53,986 nucleotides of DNA from contig JAJEAL010000034.1 in NCBI GenBank assembly GCA_022822785.1, positions 1-53,986 of the forward strand, written 5' to 3'. Below are positions 1-53,986 of this stretch, one piece after another. Each line of letters begins with the position of its first letter. Positions within the stretch are counted from its first letter, which is position 1. The stretch is from Candidatus Poribacteria bacterium (GTDB taxonomy: Bacteria > Poribacteria > WGA-4E > PCPOR2b). A program made the position numbers and the translations under genes. The notes under the pieces were generated by a model. It made no database searches. It was not told the DNA's origin and saw nothing but the letters and a program-made list of their open reading frames with translations.

Positions 1-143
1 ACGCCCCGCAGATCCATTAACACCTGCATCTGAGAGATGGTCTCGGCGTACTCTGTTGCGACACCAACTTTTTGATAGAGTTGACTACAGACCTGTTGGA
101 GCTGGTCCGCATTGACAACGGTTTCCTGTTCGTGATGATTCAT
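1..143 (-). CDS. Malate/L-lactate (Ldh_2) family dehydrogenase, N-terminus only
   Basis: The gene runs off the left edge of the window, so only the first 47 codons are visible. They begin MNHHEQETVVNADQLQQVC and end in MDLRG, which aligns with the start of the Ldh_2 family member at 26109 in this same window (SAEQLREIASQLLQGAG, leading into GHDSHG). In this family the segment is the N-terminal helical region before the conserved DSHG motif. The enzymes are NAD(P)-dependent and oxidise 2-hydroxy acids such as malate, lactate or ureidoglycolate. A GAGGAG ribosome site precedes the ATG at 143. It lies downstream of the Nudix gene on the same strand. The substrate cannot be told from this fragment. 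Confidence 0.6.
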   Translation of the reverse strand, partial: MNHHEQETVVNADQLQQVCSQLYQKVGVATEYAETISQMQVLMDLRG

Positions 144-249
144 CTTGATCTCCTCATGTATGAAATGTAAAATGTGATGTGTGAATTAACCCAAAATTCT
201 ACCTAGGGCCCGCTCCTGAATGGACAGATTTTCAGGAGCACACGACGAC

Positions 250-723
250 TCAAGGCTGGATATACAGGTTATACAGTCGATCAAGCCCATCAGGGTCGCC
301 CTGATCCAACAACATCTTTGAAGCGCTGCCCAAAACGGACCGAGCCACCCAACGGTTGAGCGCGGGAATGTCTTCTGATGAAAAGGCTTCAATCTCCTCA
401 AGGGTAAAGTACCCGGCGGCATCAACCTCACGTCCGTCGGGAATGGGATCGTGTGATGACACCGGCGTAAGTCTAAAAATCAGGTAGGTCGAGTTATCAC
501 CCTCCTTCACACGGTGTCGTACCCCGAGCAGCCCTTCCACCTTTGCACGGATGTGAGTCTCTTCGTAAATCTCCCGCACCACCCCCTCATGGGCGCACTC
601 TTCCGGCTGAACATAGCCCCCCGGAATCTGCCACATCTTTGCACCATAGGCGTGATGTACGAGGAGGAGGCGCTCATCGCGCACAACCGCTCCGCCAACG
701 CCAAGTGTAAATTTCCACTCCAT
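250..723 (-). CDS. Nudix hydrolase
   Basis: This 157-residue protein is predicted to hydrolyse a nucleoside diphosphate linked to another group (X). It carries a Nudix box that reads G-x5-E-x7-REIYEETHI; the final Gly of the consensus is replaced by His, while the catalytic REx2EE core is intact. A hydrophobic beta segment (GVGGAVVRDERLLLVHH) precedes the box, as usual for the fold. I chose the ATG at 723 because AGGGG lies seven bases before it; a TTG at 741 would add six residues. It sits between an oxidoreductase and an Ldh_2 dehydrogenase on the same strand, probably one transcript. The substrate is unknown. Confidence 0.85.
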   Translation of the reverse strand: MEWKFTLGVGGAVVRDERLLLVHHAYGAKMWQIPGGYVQPEECAHEGVVREIYEETHIRAKVEGLLGVRHRVKEGDNSTYLIFRLTPVSSHDPIPDGREVDAAGYFTLEEIEAFSSEDIPALNRWVARSVLGSASKMLLDQGDPDGLDRLYNLYIQP

Positions 724-778
724 ACGGCCGCCCCTATCCAAGCAAACTCAAGATAGATTCAGGCCTTCAGATCCACGC

Positions 779-1984
779 TTAAATCTCCCAACGCTCGTTA
801 ATCTCATCCTGATAGCCTGTTACCCTGTCGTTATAAACATCGTCGAACTTTACAGCTTGACCCAACCACCCCGATTCGTAGATCGCGTTACAGACCGCTT
901 GCGCCTTCAAGCCGTCGACCCCATCGAGTTCGGGTCTGCGCCGTGTGCGAACCGCGTCCAGAAAGTCGTAGACCTCAAGCATTACCCCTTCTGTGATGCC
1001 GTGTGGAAACAACCGACCCTTTTCCTCCGGGCCCAGGCTTGCCATGTAGGTGCGCTGCAATGTGTCTGGATCGTCCACATTCCCATCCCACAGTTGCAAC
1101 TCAGGTGATTGGGGATACCCACCAGTGCTGTAGATGGAACCGATGCTTCCGTGATAGCTGTTGTAACCGATACTGCGTCCCGGGGCAGCGCCGGTGTTGA
1201 CCCATTGACCAATCACACCGCTCTTAAATGTAATCGTCGCGAGTGCGGTATCCTCGACAGTTTGTGGCACATGGTTGCCGCCTGCCTCCTTGAACTGATA
1301 TTGGTTCAGATTCTCTGATCTGGCGTAGACCTCATCAGGTTCACCGAAGAAGTAGATGAGAAGATCGATGTAGTGCACCCCGCCATCGATGATCCCGTTT
1401 CCGCCGCTCGTCAACTTGTCTTTCCGCCAAGTTGTCATCTCATCGCGTAAGAGGTTCTCAGGATCTTTGTTGGTTCCACTGACACTTTGTCGGAAAAACA
1501 TGCGAGGCGCCCCGATCCGCTTCTCTTTGTTAATCAGCCACTCAACAGTACGTGGCCCGACCCATCGTCGGACCTGCTCCGCGGTAGCGAGGATACGATT
1601 GTGGGCTTCTGCACTCTTTATCATCTTCCAGCCCGCACGGACTGTCACCCCAAGCGGCTTTTCAACAATCACATCGACCCCCGCCTCAAAACAAGCAATC
1701 GCAAGGGAGTGATGTAGGAAATGGGGGCCACAGATGTCTGCGCCGTCTAGGGTTTCCTCCTCTAGCATCTTATCAATGTCCCCGTAGACTTTGGGCTCTA
1801 CGCCGCCTTGCACCTCGGCAGCTCTCACGGCAAAACCTTTCGCTCGATCCGTATCGACATCGCACATCGCCACAAAATCGAAGATATCAATGCCGCGATT
1901 CTTGAGCCCGATGTAGGCGTTAAGATGCGCCCCTGCCATCCCGCCACAACCAATAATAGCCAACCTAACTTTCTCTGTTTGCAT
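779..1984 (-). CDS. Gfo/Idh/MocA family oxidoreductase
   Basis: A 401-residue NAD(P)-dependent dehydrogenase of the glucose-fructose/inositol dehydrogenase family. The N-terminal Rossmann motif is RLAIIGCGGMAGAHLNAY (residues about 7-24), and the family EKP motif appears as VIVEKPLGVT around residue 110. A C-terminal alpha/beta substrate domain follows, including GGVHYIDLLIYFFGEPDEV. The length matches the family. GGAG lies six bases before the ATG at 1984. Members oxidise sugars, inositols or related polyols; the specific substrate cannot be read from sequence. The next gene downstream is the Nudix hydrolase. A second, shorter family member lies at 34879. Confidence 0.88.
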   Translation of the reverse strand: MQTEKVRLAIIGCGGMAGAHLNAYIGLKNRGIDIFDFVAMCDVDTDRAKGFAVRAAEVQGGVEPKVYGDIDKMLEEETLDGADICGPHFLHHSLAIACFEAGVDVIVEKPLGVTVRAGWKMIKSAEAHNRILATAEQVRRWVGPRTVEWLINKEKRIGAPRMFFRQSVSGTNKDPENLLRDEMTTWRKDKLTSGGNGIIDGGVHYIDLLIYFFGEPDEVYARSENLNQYQFKEAGGNHVPQTVEDTALATITFKSGVIGQWVNTGAAPGRSIGYNSYHGSIGSIYSTGGYPQSPELQLWDGNVDDPDTLQRTYMASLGPEEKGRLFPHGITEGVMLEVYDFLDAVRTRRRPELDGVDGLKAQAVCNAIYESGWLGQAVKFDDVYNDRVTGYQDEINERWEI

Positions 1985-2243
1985 AGAGTTCTCCGTATAT
2001 AGAATTTCGCGCTCCCGTCTCTATACTTCAATCATACCATGACGAAAAAAAAAGATCAACGCTCAATACAGCAATTCCAGCCCAGCGAACTGGCAGGAAG
2101 ATAACGGTCTTAAGAGGGGCATCAATTCACTATAGGAGTCGAACAATTGAAAGCAGCATCAGGGGAATCGTGAGAACTCTCTGAAAAATTCATCAAAGAC
2201 AGGCGGGCAAGGCGCAAAGGGGGAGTCACTCTAAACTCATAGC

Positions 2244-3140
2244 TCAATTTTTGTTGACAAGATAAATCCCATAAGCGACTAGGCAGGCACCGGCAATCAG
2301 CCCAAAACCGATCTCGTCGCCCAAGAGCAGATAGCTCAAAACCACTCCGAACAACGGCGTCAGAAAGAAGAGAACAACCAATCTGCTCGGACTATACTTT
2401 TCAAGGATTGATGTCCACGAGACAAAACAGAACCCAGCAATAACGATGCCCTGATAGAAAATTGCGCTCACGCCGGAAACTGAGAAGTGAAAGTTAGCCC
2501 CCCGCTCCAAGAACACACTCGAAATAATAAAACACGGGATGCTAAAAACCATCAACCAGAACAACAGCCGATAGGGATGGATGGATTGGATGATGAGCTT
2601 GGTGACCACCGTCCGCAGCCCCAACAGACAGCCGCTTAACAACACGATCAGATCCCCGCGTAGATACGCTTGCGCCTCAAATTTCAGGTTGCCCCCGAAA
2701 GTCAGCAGGACACCACCGAATGCAAGGGTAATTCCAACTGTTTTCTTGACCGAGAGTCGATCGCCCGGCACCCAGAAATGGGCAAACAGCGCAGTGAAGA
2801 ATGGGTACGTGCTGATAAAAATCGTCGAACGAGACGCCTCTGTAATCTGCGTTCCGAGGTTCAGCGTGGCAATCTGTAGCGTGAAAATCGCCGACACAAA
2901 AATCAGCGGGAGCCATTCACCCGGATTCATTCGCAGGCGAACCTGCTGATGTAATGACCAGAGCGTAATCGCGGCAAACCCAAGCAGGAAACGCATCGTC
3001 GCGAGTGCAAAGGGCGGAACGCCCTGTAGACCGATTTTAATCGAAACCGAGTTCCCACCCCAGAGCAAGCCAAGCAAGAGCACCAAGGCGATGATCCTAG
3101 CACTTGGTTGGTGAGCGGCGATTTCAGGCTTTGCACTCAT
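2244..3140 (-). CDS. EamA/DMT superfamily transporter
   Basis: A 298-residue, very hydrophobic inner-membrane protein with about ten predicted membrane segments in two EamA repeats. The first repeat starts ALVLLLGLLWGGNSVSIKIG. The second includes LLSGCLLGLRTVVTKLIIQ and ends VAYGIYLVNKN. The first-repeat motif of a Trp-Gly-Gly followed by a substrate-translocating helix is typical of drug/metabolite exporters. Length is standard for the family. It stands alone, flanked by a 259-bp gap downstream and a PhyH gene upstream on the same strand. The ribosome site is weak. The transported metabolite cannot be predicted. Confidence 0.85.
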   Translation of the reverse strand: MSAKPEIAAHQPSARIIALVLLLGLLWGGNSVSIKIGLQGVPPFALATMRFLLGFAAITLWSLHQQVRLRMNPGEWLPLIFVSAIFTLQIATLNLGTQITEASRSTIFISTYPFFTALFAHFWVPGDRLSVKKTVGITLAFGGVLLTFGGNLKFEAQAYLRGDLIVLLSGCLLGLRTVVTKLIIQSIHPYRLLFWLMVFSIPCFIISSVFLERGANFHFSVSGVSAIFYQGIVIAGFCFVSWTSILEKYSPSRLVVLFFLTPLFGVVLSYLLLGDEIGFGLIAGACLVAYGIYLVNKN

Positions 3141-3250
3141 ATTTTCTCGCGCTTCTTTCCCTACATTTTACGTTCTAAGTTACCTATTTGGTTGGCTGCA
3201 TTACGTAAAACGTAAGGAAACCAAAATCGCAAGAACACCCGATATAGCTA

Positions 3251-4051
3251 TCAATCGTAATTACTGGGTCGGTGGTCACCAAGCAGTCGTCGCTGCCGGG
3301 GTGTTGCCTGTGCCAGAATCGCTTCGTCGAACTGAAATTTGTTGAGGTAGGGCGGAAATTTCTGTGTAATCATCCGCTTGGCGTAATGCACCTGTAATAG
3401 ATAACGGTCCTGATTACTCGTATTCGCTGAACCGCGATGCCACACCTCGCTTCGGAAAACGACCACATCCCCGGCGTTACACAGAATACTGTGATCGCCA
3501 ACGCCTTGCCACTCGGCATCGCCATTTGGGCTGCGTCCCGACCGATGGCTCCCCGGAATAAACTTCGTCGGTCCCAACTCCTCATAAAGGTTATCAAGAT
3601 AAAAATGGGCGGTAGTAATAAAAATTGGGATATTCACGCGGGGATCCGCCAACACATCTGCCGGTAGGCTAATCGGCAGCCAATCGGTGTGTAAGGACTG
3701 ATCCGGACGACCAGGGCCCGTCGTCCACGCGGTCATCCCAATAACATGGCAATCGTCGCCATGAACCGCTTCCTCCAATTCAATAATCTCCGGCCTGTCA
3801 AGATATTGCAGAAAGACCGCGTCCCGATTGAAAGCATTGTTGATATGCTTATTGAGAAAACCGCCGTTTTCAGGGGTGCTGTGTCTATCAAAACTTTCCG
3901 GCATCTGTGTCAGCCGGTCCATAGCATCACGCAGCTCGACAATTTCTTCAGGGTTAAGAACACTAGGGAAATAGACAAAACCGTCCTCTTCCATCGCTTT
4001 GACTCGACTCTCTAAATCTGGGTATGCAACAAGTGGTAGCACGTCAGCCAT
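3251..4051 (-). CDS. Phytanoyl-CoA dioxygenase (PhyH) family protein
   Basis: A 266-residue member of the Fe(II)/2-oxoglutarate-dependent PhyH family. The iron-binding triad is visible as HTD (in SLHTDWLPIS) plus a distal His in VWHRGSANTSNQDRYL, where the following Arg can bind the 2-oxoglutarate carboxylate. The N-terminus (FVYFPSVLNPEEIVELRDAM) is the classic opening of the family. I chose the ATG at 4051 because AGGAGG lies about nine bases before it; an earlier in-frame ATG at 4153 has no such site. It follows the TIM-barrel isomerase gene on the same strand. Members hydroxylate many small molecules, so the substrate stays open. Confidence 0.88.
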   Translation of the reverse strand: MADVLPLVAYPDLESRVKAMEEDGFVYFPSVLNPEEIVELRDAMDRLTQMPESFDRHSTPENGGFLNKHINNAFNRDAVFLQYLDRPEIIELEEAVHGDDCHVIGMTAWTTGPGRPDQSLHTDWLPISLPADVLADPRVNIPIFITTAHFYLDNLYEELGPTKFIPGSHRSGRSPNGDAEWQGVGDHSILCNAGDVVVFRSEVWHRGSANTSNQDRYLLQVHYAKRMITQKFPPYLNKFQFDEAILAQATPRQRRLLGDHRPSNYD

Positions 4052-4209
4052 TAGCCTATTCCTCCTATTCTCATATATTGTACTAGCGGCAGGCATACGC
4101 CCTATGCCGCAAAACAGACAGCAATGTAGATTTGATTTTATCGACCGACTCACACAATGTCAACACCTGCTGATGGCAACGACAGCGACACCGATATGTT
4201 GAAACTTCC

Positions 4210-4974
4210 CTAATCCATAATCCCAATACCTTGGAGATAAGCGACAGATTTCTCCATCCGTGTGTGCACACCTGCTTCATCTATCTCCTCGCCATCAATC
4301 CCTTCTAGTTCCATCGCGCAGGGACCGTAGAAATCAGCATCGTTCAAGATTTGAAATACCTCTTTGAAGTCAACTACACCTTCACCGAGCGCCGGAAAGT
4401 GCCATGTTTGATATTCGCCGTTGGTATCCTTGAGATGAACAGCACCCACATAGTCGATAATTCTTCTGAGTTCGCCGATAGCGGTGACGTTACGGTTATA
4501 GAAATAAATATTGCCGGTATCAAAGTTAATGCAGATGTTCGGATGATCGACTCCCTGCATCGTTTCGAGCGCGACCTCCGCGTTATGCGCTAGATCAAGA
4601 TGCGTTTCCAAACAGACCTTAATCCCGAGCGGGGCGGCGTTTTCCCCAATCCGCCGCAGCCGTTCATAGATGGTATTTCGATTGTACTCACCCGCATGGG
4701 CACTAGTAAAGATGACCTTTACGCCGATTCGATGTGCAGCGTCCAAACACGCCTGAAAGTCTGAGACGACGTTTTCGTCCTGAACATTGCACGGGGCAGC
4801 AATGCTAGTCGCTGTAAGTCCGTGGGCTGCTAGCTCCGCGAGGGCGTTATCCACCTCCTCTAACGCGGGGGCACCGATCTCGACGTTTGTCAACCCAATC
4901 TTCGCAAGATGTGAATACGCACCTTCACGAAATTTTCCATAGCTATTCAAATTACATGCGATAATATTTTTCAT
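4210..4974 (-). CDS. Sugar phosphate isomerase/epimerase (xylose isomerase-like TIM barrel)
   Basis: A 254-residue protein of the AP_endonuc_2/xylose isomerase-like TIM-barrel family. The expected metal ligands fall in order: Glu in KVCLETHLDL, Asp in CINFDTGNIYFY, His/Asp in AVHLKDTNGE and Glu in CAMELEGIDG. Family members isomerise or epimerise sugars, inosose or hydroxypyruvate. I chose ATG 4974 because GGGAG lies eight bases upstream; in-frame ATGs at 4989 and 4992 would add only a few residues. It starts 23 bp after the end of murQ on the same strand, suggesting a co-transcribed amino-sugar or sugar salvage unit. The exact substrate is not determinable. Confidence 0.82.
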   Translation of the reverse strand: MKNIIACNLNSYGKFREGAYSHLAKIGLTNVEIGAPALEEVDNALAELAAHGLTATSIAAPCNVQDENVVSDFQACLDAAHRIGVKVIFTSAHAGEYNRNTIYERLRRIGENAAPLGIKVCLETHLDLAHNAEVALETMQGVDHPNICINFDTGNIYFYNRNVTAIGELRRIIDYVGAVHLKDTNGEYQTWHFPALGEGVVDFKEVFQILNDADFYGPCAMELEGIDGEEIDEAGVHTRMEKSVAYLQGIGIMD

Positions 4975-4997
4975 TCCTGTATCTCCCATCAATAGAT

Positions 4998-5918
4998 TTA
5001 TCTCTCAACGTATGAATTATCTTCCAATACGCGCCGCACAAAACCGCCGCTTTGCTCCAATAGCACATCAGCTTCCCTTCGACTGACAGCCTTTACAAGC
5101 ATGACAATTGCGGTCTTCGCACTGCCGCCAGCGCATTCCAACGCCTTTTGCGCCCTTGCATAATCGGCACCCGTGACCTCCATAATGATACGTGCCCCGC
5201 GATCAATGAGCTTTGCATTCGACGCTTGAATATCGACCATTAAGTTGTTGTAAACCTTCCCGATCTGAATCATCGAGACGGTAGTGAGCATGTTGAGAAC
5301 TAGCTTTGTCGCTGTGCCGGTTTTCAAGCGTGTGGAGCCGGTGATGATTTCGGGTCCGACAACCGGCACAATAAAGAGATCCACAAACGCCTTCAACCTA
5401 TCAGCGGGTGGGGTGCAGCAAAGGAAAATCGTACCGGCACCAATTCGATGAGCTTCCTCCAACGCGCCAAGTACATACGGCGTACGACCGCTTCCCGCAA
5501 TCCCCACCAGCACATCTCGGTCAGTGATACCGTGGTCACGGATAGCTTGCGCTCCGGCGTCAGGCTCATCTTCCGCAGCCTCGACGGAGCGCCGTAAAGC
5601 CCGGTCTCCGCCGGCGATAATCCCCTGAACCATGCTGGGTGGGGTGCTGAATGTCGGTGGGCACTCGGAGGCATCAAGGACTCCAAGCCTGCCGCTTGTC
5701 CCCGCGCCAATGTAAAAGAGGCGCCCAGCCCGCCGAAACGCATCAATGACGAGCGATATCCCTTGTGCGATTGATTCCGATTCCGCTTCGACAGCCGCGA
5801 CTGCTCGCCGATCTTCTTCGTGGAAAACCTGCAAGATTTCTTCCGTCGACTTGAGGTCAATATCGATTGAGTTTGGATTCCGTTGTTCCGTGATAAGCGT
5901 GGAGAGGTCGTCTAACAT
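4998..5918 (-). CDS. murQ: N-acetylmuramic acid 6-phosphate etherase
   Basis: MurQ cleaves the lactyl ether of N-acetylmuramic acid 6-phosphate, giving GlcNAc-6-phosphate and D-lactate during peptidoglycan recycling in the cytoplasm. The 306-residue length is typical. The SIS sugar-isomerase domain has the signature IGAGTSGRLGVLDASECPP, whose Glu is the catalytic acid/base of the family. Further family features are GSTRLKTGTATKLVLNMLTT and the C-terminal GGSAKTAIVML segment. It lies between a TPR lipoprotein gene (53 bp upstream) and an isomerase gene, so an operon of cell-wall and sugar salvage is plausible. No MurNAc transporter or AnmK kinase is seen in the window. Confidence 0.95.
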   Translation of the reverse strand: MLDDLSTLITEQRNPNSIDIDLKSTEEILQVFHEEDRRAVAAVEAESESIAQGISLVIDAFRRAGRLFYIGAGTSGRLGVLDASECPPTFSTPPSMVQGIIAGGDRALRRSVEAAEDEPDAGAQAIRDHGITDRDVLVGIAGSGRTPYVLGALEEAHRIGAGTIFLCCTPPADRLKAFVDLFIVPVVGPEIITGSTRLKTGTATKLVLNMLTTVSMIQIGKVYNNLMVDIQASNAKLIDRGARIIMEVTGADYARAQKALECAGGSAKTAIVMLVKAVSRREADVLLEQSGGFVRRVLEDNSYVER

Positions 5919-5970
5919 CCCGTCTGCCTAAAAATATTTATATCCATTAGATAAATAACTACTAGCTCTG

Positions 5971-6774
5971 CTATTGCGCCAACATCTGTCTGGCAACCTC
6001 AAGCTCATCTTGAAACTGAGGCAGATCCGCTGCGAGCTCTACAAAAATATCAAGATAGCGTTTCATCGTGAGACGATCGCCCCGCTTTTCGTACATCCGA
6101 GCAAGGTGGTAGTACACCTCCGCATCGTCCGGGTTAAGCGACTGGGCTCTTTCGTATGCACCAATCGCGAGATCAACCTGCTCTGTCTCTTGATATACAT
6201 GTGCAAGGTTATAATGTGCATCCGAATCGCTGTCATCTAACGCAATGGCTTGTTGATAATAACTAATTGCTTCTTCAAACTGTTCGCGTGCATGAAAAGC
6301 ACCAGCCAAATTAAAGTAGGCGTCTTGGAAGGTTGGATCCGTCTCAATCGCGTTGCGATAGGCTGCGACTGCTTCGTCAAACCGATCGTCAGTGTCGTAA
6401 GTATACGCCAAATTGTTGTAGAAAACTGGATTGTCGGGTGCAAGTTCGGTTGATTTTTGGAACGCCTGAATCGCTGGATCCATCAGTCGCATATCTACGT
6501 AGACTAGGCCGAGTGCGTTGTGCACGTCTGCGTTTTCTTCATCAACAACGAGCGCCTCATGGAATTGCTCAACGGCTTTCTCATATTCTCCCATTTGATG
6601 GTAAACTTCGCCGAGCTCTAGATGCCCCGTTGGATCCTCCGGCGAGAGCATCATCCCCATCCTGAGTCGGGTCGCTTCACGGCTCAGTTCCTCTTTTTGC
6701 TGCGGTTCCTTCTCCGTAGGTTGACAACCCCCAAAAAGGGACAAGAGAAAAAGAAAAACCGGAAGTATTCGCAT
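5971..6774 (-). CDS. TPR-repeat lipoprotein
   Basis: A 267-residue predicted lipoprotein. The start ATG at 6774 has GGAGG eight bases upstream. The N-terminus MRILPVFLFLLSLFGGCQ is a signal peptide ending in a lipobox (LFGGC), so the mature protein would be lipid-anchored at Cys17. About six tetratricopeptide repeats follow (for example GEYEKAVEQFHEALVVDEEN and EQFEEAISYYQQAIALDDSD), which act as protein-protein interaction scaffolds. A start at 6816 would place the signal peptide internally and is less likely. It is divergent from the OmpA-type gene at 7038, with a strong palindrome in the gap. The partner is unknown. Confidence 0.88.
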   Translation of the reverse strand: MRILPVFLFLLSLFGGCQPTEKEPQQKEELSREATRLRMGMMLSPEDPTGHLELGEVYHQMGEYEKAVEQFHEALVVDEENADVHNALGLVYVDMRLMDPAIQAFQKSTELAPDNPVFYNNLAYTYDTDDRFDEAVAAYRNAIETDPTFQDAYFNLAGAFHAREQFEEAISYYQQAIALDDSDSDAHYNLAHVYQETEQVDLAIGAYERAQSLNPDDAEVYYHLARMYEKRGDRLTMKRYLDIFVELAADLPQFQDELEVARQMLAQ

Positions 6775-6903
6775 CGACGGACCTCCAATAAGGTAAATAT
6801 TAGCAAGACCCCGCAAACCTAATTATAGCAGCACCACCCACAGTGTCAATAACTTTTTGAAGGATAAATTCCGTTGAGATTTAGCCTGCGTTATGATACT
6901 ATT

Positions 6904-6937
6904 ATACCTGTAATCGTGTGGTTACGATTACAGGTAT
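6904..6937. promoter_or_regulatory. Perfect 14-bp inverted repeat in divergent intergenic region
   Basis: The arms ATACCTGTAATCGT and ACGATTACAGGTAT match perfectly and flank the 6-base spacer GTGGTT. The palindrome sits between the divergent TPR lipoprotein (start 6774) and OmpA-type (start 7038) genes. That placement suits an operator controlling one or both genes, or an RNA hairpin in the leader of the plus-strand gene. No T-run follows, so a terminator is unlikely. Confidence 0.55.
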
Positions 6938-7037
6938 CTCTGGATTACTGCCATACTCCATTTGTAGCCAAATTGTAAGTTGGCCCCGTCCTTCGTGTAA
7001 ATTAGAAATTGAAGATGGGTTTAGAGGAGAGCAACGA

Positions 7038-7847
7038 ATGAAAAAACGACTATATCTCATCGGTGGCATTGCAGCGGCTGTCTTGCTACTTCTCGTCACC
7101 ATAATGAGTTTCTTCATATTCAAATTTAAAGGCAATTTTGAAGCAGAACAAGCAAGTCGGATCACCTACGAAAAAAAATCCGAACAGCTACAGAGCGAAC
7201 TGACAATAACCCAAGCAGACCTAGAAGCTAAGAAAAACAAAATTACACTTTTGGAGGATACAATCGACGAGATACAGGCGCGCACAACCAACTTGACGGA
7301 AGCCAAAGCGAAGGCGGAAGCGGAGGCGATGCAGCTGCTAACGGAGAAACAACAGAGGCAGGAAGAGCTAAAACGGAAAGAAGCGGAATTTCGAGACCTT
7401 CGAGAACAGCTCCAAAAAGAACTTGAAGCGCAAGAAATCACCATCACAACACTCAGAGGACAACTGACAGTCAACCTGATGGACAAAATTTTGTTCGATT
7501 CGGGCAAATCCGACATTAAGACGGAGGGCAAACGGGTCTTGGATAAAATCGCACAGGCTTTCTTAAATCGCTACCCCAACCGAGAGATTCGAGTTGAAGG
7601 GCACACGGACAATGTGCCTTTCAGAGGCTCGGTCCTAAACAACTGGGATTTATCCACGGAACGGGCGATTTCCGCAGTTCGCTATCTGCAGACACGTGCG
7701 GGTGTAGACCCTGCCCGGTTGGCAGCGGTTGGATACGCCTATTACCGTCCGATTGACACAAACAAAACCACCCAGGGTAGGGCGAGAAATCGTCGAATTG
7801 AGATTATTGTGATGCCACCGAAACAGCCTGAGACGCAAGAGTTCTGA
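7038..7847 (+). CDS. OmpA/MotB-domain protein with coiled coil (peptidoglycan-associated)
   Basis: A 269-residue envelope protein. The start ATG at 7038 follows GAGGAG. Residues about 5-28 form one membrane anchor (LIGGIAAAVLLLLVTIMSFF). Residues 45-140 are a Glu/Lys/Gln-rich coiled coil. The C-terminal 120 residues are an OmpA-like peptidoglycan-binding domain with ILFDSGKSDIKTEG, VEGHTDNVPFRG and NWDLSTERAISAVRYLQ, including the Asp and Arg residues that bind diaminopimelate in this family. The single anchor plus coiled coil plus OmpA domain resembles MotB-like or spacer proteins linking a membrane to the cell wall. No motA is next to it, so a flagellar role is unsupported. Confidence 0.88.
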   Translation: MKKRLYLIGGIAAAVLLLLVTIMSFFIFKFKGNFEAEQASRITYEKKSEQLQSELTITQADLEAKKNKITLLEDTIDEIQARTTNLTEAKAKAEAEAMQLLTEKQQRQEELKRKEAEFRDLREQLQKELEAQEITITTLRGQLTVNLMDKILFDSGKSDIKTEGKRVLDKIAQAFLNRYPNREIRVEGHTDNVPFRGSVLNNWDLSTERAISAVRYLQTRAGVDPARLAAVGYAYYRPIDTNKTTQGRARNRRIEIIVMPPKQPETQEF

Positions 7848-7943
7848 TCCTATCGTTTCCTAGTGCTAGTAACAGTTTGCAATTTAGCCTTGACGAGTAA
7901 CTGTTCCTCTCACCAACCCAACGCGTAAAAGGAGATTATGCTT

Positions 7944-8738
7944 ATGTCAACGAAGGCAGCCGTTAAGTTTGGACATCAGGAGCATACCCAGTTTATGGAG
8001 GAGGGATACGTCCGACTCGGACACCTTCTATCAAACAAAGAGTTAGCTGCATTGCAGCAACGGATTGATGACATTATGCTAGGGGTAATACCCTACGAGA
8101 ATATGCGGTTCCAACTGGATAGCACTACCGGTGTCTACCGCGAAGCGCCGCCAGAGAGTGTGGGACACAAAGGTGCAACACTCCAATATCGGAAGATTAT
8201 GGACCTTGAACAGGACCCGCTGTTTCTCTCCTACATGCAGCATCCACTCCTACGCGACATCGCACGCCGCTATATCGGTGAGGAGGTGTCAATCTACCGA
8301 GCAATGTTCATGAATAAACCTGCCAACCAAGGTACAATACTACCATGGCACCAAGATGTTGGTATCGGGTGGGGATTGGACCGCAATCCAATTGTCACTG
8401 TCTGGACAGCATTGGATAACGCAACGGTAGAAAATGGTTGCATGCAGATCGTGCCCGGCATTCATAAACACGGTGTGCTGAACGAGAGACATTTTGCCAC
8501 AGACACAGAGATTGAAAAACACCGGATAGAGGAGAATGCCATCAATTTGGAAGTAGAGGAAGGGGAAGTTGTCTTGTTGAATAATCTTCTGCTGCACCGT
8601 TCCGGCGTGAATCAAACGGGGAAGCCGCGACGCGCGTTCAGCGCAGCATACATGGATGCAGCAACTCAATCGGTAGCAACAGGCAGGACATTTCCGGTGA
8701 TTTTTGGCAAAAATGCGCTAAAATCTTCTGAATGTTGA
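7944..8738 (+). CDS. Phytanoyl-CoA dioxygenase (PhyH) family protein
   Basis: A 264-residue Fe(II)/2-oxoglutarate dioxygenase of the PhyH family. The HxD motif is PWHQDVGIGWG and the distal His/Arg set is LLLHRSGVNQTGKPRRAF. VENGCMQIVPGIHKHG is the common family strand before the distal His. GGAG at 7931-7934 is nine bases from the ATG at 7944 but only three from the ATG at 7938, so 7944 is preferred. It is followed 25 bp later by mtaB, which has its own ribosome site. The substrate is unknown; this is one of four PhyH genes in the window and they are not near-identical. Confidence 0.88.
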   Translation: MSTKAAVKFGHQEHTQFMEEGYVRLGHLLSNKELAALQQRIDDIMLGVIPYENMRFQLDSTTGVYREAPPESVGHKGATLQYRKIMDLEQDPLFLSYMQHPLLRDIARRYIGEEVSIYRAMFMNKPANQGTILPWHQDVGIGWGLDRNPIVTVWTALDNATVENGCMQIVPGIHKHGVLNERHFATDTEIEKHRIEENAINLEVEEGEVVLLNNLLLHRSGVNQTGKPRRAFSAAYMDAATQSVATGRTFPVIFGKNALKSSEC

Positions 8739-8763
8739 CTCACGCAATCGAAGGAGTACAGAA

Positions 8764-10119
8764 ATGCCCACAGCGGCACTCATCACCTTGGGATGCAAGG
8801 TGAACCAATACGACACACAAGCGATGCAGGAGGTCATGCTGCGTAACGGATATACCATTGTGGCGGAGCACGACCCTGCGGACCTTTGCATCATTAACAC
8901 CTGCACTGTTACCAACACCGCCGACCAAAAAGCCCGTCAAGTCATCCGGCGAGCGATTCGGAGAAATCCCGACACCGAAGTCCTCGTTACGGGTTGCTAC
9001 GCTGAAAGCGATCGGGATGCCATTGCGGCAATTCCTGGCGTTTCGCTCGTATTCGGAAACCGTGAAAAGGCGGATCTACAGAAGTATCTAGATATAGTTC
9101 ACGAGTCATGGAAAGAAAAAGATTGCTCACCGCTGTTGCAGATTGATCCCGTCCACCACGACGCCGTACGAGAACACGCGAATTTCAGCATGTCGGTCAG
9201 TGAAGCGGGCAAGCACACACGAGCGCTTATCAAGGTGCAGGACGGATGCAGCGCCTTCTGTACCTACTGCATTATCCCCTACGTCCGGGGACGCATGACC
9301 AGCCGTCCCTTATCCGACATCGTGCGGGAAGCGAAACAGATTGCAGCAAACGGGTACAAGGAAATTGTCATCACCGGCGTCCATTTGGGAGCTTACGGAC
9401 TGGATAACGGTCGTCAACAGACTATCGCCGATATTTTGGAACACATCCATCCCATCAATGGGATTGAGCGGATCCGTTTCAGCTCCATCGAAGCAATGAA
9501 TTTCCCACCAGATTTGGTCGATCGGATGGCAGCGCTGCCCAAATGTATGCCCCACTTCCATCTGCCACTACAGGCTGGCAGCAATAAGATTTTGCGCCAA
9601 ATGCGCCGCCGCTATACGACGGAACAATTTTCGCGCCTCGTCGAAAAATTGCGTGCATCGTTCCCAGATGTTGGCGTCACCACCGATGTCATGGTCGGTT
9701 TTCCGGGCGAAACTGACGCGGACTTCGAGGACTCACTTCGATTTGTCGAAGCGACCGGTTTTAGTCAGCTGCACGTTTTCCGGTATTCCCCACGGCGTGG
9801 CACCCCCGCAGCGGATTACCCAGATCATGTGCCCCCACACGTCTCCGCAGACCGCAGCAAGGCCACGATTAGGTTGGGGAAACGACTTGAGATTGAATTT
9901 CGGAAACAGATGTTAGGCAAAACGATGAACGTTCTAGTTGAGGAGAGCTGTGAAGGTCCGGCGGGGCATCTGGCAGGATTTACGGATAATTATCTACGTG
10001 TGCTGCTGGATGTGCCTGATTCAGCGGTGAATCGGATTTTGCCGGTGAAGTTGGTAGCTTTGGAAGGCGAGTTTATCCGGGCGGAAGCAGCCAACGGCTT
10101 CCATCCCGAAACGGATTGA
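8764..10119 (+). CDS. mtaB: tRNA t6A37 methylthiotransferase MtaB
   Basis: This 451-residue radical-SAM enzyme is predicted to add a methylthio group to N6-threonylcarbamoyladenosine at position 37 of ANN-decoding tRNAs. The N-terminal UPF0004 domain supplies three cysteines for the auxiliary cluster (TLGCKVNQYDT at Cys11, INTCTVTN, VTGCYAESD). The radical-SAM CxxxCxxC is DGCSAFCTYC at about residues 162-169. A C-terminal TRAM-like region follows (MNVLVEESCEG). LGCKVNQYD fits the MtaB branch better than MiaB or RimO. AAGGAG lies before the ATG. It converges on the zinc-ribbon gene at 10153. Confidence 0.93.
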   Translation: MPTAALITLGCKVNQYDTQAMQEVMLRNGYTIVAEHDPADLCIINTCTVTNTADQKARQVIRRAIRRNPDTEVLVTGCYAESDRDAIAAIPGVSLVFGNREKADLQKYLDIVHESWKEKDCSPLLQIDPVHHDAVREHANFSMSVSEAGKHTRALIKVQDGCSAFCTYCIIPYVRGRMTSRPLSDIVREAKQIAANGYKEIVITGVHLGAYGLDNGRQQTIADILEHIHPINGIERIRFSSIEAMNFPPDLVDRMAALPKCMPHFHLPLQAGSNKILRQMRRRYTTEQFSRLVEKLRASFPDVGVTTDVMVGFPGETDADFEDSLRFVEATGFSQLHVFRYSPRRGTPAADYPDHVPPHVSADRSKATIRLGKRLEIEFRKQMLGKTMNVLVEESCEGPAGHLAGFTDNYLRVLLDVPDSAVNRILPVKLVALEGEFIRAEAANGFHPETD

Positions 10120-10128
10120 AATTTGGAA

Positions 10129-10142
10129 GGGACAACGGTCCC
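10129..10142. terminator. Small hairpin between convergent genes
   Basis: GGGAC and GTCCC flank the loop AACG, ten bases after the mtaB stop and eleven before the stop of the convergent zinc-ribbon gene. There is no T-run on either strand, so it is at best a weak bidirectional terminator. Confidence 0.3.
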
Positions 10143-10152
10143 ACCGTTCAAG

Positions 10153-11055
10153 TCAGACCTGTGAGGCGAACTCATCAAGCATCCGGCGGATACTTTGTGC
10201 ATCGCCCTCAATAAACAGGGGAGCTAATGCGCCTCGACCGTGTATACTTTGCAGCAGGCGGTCTATCTGAATCATGCGGACTTGTGGGGTATGACACTGG
10301 GGCCACCGTTCAACGAATTCTCGCGCTGGCTTCGGGTTACCTGTTATTAAGGATTTGGCGGTCTGACGCCACGCCTGCCACCTGAAGGTATGTCCACAAC
10401 GAGTGCACTCCAGTCTTTCGTCCCGCTTTTTCAGGCTTTTGCGGTAATCGCGCCATCGGCGTTTGTAGCCGCATGTTGGACACTCAATATTGCCGCGCAC
10501 ATGAAGCGCGGACTCGTGGCATTTGGGACATTCTACACCGGCATGAGAGTGCCGGTGTCTCACGGAAGCTCGGGGCGTCTTGAATACCGGTTTGCGTATT
10601 GTTAGACCACAGTGCGGACAAGGTAAGCGGACGCGGGTTCTCACCGACCGACGGTAGGCTTTCCGATCCCATATTTTACCACAACGGCACTGTAATTCAT
10701 CTGTTCCCGCTAGCAAAGAGTGACAGTCAAAACAGCGCGGGGTTTCACGAAGGGATTCACGACAGTCACGCCAGAGCATCCGCTGGGTGCAGTGCGGACA
10801 GTGAAACCAATTTTCGCGGCTGCCACCATCGCTTCCGCGAAAGAGGGGGTCAATCCGGCGCTTTACCTTTGTATGGCATTGGGGGCAGGGCACTACTCCA
10901 TCTCGGTAGGCATCGGCGACTGTTGCAATATCGACACAGCGACCGTAGAGCTCCCAACCGACAATCTGTAGCAGATCGTCATCGTGGAGACCTAACCGAG
11001 CAGCGCGGTAAAGGCGACGAATTTTGATAGGTTTTACACGGGGGGACCACTGCAT
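10153..11055 (-). CDS. Multi-zinc-ribbon protein of unknown function
   Basis: A 300-residue basic protein dominated by cysteine pairs. I see CPQC, CPHC, CFDC, CRC, CPHC, CPKC, CPTC and CTRC in residues about 57-240, enough for about four zinc ribbons. Several are followed by a repeated Trp-x2-(Tyr/Cys)-Arg pattern (LWRDCRESL, KRRWRDYRKSL, FRWQAWRQT). The N-terminal 50 residues are helical and carry no cysteines. The C-terminus (REFVERWPQCHTPQVRMI, then LLQSIH) is a separate helical cap. This suggests a nucleic-acid or protein binding role. I do not recognise a named family. The gene converges with mtaB and is followed upstream by rpsT on the same strand. Confidence 0.75.
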   Translation of the reverse strand: MQWSPRVKPIKIRRLYRAARLGLHDDDLLQIVGWELYGRCVDIATVADAYRDGVVPCPQCHTKVKRRIDPLFRGSDGGSRENWFHCPHCTQRMLWRDCRESLRETPRCFDCHSLLAGTDELQCRCGKIWDRKAYRRSVRTRVRLPCPHCGLTIRKPVFKTPRASVRHRHSHAGVECPKCHESALHVRGNIECPTCGYKRRWRDYRKSLKKRDERLECTRCGHTFRWQAWRQTAKSLITGNPKPAREFVERWPQCHTPQVRMIQIDRLLQSIHGRGALAPLFIEGDAQSIRRMLDEFASQV

Positions 11056-11176
11056 GATTCTTCCGCTTAGTCGAGGTAAAAGCCTTCACATAAGCGGCGA
11101 CGCATTCCCGTCAGAAAACCCTCCACAACGCGGGACAGAATCCACAAATCTTTTTTTACGTCTCAGGTTCACTCTC

Positions 11177-11446
11177 TTACGCCGCCGTTATCTTGTTCAT
11201 GTCGTGTGCCAGGCGGGATTTCTTCCGATTTGCCATACCCTTTTTGATAACCCCTTTCCCAGCAGCTCTGTCTAGGTGGCTTGCTGCTTGGCGATACAGT
11301 TCCTGCGCTTGCTCCATCTCTCCATCTGCAATTGCAGATTCAGTTTGCCTGAGCACCGTTCTGAGTGCCGACTTGCGCTGCATGTTCCGATCGCGCTTCT
11401 TCTTATCGGCACGGACATGCTTCATACCAGATTTTCTCGTGGGCAA
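11177..11446 (-). CDS. rpsT: 30S ribosomal protein S20
   Basis: An 89-residue, Lys/Arg-rich protein with the S20 pattern: MKHVRADKKKRDRNMQRKS, a central acidic helix (ESAIADGEMEQAQELYRQA) and the hallmark GVIKKGMANRKKSRL near the C-terminus. S20 binds 16S rRNA early in assembly of the small subunit. The start codon appears to be TTG at 11446, nine bases after GGAGG; the next in-frame ATG (11425) would remove part of the conserved basic N-terminus. A TTG start is also found in E. coli rpsT. It is monocistronic here, with a candidate promoter at 11497-11526. Confidence 0.92.
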   Translation of the reverse strand: MPTRKSGMKHVRADKKKRDRNMQRKSALRTVLRQTESAIADGEMEQAQELYRQAASHLDRAAGKGVIKKGMANRKKSRLAHDMNKITAA

Positions 11447-11496
11447 TTCAAATCACCTCCATTTCTTATTACATCTCAAAACTATCACAGCACATA

Positions 11497-11526
11497 ATAA
11501 TAGCATACTTTGCCCCATTTGTCCAA
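11497..11526 (-). promoter_or_regulatory. Candidate sigma-70-type promoter of rpsT
   Basis: On the minus strand TTGGAC (11521-11526) and TATTAT (11497-11502) are separated by 18 bases, about 50 bases upstream of the rpsT TTG start. This is a reasonable -35/-10 pair read by eye. Confidence 0.45.
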
Positions 11527-11591
11527 CCTCTTTTGATTATGCAAGGGGGTTTTCGGGAGGAAGAATCGCAGATTCTATACGTGGCACGACC

Positions 11592-11756
11592 CTACTCAGC
11601 TTCTTGATGCTGCCCCTCCGATATTTTCTGATGCAGCAGGCGGTCACAGGTATCCGAAAGCTTTTCAAGCACCCGCAGTACACGCCACGCGAGAAAAAGC
11701 CAAAAGAGTGTAGCGAAATAACCAATCAGGGCCCCAATGACTGTAAGGATAGTCAT
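11592..11756 (-). CDS. Small single-pass membrane protein, hypothetical
   Basis: A 54-residue candidate starting MTILTVIGALIGYFATLFW, with one strongly hydrophobic helix over residues about 3-24. A charged amphipathic tail follows (RVLRVLEKLSDTCDRLLHQK). The clean membrane-helix-plus-basic-tail layout argues for a real protein, but the ribosome site is poor: AAGGGG lies one base before the ATG. Reading the frame further upstream to 11867 adds a Cys-rich stretch that does not look like protein. No function can be given. It lies between rpsT and the Ig-like lipoprotein, on the same strand. Confidence 0.42.
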   Translation of the reverse strand: MTILTVIGALIGYFATLFWLFLAWRVLRVLEKLSDTCDRLLHQKISEGQHQEAE

Positions 11757-11927
11757 ACCCCTTGAGGAACATCTATGTTGTTCATCGACAACACAGTAAC
11801 CACGATTGCCACCAATAGGATCGCAATCGCTAACAGAACTTTCCGGCTGCACATAACAGCCTCCCATCGCTTCTAGTATCTACGCTGCAGAATAATGCCT
11901 TTTCAAACCAGCTCTACATTCTAACGC

Positions 11928-12959
11928 CTATTCACCTGGCAACGCACGGCCGAACACTGCGGGCGCAGCCCCGACCGGCTTAAAGATGGTAATACTCGTG
12001 ACCTTGGCATCGGCGTCGTAACTAAATTCTATCCCCTTCTTCCAATACCAATGTACTTTCCCACCTTCTTCAACCTTCTCCGCACCTCCGAAAGCTTCTT
12101 CTACCCGCTTGCGTGTGCTTCCAATACCAATCCCACCCGCTGTTTTGGCTGCATTCGGCTTCCGTATAGATAGATTTTCCACAAGACCGATACCATCAAA
12201 AACACCGGATAACCCGATGTCTGGATCCCAGTACGCAAAGAAATCGCTATTGCGCTTGCTCGGACTGCCATACAACCCCTTCACTCTGTCGAATGTGTCC
12301 CCTAATCTAATGCCAGCCGCCTCCTCCCCCGGCACAAGTAGCGCATGCACGATTCGGACCACTACCGATTCTGCCACCGGTTCGTTAACGCCATCATCCA
12401 CGGTTAGCGTAACAACCACTAAACCCATCTCAAGCGGAGCAGTCCACATCGGGGTCGGGGTTGTCGCTGAACGGAGCTTCCCTTTTTTTACTTCCCAGCT
12501 ATAAGTCAGCGTATCGCTCTCCGCATCATGAACCGCTGCTTGGAGTGGCACATCGCTGGCCGCATGGATCTGTTCTGAGAGAACAATTTCTTCGATGACA
12601 GGGGCGCGATTTTCGAGAGCGACAGGGACCCTTACTAATTTGATAACCGGTTCGTTCACACCGTCATTCGCAGAAACGGTGACCGCTCCCACCTTCAGAT
12701 CTGAAGGAACCGTCCATTCTACAATCTGTCCTGTTCTCCCATCCAGTTTTCCCCGGTCTACATCCCAGACATAAACCAACCTATCACCATCGCCATCATG
12801 CGCGATCACTTGTAATTCGACAGTGGTACCCGGACTGATTTCCTCCGGCATAATTAGATAATCAATGACAGGTGGACTATTGTGTTGGTTGTCGGTGCTC
12901 TCAACCCCACAGCCAATAATAACAAATAACAGTACCGATAGTACAACTACTAGTCTCAT
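11928..12959 (-). CDS. Lipoprotein with two Ig/PKD-like domains and SmpA-like tail repeats
   Basis: A 343-residue predicted lipoprotein. The signal peptide MRLVVVLSVLLFVIIGC ends at a lipobox Cys17. Two tandem Ig/PKD-like domains follow (about residues 30-120 and 122-210). They share DGDRLVYVWDVDRGKLDG and ESDTLTYSWEVKKGKLRS, then a WT-P and a DDGVNEPV or NDGVNEPV strand. The C-terminal 130 residues hold two copies of a short module, GIRLGDTFDRVKGLYG and GIGIGSTRKRVEEAFG, resembling the SmpA/BamE-type GxxxxEVxxxLG motif. It is probably exported and lipid-anchored at the outer membrane. No operon partner is evident. The role is unknown. Confidence 0.8.
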   Translation of the reverse strand: MRLVVVLSVLLFVIIGCGVESTDNQHNSPPVIDYLIMPEEISPGTTVELQVIAHDGDGDRLVYVWDVDRGKLDGRTGQIVEWTVPSDLKVGAVTVSANDGVNEPVIKLVRVPVALENRAPVIEEIVLSEQIHAASDVPLQAAVHDAESDTLTYSWEVKKGKLRSATTPTPMWTAPLEMGLVVVTLTVDDGVNEPVAESVVVRIVHALLVPGEEAAGIRLGDTFDRVKGLYGSPSKRNSDFFAYWDPDIGLSGVFDGIGLVENLSIRKPNAAKTAGGIGIGSTRKRVEEAFGGAEKVEEGGKVHWYWKKGIEFSYDADAKVTSITIFKPVGAAPAVFGRALPGE

Positions 12960-13075
12960 TGTTGTCAGCTCCTCTCAATTAAGTGGTTGAGTAAGCCGCC
13001 ACACGAGATCAAGGCAGCATGAATTTGCTAATACTGTCCGGCTAGCTTAAATTGCTTTTCAACAGCAGTGCTCTC

Positions 13076-13456
13076 TTAGATACTACGCCGGTTGGATTCC
13101 TGTTTGAGCCAATAACGAATCCCTTTACCCGCATAAGGCTCAGAACCGTAACGTGGAATAACATGCAAATGGGCATGGAATACCGTTTGTCCAGCTGTCG
13201 CACCGCAGTTCCAACCCAAATTGTAGCCTTGTGGATTATGTTCGGCATCAATCAGCGCTCTGACCTCAGCAAGGAGTGAGAATGTGGAAGCGAACTCGGC
13301 TGCGGTGAGATCAAAAACTGATTTACGATGGGCTCTTGGCACGATGATTCCCGATCCGTGCAGTATCAAGTGTTTTAGGTCGATAAAGAGACTCAACTCG
13401 TTCTCAAGTCGAATGCATTCGTCGTTAACTTTTGGTGGGCAGAATGGACAATCCAG
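13076..13456 (-). CDS. HIT-family hydrolase, apparent CTG start
   Basis: A histidine-triad nucleotide hydrolase/transferase with the motif HAHLHVIPRY. If translation starts at CTG 13456, the protein is 126 residues and begins MDCPFCPPKVNDECIRLENE. That is the usual HIT N-terminus, with the CxxC zinc pair before IRLENE. AGGAGG lies eight bases before this CTG, and an in-frame TAG lies only 12-14 bases upstream of it, so no upstream ATG is possible. The next alternatives (TTG at 13396 or later) would cut off the conserved CPFC and LENE region. An ATG overlaps the ribosome site in another frame and stops after 22 codons. The substrate is unknown. Confidence 0.8.
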   Translation of the reverse strand: MDCPFCPPKVNDECIRLENELSLFIDLKHLILHGSGIIVPRAHRKSVFDLTAAEFASTFSLLAEVRALIDAEHNPQGYNLGWNCGATAGQTVFHAHLHVIPRYGSEPYAGKGIRYWLKQESNRRSI

Positions 13457-13754
13457 AGCATCCCCCTCCTAGTCTGCATAATACAAGGTTTTACCCTATA
13501 CTCTAATAAGATTAAATCCCTGATTGAAGAATCTGCTGATAATTATATTATCACAGCAGAAACTCAGTCAAGTGAATAATTGGCGAGAAGGAAAACGACA
13601 AATCTCTAGAAGATTTCTGGATAGGATTTTAGGAGGCGTACGGCCCACCATTAAGGGGGCAGTCTCTACGCTGTATTCTACTGGCACATATAAATCAATA
13701 ACGGGTATCTGTTGGCGAGGAATACCTCCAGTATTGAGCACGAACTCGAATCAG
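13457..13754. other. Intergenic region between ureC and HIT gene, with hairpin
   Basis: This 298-bp gap holds an AT-rich hairpin at 13532-13560 and no convincing gene. A 79-codon plus-strand reading frame at 13524 lacks a ribosome site and any recognisable motif, and is probably chance. Confidence 0.5.
13532..13560 (-). terminator. AT-rich hairpin downstream of ureC
   Basis: On the plus strand TCTGC-TGATAAT pairs with ATTATCA-CA-GCAGA across a TAT loop, with a two-base bulge. It lies about 195 bases after the ureC stop on the minus strand and about 75 bases before the HIT start. It could end the urea operon transcript. The minus-strand sequence after it is ATTCTTC, so the T-run is weak. Confidence 0.35.
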
Positions 13755-15473
13755 TTAAAATAGAAAATAGCGCTGCGCCATCGGAAGGATTTCGGCGGGT
13801 TCGCAGGTGAGGAGTTCACCGTCAGCATGGACCTCATAGGTTTCGGGATTTACTTCAATTTGTGGTAGATAAGTGTTGTTTACCATTGCCGATTTGTCCA
13901 CTTCACGGCAGTTTTTCACGGGGGCGGTCGGCTTTTGTAGACCGAGACGATCCCCAATGCCCCTCTCAACGCCCGCCTGCGAAACAAAGGTGTACGAGGC
14001 GGAATAGGGAACGCGCCCAAACGCGCCAAACATCGGACGTCCCAAGACTGGCTGCGGCGTCGGAATGGAGGCGTTCGCGTCGCCCATCGCAGCCCAGACA
14101 AGGAATCCGCCTTTTAGTACCAACTCTGGTTTGACGCCGAAAAACGCTGGATGCCAGATAACCAAGTCCGCCAGCTTCCCCACTTCAATGGACCCAACAT
14201 AGCCGCTAATCCCGTGGGTAATCGCCGGGTTAATGGCATACTTCGCAACGTACCGCTTTGCACGGACGTTGTCGTTGTCACCCGTCTCTTCAGGAAGACG
14301 ACCGCGTTGCTCACGCATCTTGTGTGCGGTCTGCCATGTGCGGAGAATGACCTCACCGACACGGCCCATCGCCTGCGAATCGGACGCCATCATGCTAAAC
14401 GCACCTAGGTCGTGCAGGATATCCTCAGCGGCGATGGTCTCCGGACGAATCCGCGACTCAGCGAAGGCGAGATCTTCGGGGATGGAGGCATCAAGGTGAT
14501 GACAAACCATCAACATGTCAAGGTGCTCGTCGATGGTGTTAATCGTGAACGGTCGTGTGGGATTGGTGGAGGAGGGCAGCACATTGCTTTGACCGCAGAC
14601 CTTGATGATGTCCGGCGCATGTCCACCCCCTGCGCCCTCTGTGTGATAGGTGTGAATCGTGCGTCCCTTGAACGCAGCAATCGAATCCTCGACAAAACCC
14701 GCCTCGTTGAGTGTGTCGGTGTGGATGGCGACCTGTACATCGTACCGATCCGCAACGGACAAGCAGCAGTCGATCGCCGCGGGGGTTGTTCCCCAGTCCT
14801 CATGGAGTTTCAACCCTAACGCACCCGCTTCAATCTGTTCGGTGAGCGATTCCGGCAGCGATGAGTTTCCCTTGCCCAGAAAACCGAGGTTAATCGGAAA
14901 CCCTTCGGCAGCTTCGAGCATCCGCTCGATATTCCATACGCCGGGGGTACAGGTAGTCGCGTTGGTGCCGGTCGCAGGACCGGTTCCTCCACCGATCATG
15001 GTCGTAACCCCTGACGAAAGCGCTTCATCAATCTGCTGCGGACAGATGAAGTGGATGTGCACATCAAGTCCGCCCGGTGTCACAATCATCCCCTCGGCAG
15101 CAATAACCTCAGTTCCTGCGCCAACAACCATACCGTCGCTGACACCGTCCATAATGTTCGGATTCCCTGATTTACCGATTCCGACGATTTTTCCGTCGCG
15201 CACCCCGATATCCGCCTTGACAATGCCCCAATAATCCAAGATAAGCGCATTGGTCAGCACAAGATCGAGGACACCATCTGCACGTGTAGCACCGGGCATC
15301 TGCCCCATACCATCGCGCAGCGTCTTGCCTCCTCCAAACTTCGACTCATCACCGTAAACGGTATGGTCTTTCTCGACCTCAATGAATAGCCCGGTATCCG
15401 CAAGGCGAACCTTATCGCCGACAGTGGGCCCGTAGATGTCTGTGTATGTTCGTCGTGGAATGCTGAGTGCCAT
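13755..15473 (-). CDS. ureC: Urease subunit alpha
   Basis: The catalytic subunit of urease, which hydrolyses urea to ammonia and carbamate in the cytoplasm. The 572-residue length is standard. All nickel-centre residues are present: His139 and His141 in DVHIHF, Lys222 (carbamylated) and His224 in GLKLHEDWG, His251 in AIHTDT, His274 and His277 in [15 protein letters not shown] and Asp365 in [10 protein letters not shown]. The flap His is VCHHLD at about 325. AAGGA precedes the ATG. It is last in the run ureD-ureA-ureB-ureC. The nickel-loading genes ureE, ureF and ureG are not in this window, although ureD is. Confidence 0.98.
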
Positions 15474-15505
15474 TATTTTTCCTTCATATGAGGCAAAACG
15501 GATTC

Positions 15506-15820
15506 TTACGTTTTATCAAGCGACCCGTTGGTCAGATTGTTCAAGCCGTGCACAATCCGTCTACCCCTCAATTGCGTGAGGGTTACCGTTTTCTCGTCCC
15601 CCGGCTCAAAACGGACAGCTACACCGGAAGGAATATTCAACCGCATACCGAACGCTTTCTCCCGATTAAATTGGAGAGCAGCGTTGACTTCAAAAAAGTG
15701 GAAGTGCGACCCGACCTGTATCGGTCTATCACCGGTGTTAGCGACTGTCAGATCGACAGTATCGCGCCCATCGTTGGCGGTGATGTTTTCTTCTGCGAGG
15801 ATATATTCTCCGGGAATCAT
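15506..15820 (-). CDS. ureB: Urease subunit beta
   Basis: A 104-residue small structural subunit of urease. The start [13 protein letters not shown] matches the usual family N-terminus [22 protein letters not shown] and [20 protein letters not shown] are highly characteristic. I chose ATG 15820; GGAGG lies about 12 bases upstream. A GTG at 15853, overlapping the ureA stop, would add eleven residues not typical of the family. The gap to ureC is 32 bp. It assembles with UreA and UreC into the trimeric (ABC)3 enzyme. Confidence 0.96.
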
Positions 15821-15849
15821 CTCTATGTTGCGCCTCCAATTATCCATTC

Positions 15850-16152
15850 TCACCGAATCGGGTTGTGGACCGTAACAAGTTTTGTGCCATCGGGGAACGT
15901 GCCTTCGACCTGCACCTCATGCAGCATCTCCGGCACCCCTTCCATCACATCGTCACGGGTCAGCAGCGTTGTGCCGTACTGCATCAACTCCGCGACCGGT
16001 TTCCCATCACGGATGCCCTCTAAAATTTCAGCGGTGATAACGGCGACCGCTTCAGGATAGTTGAGCCTCAAGCCGCGCGCACGTCGATCTTTGGCAAGCT
16101 GTGCAGCCACATAAATCATCAGTTTCTCTTGCTCACGTGGTGTCAGGTTCAC
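15850..16152 (-). CDS. ureA: Urease subunit gamma
   Basis: A 100-residue subunit, the usual length, beginning [20 protein letters not shown]. It carries [37 protein letters not shown] and the C-terminal [15 protein letters not shown], all diagnostic of the gamma subunit. It lies 18 bp after ureD and just before ureB on the minus strand. The subunits are separate here, as in most bacteria, rather than fused as in plants or Helicobacter. Confidence 0.97.
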
Positions 16153-16170
16153 AAATCATTCCCTCCATAT

Positions 16171-17019
16171 CTAATACTTTCGCAAATCAACCGCTTTGAG
16201 TCCGAAATGCTCTGTTTTGAGCCAACTCCAAATCGTTTGGAAGGCAGATTGAATCGCCCCCGCATTGTAAGCCAGCATCCGGATGACAACACCACCCTTC
16301 CCGAGTTGGGACAACCCCCCAATCGATTTTTGGGGTTGATTGAGGGACGATTCGGCAAACTCACAAAGCATCTCCCACCAAGACATCTCAAAATCACCAA
16401 TCAGATACCAACTTCCCCAACACGCATACCCTTCCAGCGCGCCGGGCCCAGTAAGGTAAGGGTGACACTTCGGTTGGAGATGGCAGGTATCATAAAGCAA
16501 CAACCCTTCTGAATTTGAGGCATCAATGCGACTTCGATAGTGCGTAAACGTCAACCTTTCGCCCCGCGCCAACCGCCCCGGCATGACAATTTCTTGGAAG
16601 GCAACCTTTGCCCCGTCCCCCAAAAAGAGGGAGATGTTTTGGCTAAAGTCTGCATCTCGAAACAGGATTGCCGAATCGGGTAGGTATTCAAAAATCGCAT
16701 CTTCCTCGACCCGAACTCGCATCGATTGTGTTGCGCCCTGGCGGGGCATAGCGTACACCTTTGTCGCCGCTTGCGTCGTCAGCACAGCGTGGGTGTTGGC
16801 AGCGAGTGTAACATCAATCTGGTAATTGTCACCCTGAACCACACCGCCCGTGGGACTCAGCAGGTAGACACAAGCGCAACCTGATTCGTCGTAACGCGGT
16901 TTCATCACCTGCAACGGAACCCGAAAGAAACTCTCCGTCAACACGGTCTGATCGTTCCGCTGTGCAAAAGTGAGTTTGAGTGCGCCGTGACGCCCAACAC
17001 TAGAGTCAATGCGTGACAT
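16171..17019 (-). CDS. ureD: Urease accessory protein UreD
   Basis: A 282-residue chaperone that binds apo-urease and, with UreF and UreG, directs carbamylation and nickel insertion. Family features are LKLTFAQRNDQTVLTESFF near the N-terminus, the LLSPTGGVVQGDNYQIDV strand and LTTQAATKVYAM. The ATG at 17019 begins one base after the urtE stop, so translation is tightly coupled to the urea transporter genes. This ties transport and hydrolysis into one transcript. No ureF or ureG is seen nearby, so they must lie elsewhere if the enzyme is active. Confidence 0.93.
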   Translation of the reverse strand: MSRIDSSVGRHGALKLTFAQRNDQTVLTESFFRVPLQVMKPRYDESGCACVYLLSPTGGVVQGDNYQIDVTLAANTHAVLTTQAATKVYAMPRQGATQSMRVRVEEDAIFEYLPDSAILFRDADFSQNISLFLGDGAKVAFQEIVMPGRLARGERLTFTHYRSRIDASNSEGLLLYDTCHLQPKCHPYLTGPGALEGYACWGSWYLIGDFEMSWWEMLCEFAESSLNQPQKSIGGLSQLGKGGVVIRMLAYNAGAIQSAFQTIWSWLKTEHFGLKAVDLRKY

Positions 17020-17020
17020 A

Positions 17021-17716
17021 CTAAACGCTGAGATACTCCTGAATCATGTTTTCGTTGAGTGCGCCGGTCTCATCATGTGCAACAATCTCACCGCGGTTCA
17101 TAATGTAGAATTGCTGACAAAACTCTCGCACAAAATCGAGATACTGCTCGACGATGAGAATAGTTATCCGCCTGTTTTGGACTAACTGGCGCAGGACCGT
17201 CCCAATCTGTTGTATGATATTCGGTTGGATCCCCTCGGTCGGCTCGTCGAGAATCAGCACCTTCGGATCGGTAACAAGGGCACGGCCAATAGCAAGCTGC
17301 TGTTGTTGTCCACCGGAAAGATCGCCACCCATGCGACTCCCCATCTCCTCAAGAATCGGGAAGAGTTCATATATCTCGTCGGGGATTTGCGTCTGGTTGT
17401 CCGTCCGCGCCGAGAGACCAATCCTTAAATTCTCCTCAACAGTCAATCTCGGAAAGATCATCCGTCCTTGCGGTACATAAGCCAGTCCCGCGCGAATCCG
17501 ACGATGCGTTGCAGCACCCACGAGCTCCTGTCCCTCAATCTGAATCGAACCGGACGACGGCTTGAGTAGGCCGACAATATTATTCATCAGCGTCGTTTTG
17601 CCTACACCATTGCGCCCCATCATAGAGACAATCGTCTCAGCAGGGACGTGAATATTAATCCCGCGCAGTACTTGAACTTCTCCGTATGAAAATGAAAGAT
17701 TTGAAACTGTCAACAT
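17021..17716 (-). CDS. urtE: Urea ABC transporter ATPase UrtE
   Basis: A 231-residue ATPase of the branched-chain amino acid/urea (LivF-like) family. Walker A is GRNGVGKTTL, the signature is LSGGQQQQLAIGRAL, Walker B is VLILDEPTEGIQPN and the H-loop area reads ILIVEQYLDFV (Gln-Tyr where His is commonly found one residue on). EGIQPN, as opposed to EGLAP, is typical of UrtE. The ATG at 17716 starts MLTVSNLSFSYGEVQVLRGI. The reading frame extends 44 codons upstream but without family similarity. It pairs with UrtD on the cytoplasmic face of the UrtB/UrtC channel. Confidence 0.92.
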   Translation of the reverse strand: MLTVSNLSFSYGEVQVLRGINIHVPAETIVSMMGRNGVGKTTLMNNIVGLLKPSSGSIQIEGQELVGAATHRRIRAGLAYVPQGRMIFPRLTVEENLRIGLSARTDNQTQIPDEIYELFPILEEMGSRMGGDLSGGQQQQLAIGRALVTDPKVLILDEPTEGIQPNIIQQIGTVLRQLVQNRRITILIVEQYLDFVREFCQQFYIMNRGEIVAHDETGALNENMIQEYLSV

Positions 17717-17878
17717 AATATTAAAGAGAAAATAGGAGGCGGAGACGTCTAGACAATTCGTAAATTTCCGTAGCAGCTTCAACAGAATGTTGATACACAT
17801 CAAGCTGCCAATGATATTGGATTTTCTGAGCCACTCCGCTTCCCCCAACCCAGTTACTGTTTTCCGGTTTTCTCGGTC

Positions 17879-18697
17879 CTACCGTCCGAGGTACGCCTCA
17901 ATAACCTCCTCATTCTGCTGCACCTCGTGCATCATACCTTCCGCCATAATAATCCCTTCGTTTAACACAGTCACAAATGAACCAAGCTCACGTATAAAAT
18001 CCATATCGTGTTCGATAACGATAAGCGTATGCTCCTCCTTCAATTCGAGAAGGAGTTCAGCGGTCAACGCCGTTTCTGCGTCAGTTAAACCTGCGGCAGG
18101 CTCGTCGACAAGGAGCAGCTTGGGATCCGATAAGATGAGCGTACTGATCGCCAACCACTGGCGCTGCCCATGACTCAGGTATTTCGCTTCGCGGTGCAGC
18201 GCATCAACAAGCCCAACGCGCTCCAAAATCTCCAAGATTCGCTCACGCTGTGCCTTGGTTGTGCTGCCAAAAAGGTTTGACCAGAGGCGATAGTGACCGG
18301 GCAGGGAAAGTTCCATATTTTCGTAGGTAGTGAGACTATCAAAGACCGTCGGCGTTTGAAATTTTCTGCCAATGCCGTGCAACGCAACCTCTGCTTCCGT
18401 CCACTGCGTAATGTCGGCACCATCGAAAAAGACAGTTCCGGTGGTTGGTCGGGTCTTACCGCTCACAACATCGCAGAGCGTTGTTTTCCCAGCGCCGTTG
18501 GGGCCAATAATCACACGGAGTTCATTATGTTCAATCCCCAAAGCCTCTATATCTAACGCCTTGAAACCATCAAAGACAGCGGTAATATCCTCCAAAAAGA
18601 GTAGATACCGTTCCTCAGTAAACCGGCTATCTCGTGGGCTGTATTCCTTGTATTCCGCAACCCGATGGGCTGGATGCATATCTCCTCTTCTCTTCAT
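17879..18697 (-). CDS. urtD: Urea ABC transporter ATPase UrtD
   Basis: A 272-residue ATPase of the LivG-like type. Walker A is GPNGAGKTTLCDVVSGKT, the signature is YLSHGQRQWLAISTL and Walker B is LLLVDEPAAGLTDAET, followed by LIVIEHDMDFIREL. The LSHGQRQWL form of the signature is a hallmark of UrtD. The N-terminus has about 30 extra residues before FLEDITAVFDGFKAL. Either ATG 18697 or 18679 may be used; GAGGAG lies close to the second. It lies between urtC (24 bp) and urtE, with a 162-bp gap on the urtE side. Confidence 0.92.
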   Translation of the reverse strand: MKRRGDMHPAHRVAEYKEYSPRDSRFTEERYLLFLEDITAVFDGFKALDIEALGIEHNELRVIIGPNGAGKTTLCDVVSGKTRPTTGTVFFDGADITQWTEAEVALHGIGRKFQTPTVFDSLTTYENMELSLPGHYRLWSNLFGSTTKAQRERILEILERVGLVDALHREAKYLSHGQRQWLAISTLILSDPKLLLVDEPAAGLTDAETALTAELLLELKEEHTLIVIEHDMDFIRELGSFVTVLNEGIIMAEGMMHEVQQNEEVIEAYLGR

Positions 18698-18721
18698 TAT
18701 CTCAATTTTTGACCGTTGTTC

Positions 18722-19954
18722 CTATCTTGTTTTGCCTACCAAGCGATGCCATAAGTCAACCAAGCCGCCGGGGAAGAGCAGCACCACCCCAATAAACAGT
18801 CCACCCAAAATAAACTGCCAATACTCAGCCCTCCAAGTGAAGAGCAAAAGATTCTTTTCAGACGTAAAAAAATTATAGAGGAGATTAACCGCCAACGTTC
18901 CAAGAATCGCCCCGGACAGCGAACCACGTCCGCCAACCGCGACCCATACCACCACCAAGATAGACGCGCCCGCCTCCATATTCGTCGGTGTAAAAATGCC
19001 CATCTGTGGTGCGTAAAGCATCCCGCCGAGGCCAGCAATCATTCCGGCGAGGCTAAACGCGAAGAGTTTATAGATGTAAGGCTTATAACCCGAAAAACGC
19101 AAAGTGGATTCGTCATCTCGGATAGCAATCAAGATGCGTCCCAGACGCGATTTGACGACATGTTTGCACAATGCGTAGACACCGACCAACGCGAGAAGTG
19201 TAACGATATAAAGCCCGACTTTGACATGAGGGGTAGTTAGCTTGAACCCCGCTATCCGGTCAAACCGTGTCAACCCATTTGTACCACACAGCTTCATGTT
19301 GTTCATGCAAAACACCAACCAACCTGCGACGGTAATCGCCTGCGTCAAGATGGCAAAATATACTCCACGGACGCGACTCTTAAAACCGAAATACCCGATG
19401 GCCAGAGCGGCGATACTCGGAATCAGTAACCCTAAAATTACGGTGACCGGAAGCGTATAGAACGGCTTCCAGAACCATGGAACGAGGGCGTCTCCCGGCA
19501 CCTCGCCAACTTTATAAGGGTAAACCACATACAGGCAAGCGGGAATTTTCCAGTTGTTGGCATCTATAATCCCCTCCGGACCGCCGTGGTGTGCCAAGTA
19601 CATCCCCATAGCGTAGCCACCCAACGCAAAAAAGAAGGATTGGCATAGGCTCAAAATACCGGTGTAGCCCCAGATAAGGTCAAGCCCCACCGCAACAATC
19701 GCAAACGCCATGTACCGGCCGAGCATGTTCACCGTTCCGATAGACATCAGACCGATGTAATATAGCAGCGGTATGACAATTAAACCGATGAAAAACATCG
19801 CCCACGGGACATAGCGTTGGAGAAAGATTGACAGCTGGCCGTTGACTAGCCTTCTATCCTGCCACAGTTTCTGTTGAGTCGTTTTAATAGATTGGGGATT
19901 TGCCTCGATCGGGCTCTGATCTCCTGTTTGCATAATTGCAGCTTTTCTAAACAT
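18722..19954 (-). CDS. urtC: Urea ABC transporter permease UrtC
   Basis: A 410-residue inner-membrane permease of the LivM type with about ten membrane segments. Family patterns include LGRYMAFAIVAVGLDLIWGY, ILSLCQSFFFALGGYAMGMY and ILIAIRDDESTLRFSGY, the conserved cytoplasmic loop that contacts the ATPase. I chose the ATG at 19954 because it overlaps the urtB stop by eight bases, implying coupling. An ATG at 19933 is possible. The insert around residues 130-165 before the permease core is common in UrtC. It forms the channel with UrtB. Confidence 0.93.
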   Translation of the reverse strand: MFRKAAIMQTGDQSPIEANPQSIKTTQQKLWQDRRLVNGQLSIFLQRYVPWAMFFIGLIVIPLLYYIGLMSIGTVNMLGRYMAFAIVAVGLDLIWGYTGILSLCQSFFFALGGYAMGMYLAHHGGPEGIIDANNWKIPACLYVVYPYKVGEVPGDALVPWFWKPFYTLPVTVILGLLIPSIAALAIGYFGFKSRVRGVYFAILTQAITVAGWLVFCMNNMKLCGTNGLTRFDRIAGFKLTTPHVKVGLYIVTLLALVGVYALCKHVVKSRLGRILIAIRDDESTLRFSGYKPYIYKLFAFSLAGMIAGLGGMLYAPQMGIFTPTNMEAGASILVVVWVAVGGRGSLSGAILGTLAVNLLYNFFTSEKNLLLFTWRAEYWQFILGGLFIGVVLLFPGGLVDLWHRLVGKTR

Positions 19955-21719
19955 CGCTAAGCCTGCCTTTCGGTGCGAACAAGCCCGCCGGCTTAAACTG
20001 AATGAATCCCACAATAATTATCAGAAGTAAGATTTTTGCCCAAATTGCTCCGACCACTAGCGACCCAATCCCCAACGGTTCAATCATCTTCATCAGTACG
20101 CCAATCCCTAGCCCGGCACAGATAACGCCAATCAATTCACCCACGCCGCCGGTAACAACGACGAGAAACGAATCAATGATAAAATTGGTCTGTCCCATAT
20201 CAGGGGTGACACCGCCGATAAGCGTCCACGCGTAGCCTGCAACGCCAGCAATACCGGAACCGAAGGCAAAGGTATAGCGGTCAACGCGCTGTGTGTTCAC
20301 CCCCATGCTGTTCGCCATATTCCGGTTCTGCATGGTGGCTCGGACCCGCAACCCCAGCTTGGTGTAGTTCATCAGATAATAGATTAGCAACACACACAAG
20401 CCACACAGAAAGATAATAAAGCAGCGACTGTAAGGAACGATGAGATCTTGCAGAACCTCAAATCCACCACGTGCCCAAGTCGGGGCATTCACACCGATAT
20501 TGTCACCGTAACGAATCCGCACGAGCTGGATTAGGATAAGTCCGATTCCCCACGTTGCTAAGAGCGACTCCAATGGACGTCGGTATAAGTGACGAACGAC
20601 TAAAACCTCAATGACATAGCCAATAAGAGCCGCGGTTAAAAATGATACCGGCAGCGCGGCAACATAATACCAATCAGAAGGACTGTCCGGCGTATGACCA
20701 AATAGCCGCTGCATCTCAAAGGTTGCATACGCACCAATCATCATCAATTCACCATGTGCCATATTGATGACACCCATCAGACCGAACGTAATCGCAAGTC
20801 CTAGCGCCATGAGAATAAGCACGGATCCGAGTGAAAGCCCACGGAAAATATTGCCGATACCCTCTACGAAGCCTTGATAGCTGTTAATCTGATTAACCGC
20901 GTATTTATACGCAATACCGTACTTATAGATACCTAGAGACGCTACGTCGGCGGGATCAAGGTCCTCAATGTCAGTCCCTTCTTCAAAGTCCGGCAAGGCT
21001 TCAACCTCCACCATCAATTCATCAAACATTTCCTGCAGCCGGGGAAGTCCACGTAAGCTTTTCATCTTCCCTAATTCACGGACGATTTCAAGATGTGCCT
21101 GTGGGTCATGCTCCCGAGATGTCTGACTCAACCGAATTAGGAGCAGGCTCTCCTGGGCAACATATCGAATTTTCTTCACGGGGTCGTTTTGGGCTATCTC
21201 CTCAAGTTGGGAAACTGCCTCGATAATGCCCGGCGGATCGCCGCACTTTTTGACCCCAGATATCCGAACCTCAGGATCCGGCGATGACAACCTTACGAGA
21301 AATTTCGCGCTATGTGCTGTCCTCCGTTCTGCCCTCGATGGTGACAGCTCTTCTAACTCTTCGAGCGGGACTCCAGCCCGGTTCCCGGCTGCACCGAGAA
21401 TGAGTTCGTCAGTCAGCAAGTCGGACAGAATGTAGAATTCGTTGAAATCTTCATCCTCAACCATGTCTGTGCAGCGCACCACCTGCCCATTCCAGAGATA
21501 GAGTTCACCCAACCTATACGATTCAAGGAGCGCTTCCGCACGCAGATCACCGGACTGTGCTAGCGTCATAATAGCCGCTCTGCGGGTTGAGGCATCTTCG
21601 TCAGCAAGCTTGAGGGTTTCAGATCGGATGAATGTATCGTCTGCTTCGGCAAAGCAGAGATATACAACAGTAATCAGTTGTAAAAAGATGAGGGAGATGA
21701 TTCTGAAGATTCTTCGCAT
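19947..21719 (-). CDS. urtB: Urea ABC transporter permease UrtB
   Basis: A 590-residue protein with two parts. Residues 1-25 are a signal sequence (ISLIFLQLITVVYLCFAEA). Residues about 30-280 are a predicted periplasmic helical-repeat region with HEAT-like stretches (ASTRRAAIMTLAQSGDLRAE, DPEVRISGVKKCG). The C-terminal 300 residues are a LivH-type permease with ALGLAITFGLMGVINMAHGE and GVNTQRVDRYTFAFGSGIAG. The exported N-terminal extension is a normal feature of UrtB, though this one is on the long side. It overlaps urtC. A 238-bp gap containing hairpins separates it from urtA. Confidence 0.93.
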   Translation of the reverse strand: MRRIFRIISLIFLQLITVVYLCFAEADDTFIRSETLKLADEDASTRRAAIMTLAQSGDLRAEALLESYRLGELYLWNGQVVRCTDMVEDEDFNEFYILSDLLTDELILGAAGNRAGVPLEELEELSPSRAERRTAHSAKFLVRLSSPDPEVRISGVKKCGDPPGIIEAVSQLEEIAQNDPVKKIRYVAQESLLLIRLSQTSREHDPQAHLEIVRELGKMKSLRGLPRLQEMFDELMVEVEALPDFEEGTDIEDLDPADVASLGIYKYGIAYKYAVNQINSYQGFVEGIGNIFRGLSLGSVLILMALGLAITFGLMGVINMAHGELMMIGAYATFEMQRLFGHTPDSPSDWYYVAALPVSFLTAALIGYVIEVLVVRHLYRRPLESLLATWGIGLILIQLVRIRYGDNIGVNAPTWARGGFEVLQDLIVPYSRCFIIFLCGLCVLLIYYLMNYTKLGLRVRATMQNRNMANSMGVNTQRVDRYTFAFGSGIAGVAGYAWTLIGGVTPDMGQTNFIIDSFLVVVTGGVGELIGVICAGLGIGVLMKMIEPLGIGSLVVGAIWAKILLLIIIVGFIQFKPAGLFAPKGRLSDV

Positions 21720-21957
21720 GAGATTCGCTTGGTGAGGTTAGTTTTATCTCCGTTTGGAGGAGCGTATCGCTCACTCAATGTAGGTTCACTACTGGCCCTT
21801 TACAACATCGTGAACCCACGATAGAGAGGGGTAATTGGATTGAAGCAGTTGTAAAGTAGGATACCGGCGGTCCATCTTTGTGATGTCCTACCTCACAACT
21901 GACCGGAAACATTTTTGCGATGCTGTCAAAAAATAGATTTATCCAACAGGGAGTCGA
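21720..21957 (-). other. urtA-urtB intergenic region with hairpins, possible attenuator
   Basis: The gap holds a perfect 6-bp hairpin at 21807-21822 (ATCGTG, loop AACC, CACGAT) and a weaker pairing of GTAGGA with TCCTAC around 21856-21893. Such structures often follow binding-protein genes, protecting or ending part of the transcript so that UrtA is made in excess over the membrane components. Confidence 0.35.
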
Positions 21958-23232
21958 CTACATCCCAATTTTTTCTTTTGGACCACCGGTCGGTGCCGGA
22001 TAGATGCCATCTGGGTGGAGATAGCTGCTGTACGAATCAGGCGATACCAGTCCGTCCGACTTATAGATAATCTTGAACTGACCGTTCTTCTTGATTTCGC
22101 CGATGTAAACCGGTTTAAGTGTATGCTGATTGCTTGCGTGCATCTGCTTCTTGCCACCGGGGGCGTCAAATTCCAATCCGTAGACCGCTTCTCGCACTTT
22201 GTCAACATCGAAGGATCCCGCCTCTTCAACGGCTGCTTTCCATACGTAAACACCGAAATATGCGGCTTCAATCGGATCGTCCGTAACACGTTTTGAACCG
22301 CCGGGCAGATTATTTCGCTCGCAGAACGCCTTGAAGTTCTTCACAAACTCCTTGTTTTCTGGTGTATTGATGCTCTGGAAATAGTTCCAAGCAGCCAGGT
22401 GCCCAACAAGGGGAGGGACATCCATCGCCCGTAATTCATCTTCCGCAACAGAGAAAGCCATAATCGGACAGTCATCAGAAGTCAAGCCTTGGTTGGCGAA
22501 CTCCTTGTAAAAAGGCACGTTACTGTCGCCGTTAATCGTGGAAAGCACACAAGCATCACCACCGGCGGCAAATTTCTTTATCTTCCCAACGATGGTCTGA
22601 TAATCCTGATGGTGGAACTGCGTGTACTCTTCGACGATATTCCCATCGGGAACCCCCTTCGTCTTCAGATAAGCCTTCAGTACCTTGTTCGCTGTGCGAG
22701 GAAACACATAGTCGGTTCCCAACAGATAGAACTTCTTGGCTCCGACCTCTTCCATCATATATTCAGCTGCCGGAATCAACTGTTGGTTCGGGGTCGCGGC
22801 GGTGTAGAAGACGTTCAGGGACTGCTCCTCACCTTCGTACTGAACCGGGTAGAAAAGCAGCGAGTTATGTTCCTCAAAAACAGGGAGAACAGATTTCCGA
22901 CTCACAGAGGTCCAACACCCAAAGACCACAGCAACCTCTTCCTTAGTGATTAAATCCTTCGCTTTTTCAGCAAAAAGGTCCCAGTCACTGGCGGGATCAA
23001 CGACAACCGGTTCAATCTGTTTGCCCATGACCCCGCCCGCGGTGTTGATCTCTTCAACCGCCATCAGCACAACGTCCTTGAGAGACGTTTCAGAAATTGC
23101 CATCGTTCCGCTCAAAGAGTGTAGCACACCAATCTTTACTTTATTAGCCTCAGCGTTTACCTCTTCAACGCCGAGGAATCCAACAGCCAAAAGTAGCAAA
23201 CCTATCGCAACAATACTGTACAACCGAAACAT
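21958..23232 (-). CDS. urtA: Urea ABC transporter substrate-binding protein UrtA
   Basis: A 424-residue periplasmic binding protein. The signal peptide runs to about residue 28 (IVAIGLLLLAVGFLGVEEV) without a lipobox Cys. The mature part has the UrtA pattern KIGVLHSLSGTMAISETSL, VVFGCWTSVSRKSVLPVFEE, LFYPVQYEGEEQSLNVFYT and FYLLGTDYVFPRTANKVL. These match urea- and short-chain-amide-binding family members rather than general leucine binders. It lies 40 bp after the porin gene and before urtB, so it is the first transporter gene of the operon. Confidence 0.95.
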   Translation of the reverse strand: MFRLYSIVAIGLLLLAVGFLGVEEVNAEANKVKIGVLHSLSGTMAISETSLKDVVLMAVEEINTAGGVMGKQIEPVVVDPASDWDLFAEKAKDLITKEEVAVVFGCWTSVSRKSVLPVFEEHNSLLFYPVQYEGEEQSLNVFYTAATPNQQLIPAAEYMMEEVGAKKFYLLGTDYVFPRTANKVLKAYLKTKGVPDGNIVEEYTQFHHQDYQTIVGKIKKFAAGGDACVLSTINGDSNVPFYKEFANQGLTSDDCPIMAFSVAEDELRAMDVPPLVGHLAAWNYFQSINTPENKEFVKNFKAFCERNNLPGGSKRVTDDPIEAAYFGVYVWKAAVEEAGSFDVDKVREAVYGLEFDAPGGKKQMHASNQHTLKPVYIGEIKKNGQFKIIYKSDGLVSPDSYSSYLHPDGIYPAPTGGPKEKIGM

Positions 23233-23272
23233 TTGATAGCCTCCTTAAAAATTTACGTTTTCAGATTTTCAA

Positions 23273-24226
23273 TTAGAATGTAAAAAGGGATTCAACTGCA
23301 ATAATTGTCTCTTCTACATCAAGTCGCTGTTTGAATTCGGCCAGAAGTAACCAGTTATCTGTCGCTGAATAGGAGGGGCTAAAGGTGAACTCCGTGGAGG
23401 TGGCTGAATTATCTAGACTGATACCACTGAAGCGGACGGTTACACCAACCGGCGCGGAAATGATATCCGCCAACGAAACATTCGCCATTCCCAAAAAGTG
23501 CATACCGTTATTCCCATCAGCACCCCAGTTTCCCAGCAGATCGATTTCGCCCGCGAGGGTCAACGGTCCCTGTGCAAATGACACCCACGCGTTGAGTTCG
23601 CTCTGTGTATAATCCTCCATCGCGTCAAATGCATAGCCAACCTTCGCAGTAATCTGTTCGATTGGAGTCAGCGACAGCTGAGCTTCAACGCCAGGGGTCG
23701 TGGCATCTGTTTCGTTCACATCCCAGACGCTCGACAGAAACGCGACGTAAAGTCCCGCTTCCTTAATGGGACTCACATTAAGCGCAACACCGTTCTGATA
23801 CCCAGGATACGGGATGCCCTCAGAAAAAGAGTATTGATACAGCCCTGTCGGCTCTGCCGCTTCAAAACCGAACGAACTCAAAAAACGACCTGCAGTAATG
23901 CTCACACCGGGCAGCGTATCTTTAGAGAACATGTAGGTTGCAAACCCCTGCTCCAGTTTGATCCCCTGATCGGCGTCTGTACTATCGATATCAACCCGTC
24001 CAATAACCGAACCGTAATTCAGATGAAAGTCCATCTCGAACTGATCGAAAGACAGACCGACTTCGGTCTCATCACCCACAGTTGTAACACTTGACATATC
24101 CAGAAAACCTGAAACTGACAGGTTATCGTTCAGTTTAATCTCCGCGGAAGCGGAACTGAACGCGAAAACCAGCGCCAACATAGCGAAAACAGAAAGCGAC
24201 TGGATACCTCCATTTGATAAAATCAT
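23273..24226 (-). CDS. Outer-membrane beta-barrel porin, first gene of the urea operon
   Basis: A 317-residue protein with a signal peptide (MILSNGGIQSLSVFAMLALV, cleaved near SSASA-E). Many alternating hydrophobic strands ending in aromatic residues follow, and the last residues are EETIIAVESLFTF, a C-terminal Phe as required for BAM-mediated barrel insertion. LYQYSFSEGIPYPGYQNGVA is a family-like loop of putative porins. GGAGG lies seven bases before ATG 24226. It sits 40 bp upstream of urtA on the same strand, so it probably lets urea cross the outer membrane; that role is inferred from position. A sigma-54-type promoter lies about 250 bp upstream. Confidence 0.82.
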   Translation of the reverse strand: MILSNGGIQSLSVFAMLALVFAFSSASAEIKLNDNLSVSGFLDMSSVTTVGDETEVGLSFDQFEMDFHLNYGSVIGRVDIDSTDADQGIKLEQGFATYMFSKDTLPGVSITAGRFLSSFGFEAAEPTGLYQYSFSEGIPYPGYQNGVALNVSPIKEAGLYVAFLSSVWDVNETDATTPGVEAQLSLTPIEQITAKVGYAFDAMEDYTQSELNAWVSFAQGPLTLAGEIDLLGNWGADGNNGMHFLGMANVSLADIISAPVGVTVRFSGISLDNSATSTEFTFSPSYSATDNWLLLAEFKQRLDVEETIIAVESLFTF

Positions 24227-24477
24227 CAATTGACCTCCATTTTCAAATGATATTGCAAGCGCTGGCAAAACTTTCGCCTGCACCTGCTGCCAACCAACAC
24301 ATTACCCAGCAGCAAACATCCTTCTCTTTCAACAATCGCCTTCGTCAACGACCTGAAAACGGAACGGAATCCCAACATTTTTCACAAACGGTTTTCGAGT
24401 AGGGCAAAGATGCCGGGGCCCAATTGCATATCTCAACCTCAATGTCAACAACCTAATGTGGACGGTGAAATGCGTTG

Positions 24478-24491
24478 GCAAGAACGGTGCC
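24478..24491 (-). promoter_or_regulatory. Sigma-54 (RpoN) -24/-12 promoter of the urea operon
   Basis: On the minus strand the sequence reads TTTGGCACCGTTCTTGCC. It matches the TGGCAC-N5-TTGC consensus with GG and GC exactly ten bases apart (GG at 24490-24491, GC at 24478-24479). It lies about 250 bases upstream of the porin start. The palindrome at 24625-24643 is about 134 bases further upstream, a typical distance for an activator of sigma-54 RNA polymerase. Confidence 0.7.
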
Positions 24492-24527
24492 AAAGATTGA
24501 ATAATCGTTTTTTTTATTTAGAAGAAA

Positions 24528-24660
24528 TGTGTGGAAGGTAGGTAGAAACGGAAGGCAGACTTAATCTTTAAGATAATTATTCGGTCAGGATTATCGCTGG
24601 GCAGTTGACACGGCTCTCACCAATCTGCTGAAAATTCAAGCAGCGCATTGCCTAAATTTT
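24528..24660 (-). repeat. Upstream regulatory block, copy A
   Basis: This block aligns along its length with 25704-25833, which lies ahead of the TorF-like gene. Shared stretches include GAAACGG, TTAAT, AATTATTCG and ATTCAAGCAGC. The two copies stand in the same position and orientation relative to the two sigma-54-type promoters. Confidence 0.6.
24625..24643. promoter_or_regulatory. Enhancer-like palindrome CTGCT-N9-AGCAG, copy A
   Basis: The plus strand reads CTGCTGAAAATTCAAGCAG. The CTGCT/AGCAG half-sites are kept in copy B (25798-25816) with the same N9 spacing. The distance to the -24 element is also nearly the same (about 134 versus 132 bases). It is probably the binding site of a sigma-54 activator. 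Confidence 0.6.
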
Positions 24661-24674
24661 CACTCAAGATGCTA

Positions 24675-24766
24675 GTTGACAAAAAAAATCGTAGAGACGC
24701 ACGAAGCGCGCTCTACGATTCGGTATGTGTCCGGGAATGCCGGACACGCCTCACATAAATGTCAAC
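24675..24766. repeat. Cloverleaf-like inverted-repeat element
   Basis: Outer arms GTTGACA (24675-24681) and TGTCAAC (24760-24766) enclose two perfect hairpins. One is AATCGTAGAG/CTCTACGATT (24687-24696, 24711-24720, with inner CGC/GCG pairs). The other is GTGTCCGG/CCGGACAC around GAATG (24727-24747). It could be a small non-autonomous element or a structured RNA near the end of the TorF-like transcript. Confidence 0.5.
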
Positions 24767-24796
24767 ATGCCCTAGTATTTCCGAGGTTTGACATGC

Positions 24797-24818
24797 TCCC
24801 AATGTTGAAACATTGGGA
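24797..24818 (-). terminator. Hairpin after the TorF-like gene
   Basis: TCCCAATGTT and AACATTGGGA form a perfect 10-bp palindrome around GA, 15 bases after the stop of the gene ending at 24833. No T-run follows on the minus strand, so an intrinsic terminator is only possible. Confidence 0.35.
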
Positions 24819-24832
24819 TTGCAAAAGGGCTT

Positions 24833-25579
24833 TCAATCAATACTGAATGAGGTGCCAATGGTGATATATGACATCTTGAGGTCGGTATTAGGATTATAGC
24901 CAATGTTGAAGCTAACAGAGGTCTCTGCATCACCGGGAATAGAATACGAAATGCTTGGCGTGATGTCCACCAACGCAGCCCCCTCAGTCCCATAAAGCGC
25001 ACTTTCGCCAAGCGCAAGGCCAGCTGTCAATCCAATTCCCAAGTTCTTATAGGTTGTTCCGAGACTGGGAGCAAGATACATCGAACTATCATCGTCGCCG
25101 GCAAGATTCATATAAAAGGCGATAGCGTTATCAAACGGCAGCGCACTGATGCCGATACTTGCGTTTGCTTCAAGCACATGGCCATCTGCAAACGGAAAAC
25201 TGTTTGGAATCACGTAGTCAATAACACCCGCACTGATATCAACTACTCCAAGGCTAGCACCAAGGGATACGGTGTAATCGATCTCGCTGTTGTCCGCATC
25301 ACCCCCTTCAATACCCTGCGAATACCAGACATTGGCACCAACGGTGACAGGGCCAGCGGCGTAAGAGACATCAGCAGAGGGTTGCATAAAACTCGTTCCA
25401 GCACCCGCACTAGCACCTCGCCAATAATACGCGCTTGCATAGGTGGCGTCAATTACGATGTCAACGGGCAATGATGAGCTCTCCTCTTCTGCTGCTACTG
25501 TCACGGTTCCTGCAACAGAGACTAATACGCAAACGGCTACAACACACCAATACCGTGCGATGGGCATCTTACATGTCAT
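24833..25579 (-). CDS. TorF-like (Gcw_chp) putative outer-membrane porin
   Basis: A 248-residue predicted outer-membrane barrel. The signal peptide spans about residues 8-30 (WCVVAVCVLVSVAGTVTVAA, cleaved before EEESS). The mature protein opens with DATYASAYYWRGASAGAG, the tell-tale first strand of the Gcw_chp/TorF family, and continues in short amphipathic strands to ITIGTSFSID. It does not end in Phe, which is unusual for a barrel. AGGAG lies before ATG 25579. It has its own sigma-54-type promoter sharing an upstream block with the urea operon, so it is probably co-regulated. The solute is unknown; urea or amide entry is inferred only from context. Confidence 0.75.
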   Translation of the reverse strand: MTCKMPIARYWCVVAVCVLVSVAGTVTVAAEEESSSLPVDIVIDATYASAYYWRGASAGAGTSFMQPSADVSYAAGPVTVGANVWYSQGIEGGDADNSEIDYTVSLGASLGVVDISAGVIDYVIPNSFPFADGHVLEANASIGISALPFDNAIAFYMNLAGDDDSSMYLAPSLGTTYKNLGIGLTAGLALGESALYGTEGAALVDITPSISYSIPGDAETSVSFNIGYNPNTDLKMSYITIGTSFSID

Positions 25580-25652
25580 TTGTAATCTCCTTTACAATGC
25601 TTGTTTTTCAATCAAGTGAATGGCATATCCTGCCAAGTTCAACAATAAACCA

Positions 25653-25666
25653 GCAAAAAAGATACC
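25653..25666 (-). promoter_or_regulatory. Sigma-54 (RpoN) -24/-12 promoter of the TorF-like gene
   Basis: On the minus strand the sequence reads TTTGGTATCTTTTTTGCTGG, with GG (25665-25666) and GC (25653-25654) ten bases apart, as sigma-54 promoters require. The -12 half TTTTTTGCTG is a close fit to TTGCT. It lies about 75 bases before the ATG at 25579, giving a short leader. Confidence 0.68.
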
Positions 25667-25703
25667 AAAGGTTATATCAAAAGCGTTTTGTACCATGAAA
25701 ACC

Positions 25704-25833
25704 TGTGTAGGACGAGAAGAAACGGCAAGCGGTTTAATTTTTTGAAATTATTCGTTCGGCACACTATCGACGAAGAGGCTATACAATTTTCATCAGACTG
25801 CTAACAATTCAAGCAGCACATCACGTAGATTTT
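25704..25833 (-). repeat. Upstream regulatory block, copy B
   Basis: This is the counterpart of 24528-24660. It contains the same run of conserved pieces in the same order, ending in the CTGCT-N9-AGCAG palindrome and a TAGATTTT tail matching TAAATTTT. Similarity fades on both sides apart from the -24/-12 promoter. Confidence 0.6.
25798..25816. promoter_or_regulatory. Enhancer-like palindrome CTGCT-N9-AGCAG, copy B
   Basis: The plus strand reads CTGCTAACAATTCAAGCAG. It shares both half-sites and the right-hand ATTCAAGCAG with copy A, at about 132 bases upstream of the -24 element. Confidence 0.6.
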
Positions 25834-26108
25834 AAGCAGATTATCGCTTCGACGAACCACGTTAGCGCTGGAGGTGTGAGATTGAACCGGGAACCGTGAA
25901 ACCCAACACCTCCAGCACCCGCCCCTTCGCTTCAGGGAAACATAATGTATAGGGCACATTAGTGCAATGAACCAATAGATTTATGACCACCTGCACATCG
26001 CGTTTCAATTTCAACTTGACAAAGCATCTTCACTTTGCTAGATTAGAACCAGAACACCATCAAGAGAATGAGATACGCACTACATTCATACGGAATCAGG
26101 AGGGTATC

Positions 26109-27158
26109 ATGCCAACCATTTCAGCCGAACAATTGCGAGAGATTGCCTCTCAGCTTCTTCAAGGCGCCGGTGCCAGTGCAGAGGAAGCGGCAATCATCTC
26201 CCGACACTCCATGGGCGCCAATCTGGCGGGGCACGACTCACACGGAATTATTGCGATTCCCGGCTATATCGACCGGATTAAACGGGGGCACATTGTGCCA
26301 GGCGCTCCTTTCGAGATTGTCCGCGAAACTAGCGTCACCACGGTTATCAACGGCAATTGGGGATTCGGGTATGTCGTCTCCGAACAGGCGATGCAAATCA
26401 CTATCGACAAAGCCAAACAGCACGGGGTCGCAGCCACTACAGTCTACCAGCAAAGCCACGTCGGGCGCGTGGCGGACTACCCCATCATGGCAGCTAAAGC
26501 AGATCTTATCGGATTGATGACCGCTGATTCCGGACGCACAAGTAAATCGGTGGCACCATTCGGTGGCAGAGAAGCGCGGCTCGGTACCAATCCCATCTGT
26601 ATGGCAATGCCGAGTGATTTGGAGGGCACCCTCTTCATAGATATGGCGACTAGCGCCGTTGCGGGAGGTAAAATCAATGTCGCGCGCACGCGTGGTGCTG
26701 CGATTCCAGAAGGTTGGATCCTTGATAAGGATGGCAACCAGACCACAGACCCTGAAGACTTGGGACGTGGCGGCGTCCAACTTCCGTTGGGAGGCCCCGA
26801 AGGACACAAGGGATATGGACTATCGGTAATGGTTGAAATCTTCTCAGGTATCCTCACAGGTTTGGGGTTCGGGCATGATCCCTCCGGAAAACATAACGAC
26901 GGTTGTTTCATGGCAGCGTTCAACGTTGATGCCTTCCGCCCACTTGCCGAATTCAAAAAAGAAGTCGCAGAATTCGCCGCCTATCTGAAGAGTTGTCCAC
27001 CTGCCGCCGGCTTCACAGAAGTCTTCTATCCCGGCGAATTAGAACATCTGCGAACCCAGCAGAAATTGCAGGACGGTATTTTTATTGAGGACGCCACTTG
27101 GGAACGCCTCAAATCTTTAGCAGAGGAGTATGGCAGTGCCACGTCGCTAGGCTTCTAA
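26109..27158 (+). CDS. Malate/L-lactate (Ldh_2) family dehydrogenase
   Basis: A 349-residue NAD(P)-dependent 2-hydroxyacid dehydrogenase of the Ldh_2 family (malate, sulfolactate, ureidoglycolate and related enzymes). Features are the N-terminal GHDSHGIIAIPGYIDRI containing the catalytic-region His, GRVADYPIMAAKADLIG, APFGGREARLGTNPICMAMP and GGPEGHKGYGLSVMVEIFSG. CAGGAGG precedes ATG 26109. It converges on the PhyH gene at 27175 (16-bp gap). A ureidoglycolate role would suit the urea theme, but the sequence does not show it. A second family member starts at the left edge of the window. Confidence 0.87.
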   Translation: MPTISAEQLREIASQLLQGAGASAEEAAIISRHSMGANLAGHDSHGIIAIPGYIDRIKRGHIVPGAPFEIVRETSVTTVINGNWGFGYVVSEQAMQITIDKAKQHGVAATTVYQQSHVGRVADYPIMAAKADLIGLMTADSGRTSKSVAPFGGREARLGTNPICMAMPSDLEGTLFIDMATSAVAGGKINVARTRGAAIPEGWILDKDGNQTTDPEDLGRGGVQLPLGGPEGHKGYGLSVMVEIFSGILTGLGFGHDPSGKHNDGCFMAAFNVDAFRPLAEFKKEVAEFAAYLKSCPPAAGFTEVFYPGELEHLRTQQKLQDGIFIEDATWERLKSLAEEYGSATSLGF

Positions 27159-27174
27159 GAAATGAACAGATGAA

Positions 27175-28002
27175 TTACCCAGCTTTAACCGCAGCGCGAT
27201 CTTCCGCGATCCACTCCGCCCAGCGCGCTTCATCCGGCGATAGAAACCCAGAATTGCAGCGTGGCTGCAGATGGACATCGACCCCTAAAAGCCGCATGAG
27301 CCGGTAGTCGTCACGGTCACGCGCTTCCGCAAGGAGGCGTTGTGTCAAGGGACCGCTGTGGTTATCAGTATGCTTGAGCCACGTCGAATTGTAGTAAATG
27401 CTGAAAAAGTAGCGTAATCCATCGGCGGTATTCGGCGTCCCGGAATGGATGAGGTAATTGTGTGTCACAACGACATCACCCGCCTTCATATACAGTAAAG
27501 TCTCGTCCGGATGCGGTTTATTGCGATCTTCCGGCGCAATCGTAATCGGTTGCCGATGCGACCCGGCAATTACCCGCAACGGACCATATTCAGTCGTTAA
27601 GTCCTGTAAATAGCTGATTGCGTTCGCAGCGGTTGGCCGCTCATAGATATCTTTCTGCGGTACTTTTGCCCATCGATCTCGGTGCCAGCCAGACGCGCGT
27701 CCCTCGCCCTCATCTTTGGCTACCGTCGGGAAAGCCGCGAGCGTGAGATTATCGAGTTGTACAAATGGGCCCATCACCGACTCCAAAAAATCGAGTATTG
27801 TTGGATGTTTCACGGGGGACCACATCAACTTCGGGGCATATTCTAGCATGTTACCGAACCATGTTTGTCCATCGTAATCGTCCATCAGCTCCTGATGTTT
27901 TGTACGCCAACTCTGCATCTGTGACTCAGTGAACAACCCTTCAAAAACGGTGAAACCGTTCGCCTTATATTCCTCCAAACGCTGCGCTAAATCTTTGCTC
28001 AT
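27175..28002 (-). CDS. Phytanoyl-CoA dioxygenase (PhyH) family protein
   Basis: A 275-residue PhyH-type dioxygenase. The HxD motif is ASGWHRDRWAK, followed by the distal His in HNYLIHSGTPNTADGLRYFF. The family N-terminal pattern EEYKANGFTVFEGLFTESQM is clear. I chose ATG 28002 because GGAGGAGGAG lies just upstream; an earlier ATG at 28047 lacks this. It converges on the Ldh_2 gene and is divergent from the 2-hydroxyacid dehydrogenase gene at 28300, with an inverted-repeat element between them. The substrate is unknown. Confidence 0.88.
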   Translation of the reverse strand: MSKDLAQRLEEYKANGFTVFEGLFTESQMQSWRTKHQELMDDYDGQTWFGNMLEYAPKLMWSPVKHPTILDFLESVMGPFVQLDNLTLAAFPTVAKDEGEGRASGWHRDRWAKVPQKDIYERPTAANAISYLQDLTTEYGPLRVIAGSHRQPITIAPEDRNKPHPDETLLYMKAGDVVVTHNYLIHSGTPNTADGLRYFFSIYYNSTWLKHTDNHSGPLTQRLLAEARDRDDYRLMRLLGVDVHLQPRCNSGFLSPDEARWAEWIAEDRAAVKAG

Positions 28003-28127
28003 TCGTATCTCCTCCTCCGCATACGCGGACGTAACTGAATTTAACAACCATATTCCCTAAGAACGACTGATAGTCAGTACGACAGAACTCCCCTTTTAAA
28101 AAAATAGGTTTCAGATTACGGTTGGAT

Positions 28128-28230
28128 ATGGTATACTGCCTACTATCAGAAATCGAATTTTGCGGCGGATCAACCCGCCGACAAAGCGAGACGTGCAAAG
28201 CACAATCTTTTATAGTGTTTAGTATACCAT
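28128..28230. repeat. 103-bp inverted-repeat element between divergent genes
   Basis: The ends are ATGGTATACT-gcct-ACTAT and ATAGT-gttt-AGTATACCAT, giving 15 matching bases over a 19-bp arm. Inside are CGGCGG/CCGCCG and GTGC/GCAC hairpins. It could be a small non-autonomous transposon. The ends also hold mirror-image TATACT hexamers, so a pair of divergent -10 elements is another reading. Confidence 0.45.
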
Positions 28231-28299
28231 GCTGCGATTTTTAGACACCACGCTTTTCAAAGAAATCCGTTTATACGTACTAAGGAGAAGAAACTGCAG

Positions 28300-29262
28300 A
28301 TGAAGATTTTGTTCGGACCCAATTTCATGAAACTCGAAGACGCAATCCCCGAATTTAAGGACACATATCCTGATGTGGACTTTGTGCACTGTGACCAACC
28401 GGAACATGCAGCACCACTTATTGCTGACGCTGACGCCTACATCGGTTGGATTAACCGCGATCTCTTTCTGGCAGCCAAAAATCTCAAATGGATTCAATCC
28501 CCGAGCTCCGGCGTTGACTATTTTGTGTCTGTCCCTGAAATCGTCGAAAGCGATGTCCTTCTCACAAGCGCAAGCGGCACCCACGCTGCGTGTGTCGCAG
28601 AGAGCGCGATTGCCATGATTCTCGCCTTTACGCGCGGCATCAGAGATTCTATCTTCGCACAGCAACAGAAGGAGTGGGCAATCCGTGCAATTCGCCCAAA
28701 ATTAGTGGAGTTGACTGACAGTACAATGGGCATAATCGGATTTGGAAATATCGGGCGCGAGATTGCGAAGCGGGCGAGTGGCTTCGATATGCGAATCGTT
28801 GCCGTAGACCTTTATCCCGGCGACAAACCGGACTATGTCACCGATGTGTGGGGCTTTGATCGCCTTGACGACCTATTACGTGAATCCGACTATGTGCTCA
28901 TCGCTGTTCCCCGCACCCCGCAGACGCGCGGCATGATCGGCGCAGAACAGATAGCGTTGATGAAGCCCACAGCGATGCTTGTCGCTATGTCACGGGGCGG
29001 CATCGTTGACGAGGCAGCATTAGCACCGGCCCTGCGCGAAGAGCGGATAGCGGCGGCAGCAGTCGATGTTTTGGCGACAGAGCCGCTGCCCGAAGACAGT
29101 GAATTGTGGGAGTTGGACAACCTATTAATCACACCGCACGTTTCCGGCGGCACACAGTTTGAGCGGCAGCATGTGCTTGATATCTTTGGCGAAAATATCG
29201 GACGTTTCGTGCGCGGCGAATTACCGTTGCGTAACCAGGTGGACAAAAGGGCCGGATTCTAA
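28300..29262 (+). CDS. D-2-hydroxyacid dehydrogenase, NAD-binding
   Basis: A 320-residue member of the D-isomer-specific 2-hydroxyacid dehydrogenase family, reducing 2-keto acids or the reverse. The Rossmann motif is MGIIGFGNIGREIAKRA at about residues 143-159. The catalytic Arg is in AMSRGGIVDE, the Glu in the VLATEPLPEDSELWEL region and the His in ITPHVSGGT. The N-terminal substrate domain includes LKWIQSPSSGVDYF. AAGGAG lies before the ATG. It is divergent from a PhyH gene and followed by selA after 90 bp. The true substrate (glycerate, lactate or other) is not resolved. Confidence 0.88.
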   Translation: MKILFGPNFMKLEDAIPEFKDTYPDVDFVHCDQPEHAAPLIADADAYIGWINRDLFLAAKNLKWIQSPSSGVDYFVSVPEIVESDVLLTSASGTHAACVAESAIAMILAFTRGIRDSIFAQQQKEWAIRAIRPKLVELTDSTMGIIGFGNIGREIAKRASGFDMRIVAVDLYPGDKPDYVTDVWGFDRLDDLLRESDYVLIAVPRTPQTRGMIGAEQIALMKPTAMLVAMSRGGIVDEAALAPALREERIAAAAVDVLATEPLPEDSELWELDNLLITPHVSGGTQFERQHVLDIFGENIGRFVRGELPLRNQVDKRAGF

Positions 29263-29352
29263 CGGATCAGGCTTATCGGCTCAATTAACCAACCTATGAA
29301 TCCGGTCCTAGGGGGCGTAGGCCATTATAGAGCCGTCAATTGAAAGAAACCG

Positions 29353-30786
29353 ATGCCGGCAAAAGAATTAACCTTAGAACAGCGTGAGGCTTTACGCCGA
29401 ATCCCTTCCATTGAACAGCTGCTCACTCATGAACTGTTCCTCAGTATGGAAGAGCACTATTCGCGAGATCTCATAGCGGAAACACTACGGGCTGTAACTG
29501 CGAACGTTCGCAAGCAAATCCTTGACGGACCGGAGACCGTGGAAATTCTTGATGAATCGACCTATGCAGCGTTTGTTCATGCGGAACTAGAATCCTTAAC
29601 AACCTCCGCACTCCGTCCAATTGTCAACGCCACCGGCACAATTACCCATACCAATCTCGGTAGATCGGTGCTCAGCGCTGCCGCGTCTGAAAGCCTTGCC
29701 CACGCTGCTGCAAACTACGTGAATCTGGAATATGACCTCGCTACCGGGGCACGTGGGCACCGAGATCGAATCACTGAGCCGTTGCTACAGCGGTTGACCG
29801 GATGTGAAGCGTCAACAATAGTCAATAATAACGCAGCGGCCGTGCTACTCGCGCTAAACACGCTAGCACAAGGCAAAGAGGTGATTGTCTCCCGCGGGGA
29901 ACTCATCGAGATCGGTGGAACGTTCCGCATCCCTGATATGATGCAAGCGAGCGGTGCTATCTTACACGAGGTTGGGACGACGAACCGAACGCATCTTCGG
30001 GACTACCAGCACGCAATTAACGAGAAGACAGCACTCCTCCTCAAGGTGCATCCGAGCAATTACCAAGTCGTCGGATTCGCCTCAACCCCTGAGATGGAGG
30101 AACTCACCGAACTCGGGCGCCAGCACGGTATCACAACGATGGAAGATCTGGGGAGCGGCTCCCTGATTGATCTGACCCGTTACGATTTGCCTTATGAACC
30201 GGTGGTTAGTGAACGGATAAGGGCCGGTGTTGATGTCGTGACTTTCAGTGGGGATAAACTGCTTGGGGGATCGCAGGCGGGAATCATTGTGGGGCGGCAG
30301 GACATCATCGAGAAAATTCGCACAAATCCATTGATGCGGACGTTGCGTGTGGGGAAACTCACTATCGCTGCGATCGAAGCGACCTTGCGGCTCTACCTCA
30401 ACGAAAAGGGGTTGGACACCAAGCTGCCGATGCTTCAGCGTTATACCCGGTCAGGTGCCGAACTCCGTGAGGTCGCCGAAAAGCTTGCCAATCGCCTGCA
30501 GCACATTTTCAGCGATTCCATCCAAGTAACGGTTGAAATGAGCGCTGCACAGATTGGCAGCGGTTCACTGCCCGTTGATACCTTGCCAAGCGTTGTTGTT
30601 AGTCTACACGCATCGCAGTTTTCCGCCGAGCTGCTTGCGGCACATTTTCGAGCGCAGCCGACACCTGTGATTGGACGTATGCAAGGTCAGCAGCTCCAGC
30701 TCGATATGCGGACGGTGTTTGAGAGGGAGTTGTTATGGATTATCGAAGCAGCGAAGCGGGTGATGGAAGAACTTCAGACAGAATAG
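29353..30786 (+). CDS. selA: L-seryl-tRNA(Sec) selenium transferase
   Basis: SelA converts seryl-tRNA(Sec) to selenocysteinyl-tRNA(Sec) with selenophosphate and pyridoxal phosphate. The 477-residue length is typical. The PLP lysine is K302 in TFSGDKLLGGSQAGIIVG. Other signatures are PIVNATGTITHTNLGRSVLS, NLEYDLATGARGHRD and TIVNNNAAAVLLALNTLA. It is followed 30 bp later by selB and then the tRNA-Sec gene. Together these give the insertion machinery except for the selenophosphate synthetase SelD, which is not in the window. Confidence 0.97.
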   Translation: MPAKELTLEQREALRRIPSIEQLLTHELFLSMEEHYSRDLIAETLRAVTANVRKQILDGPETVEILDESTYAAFVHAELESLTTSALRPIVNATGTITHTNLGRSVLSAAASESLAHAAANYVNLEYDLATGARGHRDRITEPLLQRLTGCEASTIVNNNAAAVLLALNTLAQGKEVIVSRGELIEIGGTFRIPDMMQASGAILHEVGTTNRTHLRDYQHAINEKTALLLKVHPSNYQVVGFASTPEMEELTELGRQHGITTMEDLGSGSLIDLTRYDLPYEPVVSERIRAGVDVVTFSGDKLLGGSQAGIIVGRQDIIEKIRTNPLMRTLRVGKLTIAAIEATLRLYLNEKGLDTKLPMLQRYTRSGAELREVAEKLANRLQHIFSDSIQVTVEMSAAQIGSGSLPVDTLPSVVVSLHASQFSAELLAAHFRAQPTPVIGRMQGQQLQLDMRTVFERELLWIIEAAKRVMEELQTE

Positions 30787-30816
30787 CGCCATTCACTCTA
30801 GACAGGACAGGATAAT

Positions 30817-32739
30817 ATGCGACATGTCATCATCGGCACGGCTGGACACGTTGATCACGGAAAATCGACACTGATACACGCCCTGACCGGCATCGAAACC
30901 GATCGACTCAAAGAGGAGAAAGAGCGTGGACTGTCAATCGAACTAGGGTTCGCCTATTTTGATTTACCGGATGGGGCACGGGCTGGCATCGTCGATGTTC
31001 CCGGACATGAACGGTTTATCCGAAATATGCTCTCAGGCGCGTACGGGATGGATATGGTGATGCTCGTCGTTGATGCAAAGGAGGGAGTGCAGGAACAGAC
31101 GCTAGAACACGTGGAGATTCTCGACCTGCTCAACATTCCGACCGGCATCCTTGTTATGACTAAAGTAGATCTGGTAACGCCGAATCAATTGGTGGAATCC
31201 GCCGACATGTCTCAAGAGATGCTGGTTGGCACAACCCTCGAAGGCTCACCCACCGTCCATGTCTCCGCAATGACCGGTGAAGGTTTAGACGAACTTAAGC
31301 GCACAATTGTGGCGTGCGTCAACGCTGAAGCAGAAACAGACCGGTATAACGGCATCCCCCGCCTATATGTAGATCGGGTTTTCTCGATGACAGGGTTTGG
31401 CGCGGTGGTAACAGGGACCCTAATGGGGGGCGCAATTCACCGCGAACAACGACTCGTGATGCTACCACAAGGGCACGAAGTGCGGGTACGCGGCGTCCAA
31501 GTTCACAATGAACAGGCACAAAGTGCACAATCAGGACAACGAACAGCGTTAAACTTATCAGGCATCACCACAGCCCAGATCGAACGTGGGAATGTGGTCT
31601 GTCCAAGCGGGTTTTCAGCGGTCACAGACAATATCGACGTATCGCTCGACCTCCTGTCGTCTTTCCCACGAATGCTTGAACACTGGACACGCCTGCGATT
31701 CTATCTCGGGACCAGCGAGACCTTTTGCCGAGCAATCTTACTCATGGAAGAAGGAGTTCTGCCGGGCGACTCGACACAGCTCCAGCTGCGCCTTGAGAAA
31801 CCGATTTTGACCTTCAGAGGCGATCGGTTTATCGTGCGAGATTTCTCCGCTCAACATACAGTCGGCGGCGGACGAGTGGTGAACCCATTCGCTCCGCGTC
31901 ATAGGCGATTCACAGAAGAAACGCTAGAAACTCTAACGATGTGGGAAGATGCGGAGGATACGGACGTTGTAAAATTAGTATTGGCACAAAACCGCGACCT
32001 CTGTGTCCCCGAAGAATTTCTCCGCTACTACCTCCCTTACGCCGATGCGGACTTTAGAGCCTTCTTAAAAGATCTTGAGAACCGCCAAGAGATTGTGCGC
32101 TGGGACGGAAGTACCGCCCTCATTTCTGCGATAGATCGAGCGGAACAGGCACAAACCGATTTAACCTATGCCTTGGCGAGCTTCCATGAGGAACAACCGC
32201 TTGCCCCCGGTCAGAACGCCTCGCAACTCCGACGTCAACTTGGACTGGACGAAATCGGTTTTGAAAAGGTTACGGATCAGCTCATCCGTGAAAAACAGAT
32301 AGTCACCGATGGAAATTTACTGCGGCTCTCAGCGCATCAAATTCAGTTTTCAGCGGAGGAAGAAGATATCAAGGAAGAGGTCGAAAAGATATTCCTTGAT
32401 GCCGGCATAAACAGTCCATCTATGGCTGAGTTGACCACACAGCTATCAGCGTACCCGCCACAATCGGTTCAGCAGACCTTTTATGCGCTGATGAACCTGG
32501 GACGATTTATTAGAATCGGGGACGACCTCTTTATCCATACCGAGATGTTTGAACGAATTGTGAGTTCGCTTACCGATTACCTTAAAAAAAATGATATAAT
32601 AACTGTAGCTGAATTTCGAGAACTCGCACAAACCAGTAGGAAATACGCTGTACCATTTCTCGAATACTGCGACGGCAAAGGACTCACGATCCGCGAGGGG
32701 AACCATCGACGACTGCGGATATTGCAACACAAAACGTAA
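30817..32739 (+). CDS. selB: Selenocysteine-specific elongation factor SelB
   Basis: A 640-residue GTPase that delivers Sec-tRNA to UGA codons marked by a SECIS hairpin. The N-terminal EF-Tu-like G domain has GTAGHVDHGKSTLIHAL, IVDVPGHERFI and VMTKVDLV. Beta-barrel domains II-III follow (RLYVDRVFSMTGFGAVVTGT). The C-terminal third is the winged-helix array that binds the mRNA SECIS. The full length argues for a working factor. It lies between selA and tRNA-Sec. Confidence 0.97.
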   Translation: MRHVIIGTAGHVDHGKSTLIHALTGIETDRLKEEKERGLSIELGFAYFDLPDGARAGIVDVPGHERFIRNMLSGAYGMDMVMLVVDAKEGVQEQTLEHVEILDLLNIPTGILVMTKVDLVTPNQLVESADMSQEMLVGTTLEGSPTVHVSAMTGEGLDELKRTIVACVNAEAETDRYNGIPRLYVDRVFSMTGFGAVVTGTLMGGAIHREQRLVMLPQGHEVRVRGVQVHNEQAQSAQSGQRTALNLSGITTAQIERGNVVCPSGFSAVTDNIDVSLDLLSSFPRMLEHWTRLRFYLGTSETFCRAILLMEEGVLPGDSTQLQLRLEKPILTFRGDRFIVRDFSAQHTVGGGRVVNPFAPRHRRFTEETLETLTMWEDAEDTDVVKLVLAQNRDLCVPEEFLRYYLPYADADFRAFLKDLENRQEIVRWDGSTALISAIDRAEQAQTDLTYALASFHEEQPLAPGQNASQLRRQLGLDEIGFEKVTDQLIREKQIVTDGNLLRLSAHQIQFSAEEEDIKEEVEKIFLDAGINSPSMAELTTQLSAYPPQSVQQTFYALMNLGRFIRIGDDLFIHTEMFERIVSSLTDYLKKNDIITVAEFRELAQTSRKYAVPFLEYCDGKGLTIREGNHRRLRILQHKT

Positions 32740-32775
32740 TAACGCAGATAAATACTTGAATCCAAATTTCTGTGT

Positions 32776-32869
32776 GGGAGGGGATAGGGTCCGGTGGCTC
32801 TACTGGTCTTCAAAACCAGCTTGTCCATGCAAGTGGGTAGGTGGGTTCGACTCCCACCCTCTCCCGCCA
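32776..32869 (+). tRNA. selC: tRNA-Sec (anticodon TCA)
   Basis: A 94-base tRNA with the bacterial selenocysteine layout. It has an 8-bp acceptor stem (GGGAGGGG/CCTCTCCC with one G-U) plus a 5-bp T stem (GTGGG/CCCAC around TTCGACT), and a 6-bp D stem (TAGGGT/GCTCTA). The anticodon stem-loop CTGGT-CTTCAAA-ACCAG carries TCA at 32810-32812, and the long variable arm is based on CTTG/CAAG. Discriminator G and a genome-encoded CCA end the gene. It lies 36 bp after selB. Confidence 0.96.
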
Positions 32870-32916
32870 CTTAGCCTACATTCTAGGCGCCCCATTTCAT
32901 GTGTCAGGAGTTGATC

Positions 32917-34764
32917 ATGTCAATCAAAATTTTACCTCCCGATATCTCTAACAAAATCGCAGCCGGCGAGGTGGTTGAACGTCCCGCATCGGTTGTTAAA
33001 GAATTGGTCGAAAATGCAATCGATGCGGGGAGCACGACCATCAATGTCGAAATCCGCGCGGGCGGCAAACGACTCATCTCAGTCTCAGATAACGGTGGGG
33101 GCATGAGCCGTGAGGACGCGCTCATCGCGATAGAACGCCATGCAACCAGTAAAATCAGCTCCGTTGAGGACTTAGAGAGCATCCAGACGTTTGGATTTCG
33201 TGGGGAGGCACTTCCGAGTATCGCATCGGTTTCGCAGTTTGAGCTGTTGACACGAACCCCCGATGCAGTGGAAGGCACAAAAATCGCAGTGGAAGGCGGC
33301 GTGGTTCGCCCGGTACAGGCGAGTGGGTGTTCGCCGGGAACACATATCAACGCTAACAACCTCTTTTACAATGTGCCAGCACGGTTGAAATTCCTCAAAA
33401 CTGATGCCACAGAGTTGAATCACATCACCAATCAGGTAATGTGGGCCGCATTAGCTAATCCGAGCATCCAGTTCTCGCTCTCACACAACAACCGCTCTCT
33501 AATCGATGTCCGAGCGTGTGAGTCTTACATTGAACGCATACGTCTACTATACGGGAAAGAGTTCGCCGACAACCTCATCGAGTTCGATGCCGACCTCCCA
33601 AATCTCCATCTTCACTGCTTTGTTGGTAAACCCGATTTCACAAAAGCGAATCGTAACTATCAACTCTTTTTCTTAAACCGGAGACCTATTCGGAGTAAGG
33701 TTCTCGGTGCAGCGCTTAACGAAGCGATGCGATCCATGGTGCCAAAGGATCGGCATGTGGTTGCATTCCTGTTCCTGAGGATGAGCGGCCAGCAGGTTGA
33801 TGTCAATGTCCACCCAGCTAAAATTGAGGTGCGATTCCAGAATGAGCGCAGCCTGTACAGCGGGGTAGTGCGGCTGCTACACAGCAGTATCTACAAGAAC
33901 AAATACATACCAAAAATGGAAGCGCGAGATTCAACCGCTGAAGGCGTGGACACCCCCACAACCGGCCCGCCACGACAACCGCGGCTTGAGGTCGAAACTG
34001 CATCTGCCCATACCTTCTCCGTCTCGCGCCGCGGATCTACAAAATCGGATCCAGTCCTCACGCCTAGCACAGCACCGTCACCTCCTGAAGAATTTAGCGT
34101 ACCGGATGAATCGCTTCAGGCCGAATCGGTACAGCGCCCACAACACCCAATCCCCGAAGGGACAGCGCTCGAACTTCTCGACTTTGAAGGCGTTCAGCTA
34201 AAAACCAATCTGTTTAACACTTACATCGTCGCGGAAGGCGGCGATCGCGTGTTTCTGATTGATCAGCATGTCGCAGCCGAACGCGTACTGTACGAACGTT
34301 TCGTTGAACAGCTGAAGACAGATGGCATCCCTGTACAGGGATTGTTGCTACCGGTTACCATCGAAGCAACACCACAACAGTTAACAGCGCTCGACGACCA
34401 CAGCGAGCTATTTGAAAAACTTGGTTTCGACCTAGAGCGATTCGGCGGGAAAACCGTTCTCGTCCGATCTATCCCCGCAACACTCCCCACACGCCTCGTA
34501 AATGTGACGGTTACAGACCTACTCGATGGGCTTGGGAGTGCCGTGACGCCAACTACAGAATATCTCGAAGTGCAGGACAAGGCACTCATCATGCTTGCCT
34601 GCAAGTCCGCCGTAAAAGCGGGAGATGTGCTGACAATGGAAGAGATGGTCAATCTAATCAAGGACCTCTCTCGCGCAAAGTTGCCCTTCAACTGCCCGCA
34701 CGCACGCCCTATCATTGTGGAAATGCATCGAAATGAGTTAGAGAACCGATTCAAAAGGCGATAG
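32917..34764 (+). CDS. mutL: DNA mismatch repair protein MutL
   Basis: A 615-residue GHKL ATPase linking MutS to downstream repair. N-terminal motifs are IAAGEVVERPASVVKELVEN and AIDAGST (ATP-binding Asn/Asp), SDNGGGM, ATSKI and FGFRGEALPSIASVS. The transducer domain has NVHPAKIEVRF. A Pro/Ser-rich linker spans about residues 335-410. The C-terminal dimerisation domain (LKTNLFNTYIVAEGGDRVFL) carries DQHVAAERVLYE, and its end has CKSAVKAGD and NCPHARPI. The DQHAxxER-like endonuclease motif appears as DQHVAAER, so it may have nicking activity as in bacteria without MutH. CAGGAG lies before ATG 32917. Confidence 0.96.
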   Translation: MSIKILPPDISNKIAAGEVVERPASVVKELVENAIDAGSTTINVEIRAGGKRLISVSDNGGGMSREDALIAIERHATSKISSVEDLESIQTFGFRGEALPSIASVSQFELLTRTPDAVEGTKIAVEGGVVRPVQASGCSPGTHINANNLFYNVPARLKFLKTDATELNHITNQVMWAALANPSIQFSLSHNNRSLIDVRACESYIERIRLLYGKEFADNLIEFDADLPNLHLHCFVGKPDFTKANRNYQLFFLNRRPIRSKVLGAALNEAMRSMVPKDRHVVAFLFLRMSGQQVDVNVHPAKIEVRFQNERSLYSGVVRLLHSSIYKNKYIPKMEARDSTAEGVDTPTTGPPRQPRLEVETASAHTFSVSRRGSTKSDPVLTPSTAPSPPEEFSVPDESLQAESVQRPQHPIPEGTALELLDFEGVQLKTNLFNTYIVAEGGDRVFLIDQHVAAERVLYERFVEQLKTDGIPVQGLLLPVTIEATPQQLTALDDHSELFEKLGFDLERFGGKTVLVRSIPATLPTRLVNVTVTDLLDGLGSAVTPTTEYLEVQDKALIMLACKSAVKAGDVLTMEEMVNLIKDLSRAKLPFNCPHARPIIVEMHRNELENRFKRR

Positions 34765-34878
34765 TTGGTTACGTAGGGTGTAAATTGGCCCTATATACTA
34801 TGGTGGACCAGAGTTACCGCATGGCAAGATCGCTCGCACCCCCAAAAAATTTGTTAACGCTAGTGGAGGCAAAATTCG

Positions 34879-35877
34879 ATGTCAGAGCACTATAGAGTTG
34901 GCATCATCGGATGTGGACGAGTTGCGACTGCACACGCTACTGCGTACGCAGCAATCGAATCCACTGAACTCGTTGCAGCCGCAGAGCCAGATCCGGAACG
35001 CCGACTAAGATTCGACGAAGTTTATGGTGTCACCGGCCTTTATGAAAACTATCGCGAGATGCTTGCAAATGAGGAATTAGATATTATCAGCATCTGCACA
35101 TGGCCCCCGCTTCATTGCGAAATGACGGTTGCAGCCGCCGAAAGTGGTGTGAAGGGCATTCTCTGTGAAAAACCGATGGCACTGAATCTGGGGGAGGCAG
35201 ATAGGATGTTGCAGGCGTGCGAAGCGACTCAAACAAAACTGGTCATCGGGCATCAACACCGCTTCGACCCCCAAACAGCACACGCGGTGGAACTCATCAA
35301 AGGACACGCTATCGGTGATTTGCAGTCAATTTTCGGTTTCTGCAACAGGGCAGATCTGCTTACCAACGGCACGCATGTTGTTGACCTTATCCGCTATCTC
35401 GTTGACGATTCACCGGTTAAATGGGTGATGGGACAAATCGATCGGCCATCGGATAAGGTCGACTTTGGGCATCATGTTGAACATAACGCCGTTGGGCATT
35501 GGCATTTTGAAAACGGCACCCACGCTATGCTCGCGCAAGGGGAACTTGCTCCAAGCGGCTACGCCTTTCAAATTTGTGGCACCGCAGGGGTTATCGGAAT
35601 CAATACCCCCCAAAATCAGCGGCTGCAAGTAATCACCAAAAATGGGGAACTTGATATCATCCTTGAAGAGGTAGACCCCCAACAAGCAGAGATAAAGGAA
35701 TTGATTACGTGGATGGAAGGAGAGGGCTCCCACCGATCTTGTGGAGAAAATGGCAGGGCAACGATGGAGGTCCTCATGGCAATTATGGAGTCGTCACGCC
35801 TGCACCGCGCCATCTACCTGCCCCTTGAGACGGCAGAATCGCCACTAGAGTTGATGATTGACGCGGGGCAGATCTGA
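34879..35877 (+). CDS. Gfo/Idh/MocA family oxidoreductase
   Basis: A 332-residue dehydrogenase. The Rossmann motif RVGIIGCGRVATAHATAYAA is at residues about 5-24, and the family lysine appears in GILCEKPMALNLGEAD. VIGHQHRFDPQT is the usual catalytic-domain entry. GGAGG precedes the ATG. It is followed 50 bp later by a PhyH gene on the same strand; this dehydrogenase-plus-PhyH pairing recurs in the window and may mark catabolic modules. The substrate (a polyol or sugar) is unknown. It is shorter than, and clearly different from, the family member at 779. Confidence 0.88.
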   Translation: MSEHYRVGIIGCGRVATAHATAYAAIESTELVAAAEPDPERRLRFDEVYGVTGLYENYREMLANEELDIISICTWPPLHCEMTVAAAESGVKGILCEKPMALNLGEADRMLQACEATQTKLVIGHQHRFDPQTAHAVELIKGHAIGDLQSIFGFCNRADLLTNGTHVVDLIRYLVDDSPVKWVMGQIDRPSDKVDFGHHVEHNAVGHWHFENGTHAMLAQGELAPSGYAFQICGTAGVIGINTPQNQRLQVITKNGELDIILEEVDPQQAEIKELITWMEGEGSHRSCGENGRATMEVLMAIMESSRLHRAIYLPLETAESPLELMIDAGQI

Positions 35878-35927
35878 CGCTTAACTTACAACCGTTGAAC
35901 TTAACACAACGCAATCGGAGTAAGCCT

Positions 35928-36692
35928 ATGCTGACACCCAAACAAATTCAATTTTACAATGATAACGGCTACCTACTTGCCCCACAGGTCTTCACGTCCG
36001 AAGAAATTGCGGAATGCGTCCGTGAAACCGATGCGATGTTTGACCGTGTCCAACAGGGCGGACGTGAACTCGAAGCGACGTGGCGCGGCAAATGGCGGGA
36101 AACTCAGATTCCCCAAGAAGAGCTTGGCAAAACATCGGTACTCAGTATCCATAATATGCAATACCATTCCGCGGTTTTCACTAGAATGTTGGTCAATCCG
36201 AATTTAGCTGGTATGGTCGCCGATTTGATTGGGCCCAACGTGCAGCTGCACCACACCAAACTACACGTCAAGCCTCCTGAAAAGGGCTCTCCGTTTCCGA
36301 TGCACCAAGACTATCACTACTTCCCGTACGAACAGGATACAATGATCGCTGCGGTAATCTATCTTGAAGAGGCAACGGTGGAAAGTGGCTGTTTGTGCGT
36401 CATACCGGGTGTGCATAAACAGGGCCCCTTACCGCACGAACCCGATGGACTTTATCTCTCACCACAGAAATATCCCATTGAAAGGGCGACACCGTGTGAA
36501 GGGAATGCAGGCGATGTGCTGCTCTTCAGTTACCTTACCCCACACGGTTCATATCTAAATCGCACTGATCATCCAAGACGCATCGCCCTGTTTCAATTCT
36601 GCTCCGCTACCGATCAACGGCTTAAGGATGTGCACATCTCACCCGGACACGGACTGATGGTGCACGGCATCAATCCAACTCCGGATGTGTAA
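35928..36692 (+). CDS. Phytanoyl-CoA dioxygenase (PhyH) family protein
   Basis: A 254-residue PhyH-type Fe(II)/2-oxoglutarate dioxygenase. HxD is in FPMHQDYHYFPYE and the distal His/Arg set is LTPHGSYLNRTDHPRRIALF. TVESGCLCVIPGVHKQGPL is the family strand before it. GGAG lies before ATG 35928; a TTG at 35895 in frame would add 11 residues. It follows an oxidoreductase gene with a 50-bp gap and is likely co-transcribed. The substrate is unknown. Confidence 0.89.
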   Translation: MLTPKQIQFYNDNGYLLAPQVFTSEEIAECVRETDAMFDRVQQGGRELEATWRGKWRETQIPQEELGKTSVLSIHNMQYHSAVFTRMLVNPNLAGMVADLIGPNVQLHHTKLHVKPPEKGSPFPMHQDYHYFPYEQDTMIAAVIYLEEATVESGCLCVIPGVHKQGPLPHEPDGLYLSPQKYPIERATPCEGNAGDVLLFSYLTPHGSYLNRTDHPRRIALFQFCSATDQRLKDVHISPGHGLMVHGINPTPDV

Positions 36693-36908
36693 AATACAGT
36701 AGGCATAAAGTTGATTGAAAACTATATTTATAGGTGCACAACACCGCCTCTCTTTAGCTCCAGCAGGACAATAGATGCATGGAACAAACGAATTGCTACA
36801 ATCTCTAAAATCCAGAAAGTCGGTACACAGCAATTTGAGTTAAGCTCTACAGAAAACTTTGTCTATTCACGAAGTTAAAGGAATACAACCAATCCATGGA
36901 GAATCGTA

Positions 36909-37112
36909 ATGCAAGCAATTGATAATCAAGAGTGGCAATCTTTGCCCGAGCAAGCACAACAAGAAATTTATGACTTTTTCCTGTTTATAAAACAACGCTA
37001 TGAGAAACAGGCGCGACAGGCACAACATGATGAAGCTGAAACATTGCTATTCTCAAATCATAGTGCCAATCTGATTGAAGAATGGTTGGATGATTCGGAG
37101 GATGAAGTATGA
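36909..37112 (+). CDS. Small antitoxin-like protein (DUF2281-like)
   Basis: A 67-residue acidic protein. LPEQAQQEIYDFFLFIKQRY resembles the short helix of DUF2281/VapB-type antitoxin proteins. The C-terminus is acidic (LIEEWLDDSEDEV). In such families a toxin gene normally follows at once. Here the next start, ATG at 37109, overlapping this gene's end, reads only six codons (MKIEIN) before a stop. The toxin is therefore absent or has been lost. The next real gene is the FAD oxidoreductase at 37165. Start support is weak (GAGAA at about 36900). Confidence 0.55.
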   Translation: MQAIDNQEWQSLPEQAQQEIYDFFLFIKQRYEKQARQAQHDEAETLLFSNHSANLIEEWLDDSEDEV

Positions 37113-37164
37113 AAATAGAAATAAACTAAGGAAAAGAGAAATTATCGGTAAAGGAGAAACATCA

Positions 37165-38337
37165 ATGGTAAAAACAGCCGATGTAGTCATCATCGGGGGA
37201 GGCGCCATCGGCACGAGCCTACTGTATCATCTAACGGAAAAAGGGGTGCGAAACGTTGTACTCCTAGAAAAGGGGCTGCTCTGTGCAGGCTCCACGGGTG
37301 ATTCGGCGGCAATTATGCGTCAGCACTACTCCAATGAAGTCAGCATCCGCCTCGTTAAGAAAAGCCTAGAGATCTTTCAGCATTTTCCTGAAATGTTTGA
37401 TGGGGCAGAGGTACTCCACAACGTCGGTTGGTATTTTTTAGTCCCACCAGAGGCTACCGAGCTGTTCCGCGACAACATCGCACAACTCAAGCGGTTAGGC
37501 GTGCGAACTTGGGAGATGTCACTCGCAGACGCCGCTGAGGCACTACCGGGCTTAAATATGGAAGGCATCGGCTGTGTGGCTTTTGAGCCGGACTCCGGCT
37601 ATGTTGATCCCCACGGTATGGCAAGCGCCTTTGCCGCAAAAGCCAAAAGCAAGGGCGCACACGTCTACCTCCAGACGCCTGCTCGCGATATCAAGCTGAG
37701 TAACGGCAGCGTTTCTGCCGTCGTCACGGACCAGGGGGAGATTAGTACACCCGTTGTCGTCAACGCCGCCGGACCGTGGGCAAAAGTGGTGGGACGTTGG
37801 ATGGGGTTAGATCTACCCCTCGAAGTCACGCGGGAATCAGAAATCGTTGCCCGCATCCCCGCAGATATACCGCCCGTGCGACACTCAGTTTCCAATATGG
37901 TAGACCGCACCTACTGGCGGCCTGAACGGCGCGGGATGCTCCTTGTCGGTGTCGGTCATCCCAAAGAAAATGAGCTGGTGGACCCTAACCAATACTCACG
38001 CGAGGTCTCCCGCGATTTCGTCGAGGACCTCACCCGTCGTCTAAGCCATCGGCTCCCATCAATGGAAGGTGCAATGTTCGTTAAGGGGTGGAGCGGTCTG
38101 TACACCGTTACCCCTGACTGGAACATGATTTTGGAAAAGAATCCCGATGTCGAAGGACTCTACCTCGCCGTAGGCGGCAGTGGCCACTCATTTAAGATCT
38201 CGCCGGCTATCGGATTGTGTATGGCGGAACTTATTGTAGATGGTGCTGCCAGTACAGTGGACATTACGTCGTTGCGGGGAGCGCGGTTCACAGCGCAAAC
38301 ACATCTGTCCTCCACATACGGCGGCAACCGTGCTTAG
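37165..38337 (+). CDS. FAD-dependent oxidoreductase (DAO family)
   Basis: A 390-residue flavoprotein of the D-amino acid oxidase/sarcosine oxidase-like family. The FAD-binding motif DVVIIGGGAIGTSLLYHL is at residues about 6-23. GYVDPHGMASAFAAKAKSKG and a C-terminal LYLAVGGSGHSFKISPAIG flavin loop are typical. AAGGAG lies seven bases before ATG 37165. Members oxidise secondary or tertiary amines such as sarcosine or glycine betaine derivatives. The substrate is not resolvable. It is the last ordinary metabolic gene before the repeat-rich island. Confidence 0.87.
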   Translation: MVKTADVVIIGGGAIGTSLLYHLTEKGVRNVVLLEKGLLCAGSTGDSAAIMRQHYSNEVSIRLVKKSLEIFQHFPEMFDGAEVLHNVGWYFLVPPEATELFRDNIAQLKRLGVRTWEMSLADAAEALPGLNMEGIGCVAFEPDSGYVDPHGMASAFAAKAKSKGAHVYLQTPARDIKLSNGSVSAVVTDQGEISTPVVVNAAGPWAKVVGRWMGLDLPLEVTRESEIVARIPADIPPVRHSVSNMVDRTYWRPERRGMLLVGVGHPKENELVDPNQYSREVSRDFVEDLTRRLSHRLPSMEGAMFVKGWSGLYTVTPDWNMILEKNPDVEGLYLAVGGSGHSFKISPAIGLCMAELIVDGAASTVDITSLRGARFTAQTHLSSTYGGNRA

Positions 38338-38415
38338 CCTTCCGCTCCAGCGGAGCGATATATCTATAGAACCACGACACGCCCAACGACTGCGCTCCAG
38401 ATGAGGTTTCAGAAA

Positions 38416-38503
38416 ATAATCGGGTAATTCTATATTTTTCCCTAGACCCGGTAGATGCGGTTTCCAACCGCACCGGACATCGCTCGGAAATTATCCAATT
38501 ATG
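38416..38503. repeat. Palindromic element with GCGGTT-TCC-AACCGC core
   Basis: The core TGCGGTT-TCC-AACCGCA is perfect and is framed by CCGGT...CCGG. Imperfect outer arms ATAATCGGGTAATT and AATTATCCAATTAT follow. It looks like a REP-style intergenic palindrome. Confidence 0.5.
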
Positions 38504-38609
38504 GTGAACAATATAAATATGTAGACACTTTCGATCCACATGTTTGGTAGGCGCTGTTTCCAACTGCGCCGGTATAGAGTGTCCAAGTAATTCTAAAATT
38601 CACCATAAT
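38498..38609. repeat. 112-bp nested inverted-repeat element
   Basis: Outer arms ATTATGGTGAA (38498-38508) and TTCACCATAAT (38599-38609) and middle arms GACACT (38524-38529) and AGTGTC (38578-38583) share one centre at 38553.5. A core hairpin GGCGC/GCGCC (38550-38570) repeats the GTTTCCAAC-type loop of the neighbouring element. The design is like a MITE or a structured RNA. Confidence 0.55.
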
Positions 38610-38655
38610 AAATTAATCTTCATGAGGAGCGCAATGTGTATAGTAGAGTTTCAAA

Positions 38656-38856
38656 ATGGACAAAAGCGTCTTTTCGATAGTATCACTTTCTGAAGAATCA
38701 GACGACAAAGAATATTGGCACGCTAAAACGCCACAGGAACGCTTGGAAGCTGTTGAATTAATGCGGCAGATTAACTATGGCTACGATCCAACTACCACCC
38801 GACTTCAAAGAGTGCTTAAGATTGCTCAAACTCACATCAAGTTGTATGCTAATTAG
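38656..38856 (+). CDS. Small protein, orphan antitoxin-like
   Basis: A 66-residue protein: MDKSVFSIVSLSEESDDKEY, then KTPQERLEAVELMRQINYGY and TTTRLQRVLKIAQ. The KTPxERLxAxExMRQ plus RLQR pattern is one I have seen in small proteins next to nucleotidyltransferase-type or other toxin genes, but no such partner follows. No good ribosome site precedes the ATG. The next gene, 28 bp on, is another antitoxin-like protein. Function unassigned. Confidence 0.6.
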   Translation: MDKSVFSIVSLSEESDDKEYWHAKTPQERLEAVELMRQINYGYDPTTTRLQRVLKIAQTHIKLYAN

Positions 38857-38884
38857 TGTCATACGATGAAAAGGAGAAGGAGAC

Positions 38885-39103
38885 ATGTCAAGCGTTACAA
38901 AAATTCAGAAAGCGATTCTATCTCTTCCTGAAGCCGATTACCTTCAATTGAGACATTGGTTTAATGAGTTAGACTGGGAAAAGTGGGATCAACAGATTGA
39001 AGCGGATTCAGAAAGTGGAAAATTGGACTTTTTGATTACCGAAGCTTTTGAAGCTAGAAAAAAGGGTGCACTTATTGTGGGACGAAATTTTCGCAAGTCC
39101 TAG
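38885..39103 (+). CDS. Antitoxin-like protein, no toxin partner
   Basis: A 72-residue protein: IQKAILSLPEADYLQLRHWF, ELDWEKWDQQIEADSESGKL, then DFLITEAFEARKKG. This matches the layout of a common chromosomal antitoxin family (a Leu-rich helix, a WDxQ-E-D-x-GKLD motif and an Ala-rich helix). Those genes usually sit directly before a RelE/ParE-like toxin. Here the next gene is the type III restriction subunit after 46 bp, so the toxin is missing. AAAGGAGAAGGAG upstream is a good ribosome site. Confidence 0.65.
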   Translation: MSSVTKIQKAILSLPEADYLQLRHWFNELDWEKWDQQIEADSESGKLDFLITEAFEARKKGALIVGRNFRKS

Positions 39104-39149
39104 CGGAGCAACTTGGGTTATATAAACAAAATTCATAGAAAGATATATA

Positions 39150-41714
39150 ATGGCTGAAAAGTTTTTGTACGAAACAATACTAGAGGAATTTGGACGCCGA
39201 ACTATCCAAGATACCGAGATTCCCAATTATCTCAAAGACAATCTGAATCCCAAGTTTGACCTCCGCCCCTATCAGGAAGAAGCTTTCGCCCGTTTCTTCC
39301 TCTGTTTTGAAGAAGATTTCGATGGTAAGGAAAAACCTCTGCACCTTCTGTTCAATATGGCGACCGGCAGCGGCAAAACGCTCATCATGGCTGGCTTGAT
39401 TCTCTACCTCTACGAAAAAGGCTATCGAAACTTTCTCTTCTTTGTCAACTCCACCAATATCATCGAAAAGACAAAGGACAATTTCCTCAATCCGCTGTCG
39501 TCCAAATACCTCTTCAATGAAAACATCCACTTCAGATCGATTCGCGTCCCCGTGACGCCTGTTCCCAATTTTGAAGGCGTCAACGAAAACGATATCAATA
39601 TCTGTTTCACCACCATCCAACAGCTACATATCGATCTAAATACACAAAAAGAGAACGGCTTAACATACGAGGATTTCAAAGACAAAAAGATCGTGCTCTT
39701 AGCCGATGAAGCACATCATATCAATACCAGTACGAAAACCGGACGGGAATTGTTGGAAAGTTGGGAAAATACGGTGGAGCGTATCTTTAATCAGAACAGA
39801 GACAATCTGCTGCTTGAGTTTACCGCCACCCTCGATTATACCCACAGCAGCCTTGTCGATAAATACCGGAACAGAGTATTGTATAGGTATGATCTGCGAC
39901 AGTTCCGCAATGACGGCTATTCCAAAGATGTCTTTATTGTTCGGGCGGATTTTGAGGAAAAAGATCGCATCGTACAGGCACTTGTTCTCAACCAGTATAA
40001 ACAGGAGGTAGCCGCAAAACATCAGATTAATCTCAAGCCGGTGATCCTATTCAAGACACAGCGCACCATTGAACAGTCAAAAAAGAACAAAGCGGACTTT
40101 CACAAACTCATTGATAGCCTCACGGCAGCGGACATCGCTAACATCCGTCGATCGGATATCCCGTTGGTGCGACGGGCATTTCAATTTTTTGACGATAATG
40201 ACATCAGCGACGAGCGGTTAGTCGGACGCCTAAAACAGGAATTTCAGGAGGACTACTGCCTCTCGGTCAACGATGAACGAGAGAAAGAAAATCATCAGAT
40301 TCTGGTCAACACCCTTGAGGACAGCGACAACCGTATCCGCGCTATCTTTGCCGTGCAGAAACTCAACGAAGGGTGGGATGTCCTGAATCTATTCGATATT
40401 GTCCGATGCTACACGACCCGTGACGCAAAAGCAGGGAAACCGGGCAAAACGACAATTGCAGAGGCGCAGTTAATCGGACGCGGTGCGCGGTATTTCCCCT
40501 TTGCTACCGACGATAATCCTGATCAATACCAACGGAAATTCGATAAAAATCTGACAGCGGAACTACGGGTGTTGGAGGAGCTGCACTATCACAGTGTCAA
40601 CGATTCCCGCTATATCTCTGAGATCCGCACTGCCCTGATTGATGAAGGGATGCTGGACGATGGGACGGTAGAAAAACCGCTTAAACTGAAAAGTGAGTTT
40701 AAGGAAACCGATTTTTACAAGCGTGGGATCATCTACATCAATGAACGGGTTAAGAACGGGAATGAATCTGTCCGCTCATTCGCCGATATGGGTGTGTCGT
40801 CAAAGAATTACCACCATTCACTCGCCACCGGCAGAGGTGTTGTTGAAGCGGCTCTGGATGACAACGCTGATGTTCAACAGATTATAGAGGCAGGTCAGAA
40901 AAATATTCCGGTGAGAGATATACCGTTCCATATCGTTAGGGCTGCAGTTACTCGAAATCCCCTTTTTGCTTTCAAATCTTTGAAAACCTATTTCCCTCAC
41001 ATTAAATCTATCCGTGAGTTCATTGAAGCGGATGAGTATCTCGGTGGACTTTCAATCACCCTTCAGGGCGATGAAAGATACCTTTTGTCTAATGAAACCT
41101 ACCTTGCTGCGGTGACGGGGCTTCTTGACCGTGTTGCATCTGAACTGCGTCAAAATATAACCGAATACAAAGGCACAGAATCTTTCAAACCAAGCAATAT
41201 CAAGTCAATTTTCACCGACAAAACCCTCAAATTGGTTGAAGGCAGCGAAAGGGCGGACGGCGACGAGGGGTTGGTCTCCGATAGGGAGTGGTATGTATTC
41301 AATGCCAACTACGGCACCGATGAGGAAAAAGCATTTGTCCGAACCCTTGACAGCCAGATAGACAAGCTGAAAGAAAAGTACGACGGGATATATCTTGTCC
41401 GTAACGAAAGACATTTCAAAATTTACAACTTCGACGACGGACAGGCGTTTGAGCCCGATTTTGTGCTGTTTCTGCGTGAGAAAAACGGAAACACCCTCAT
41501 CCGTCAGATATTTATTGAACCCAAGGGAAAGCATCTGCAAAAACACGAAAAATGGAAAGAGAATTTCCTAAAACAGATTAAAGAAAAATTCGCAGGGGAA
41601 GTGCTGGTGCTTAAGACCCAAAGCGGAACGCAGAAGCACAGGCCAATTGGCGTGCCGTTCTATGACTATCAAGATGAAAGTCGGTTCTTGGAAAGCCTTG
41701 AATCTGTGTTATAA
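39150..41714 (+). CDS. Type III restriction enzyme, Res subunit
   Basis: An 854-residue SF2 helicase-nuclease. Motif I is MATGSGKTLIM (about residues 70-80), motif II is ADEAHHIN with the DEAH Asp at 186, and motif III is EFTATLDY. A later helicase motif is RAIFAVQKLNEGWDVLN, then AQLIGRGARYFPF. The C-terminal PD-(D/E)xK nuclease is visible as FEPDFVLFL (Asp770) and IEPKGKHL (Glu790, Lys792). It translocates and cuts DNA only with Mod bound to unmethylated sites. Mod lies 630 bp downstream, separated by repeats and a HicB-like gene, rather than directly adjacent as is usual. Confidence 0.92.
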   Translation: MAEKFLYETILEEFGRRTIQDTEIPNYLKDNLNPKFDLRPYQEEAFARFFLCFEEDFDGKEKPLHLLFNMATGSGKTLIMAGLILYLYEKGYRNFLFFVNSTNIIEKTKDNFLNPLSSKYLFNENIHFRSIRVPVTPVPNFEGVNENDINICFTTIQQLHIDLNTQKENGLTYEDFKDKKIVLLADEAHHINTSTKTGRELLESWENTVERIFNQNRDNLLLEFTATLDYTHSSLVDKYRNRVLYRYDLRQFRNDGYSKDVFIVRADFEEKDRIVQALVLNQYKQEVAAKHQINLKPVILFKTQRTIEQSKKNKADFHKLIDSLTAADIANIRRSDIPLVRRAFQFFDDNDISDERLVGRLKQEFQEDYCLSVNDEREKENHQILVNTLEDSDNRIRAIFAVQKLNEGWDVLNLFDIVRCYTTRDAKAGKPGKTTIAEAQLIGRGARYFPFATDDNPDQYQRKFDKNLTAELRVLEELHYHSVNDSRYISEIRTALIDEGMLDDGTVEKPLKLKSEFKETDFYKRGIIYINERVKNGNESVRSFADMGVSSKNYHHSLATGRGVVEAALDDNADVQQIIEAGQKNIPVRDIPFHIVRAAVTRNPLFAFKSLKTYFPHIKSIREFIEADEYLGGLSITLQGDERYLLSNETYLAAVTGLLDRVASELRQNITEYKGTESFKPSNIKSIFTDKTLKLVEGSERADGDEGLVSDREWYVFNANYGTDEEKAFVRTLDSQIDKLKEKYDGIYLVRNERHFKIYNFDDGQAFEPDFVLFLREKNGNTLIRQIFIEPKGKHLQKHEKWKENFLKQIKEKFAGEVLVLKTQSGTQKHRPIGVPFYDYQDESRFLESLESVL

Positions 41715-41760
41715 TCCAAGTTATTTGGCACTGAAAATCCATCGGTTTCCTGTTAAAGTT

Positions 41761-41915
41761 GAGGTACTCTATCTTTTGCTCCAGAGGAGCAACATGTCTA
41801 TAGAAAGACGAGACATCCAAAAACCACGCTCCAGCGGAGCGCAATGTGTGTAGCCTTAGATGTCGAGTGTGAAAACTCGACCTACGGACTACTAGCAGCT
41901 TGCGTTATTATAAAA
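41761..41915. repeat. 155-bp tandem repeat, copy 1
   Basis: It starts GAGGTACTCT and ends TTATTATAAAA. It contains the palindromes GCTCCAGAGGAGC and GCTCCAGCGGAGC, then a TCGAGTGTGAAAACTCGA hairpin. It differs from copy 2 at only about eight positions. Confidence 0.85.
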
Positions 41916-42070
41916 GAGGTGCTCTGTCTTTTGCTCCAGAGGAGCAACATGTCTATAGAAAGACGAGACATCCAAAAACCGCGCTCCAGCGGAGCGCAAT
42001 GTGTGTAGTCTTAGATGTCGAGTATGGAAACTCGACCTACGGGCTACTAGCAGCTTACGTTATTATAAAA
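41916..42070. repeat. 155-bp tandem repeat, copy 2
   Basis: It abuts copy 1 directly, with the same length and order of elements, and ends right before the ATG of the HicB-like gene at 42072. Its hairpin reads TCGAGTATGGAAACTCGA. Confidence 0.85.
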
Positions 42071-42071
42071 A

Positions 42072-42320
42072 ATGAAGAAAATGAACACAAGCAACCGTTA
42101 TGTCAAGATTGTCGAATGGTCTGATGAAGACCAATACTATGTTGGTAGTTGTCCGGGGCTCCTTTATGGTGGCTGCCACGGGGATAATGAACAAGAGGTA
42201 TTCTCAGAGTTGTGCCGCATCGTTGAAGAGACCATTGAACTATATCAGCGAGACGGCAGACCACTGCCTTCAGCGACAGCCGGAAAAGACTATGCTAACA
42301 AGATGTTGAAGATTGCCTAA
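42072..42320 (+). CDS. HicB-like antitoxin, orphan
   Basis: An 82-residue protein with a partial HicB fold: VKIVEWSDEDQYYVGSCPGL followed by GGCHGDNEQEVFSELCRIVE and an LYQRDGRPLP tail. This is the HicB RNase H-like strand-strand-helix signature. HicB proteins normally pair with the small RNA-targeting toxin HicA, but no HicA frame is seen on either side. The ATG begins two bases after repeat copy 2 and has no clear ribosome site; an ATG at 42081 is an alternative. Mod follows 26 bp later. Confidence 0.68.
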   Translation: MKKMNTSNRYVKIVEWSDEDQYYVGSCPGLLYGGCHGDNEQEVFSELCRIVEETIELYQRDGRPLPSATAGKDYANKMLKIA

Positions 42321-42346
42321 CAAACGGATACCCCAAGGACCGTACA

Positions 42347-44272
42347 ATGCCAAAGAATTTTCACGAAAAACTAATTAACCTCCTCAAAACCGACCCTCGA
42401 TTCGTTGATGACGAAGGCGAGCTAGTCAAAGCGGCAGTCGTCGATCGGGCGTGGAAGATTGACCACGATCTCGTGAGGCTGCTGCTTGCTGATGCGGACA
42501 TAAAGGCAAAATTCTTCGACGAAATCGAGGGACACTATATCTTCAATACCAACACCTTCATCGACTACATCTCCGACAAAAACTTCCTCGCCAATTCCTA
42601 CACCCGCTTCCGCAATAAAATCGGGTTGAACATCGAGGATAAATTTCTACCTGAACGGGGTGAGGTGTCTCTGGTTTGGCCCTACAAAGATTGCGTATTG
42701 GAAGGTGGACAGACAAAAGAGGAGGAGAAGCGTAAAGAGCTATTTTTCAACGAAATTCTGGCACAGGATGAGATTGACCGTCTCTTTGACCCAAAGGTGT
42801 TGACCGGTTGGAAACGCCACACGGTTGACGGCGAGGGGGAGGTGACAGAGATTAAGCGCGATGAAAACGGCATAATACAGGAGAACCTACTCATCAAGGG
42901 GAACAACCTGCTGGCATTGCACACACTGAAAACGCAGTTTCGGGGAAAGGTCAAACTGATTTATATTGATCCACCCTATAACCCCGACAGTCCGTCGAAT
43001 ACTTTTGCGTACAACAATAATTTCAATCATTCATCTTGGCTAACTTTCATGAAAAACCGGTTGGAAGTGGCGAAAGAATTGCTGACTAAAGACGGTGCCC
43101 TCATCGTAGCTATTGATGAAAACGAACAGGTATATCTTAGTGTACTACTCATGGAATTATTCAGCGAGTATGAAGTCCACTGTATTACAATTGTACACAA
43201 TCCTCGTGGTGTTCAAGGAACAAATTTCTCATATACTCACGAATATGCACTTTTTGTTATTCCGCAAGGGCAAAAGGTTATTGGCGATAGAAAGATTCCC
43301 CCTGAAAATATTACTTGGTCCAACTTCAGAAATTGGGGCGGAGAATCAAGACGGGAAAATGCCAAAAATTGCTTTTATCCGATTATTGTAGAGGATGGCA
43401 AGGTTGTTGGGTTTGGGAAGGTCCTTGATAGCGATGAACATCCTTTCGCTCAAACAACCCCGCAAGGGAAAAGAGATTTTGTGTTTCCAATCGATCCGAA
43501 TATGATTGAACGCAAATGGAGATACGCGCGGCAAAGTGTGGATGAAGTCAAACATTTGCTCAGAGCAAAGAAAACGAGAACAGGTTACGAAATTGAAATA
43601 GGGAAGGATTTCGGGGCATATCGCACTGTTTGGGAAGATAGTAGGTACGATGCCAATATCTACGGAACGCAAATTGTAAAATCACTCGTGCCTGACTGTG
43701 ATTTCGCTTTTCCAAAGTCCCTTTGGAATGTCTATGACTGTTTGTATTCAGTGGTAGCCAATGATAAAGAGGCCATCGTCTTAGATTTCTTCGGTGGGAG
43801 CGGCACAACTGCCCACGCCGTGTTGGAATTGAATAAAGATGGCGGGAACCGAAAATTCATTGTTTGTGAGCAGATGCACTACGTTGAAACTGTAACAAGG
43901 GAACGCATCAAAAAGGTTATTGAGCAAAACAATAACGGCGACTTCATCTATTGCGAACTGATGCCATACAACCAAACCTTCATGGACAAAATCCAAGCCG
44001 CACAATCATCCGAAGCACTTGTCGCACTCTGGCACGACATCGCCGAAAATTCATTCCTAAACTGGTACGTGAACGCGGAAGTCCCAGAAGATGCGGTGGA
44101 AGATTTCATTGAAATTGGTCAAGGCGAAAACGGACTGAAAAAACAGAAGAAATGCCTAGTGGAACTGTTAGATAAGAACCAGTTGTATGTGAATCTTTCG
44201 GAGATAGACGACGAGGATTTTGGTGTCAGTGAGGAAGATAAGGCGTTGAATCGGACGTTTTATGGCGAATAA
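42347..44272 (+). CDS. Type III DNA methyltransferase, Mod subunit
   Basis: A 641-residue N6-adenine methyltransferase that also gives the type III system its sequence specificity. The catalytic motif IV is YIDPPYNPDSPSN (DPPY at residues 208-211) and motif I is LDFFGGSGTTAHAVLELN near residue 480. The order IV then I marks the beta class, as expected for Mod. The region between (about 260-470) is the target recognition domain. The N-terminus (DDEGELVKAAVVDRAWKID) is common in Mod proteins. It overlaps the DUF3800 gene by 11 bases. Confidence 0.93.
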   Translation: MPKNFHEKLINLLKTDPRFVDDEGELVKAAVVDRAWKIDHDLVRLLLADADIKAKFFDEIEGHYIFNTNTFIDYISDKNFLANSYTRFRNKIGLNIEDKFLPERGEVSLVWPYKDCVLEGGQTKEEEKRKELFFNEILAQDEIDRLFDPKVLTGWKRHTVDGEGEVTEIKRDENGIIQENLLIKGNNLLALHTLKTQFRGKVKLIYIDPPYNPDSPSNTFAYNNNFNHSSWLTFMKNRLEVAKELLTKDGALIVAIDENEQVYLSVLLMELFSEYEVHCITIVHNPRGVQGTNFSYTHEYALFVIPQGQKVIGDRKIPPENITWSNFRNWGGESRRENAKNCFYPIIVEDGKVVGFGKVLDSDEHPFAQTTPQGKRDFVFPIDPNMIERKWRYARQSVDEVKHLLRAKKTRTGYEIEIGKDFGAYRTVWEDSRYDANIYGTQIVKSLVPDCDFAFPKSLWNVYDCLYSVVANDKEAIVLDFFGGSGTTAHAVLELNKDGGNRKFIVCEQMHYVETVTRERIKKVIEQNNNGDFIYCELMPYNQTFMDKIQAAQSSEALVALWHDIAENSFLNWYVNAEVPEDAVEDFIEIGQGENGLKKQKKCLVELLDKNQLYVNLSEIDDEDFGVSEEDKALNRTFYGE

Positions 44273-45101
44273 GCAGTCTCAAAAAACACAGGTTCCAATC
44301 CGTCATTATTTTATAGACGAGGGTGGCGATAGCACGTTGTTTTCCCGGAAAGGGAAAGTGCTGATTGGTACAGAGGGTTGTTCCCGCTTTTTCATGCTCG
44401 GCTTGCTGGATGTGCCTGATCCAGCGACATTACAGCGTACTTTTGACGACCTACGGACGCAGCTGATGAGCGATCCATATTTCAACGGTGTACCATCTAT
44501 GCAGGCGAAGGCGCGAAAAACGGCACTTACTTTTCATGCGAAAAACGACTTACCCGAAGTGCGAAGAGAAGTTTTTGGACTTTTGCGTGACATGGAAGAG
44601 TTACGCTTCTTTGCTATAGTTGCTGACAAATGGCGCGTCCTAGAGTATGTCCGCCAACGAAACGAAAGTAATTCTGATTATCGCTATCACCCCAACGAAC
44701 TTTACGATTATCTGATACCGCGTTTGTTCAAAGAAAGACTGCATCAGAGTAGTAGTTATCATATTATTTTTTCAAAACGGGGTCAATCTGACCGCACCAC
44801 CGCCTTGCGTCAAGCACTCCAAATAGCCCGGGACCGCTTTGCCAAACAACAGAATGTGATTAGTACTGCGTCCTTGCAATTATCTGTGGCAATCCCGAAG
44901 GAACGGGCCAGCCTACAAGCCGTAGATTATTTCGTCTGGGCGTTACAAAGACTTTATGAGCGAGGCGAAGATCGGTATGTGAAATATCTATGGCCTGCTT
45001 TTCGGTTGGTTCAGGATATTGACGATAGACGCAAGGCAGGTTATGGTGTGTATTACACACAAAAAAATCCGCTCACCGCGGCGGATTTGGAGTGGAGATA
45101 A
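44262..45101 (+). CDS. DUF3800 protein encoded with the type III R-M system
   Basis: A 279-residue protein. It begins with HYFIDEGGDSTLF (Asp19, Glu20), the first acidic site of DUF3800, a family predicted to have an RNase H-like nuclease fold. Later acidic motifs are FAIVADKW and LQAVDYFVWALQRLYERGED, also family-typical, and KAGYGVYYTQKNPL closes the domain. It overlaps the mod stop by 11 bases and lacks its own ribosome site, implying translational coupling. DUF3800 genes are common in defence regions, but a firm activity is not known to me. A hairpin at 45065-45088 lies over the last codons. Confidence 0.82.
   Translation: MANKQSQKTQVPIRHYFIDEGGDSTLFSRKGKVLIGTEGCSRFFMLGLLDVPDPATLQRTFDDLRTQLMSDPYFNGVPSMQAKARKTALTFHAKNDLPEVRREVFGLLRDMEELRFFAIVADKWRVLEYVRQRNESNSDYRYHPNELYDYLIPRLFKERLHQSSSYHIIFSKRGQSDRTTALRQALQIARDRFAKQQNVISTASLQLSVAIPKERASLQAVDYFVWALQRLYERGEDRYVKYLWPAFRLVQDIDDRRKAGYGVYYTQKNPLTAADLEWR
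45065..45088 (+). terminator. Hairpin over the 3' end of the DUF3800 gene
   Basis: AAATCCGC and GCGGATTT pair perfectly across TCACCGCG, within the last codons of the gene. No T-run follows, so this may protect or shape the mRNA end rather than stop transcription. Confidence 0.35.
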
Positions 45102-45112
45102 GAAAATAAAAA

Positions 45113-45183
45113 GCCAGGGATATAGGATTGCGCGAACCGCAGCCCGACAATCACACGGCATGGAGCCGAGTTTCGTCCCTGGC
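45113..45183. ncRNA. Candidate structured RNA, three-way junction
   Basis: Perfect 8-bp closing arms GCCAGGGA (45113-45120) and TCCCTGGC (45176-45183) enclose two smaller helices. These are GATTG/CAATC (45126-45130 with 45148-45152) and CGGC-ATGGA-GCCG (45156-45168). It lies in the gap after the DUF3800 gene. I cannot place it in a known RNA family. A piece of a mobile-element RNA is one possibility. Confidence 0.45.
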
Positions 45184-45208
45184 AACTATAATTATTATAA
45201 ACAAATGT

Positions 45209-45270
45209 AAGGGAAAAATCAACAAAAACTGCAATAAATAAGGAAAAAATCAACAAAAACTGCAATAAAT
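45209..45270. repeat. 31-bp tandem direct repeat, two copies
   Basis: Copies at 45209-45239 and 45240-45270 share GGAAAAATCAACAAAAACTG and CAATAAAT with one difference near the left end. They lie between the structured RNA candidate and a small frame at 45269. Confidence 0.8.
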
Positions 45271-45466
45271 GAGGGAGTTACGCACTTCAGTTCTAAGAGC
45301 AGATAGGGACACGGTTTTCGCTGATAAAAAGAGGACAGAGGAAGCAAAAACCATCCTGAAAAGAGGTCTTGAAAGCAGCCACGAAAGTGTGCGTCAAAAT
45401 GCAGAATGTGCACGCGAAAACCTGCTCCGTGAGAGCAGGTTTGATTTATTGGATTTGGACGATTGA
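45269..45466 (+). CDS. Small hypothetical protein, uncertain
   Basis: A 65-residue charged helical frame (EEAKTILKRGLESSHESVRQ then NAECARENLLRE). The ATG lies at the end of the second 31-bp repeat with no ribosome site. A perfect 10-bp hairpin (AAACCTGCTC/GAGCAGGTTT at 45418-45442) sits inside its last third. The middle looks protein-like and faintly HEAT-like, so it may be a gene remnant. I cannot assign a function, and it may not be translated. Confidence 0.3.
   Translation: MRELRTSVLRADRDTVFADKKRTEEAKTILKRGLESSHESVRQNAECARENLLRESRFDLLDLDD
45418..45442 (+). terminator. Strong hairpin AAACCTGCTC/GAGCAGGTTT
   Basis: Ten perfect base pairs surround the loop CGTGA, followed by GATTTATTGGATTT. 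It may end transcripts from the accessory island before lnt at 45536. The T content after the stem is moderate. Confidence 0.4.
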
Positions 45467-45535
45467 CGATACCCCACAAAATACGACTGAATATCTGGAC
45501 GGATTGGATAAACAAAGAAATCCTATTAACCTAAC

Positions 45536-47110
45536 ATGCACATAAAACGCCATCAAAGCTGGATCCTCGCCGGTATATCCGGCATCCTACTCATCCTCAG
45601 TTTCCCGAACTTCAACCTTTTTCCACTTGGGTGGATTGGTCTAATCCCGCTGCTGATTGCCCTACAATCCACATCGAGTTGGAAGTTCGCTTTTCTACAC
45701 GGCTACCTCACCGGAGCGATTTTCTTCCTCGGACTAGTCTACTGGATCAGCCTCCTCTATCCCTTCGCAAACATCTTCTTAACCATATTCGCTTGGGTGC
45801 TGCTGGCAGCCTATCTTGCCCTGTACGTCGGCATTTTTTCTGGTCTGCTCCATGGATTGCCGTGGAAATCAGGTCTACCTTTTATTTTTATTGTAGCTGC
45901 ATTGTGGACCGGGTTAGAGTGGGTACGAAGCTGGTTTTTAACAGGTTTTCCGTGGGGCAGCATGGGGTATACCCAATGGAACAACCTACCGGCAATTCAG
46001 ATTGCGTCAATCACAGGTGTGCACGGAGTAAGCTTCATAGTTGTCCTCCTCAACGCCACAATTGCAGATATAATCCATACCTATTTCATATCGAAAAACC
46101 GATCGACTGCCCCTAGAACCTCTTCACATTTCACGTTTCACGTTTCACGCCTTATACCTATTGTGATCGTCATTGCTTGTATAGTCTACGGCGCGCATAC
46201 GATGTCTAAACCGGTTAATAGCGATTCAGATATAAAGATTGCGCTTGTCCCCGGCAACATACCGCAGATTGAGAAGTGGAATCGCGCATACTGGCCCCAA
46301 ATCTTCGAGAAATATATGAGACTAGTAAAGGCGGCGGACGCTGAAAAACCAGATATTATCATTCTGCCCGAAACCGCCCTACGCGGCGAAGTCTTCGCGT
46401 TTGAGGGAAATACCTACATTAAACAACTGAAGCAGATATTGGCAGATCAGGAAATATACCTGCTCACAGGTACTTTTTACTCGTCCGAACAGAAGGTATA
46501 CAATAGCGTTTTTCTGCTGTCCCCAAGGGGCGAAAAACTGGGCAGTTATTCGAAGATTCACCTTGTTCCGTTTGGGGAATACGTCCCAATCACCCGCCAT
46601 CTCCCGAACTTCATTCAACTGCCCACGGGCTTTGAATCCGGGAAGTCAATCGATCTCTTGCCGATTCCTCATTCCGAAAACAGGCAGATGGGTATCGTAA
46701 TCTGCTTTGAATCTGTGTTCCCCGATCTCTTCCGAAAATTTGTCAAAAAAGGGGCATCGGTGATGGGGATTCTTACCAACGATGCCTGGTTTGACGGGAC
46801 AGCGGCTCCAGAGCAGCATCTTGCCATGACACCCCTCCGCGCGGTTGAGAACCGTATAGCCATTTTCCGTTGCGCCAACGGCGGGATATCGTGTATAATT
46901 GATGCGCTTGGCAGGACAATCACAACACCGATTCCAGCAAGTGATACCGAAGGCTTCCTGATCGGGAATGTACCACTGAGCGATCACGGGGGAACCGTTT
47001 ATACACACTACGGCGACTGGTTCCCGATTTTATGTTTTTTGATAACCGTTCTCCTAATTCTGTACTACCATCGAAATTGGTTCGCCGCTAAACTCAAGCG
47101 AGGCGCATAA
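45536..47110 (+). CDS. lnt: Apolipoprotein N-acyltransferase
   Basis: Lnt adds the third acyl chain to the N-terminal Cys of lipoproteins in the inner membrane. The 524-residue length is typical. About seven membrane helices occupy residues 1-215 (ILAGISGILLILSFPNFNLF onward). The C-terminal nitrilase domain has the catalytic triad Glu279 (ILPETALRGE), Lys340 (YSKIHLVPFGEYVP) and Cys390 (MGIVICFESVFPD). Its presence supports a diderm cell type and fits the lipoprotein genes and the Lol genes downstream. No clear ribosome site precedes the ATG. Confidence 0.95.
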   Translation: MHIKRHQSWILAGISGILLILSFPNFNLFPLGWIGLIPLLIALQSTSSWKFAFLHGYLTGAIFFLGLVYWISLLYPFANIFLTIFAWVLLAAYLALYVGIFSGLLHGLPWKSGLPFIFIVAALWTGLEWVRSWFLTGFPWGSMGYTQWNNLPAIQIASITGVHGVSFIVVLLNATIADIIHTYFISKNRSTAPRTSSHFTFHVSRLIPIVIVIACIVYGAHTMSKPVNSDSDIKIALVPGNIPQIEKWNRAYWPQIFEKYMRLVKAADAEKPDIIILPETALRGEVFAFEGNTYIKQLKQILADQEIYLLTGTFYSSEQKVYNSVFLLSPRGEKLGSYSKIHLVPFGEYVPITRHLPNFIQLPTGFESGKSIDLLPIPHSENRQMGIVICFESVFPDLFRKFVKKGASVMGILTNDAWFDGTAAPEQHLAMTPLRAVENRIAIFRCANGGISCIIDALGRTITTPIPASDTEGFLIGNVPLSDHGGTVYTHYGDWFPILCFLITVLLILYYHRNWFAAKLKRGA

Positions 47111-47188
47111 TTACCAGCTAATGACCTAAATCGGGAGGCTTCACAACGCCAGCTATATCGTCATTCAAGACCGGAAAGGAAATAGACA

Positions 47189-48296
47189 ATGCTTGCAGAT
47201 TTAAAATCTGAAGTTGAAGAGATGACACACCGACTTCTTGAACTTAGGGGGCATCTTTGACTTAACGAATAAGGAGGAAGAGCTCGAAACACTTCAAGAA
47301 GAAACCACGAAACCTGACTTTTGGGACGACCCCCAGACCGCTCAAAAAATCACACAGCGGGTCTCGAACTTGCGGGAAGATGTGGAAAAATATCGGAAAC
47401 TCCACGCGCAACTCGAAGACCTTCAACTGCTGCTTGGACTCGCAATCGAGGAAGATGACCAGACCGTAAGCGAAGAAATTGAGGCGGATCTGAAAGGGAT
47501 CACAGCGGAAATTGAAGAGATAGAATTTAAGCTGATGCTCAGCGGCGAACACGATGCGAGCAACGCCATCTTGAGCATCCACCCCGGCGCAGGGGGCACC
47601 GAATCTCAGGACTGGGCGGCTATGCTGATGCGGATGCACCTTCGCTGGTGCGAAGCGCACAATTACAAGACTGAAATCCTTGAACTGCTCCCCGGCGAGG
47701 AAGCAGGTGTCAAGAGCGCGACAATCTTAGTCACAGGCGAGTATGCCTACGGTTATCTGCGTGCGGAAGCCGGCATTCACCGGCTCGTACGTCTCTCCCC
47801 TTTCGATTTTAACAATCGCCGTCACACCTCTTTTGCAGCCGTCGCCGTCTCTCCCGAAATTAGTGATACCATTGACGTTGAAATCGATCCGGCAGATCTA
47901 CGTGTCGAAACTTACAGATCGGGCGGCGCCGGCGGACAGCATGTCAATCGTACCGATTCAGCAGTCCGGATGACCCATCTCCCGACCGGAATTATCGCAC
48001 AGTGCCAAAACGAAAGGTCGCAACATAAAAACCGGGATATGGCAATGAAGGTTTTAAGGTCACGAGTCTATGAGTACTATCAAGCCCAACGGGATGAAGA
48101 GATCTCCAAGCTGCAAGGTGATAGACTCGATATCAATTTTGGTAGCCAGATCCGCTCCTATGTATTCCATCCGTACCGTCTTGTCAAAGATCTGCGAACA
48201 GGAGTGGAAACCGGGAACATTGATGCAGTTATGGATGGCGAACTAGATCGATTTATTGAAAGCTACTTAAAAGACGCAAAGCCCGACACGAAATGA
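47189..48296 (+). CDS. prfB: Peptide chain release factor 2, with programmed +1 frameshift
   Basis: RF2 ends translation at UGA and UAA codons. It is encoded in two overlapping frames. The first runs from ATG 47189 (MLADLKSEVEEMTHRLLELR) to CTT-TGA at 47255-47260. The second continues from GAC at 47259 after a +1 slip, giving about 368 residues. The second frame holds the stop-codon recognition motif in LVRLSPFDFNNRRHTSF and the catalytic GGQ in SGGAGGQHVNRTDSAVRM. GGAAAGGA precedes the ATG. The slip site is conserved, so this is normal autoregulation, not a broken gene. Read as a join of 47189-47257 and 47259-48296. Confidence 0.96.
47245..47261 (+). promoter_or_regulatory. prfB programmed frameshift site
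   Basis: The sequence AGGGGGCATCTTTGAC carries an internal Shine-Dalgarno-like AGGGGG, the slippery CTT, the in-frame stop TGA and the following C. This is the known RF2 signal: when RF2 is scarce, ribosomes pause at TGA and slip forward one base. Confidence 0.95.
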
Positions 48297-48330
48297 GCGC
48301 AGCACCCACAGCGTGACAGTCGGTTTTTTA

Positions 48331-48359
48331 TTGCTTAAAGCCTATGAACATGCTATACT
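48331..48359 (+). promoter_or_regulatory. Sigma-70-type promoter of lysS
   Basis: TTGCTT (48331-48336) and TATACT (48354-48359) lie exactly 17 bases apart, ending 34 bases before the lysS start. This is the cleanest -35/-10 pair seen in the window. Confidence 0.7.
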
Positions 48360-48393
48360 AGCTATTTAGCAAATTTTGTAAAGGACTCAAAAA

Positions 48394-49860
48394 TTGGAAG
48401 ATTCGAGTGCACTAATGGATCAGCGCCGAGAAAAGCTGGAAGAGATTCGTCAGCTTGGCGTGGATCCATATCCCTACAAATACTCACCGACCCATACAAC
48501 CGAGGAAATCCGTGAACAGTTTGCGGAGGTCGGCGATCACCCGGACGAGACGCAATCCGCTCGTATTGCCGGGCGGATTATGACCAAACGCGACCACGGC
48601 AAAAGCGGCTTCGCACACGTCCAAGATTCAACCGGACGGCTACAGATCTATGTTCGTCAGAATGTGGTCGGGGAAGCGACCTATCAAGTCTACAGAAAGC
48701 TGGACGTTGGAGATGTTATCGGCGTAGATGGACCTGTGTTCCGCACCCGAACCGGTGAAATTACGGTGATGGCAAACGAAGTTGAGCTCCTCGCCAAATC
48801 TCTCCGTCCGCCCCCCGAAAAGTGGCACGGTCTACAGAATAAGGAAACCCGGTACCGTCAGCGATATGCGGATTTGATGATGAACCCGGACGTGAAACAG
48901 GTTTTCATTAACCGCACACAGATGGTCCAAGCAGTCCGCGAATACCTCAATGAAGACGGTTTTATTGAAGTAGAGACACCGATTCTTCAACCAATCTACG
49001 GAGGGGCAGCAGCACGTCCCTTCGTCACGCATCACAACGCATTGGATATGCCGCTCTATCTCCGTATCGCGAATGAGCTGTATCTCAAGCGGCTCATCGT
49101 TGGCGGGTTCGATCGGGTCTATGAGTTCTCAAAAGATTTTCGGAATGAAGGGATAGATCACGACCATAGTCCCGAATTTACGATGATTGAACTGTATCAG
49201 GCGTACGCGGACTACGAAGATATAATGCGTTTGACCGAAAACCTGATTGCCCATGCCGCACAAACCGTACTCGGCACAACGCAGATCACCTATCAAGGTG
49301 ACTCCATCTCACTCGCTCCGCCTTGGCGCAGATTGACAATGGTTGAATCGATAAAGGAAGAGACTGGTACTGATGTTGACGAATTGACCGATGAGGAACT
49401 GCGCGATGCAGCACTCGACGCTGGCGCTGAGTTAGAAGGCGCAGCCCCCAGAGGCAAACTTATCGCCGAACTCTTCGAGGCACATGTCGAATCAAATCTT
49501 GTTCAACCGGCATTCATTTACGATTACCCCATTGAGATTTCACCGTTTGCAAAAAAGAAGCGTGGAAGCGAGCGTTTCGTTGAACGGTTCGAGTTCTTTA
49601 TCGCCCGTATGGAGATGGGCAACGCCTTTAGCGAATTGAACGACCCAATAGATCAGCGCGAACGATTTATTGAGGGCGCTAAAAAGGGTGAGGATGAAGA
49701 TGCGTTGATGGTAGATGAGGACTATCTACGGGCGTTAGAATATGGTATGCCGCCGACAGGCGGGCTCGGTTTCGGCATCGATCGCCTCGCCATGCTCCTC
49801 ACGGATCAAACCTCAATCCGAGATGTAATTTTATTCCCACAAATGCGTCCGGAAAGTTGA
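48394..49860 (+). CDS. lysS: Lysyl-tRNA synthetase, class II
   Basis: A 488-residue class II synthetase that charges tRNA-Lys. The N-terminal OB-fold anticodon-binding domain is at about 55-150 (ARIAGRIMTKRDHGKSGFAH). The catalytic domain has motif 1 (FIEVETPILQPIYGGAAARPF), motif 2 (RVYEFSKDFRNEGID) and motif 3 (GGLGFGIDRLAMLLT). The start is TTG at 48394, with AAGGA eight bases upstream; an ATG at 48415 would shorten it by seven residues. A promoter lies directly upstream, so it probably heads the lysS-lolC/E-lolD group. Confidence 0.96.
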   Translation: MEDSSALMDQRREKLEEIRQLGVDPYPYKYSPTHTTEEIREQFAEVGDHPDETQSARIAGRIMTKRDHGKSGFAHVQDSTGRLQIYVRQNVVGEATYQVYRKLDVGDVIGVDGPVFRTRTGEITVMANEVELLAKSLRPPPEKWHGLQNKETRYRQRYADLMMNPDVKQVFINRTQMVQAVREYLNEDGFIEVETPILQPIYGGAAARPFVTHHNALDMPLYLRIANELYLKRLIVGGFDRVYEFSKDFRNEGIDHDHSPEFTMIELYQAYADYEDIMRLTENLIAHAAQTVLGTTQITYQGDSISLAPPWRRLTMVESIKEETGTDVDELTDEELRDAALDAGAELEGAAPRGKLIAELFEAHVESNLVQPAFIYDYPIEISPFAKKKRGSERFVERFEFFIARMEMGNAFSELNDPIDQRERFIEGAKKGEDEDALMVDEDYLRALEYGMPPTGGLGFGIDRLAMLLTDQTSIRDVILFPQMRPES

Positions 49861-49864
49861 AACG

Positions 49865-51331
49865 ATGAAATACGAATGGTTGATCGCATCCCGCTATCTG
49901 AAATCGCGACGAAAACAAGCCTTTATCTCAATTATTAGTATTATCTCCGTCGGTGGAGTTAGCCTTGGTATTGCCGCTGTCATTATCGTGGTCTCTACCT
50001 TGGACGGTTTTAGCCATGGATTGAAGGAGAAATTTCTCGCCAATGAAGCGCACATCATCGTCCAATCAGCACGCGGCTATTTTTCAGATTATCAGGACAA
50101 GATTGAGGAAATTGAAGCACTTGACAAAGTCGTTGCCGCCTCCCCATTAATTCTAAGTCAACTCGCCGTTCAACCTCAAGGGAGCGAATCTATAGAAGCG
50201 ACTATTTACATTAAAGCGATAGACCTCGAACAAGAAGATCGCGTCACAGGATTTTCAGATTTTGTGAAGAATTTTGGCGCATTTAATCAATCACAGTTCA
50301 TCAACGAAGCACGAATTCGGTTGGCAGGGAAGGAGACAATCACCGGCGGTATTGTATTAGGCTATCATGTCGCTCGAAAAATCGGCGTCGTTCCGGGAGA
50401 TGTGCTTCGCCTAATCTCTAAAATGGTGCCAAATCCCGCCACCCCGGGCTCATTTATGCCGTTGATGCGTAATTTTGTGGTGGTCGGACTTTACCAATCC
50501 GGACTTTACATCCATGATAACGCATTCGGTTTCATTGATTTACAGACCGCACAAAAGTTGTATCAAAAGTCAGATCAGATCAACATGATTGAGGTTCGTC
50601 TCGTTCATGCAGATATGGCCTCGACGGTCAGTGATCGGATTAAACAGGAGGTTAGCTTTGAACCAGGTTTGGGGGCAATCCCAATAACCACGACATGGAT
50701 GCAATCGCGGTCAGATTTTTTTCAAGCTTTTGAGCTCGAGAAAATTGTCACGATGATTGTCGTCGCCCTAATCATTCTCGTGGCGGTGTTTAATATCGCA
50801 AGCACACTCATTCTGATGGTCATGGAAAAAACGCAGGACATCGGCATTCTCCGAGCAATGGGAGCATCGAAACAGGGAATCCGGAACATCTTCATTTTTC
50901 AAGGTGGGACCATCGGTATCTTAGGGGCAATTTTGGGCACGGTGCTAGGTGTGTATATCTGTTGGCGGCTTGAGTTCCAAGTTGGTAGCTTTCCTCGCTG
51001 GTACGGTCTGTTGATTCTGTTGGTCCCCGTTGTGCTGCAAGTGTGTCGGCGTTTCGTATCGCTGCCCATCAGTGCAACAGGGTTTCTTTTTATCTGGTGC
51101 ATCGCAGCGGGGCTGTCCCTCTATTTCATCGCGCAACCGATTTACCTCGATAAAATCCTAGGCAGAGATTTGAGCGCTGTCTACCAACTTAACCGTTTAC
51201 CGGTCAAAATCAGTTGGGGTTTTGTCGTCCTGATGAACCTGCTATCAATGGCAACCTGCTGGCTTGCAGCACTGTACCCGGCATCGAAAGCCTCCCAGCT
51301 TAACCCCGTCGAGGCACTCCGCCATGAATAA
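49865..51331 (+). CDS. lolC: Lipoprotein-releasing ABC transporter permease (LolC/LolE type)
   Basis: A 488-residue inner-membrane protein that extracts mature lipoproteins for transfer to the outer membrane. The N-terminus (EWLIASRYLKSRRKQAFISI) and first helix are family-typical, as is a large periplasmic loop (residues about 45-285). The FtsX-like core has IASTLILMVMEKTQDIGILR and ends with LAALYPASKASQLNPVEALR. It is about 75 residues longer than usual because of an extra stretch with about two membrane helices at residues 375-430. Only one permease gene is seen, as in lineages with a LolF-like homodimer. It overlaps lolD by eight bases. Confidence 0.9.
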   Translation: MKYEWLIASRYLKSRRKQAFISIISIISVGGVSLGIAAVIIVVSTLDGFSHGLKEKFLANEAHIIVQSARGYFSDYQDKIEEIEALDKVVAASPLILSQLAVQPQGSESIEATIYIKAIDLEQEDRVTGFSDFVKNFGAFNQSQFINEARIRLAGKETITGGIVLGYHVARKIGVVPGDVLRLISKMVPNPATPGSFMPLMRNFVVVGLYQSGLYIHDNAFGFIDLQTAQKLYQKSDQINMIEVRLVHADMASTVSDRIKQEVSFEPGLGAIPITTTWMQSRSDFFQAFELEKIVTMIVVALIILVAVFNIASTLILMVMEKTQDIGILRAMGASKQGIRNIFIFQGGTIGILGAILGTVLGVYICWRLEFQVGSFPRWYGLLILLVPVVLQVCRRFVSLPISATGFLFIWCIAAGLSLYFIAQPIYLDKILGRDLSAVYQLNRLPVKISWGFVVLMNLLSMATCWLAALYPASKASQLNPVEALRHE

Positions 51332-52007
51332 TAACCTTATCCGTGTTGGTGACCTATATAAGTCTTACTACGACGGTGTGACAGAACTCCCCGTACTTAA
51401 AGGAATTGATTTGGAGGTCAAAAAGGCGGAGATTGTCGCGGTTGTGGGTGCCTCCGGTGTCGGAAAAAGTACGCTGCTTCACCTACTTGGCGGCTTAGAT
51501 CGTCCAACAGACGGAACAGTTCTTTACGAAGGAGACGACATCTTCGCGCTGAACGATCAGGAATTAGATCGGTTCCGTAACAAAGAAATCGGCTTTGTTT
51601 TCCAGTTCCATTATCTTCTACCAGAGCTCACTGCGCTTGAAAACGTTGCAATGCCGGGGCTGATTGCCCGGCAGAAACCGGATGTTGCTCAGAATCGAGC
51701 CAGAGAATTGCTAGATTATGTCGGGTTGGTCGAGCGACTGGAACACCGTCCCTCTGAGCTCTCCGGCGGTGAACGTCAGCGCGTCGCGATAGCGCGTGCT
51801 TTGGTTAATCAACCGAAGGTAGTGTTGGCAGACGAACCGACCGGCAATCTTGATCAGAAAACGAGTGAGGCGGTGCACGACCTACTTTGGACGCTGAATG
51901 CCCAGTTCGATCAGACCTTCATCATCGTAACACATAATCAGACACTCGCCCAACGCGCTGACCGATTGATTCAGCTCGTGGATGGCCAAGTTTCCGACCA
52001 AGTATAA
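51324..52007 (+). CDS. lolD: Lipoprotein-releasing ABC transporter ATPase
   Basis: A 227-residue ATPase of the MacB/LolD group that powers lipoprotein release. Walker A is GASGVGKSTLLHLLGGLDRP, the Q-loop is FVFQFHYLLPELTALEN, the signature is LSGGERQRVAIARAL and Walker B is VVLADEPTGNLDQKT, followed by FIIVTHNQTLA. FQFHxLLPExTALEN is typical of LolD rather than other exporters. The ATG overlaps the permease stop by eight bases, so translation is coupled. Confidence 0.93.
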   Translation: MNNNLIRVGDLYKSYYDGVTELPVLKGIDLEVKKAEIVAVVGASGVGKSTLLHLLGGLDRPTDGTVLYEGDDIFALNDQELDRFRNKEIGFVFQFHYLLPELTALENVAMPGLIARQKPDVAQNRARELLDYVGLVERLEHRPSELSGGERQRVAIARALVNQPKVVLADEPTGNLDQKTSEAVHDLLWTLNAQFDQTFIIVTHNQTLAQRADRLIQLVDGQVSDQV

Positions 52008-52064
52008 TTGTTAGTTTTATCAATATGTGTGTAGTGCACAATTCGCAGATTCGAGGAAAACGCT

Positions 52065-52952
52065 ATGTTGGTTTATATTGATGGAGAATTTCTTCCACAG
52101 GAAGAAGCGAAGATCTCTGTTTTTGATCACGGTCTACTCTACGGAGACGGGGTCTTTGAGGGCATCCGATCTTACCACGGACGAGTCTTTAAGCTCGATG
52201 AGCATCTACAACGTCTATACGATTCGGCAAAAGCCATCATGCTCAAAATCCCCATGTCTATTGAGAACATGGAAGAAGCCGTCTTGGAGACGCTGCGCCG
52301 GAATCAGCTTCGTGATGCCTACATTCGTCTGGTAGTGACCCGTGGTGTTGGTGACCTTGGCTTAGATCCGGATAAATGCCCTGTACCGACCATCTTTATC
52401 ATCGCGGATAAGATTACCCTCTATCCCCCGAATTTTTACGAGGATGGCTTAGAAATCATTACAGTTTCCGTACGCCGAAACTATGCCGAAGCCATCAGTC
52501 CGCGCATCAAGTCGTTGAATTATCTTAACAATATCTTAGCAAAGATTGAGGGCAAACAGGCAGGCGTCGAAGAGGTGTTGATGCTGAATGCAGAAGGATA
52601 TGTTGTCGAGTGCAGCGGGGACAACATCTTTTTCGTTAAAGATAATGTGATTGTGACACCGCCCACCCATCTCGGCATCTTGGAGGGGGTCACCCGCAAC
52701 ACGGCGATCGACTTGGCACGTGAATTGGGGATCACCGTCGAAGAAAAGGTGTTCACGCGACACGACCTGTATACTGCAGATGAATGTTTCCTGACCGGAA
52801 CCGCTGCAGAAGTAATTCCTGTCGTTAAGATAGATCAGCGTATCGTTGGAAATGGATCTCCGGGCATCGTTACGCAGAAGCTCATCGAAGAATTCCACCA
52901 CGTTACAAACGTATTGGGGACTGCTATTTATCCCGAATCCGATTCATCGTAG
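52065..52952 (+). CDS. ilvE: Branched-chain amino acid aminotransferase
   Basis: A 295-residue fold-type IV PLP aminotransferase for Ile, Leu and Val. Features are the N-terminal VFDHGLLYGDGVFEGIRSYH, the catalytic Lys region IKSLNYLNNILAKIEGKQAG and EGYVVECSGDNIFFVKD with the cofactor Glu. ITVEEKVFTRHDLYTADECF and LTGTAAEVIPVVKID follow. Length is standard. GAGG precedes the ATG. D-amino acid aminotransferase and aminodeoxychorismate lyase share the fold, but LNYLNNILAKIEG and ECFLTGTAAEVIPV fit IlvE best. It is followed 44 bp later by bamA. Confidence 0.9.
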   Translation: MLVYIDGEFLPQEEAKISVFDHGLLYGDGVFEGIRSYHGRVFKLDEHLQRLYDSAKAIMLKIPMSIENMEEAVLETLRRNQLRDAYIRLVVTRGVGDLGLDPDKCPVPTIFIIADKITLYPPNFYEDGLEIITVSVRRNYAEAISPRIKSLNYLNNILAKIEGKQAGVEEVLMLNAEGYVVECSGDNIFFVKDNVIVTPPTHLGILEGVTRNTAIDLARELGITVEEKVFTRHDLYTADECFLTGTAAEVIPVVKIDQRIVGNGSPGIVTQKLIEEFHHVTNVLGTAIYPESDSS

Positions 52953-52996
52953 AAGTTAGATAATTCGCACCACCGACAAAACGGAGGAGAATAGAG

Positions 52997-53986
52997 ATGA
53001 AAGTGAGATGCTGGCAAATCGGTTTATTCGTGGGGCTGATGTGTGTTATTTTATCCACAATGTCTGTTAACGCTCAAGAGGAGCCGAAGACCACATCAAC
53101 CGATGAGGCATTAACTGTAAGAGAGATTGAGTTTCAAGGGGTAGCGGAGGATTCGGAAGGTTTAATTAGTAGCATCATACAGACCCAAGTCGGCGAAGAG
53201 ATTTCTCCTTACCAGCTATCCAAGGATATCAAAAGCCTGTATAGAGATACCGGTTTTTTCGAGGACATTGCCATTGATGTCGAGCCCACTGACGGTGGCG
53301 GACTAAAGGTTATCTATAAAATGGCCTCAAGCCCTAAGATTGAGGGTAACATCAATCTTATCGGTAACGAACAGTTGAAATATAAAAAAATAAAAGAGGC
53401 ATTTAGTCTGAGACCGGGAGAGCTTTACAACGATTACCATCTCTGGGAAAGCAAGCAGAACATCCTGAAAACGTACAAAGAGGCGGGTTACTATTTGGCA
53501 GAGGTACAAACACACAAGGATATTGACCCCGAGACCAATACAATAGCTGTGACCTTTGAAATCACAGAAGGACAACGGATTAAAGTTCAAGAAATCAACT
53601 TCGCCGGTAATGACAATATCTTATCAAAATCGCTGAGCAAGCAGCTCAAGACCCGTACAGGAAAGCATTTCGACGAGCTCTTCTTTGAAGAGGATCTAAC
53701 CACCTTAACCCGATACTACCAAGATAACGGTTTTAACCAAGCAAGGGTCTCTACACATGAGAAACGCTTTTCGGATGACAAAACGGAACTCATGCTTGAT
53801 ATCACTATTGATGAGGGACCACAGTTCTTTATTGGGAAGTATACACTCGAACTTACGCAATCTGAGAAACCCGCATTCTCTGAAGAACAGCTCCGGGATA
53901 TGTTGAGTCCAAAAGAGGGGGAGATTTTCAACCGCGGCGAGTTTGAGGAGACACTTCGGCAGGTTGAGGAGGCTTATCAAACTAAA
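52997..53986 (+). CDS. bamA: Outer-membrane assembly protein BamA, N-terminal part
   Basis: The gene runs off the right edge; 330 codons are visible. A signal peptide (WQIGLFVGLMCVILSTMSV, cleaved after NA) precedes a series of POTRA domains. Each shows the family pattern: VREIEFQGVAEDSEG, then a helix pair and an IAIDVEP-type strand, KIEGNINLIGN, KVQEINFAGNDN and QFFIGKYTLE. About four POTRA repeats lie in the window; the barrel domain is beyond it. GGAGG lies before the ATG. Omp85 proteins such as TamA share POTRA domains, but the number and regularity favour BamA. Confidence 0.85.
   Translation, partial: MKVRCWQIGLFVGLMCVILSTMSVNAQEEPKTTSTDEALTVREIEFQGVAEDSEGLISSIIQTQVGEEISPYQLSKDIKSLYRDTGFFEDIAIDVEPTDGGGLKVIYKMASSPKIEGNINLIGNEQLKYKKIKEAFSLRPGELYNDYHLWESKQNILKTYKEAGYYLAEVQTHKDIDPETNTIAVTFEITEGQRIKVQEINFAGNDNILSKSLSKQLKTRTGKHFDELFFEEDLTTLTRYYQDNGFNQARVSTHEKRFSDDKTELMLDITIDEGPQFFIGKYTLELTQSEKPAFSEEQLRDMLSPKEGEIFNRGEFEETLRQVEEAYQTK

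Follow-up and report, generated by a model that had tools for sequence, protein, structure and literature searches.

Which switch governs a gene cluster that leads from an outer-membrane porin through urea import to urease, and does the gene for a second putative barrel beside it answer to the same switch? The window, the whole stretch of 53,986 nucleotides that was analysed, is contig C141 of a Candidatus Poribacteria genome (G000; 5.6 Mb in 147 contigs), and its UrtA is 93-94% identical to other Candidatus Poribacteria UrtA. An earlier note on this DNA had proposed that one activator of sigma-54 promoters serves outer-membrane entry, ABC uptake and urease together.

The porin-urea cluster and its control region

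On the minus strand the genes follow one another in the order torF-like, porin, urtABCDE, ureD and urease gamma, beta and alpha.

24833..25579, minus strand: torF-like (Gcw_chp-like) gene for a secreted putative barrel; PF09694 22.4 bits, below the cut-off of 24
23273..24226, minus strand: outer-membrane porin gene; likely ATG start 24226, longest open reading frame from 24283
21958..23232, minus strand: urtA, urea ABC transporter binding protein; TIGR03407 574.9 bits, cut-off 492.75
19947..21719, minus strand: urtB, permease with an N-terminal extension matching HEAT repeats (HEAT_2); TIGR03409 368.9 bits, cut-off 250.3
18722..20014, minus strand: urtC, permease; TIGR03408 343.3 bits, cut-off 296.2
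17879..18697, minus strand: urtD, ATPase; TIGR03411 323.2 bits, cut-off 304.1
17021..17848, minus strand: urtE, ATPase; TIGR03410 325.8 bits, cut-off 285.8
16171..17019, minus strand: ureD, urease accessory protein; PF01774 173.7 bits
15850..16152, minus strand: ureA, urease gamma; PF00547
15506..15853, minus strand: ureB, urease beta; PF00699
13755..15473, minus strand: ureC, urease alpha; TIGR01792 983 bits, cut-off 680

All five UrtABCDE subunits exceed their NCBIfam cut-offs, and the gamma, beta and alpha subunits of urease are all found by Pfam/TIGRFAM matches. The gene order suggests a single transcript from the porin gene to ureC; a candidate sigma-54 promoter of the urease genes themselves at 15874-15889 (TGGCACAAAACTTGTT) was rejected, its -12 element lacking the GC. 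A urease cluster of Poribacteria was already known from a single-cell genome, as cited in a passage of PMC3669342. The HEAT-repeat-like extension of UrtB (window 19947-21719) spans about 290 residues ahead of the permease domain. Elsewhere the window contains a type III restriction-modification pair (ResIII helicase-nuclease and N6_N4_Mtase, 39150-44272) and, at 29353-32739, selA adjoining selB; because these two genes are adjacent, the organism probably makes selenoproteins.

The start of the porin agrees with its relatives, which have an ATG after the same AATGGAGG. The model of the protein (289 residues, pLDDT 86.6) is a 16-strand beta-barrel whose fold resembles that of general porins, OmpU and OmpF among them (TM about 0.75, identity 11-14%), and its BBP2 score of 25.8 bits lies below the cut-off of 26.2. 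Gene order and the shared switch suggest that urea enters through this porin, and the prediction is thus one of a dedicated outer-membrane porin for urea uptake.

The elements ahead of the porin and torF genes are as follows.

24478..24491, minus strand: sigma-54 -24/-12 element (GG-N10-GC) of the porin-urt-ure cluster, TTTGGCACCGTTCTTGCC; GG...GC = 24491..24478
24626..24642, minus strand: promoter-proximal enhancer dyad of the porin (TGC-N11-GCA), TGCTTGAATTTTCAGCA; starts 151 bp from the GG, model match E 2.4e-10
24649..24665, minus strand: distal enhancer dyad of the porin, degenerate, GAGTGAAAATTTAGGCA; 23 bp from the proximal dyad
24681..24721, minus strand: intrinsic terminator-like hairpin with T8, between torF and the porin control region; -23.4 kcal/mol, z = -5.9
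25653..25666, minus strand: sigma-54 -24/-12 element of torF, TTTGGTATCTTTTTTGCT; GG...GC = 25666..25653
25799..25815, minus strand: proximal enhancer dyad of torF, TGCTTGAATTGTTAGCA; starts 149 bp from the GG, tandem model match E 1.1e-8
25822..25838, minus strand: distal enhancer dyad of torF, TGCTTAAAATCTACGTG; 23 bp beyond the proximal dyad

Both GG-N10-GC elements were read directly in the sequence where the earlier note had placed them. The CTGCT-N9-AGCAG palindromes that it had reported at matched spacing are also present (24625-24643 and 25798-25816), and the window has no other exact match; the 17-bp proximal dyads within these palindromes lie 134 bp (porin) and 132 bp (torF) from the -24 GG. 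As a description of the enhancer unit, however, the palindrome was only partly right. The enhancer is a tandem of 17-bp TGC-N11-GCA dyads, two at each locus with a spacing of exactly 23 bp, and each palindrome covers the one nearer to the promoter; the second dyad (24649-24665, 25822-25838) had been missed, and the conserved core is TGC-N11-GCA, not CTGCT-N9-AGCAG.

The single motifs are of little use when taken alone. In the window CTGCT-N9-AGCAG with at most one mismatch occurs 3 times against 1.06 expected, and TGGCAC-N5-TTGCW with at most two mismatches is at chance level (30 found, 26.6 expected). Over the genome the bare palindrome was rejected as a motif (12 occurrences against 7 in the control), and only its two window copies also match the combined promoter pattern. 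Because single motifs stand at chance frequency, the weight of the argument rests on their combination and on conservation.

At the porin this conservation is firm, and the sigma-54 promoter and enhancer that the earlier note had asked to see in relatives are indeed kept. The -24/-12 bases TTGGCA...TTGC are invariant in 10 of 10 aligned poribacterial porin loci, and the tandem dyads, 23 bp apart, are kept at the readable porin loci of families f1 and f2; the distal dyad, degenerate in the window, is intact in relatives such as G019 (TACTTAAAATTTAGGCA). The start of the proximal dyad lies 147-151 bp from the GG in genus g1 and family f2, and 161-192 bp in other genera of f1. Two more distant genomes (family f7) have the porin and lack a convincing dyad. 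Helical phasing between enhancer and promoter was considered and dropped: the porin distances of 147-151, 161, 182 and 192 bp fit whole turns, and those of glnA (153-200 bp) are out of phase. The porin of G022 keeps enhancer and promoter in a genome without urt, and this combination offers a natural test of a porin role beyond urea. At that locus (G022 C1:53000-64000, L330) a UrtA search came back empty, and beyond the porin the sequence leads directly to genes that are found below 11 kb in the window.

The same enhancer before ammonium genes

A loose dyad search located a further tandem copy on contig C104 upstream of amt1-amt2, 149 bp from a sigma-54 promoter (TGGCATCTTTTTTGCC). A 44-column model was built from porin, torF and amt sequences, with no glnA sequence, and applied to 85 Poribacteria genomes. 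Its outstanding matches in the own genome are limited to porin, torF and amt; in genus g1 they are at porin and amt. In family f4 the best new matches precede genes for glutamine synthetase, and each of these matches is followed by a sigma-54 promoter. When glnA loci with a sigma-54 promoter were inspected directly, 32 of 37 had all 12 core bases of TGC-N11-GCA-N6-TGC-N11-GCA and 36 of 37 matched at least 11, with none of 200 shuffles reaching the score at each; the glnA, amt and porin loci come from related genomes, so that such counts are not independent. The own glnA, with the P-II gene directly downstream, has the tandem enhancer at 195 bp from its sigma-54 promoter, and at the glnA of G016 a clear tandem site is absent. 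The bases between the core positions vary among genes and families, and the geometry is constant.

A scan for sigma-54 hexamers together with TGC-N11-GCA, independent of the model, led to the same loci. It gave 6 matches in the own genome against 0 in the control, which puts the pairing at a fixed distance far above chance. Four of the six matches lie at nitrogen loci, namely glnA, amt1-amt2, porin-urtABCDE-ureDABC and torF. Each of the six genus members has matches of the combined pattern at glnA, amt and porin, and the six genomes pooled yield 35 matches against 5 in the reversed control. All examined matches at non-nitrogen loci were set aside as lying within or overlapping coding sequence.

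At amt loci outside the genus (L290 in G030, L296 in G027, L295 in G016) a variant pair with the proximal site TGATGAAAATTTCAGCA or TGATGAAATTTTCAGCA stands before a sigma-54 promoter and may represent this enhancer in a drifting form. Beyond the phylum, a Pirellulales locus (L070, JAKVCB010000049.1) has, upstream of urtA, the tandem TGTGCGCTTGTTCGGCA / TGCACGCTTTGTGCGCA, 23 bp apart and 104 bp ahead of a sigma-54 promoter, and the 23-bp spacing may therefore reach beyond Poribacteria; as a motif before urtA in other phyla it was discarded, this one locus being near chance level. Good sigma-54 promoter matches 100-350 bp before urtA occur at many loci of Planctomycetes and Verrucomicrobia (e.g. 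L048, L051, L055, L060, L071, L072, L077, L082), which suggests that sigma-54 control of urea uptake would be widespread in these groups.

The torF copy, the activator and rival readings

The control regions of torF and porin align end to end. The block of about 130 bases seen at both loci in the earlier note reflects homology, the spacer reaching z = 6.7 against shuffles with 79 of 132 positions identical; this spacer homology is confined to torF and porin, the amt and glnA spacers being without it. The simplest history is that the torF control region is probably a diverged copy of that of the porin, copied when torF came in. Because the strong terminator-like hairpin stands between them, the two promoters probably serve separate transcripts. 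The torF gene itself offers few clues: the protein has no NCBIfam match at 1e-5, its structure model is uninformative (pLDDT 43) and no relatives were found in viral contigs. Conservation, expected in the earlier note for both loci, holds only in part at torF. The gene occurs in 4 of 6 genus members and is not beside the porin in G019 and G022; its -24/-12 element is kept in G018 and G021, and that of G020 carries one extra T; the dyads are intact only in the genome of the window, G018 having degenerate ones and G020 and G021 none. The torF half of the regulon claim is weaker than the porin half because conservation across the genus is poor for both the gene and its palindrome.

RpoN, whose presence the earlier note had named as a check, is encoded in the genome with AID, CBD and DBD domains, in its normal setting next to lptB-like and hpf-like genes. 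A second, more divergent RpoN-like match lies at G000:C21:37214-37609 (L002, L154; Sigma54_DBD 95 bits, in a 472-aa open frame). Matches to bacterial enhancer-binding proteins (bEBPs) number more than 20. Among six whose C-termini were tested, the response regulators at C33:121470-122921 and C88:90402-91871 fit the end of the ntrC model best (36 bits against 15-21). Both have NtrC-type HTH DNA-binding domains, and ntrC is the model that fits them best, both for the whole protein and, in comparison with other bEBP models, for the HTH; both stay below the ntrC equivalog cut-off (478 and 495 bits against 558.6). A choice between them by phyletic pattern failed, both being nearly universal in families f1-f4, and neither locus has a tandem site of at least 24/34 or a combined promoter match that would point to autoregulation. 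NtrB carries a PAS domain. The kinase beside the C33 regulator scores 139 bits against 240 for NR(II) and has a GAF domain and membrane segments, with no PAS.

Hence both window sites are very probably enhancers of a nitrogen-limitation regulon under an NtrC-type response regulator and RpoN. The regulator would bind as dimers to the two tandem 17-bp dyads (TGC-N11-GCA, 23 bp apart), oligomerise there, loop the spacer of about 130-180 bp and make RpoN-RNA polymerase form the open complex at the -24/-12 promoter. Since the same enhancer-promoter stands before glnA, amt1-amt2, porin-urtABCDE-ureDABC and torF, nitrogen limitation would raise the assimilation and uptake of ammonium together with the entry, import and hydrolysis of urea. 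Regulator binding, looping, induction by nitrogen starvation and the identity of the activator are what we infer; the genes for uptake and splitting of urea probably turn on with those for ammonium uptake and glutamine synthesis when nitrogen is short. The shared enhancer and its conservation are best accommodated by a single activator of outer-membrane entry, ABC uptake and urease, as first proposed.

Other readings were weighed against this one. That a common GG-N10-GC and a short palindrome were paired by chance is suggested by each motif alone being near chance frequency, and is refuted, with practically no probability left, by the conservation at the porin, the recurrence before amt and glnA, the recovery of glnA by a model that had not seen it and the zero control matches in the own genome. 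An activator specific for urea or amides, binding the palindromes and controlling only porin-urt-ure and torF, would explain why each window site has the other as its nearest match and why their inner bases are unlike the NtrC box; it is largely refuted and highly improbable, since the same tandem enhancer also precedes amt and glnA, both in this genome and in others that lack urt. The likeness of the control regions could also stem from recent duplication only, with the torF palindrome a fading relic without function. The spacer homology confined to torF and porin, the absence of torF in G019 and G022 and the loss of the palindrome in G020 and G021 speak for this, against which both dyads and the 149-bp spacing are intact in the genome of the window and the -24/-12 element persists in G018 and G021. 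Such a relic appears rather doubtful, and the argument is limited to torF, the porin site being firmly conserved.

There is, finally, the matter of which family the activator belongs to. A bEBP unrelated to NtrC might have taken over nitrogen control in Poribacteria, with the membrane GAF kinase next to the C33 regulator, for example, as its driver. Both candidates falling under the equivalog cut-off, the GAF and membrane segments in place of PAS and the inner difference of the site are in keeping with such a takeover; yet ntrC is the best model for both candidates, full length and HTH alike, and the dyads have the geometry of the NtrC box, so the takeover is unlikely. Because the site has this geometry and the same enhancer precedes glnA and amt, the activator is probably, in function, a nitrogen regulator of NtrC type with a diverged half-site; the system works like NtrC control, of which it is a candidate member. 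The suggestion in the earlier note of a different activator, made since the site is unlike TGCAC-N5-GGTGCA, is thus borne out for the inner bases and not for the geometry or the company of glnA and amt. An extended version, held tentatively and with less than even confidence, would combine a shifted DNA specificity (TGC-YTA, not TGC-ACC), a membrane GAF kinase as sensor instead of NtrB and a copyable enhancer module, duplicated with torF and kept on the porin of G022 without urea genes.

Comparison with known systems

In the literature library that was searched, one paper mentions both Poribacteria and sigma-54, and its title and abstract point to a subject other than their regulation. The urease of the phylum was proposed to meet nitrogen needs, in a passage of PMC3669342 that does not describe its regulation. 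Sigma-54 promoters were predicted at alpha- and betaproteobacterial urease genes in a cross-phylum survey (PMC12316311), whose main text is without Poribacteria and whose relevant passages give no activator site. The present analysis, from sequence alone, offers a concrete and testable nitrogen regulon for an uncultured sponge-associated phylum.

The closest known system is the glnA enhancer of E. coli, where NtrC (NR-I) and sigma-54 act. The two share a sigma-54 promoter, upstream tandem 17-bp TGC-N11-GCA dyads at looping distance and targets that include glnA and ammonium transport (PMC8743547; PMC7408454). The E. coli NtrC box is TGCACCAnnnTGGTGCA (PMC8743547); the poribacterial sites do not match it in full and keep the outer TGC/GCA, A7 and mostly T11. 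Proximal sites have Y instead of A at position 4, mostly T or C at position 5 and A or G at position 6, with a consensus of about TGC-Y-T/C-A-A-W-W-W-T-T-N-A-GCA, so that the inner half-site is YTA where that of E. coli is ACC. The distal glnA sites of genus g11 (TGCGCAAAAAACGTGCA) are closer to the NtrC box. The poribacterial enhancer may thus be a natural case of an NtrC-type site in which the geometry was kept and the base preference drifted. It also differs in its layout, the E. coli glnA sites lying about 90 and about 140 bp upstream of the start and the poribacterial dyads 147-200 bp from the promoter at an invariant spacing of 23 bp, and no NtrB-like kinase adjoins the candidate regulators. 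Moreover, unlike the NtrC regulon of E. coli, that of Poribacteria would take in the urea genes and a porin, and the use of urea would be tied to the switch of glutamine synthetase and ammonium uptake.
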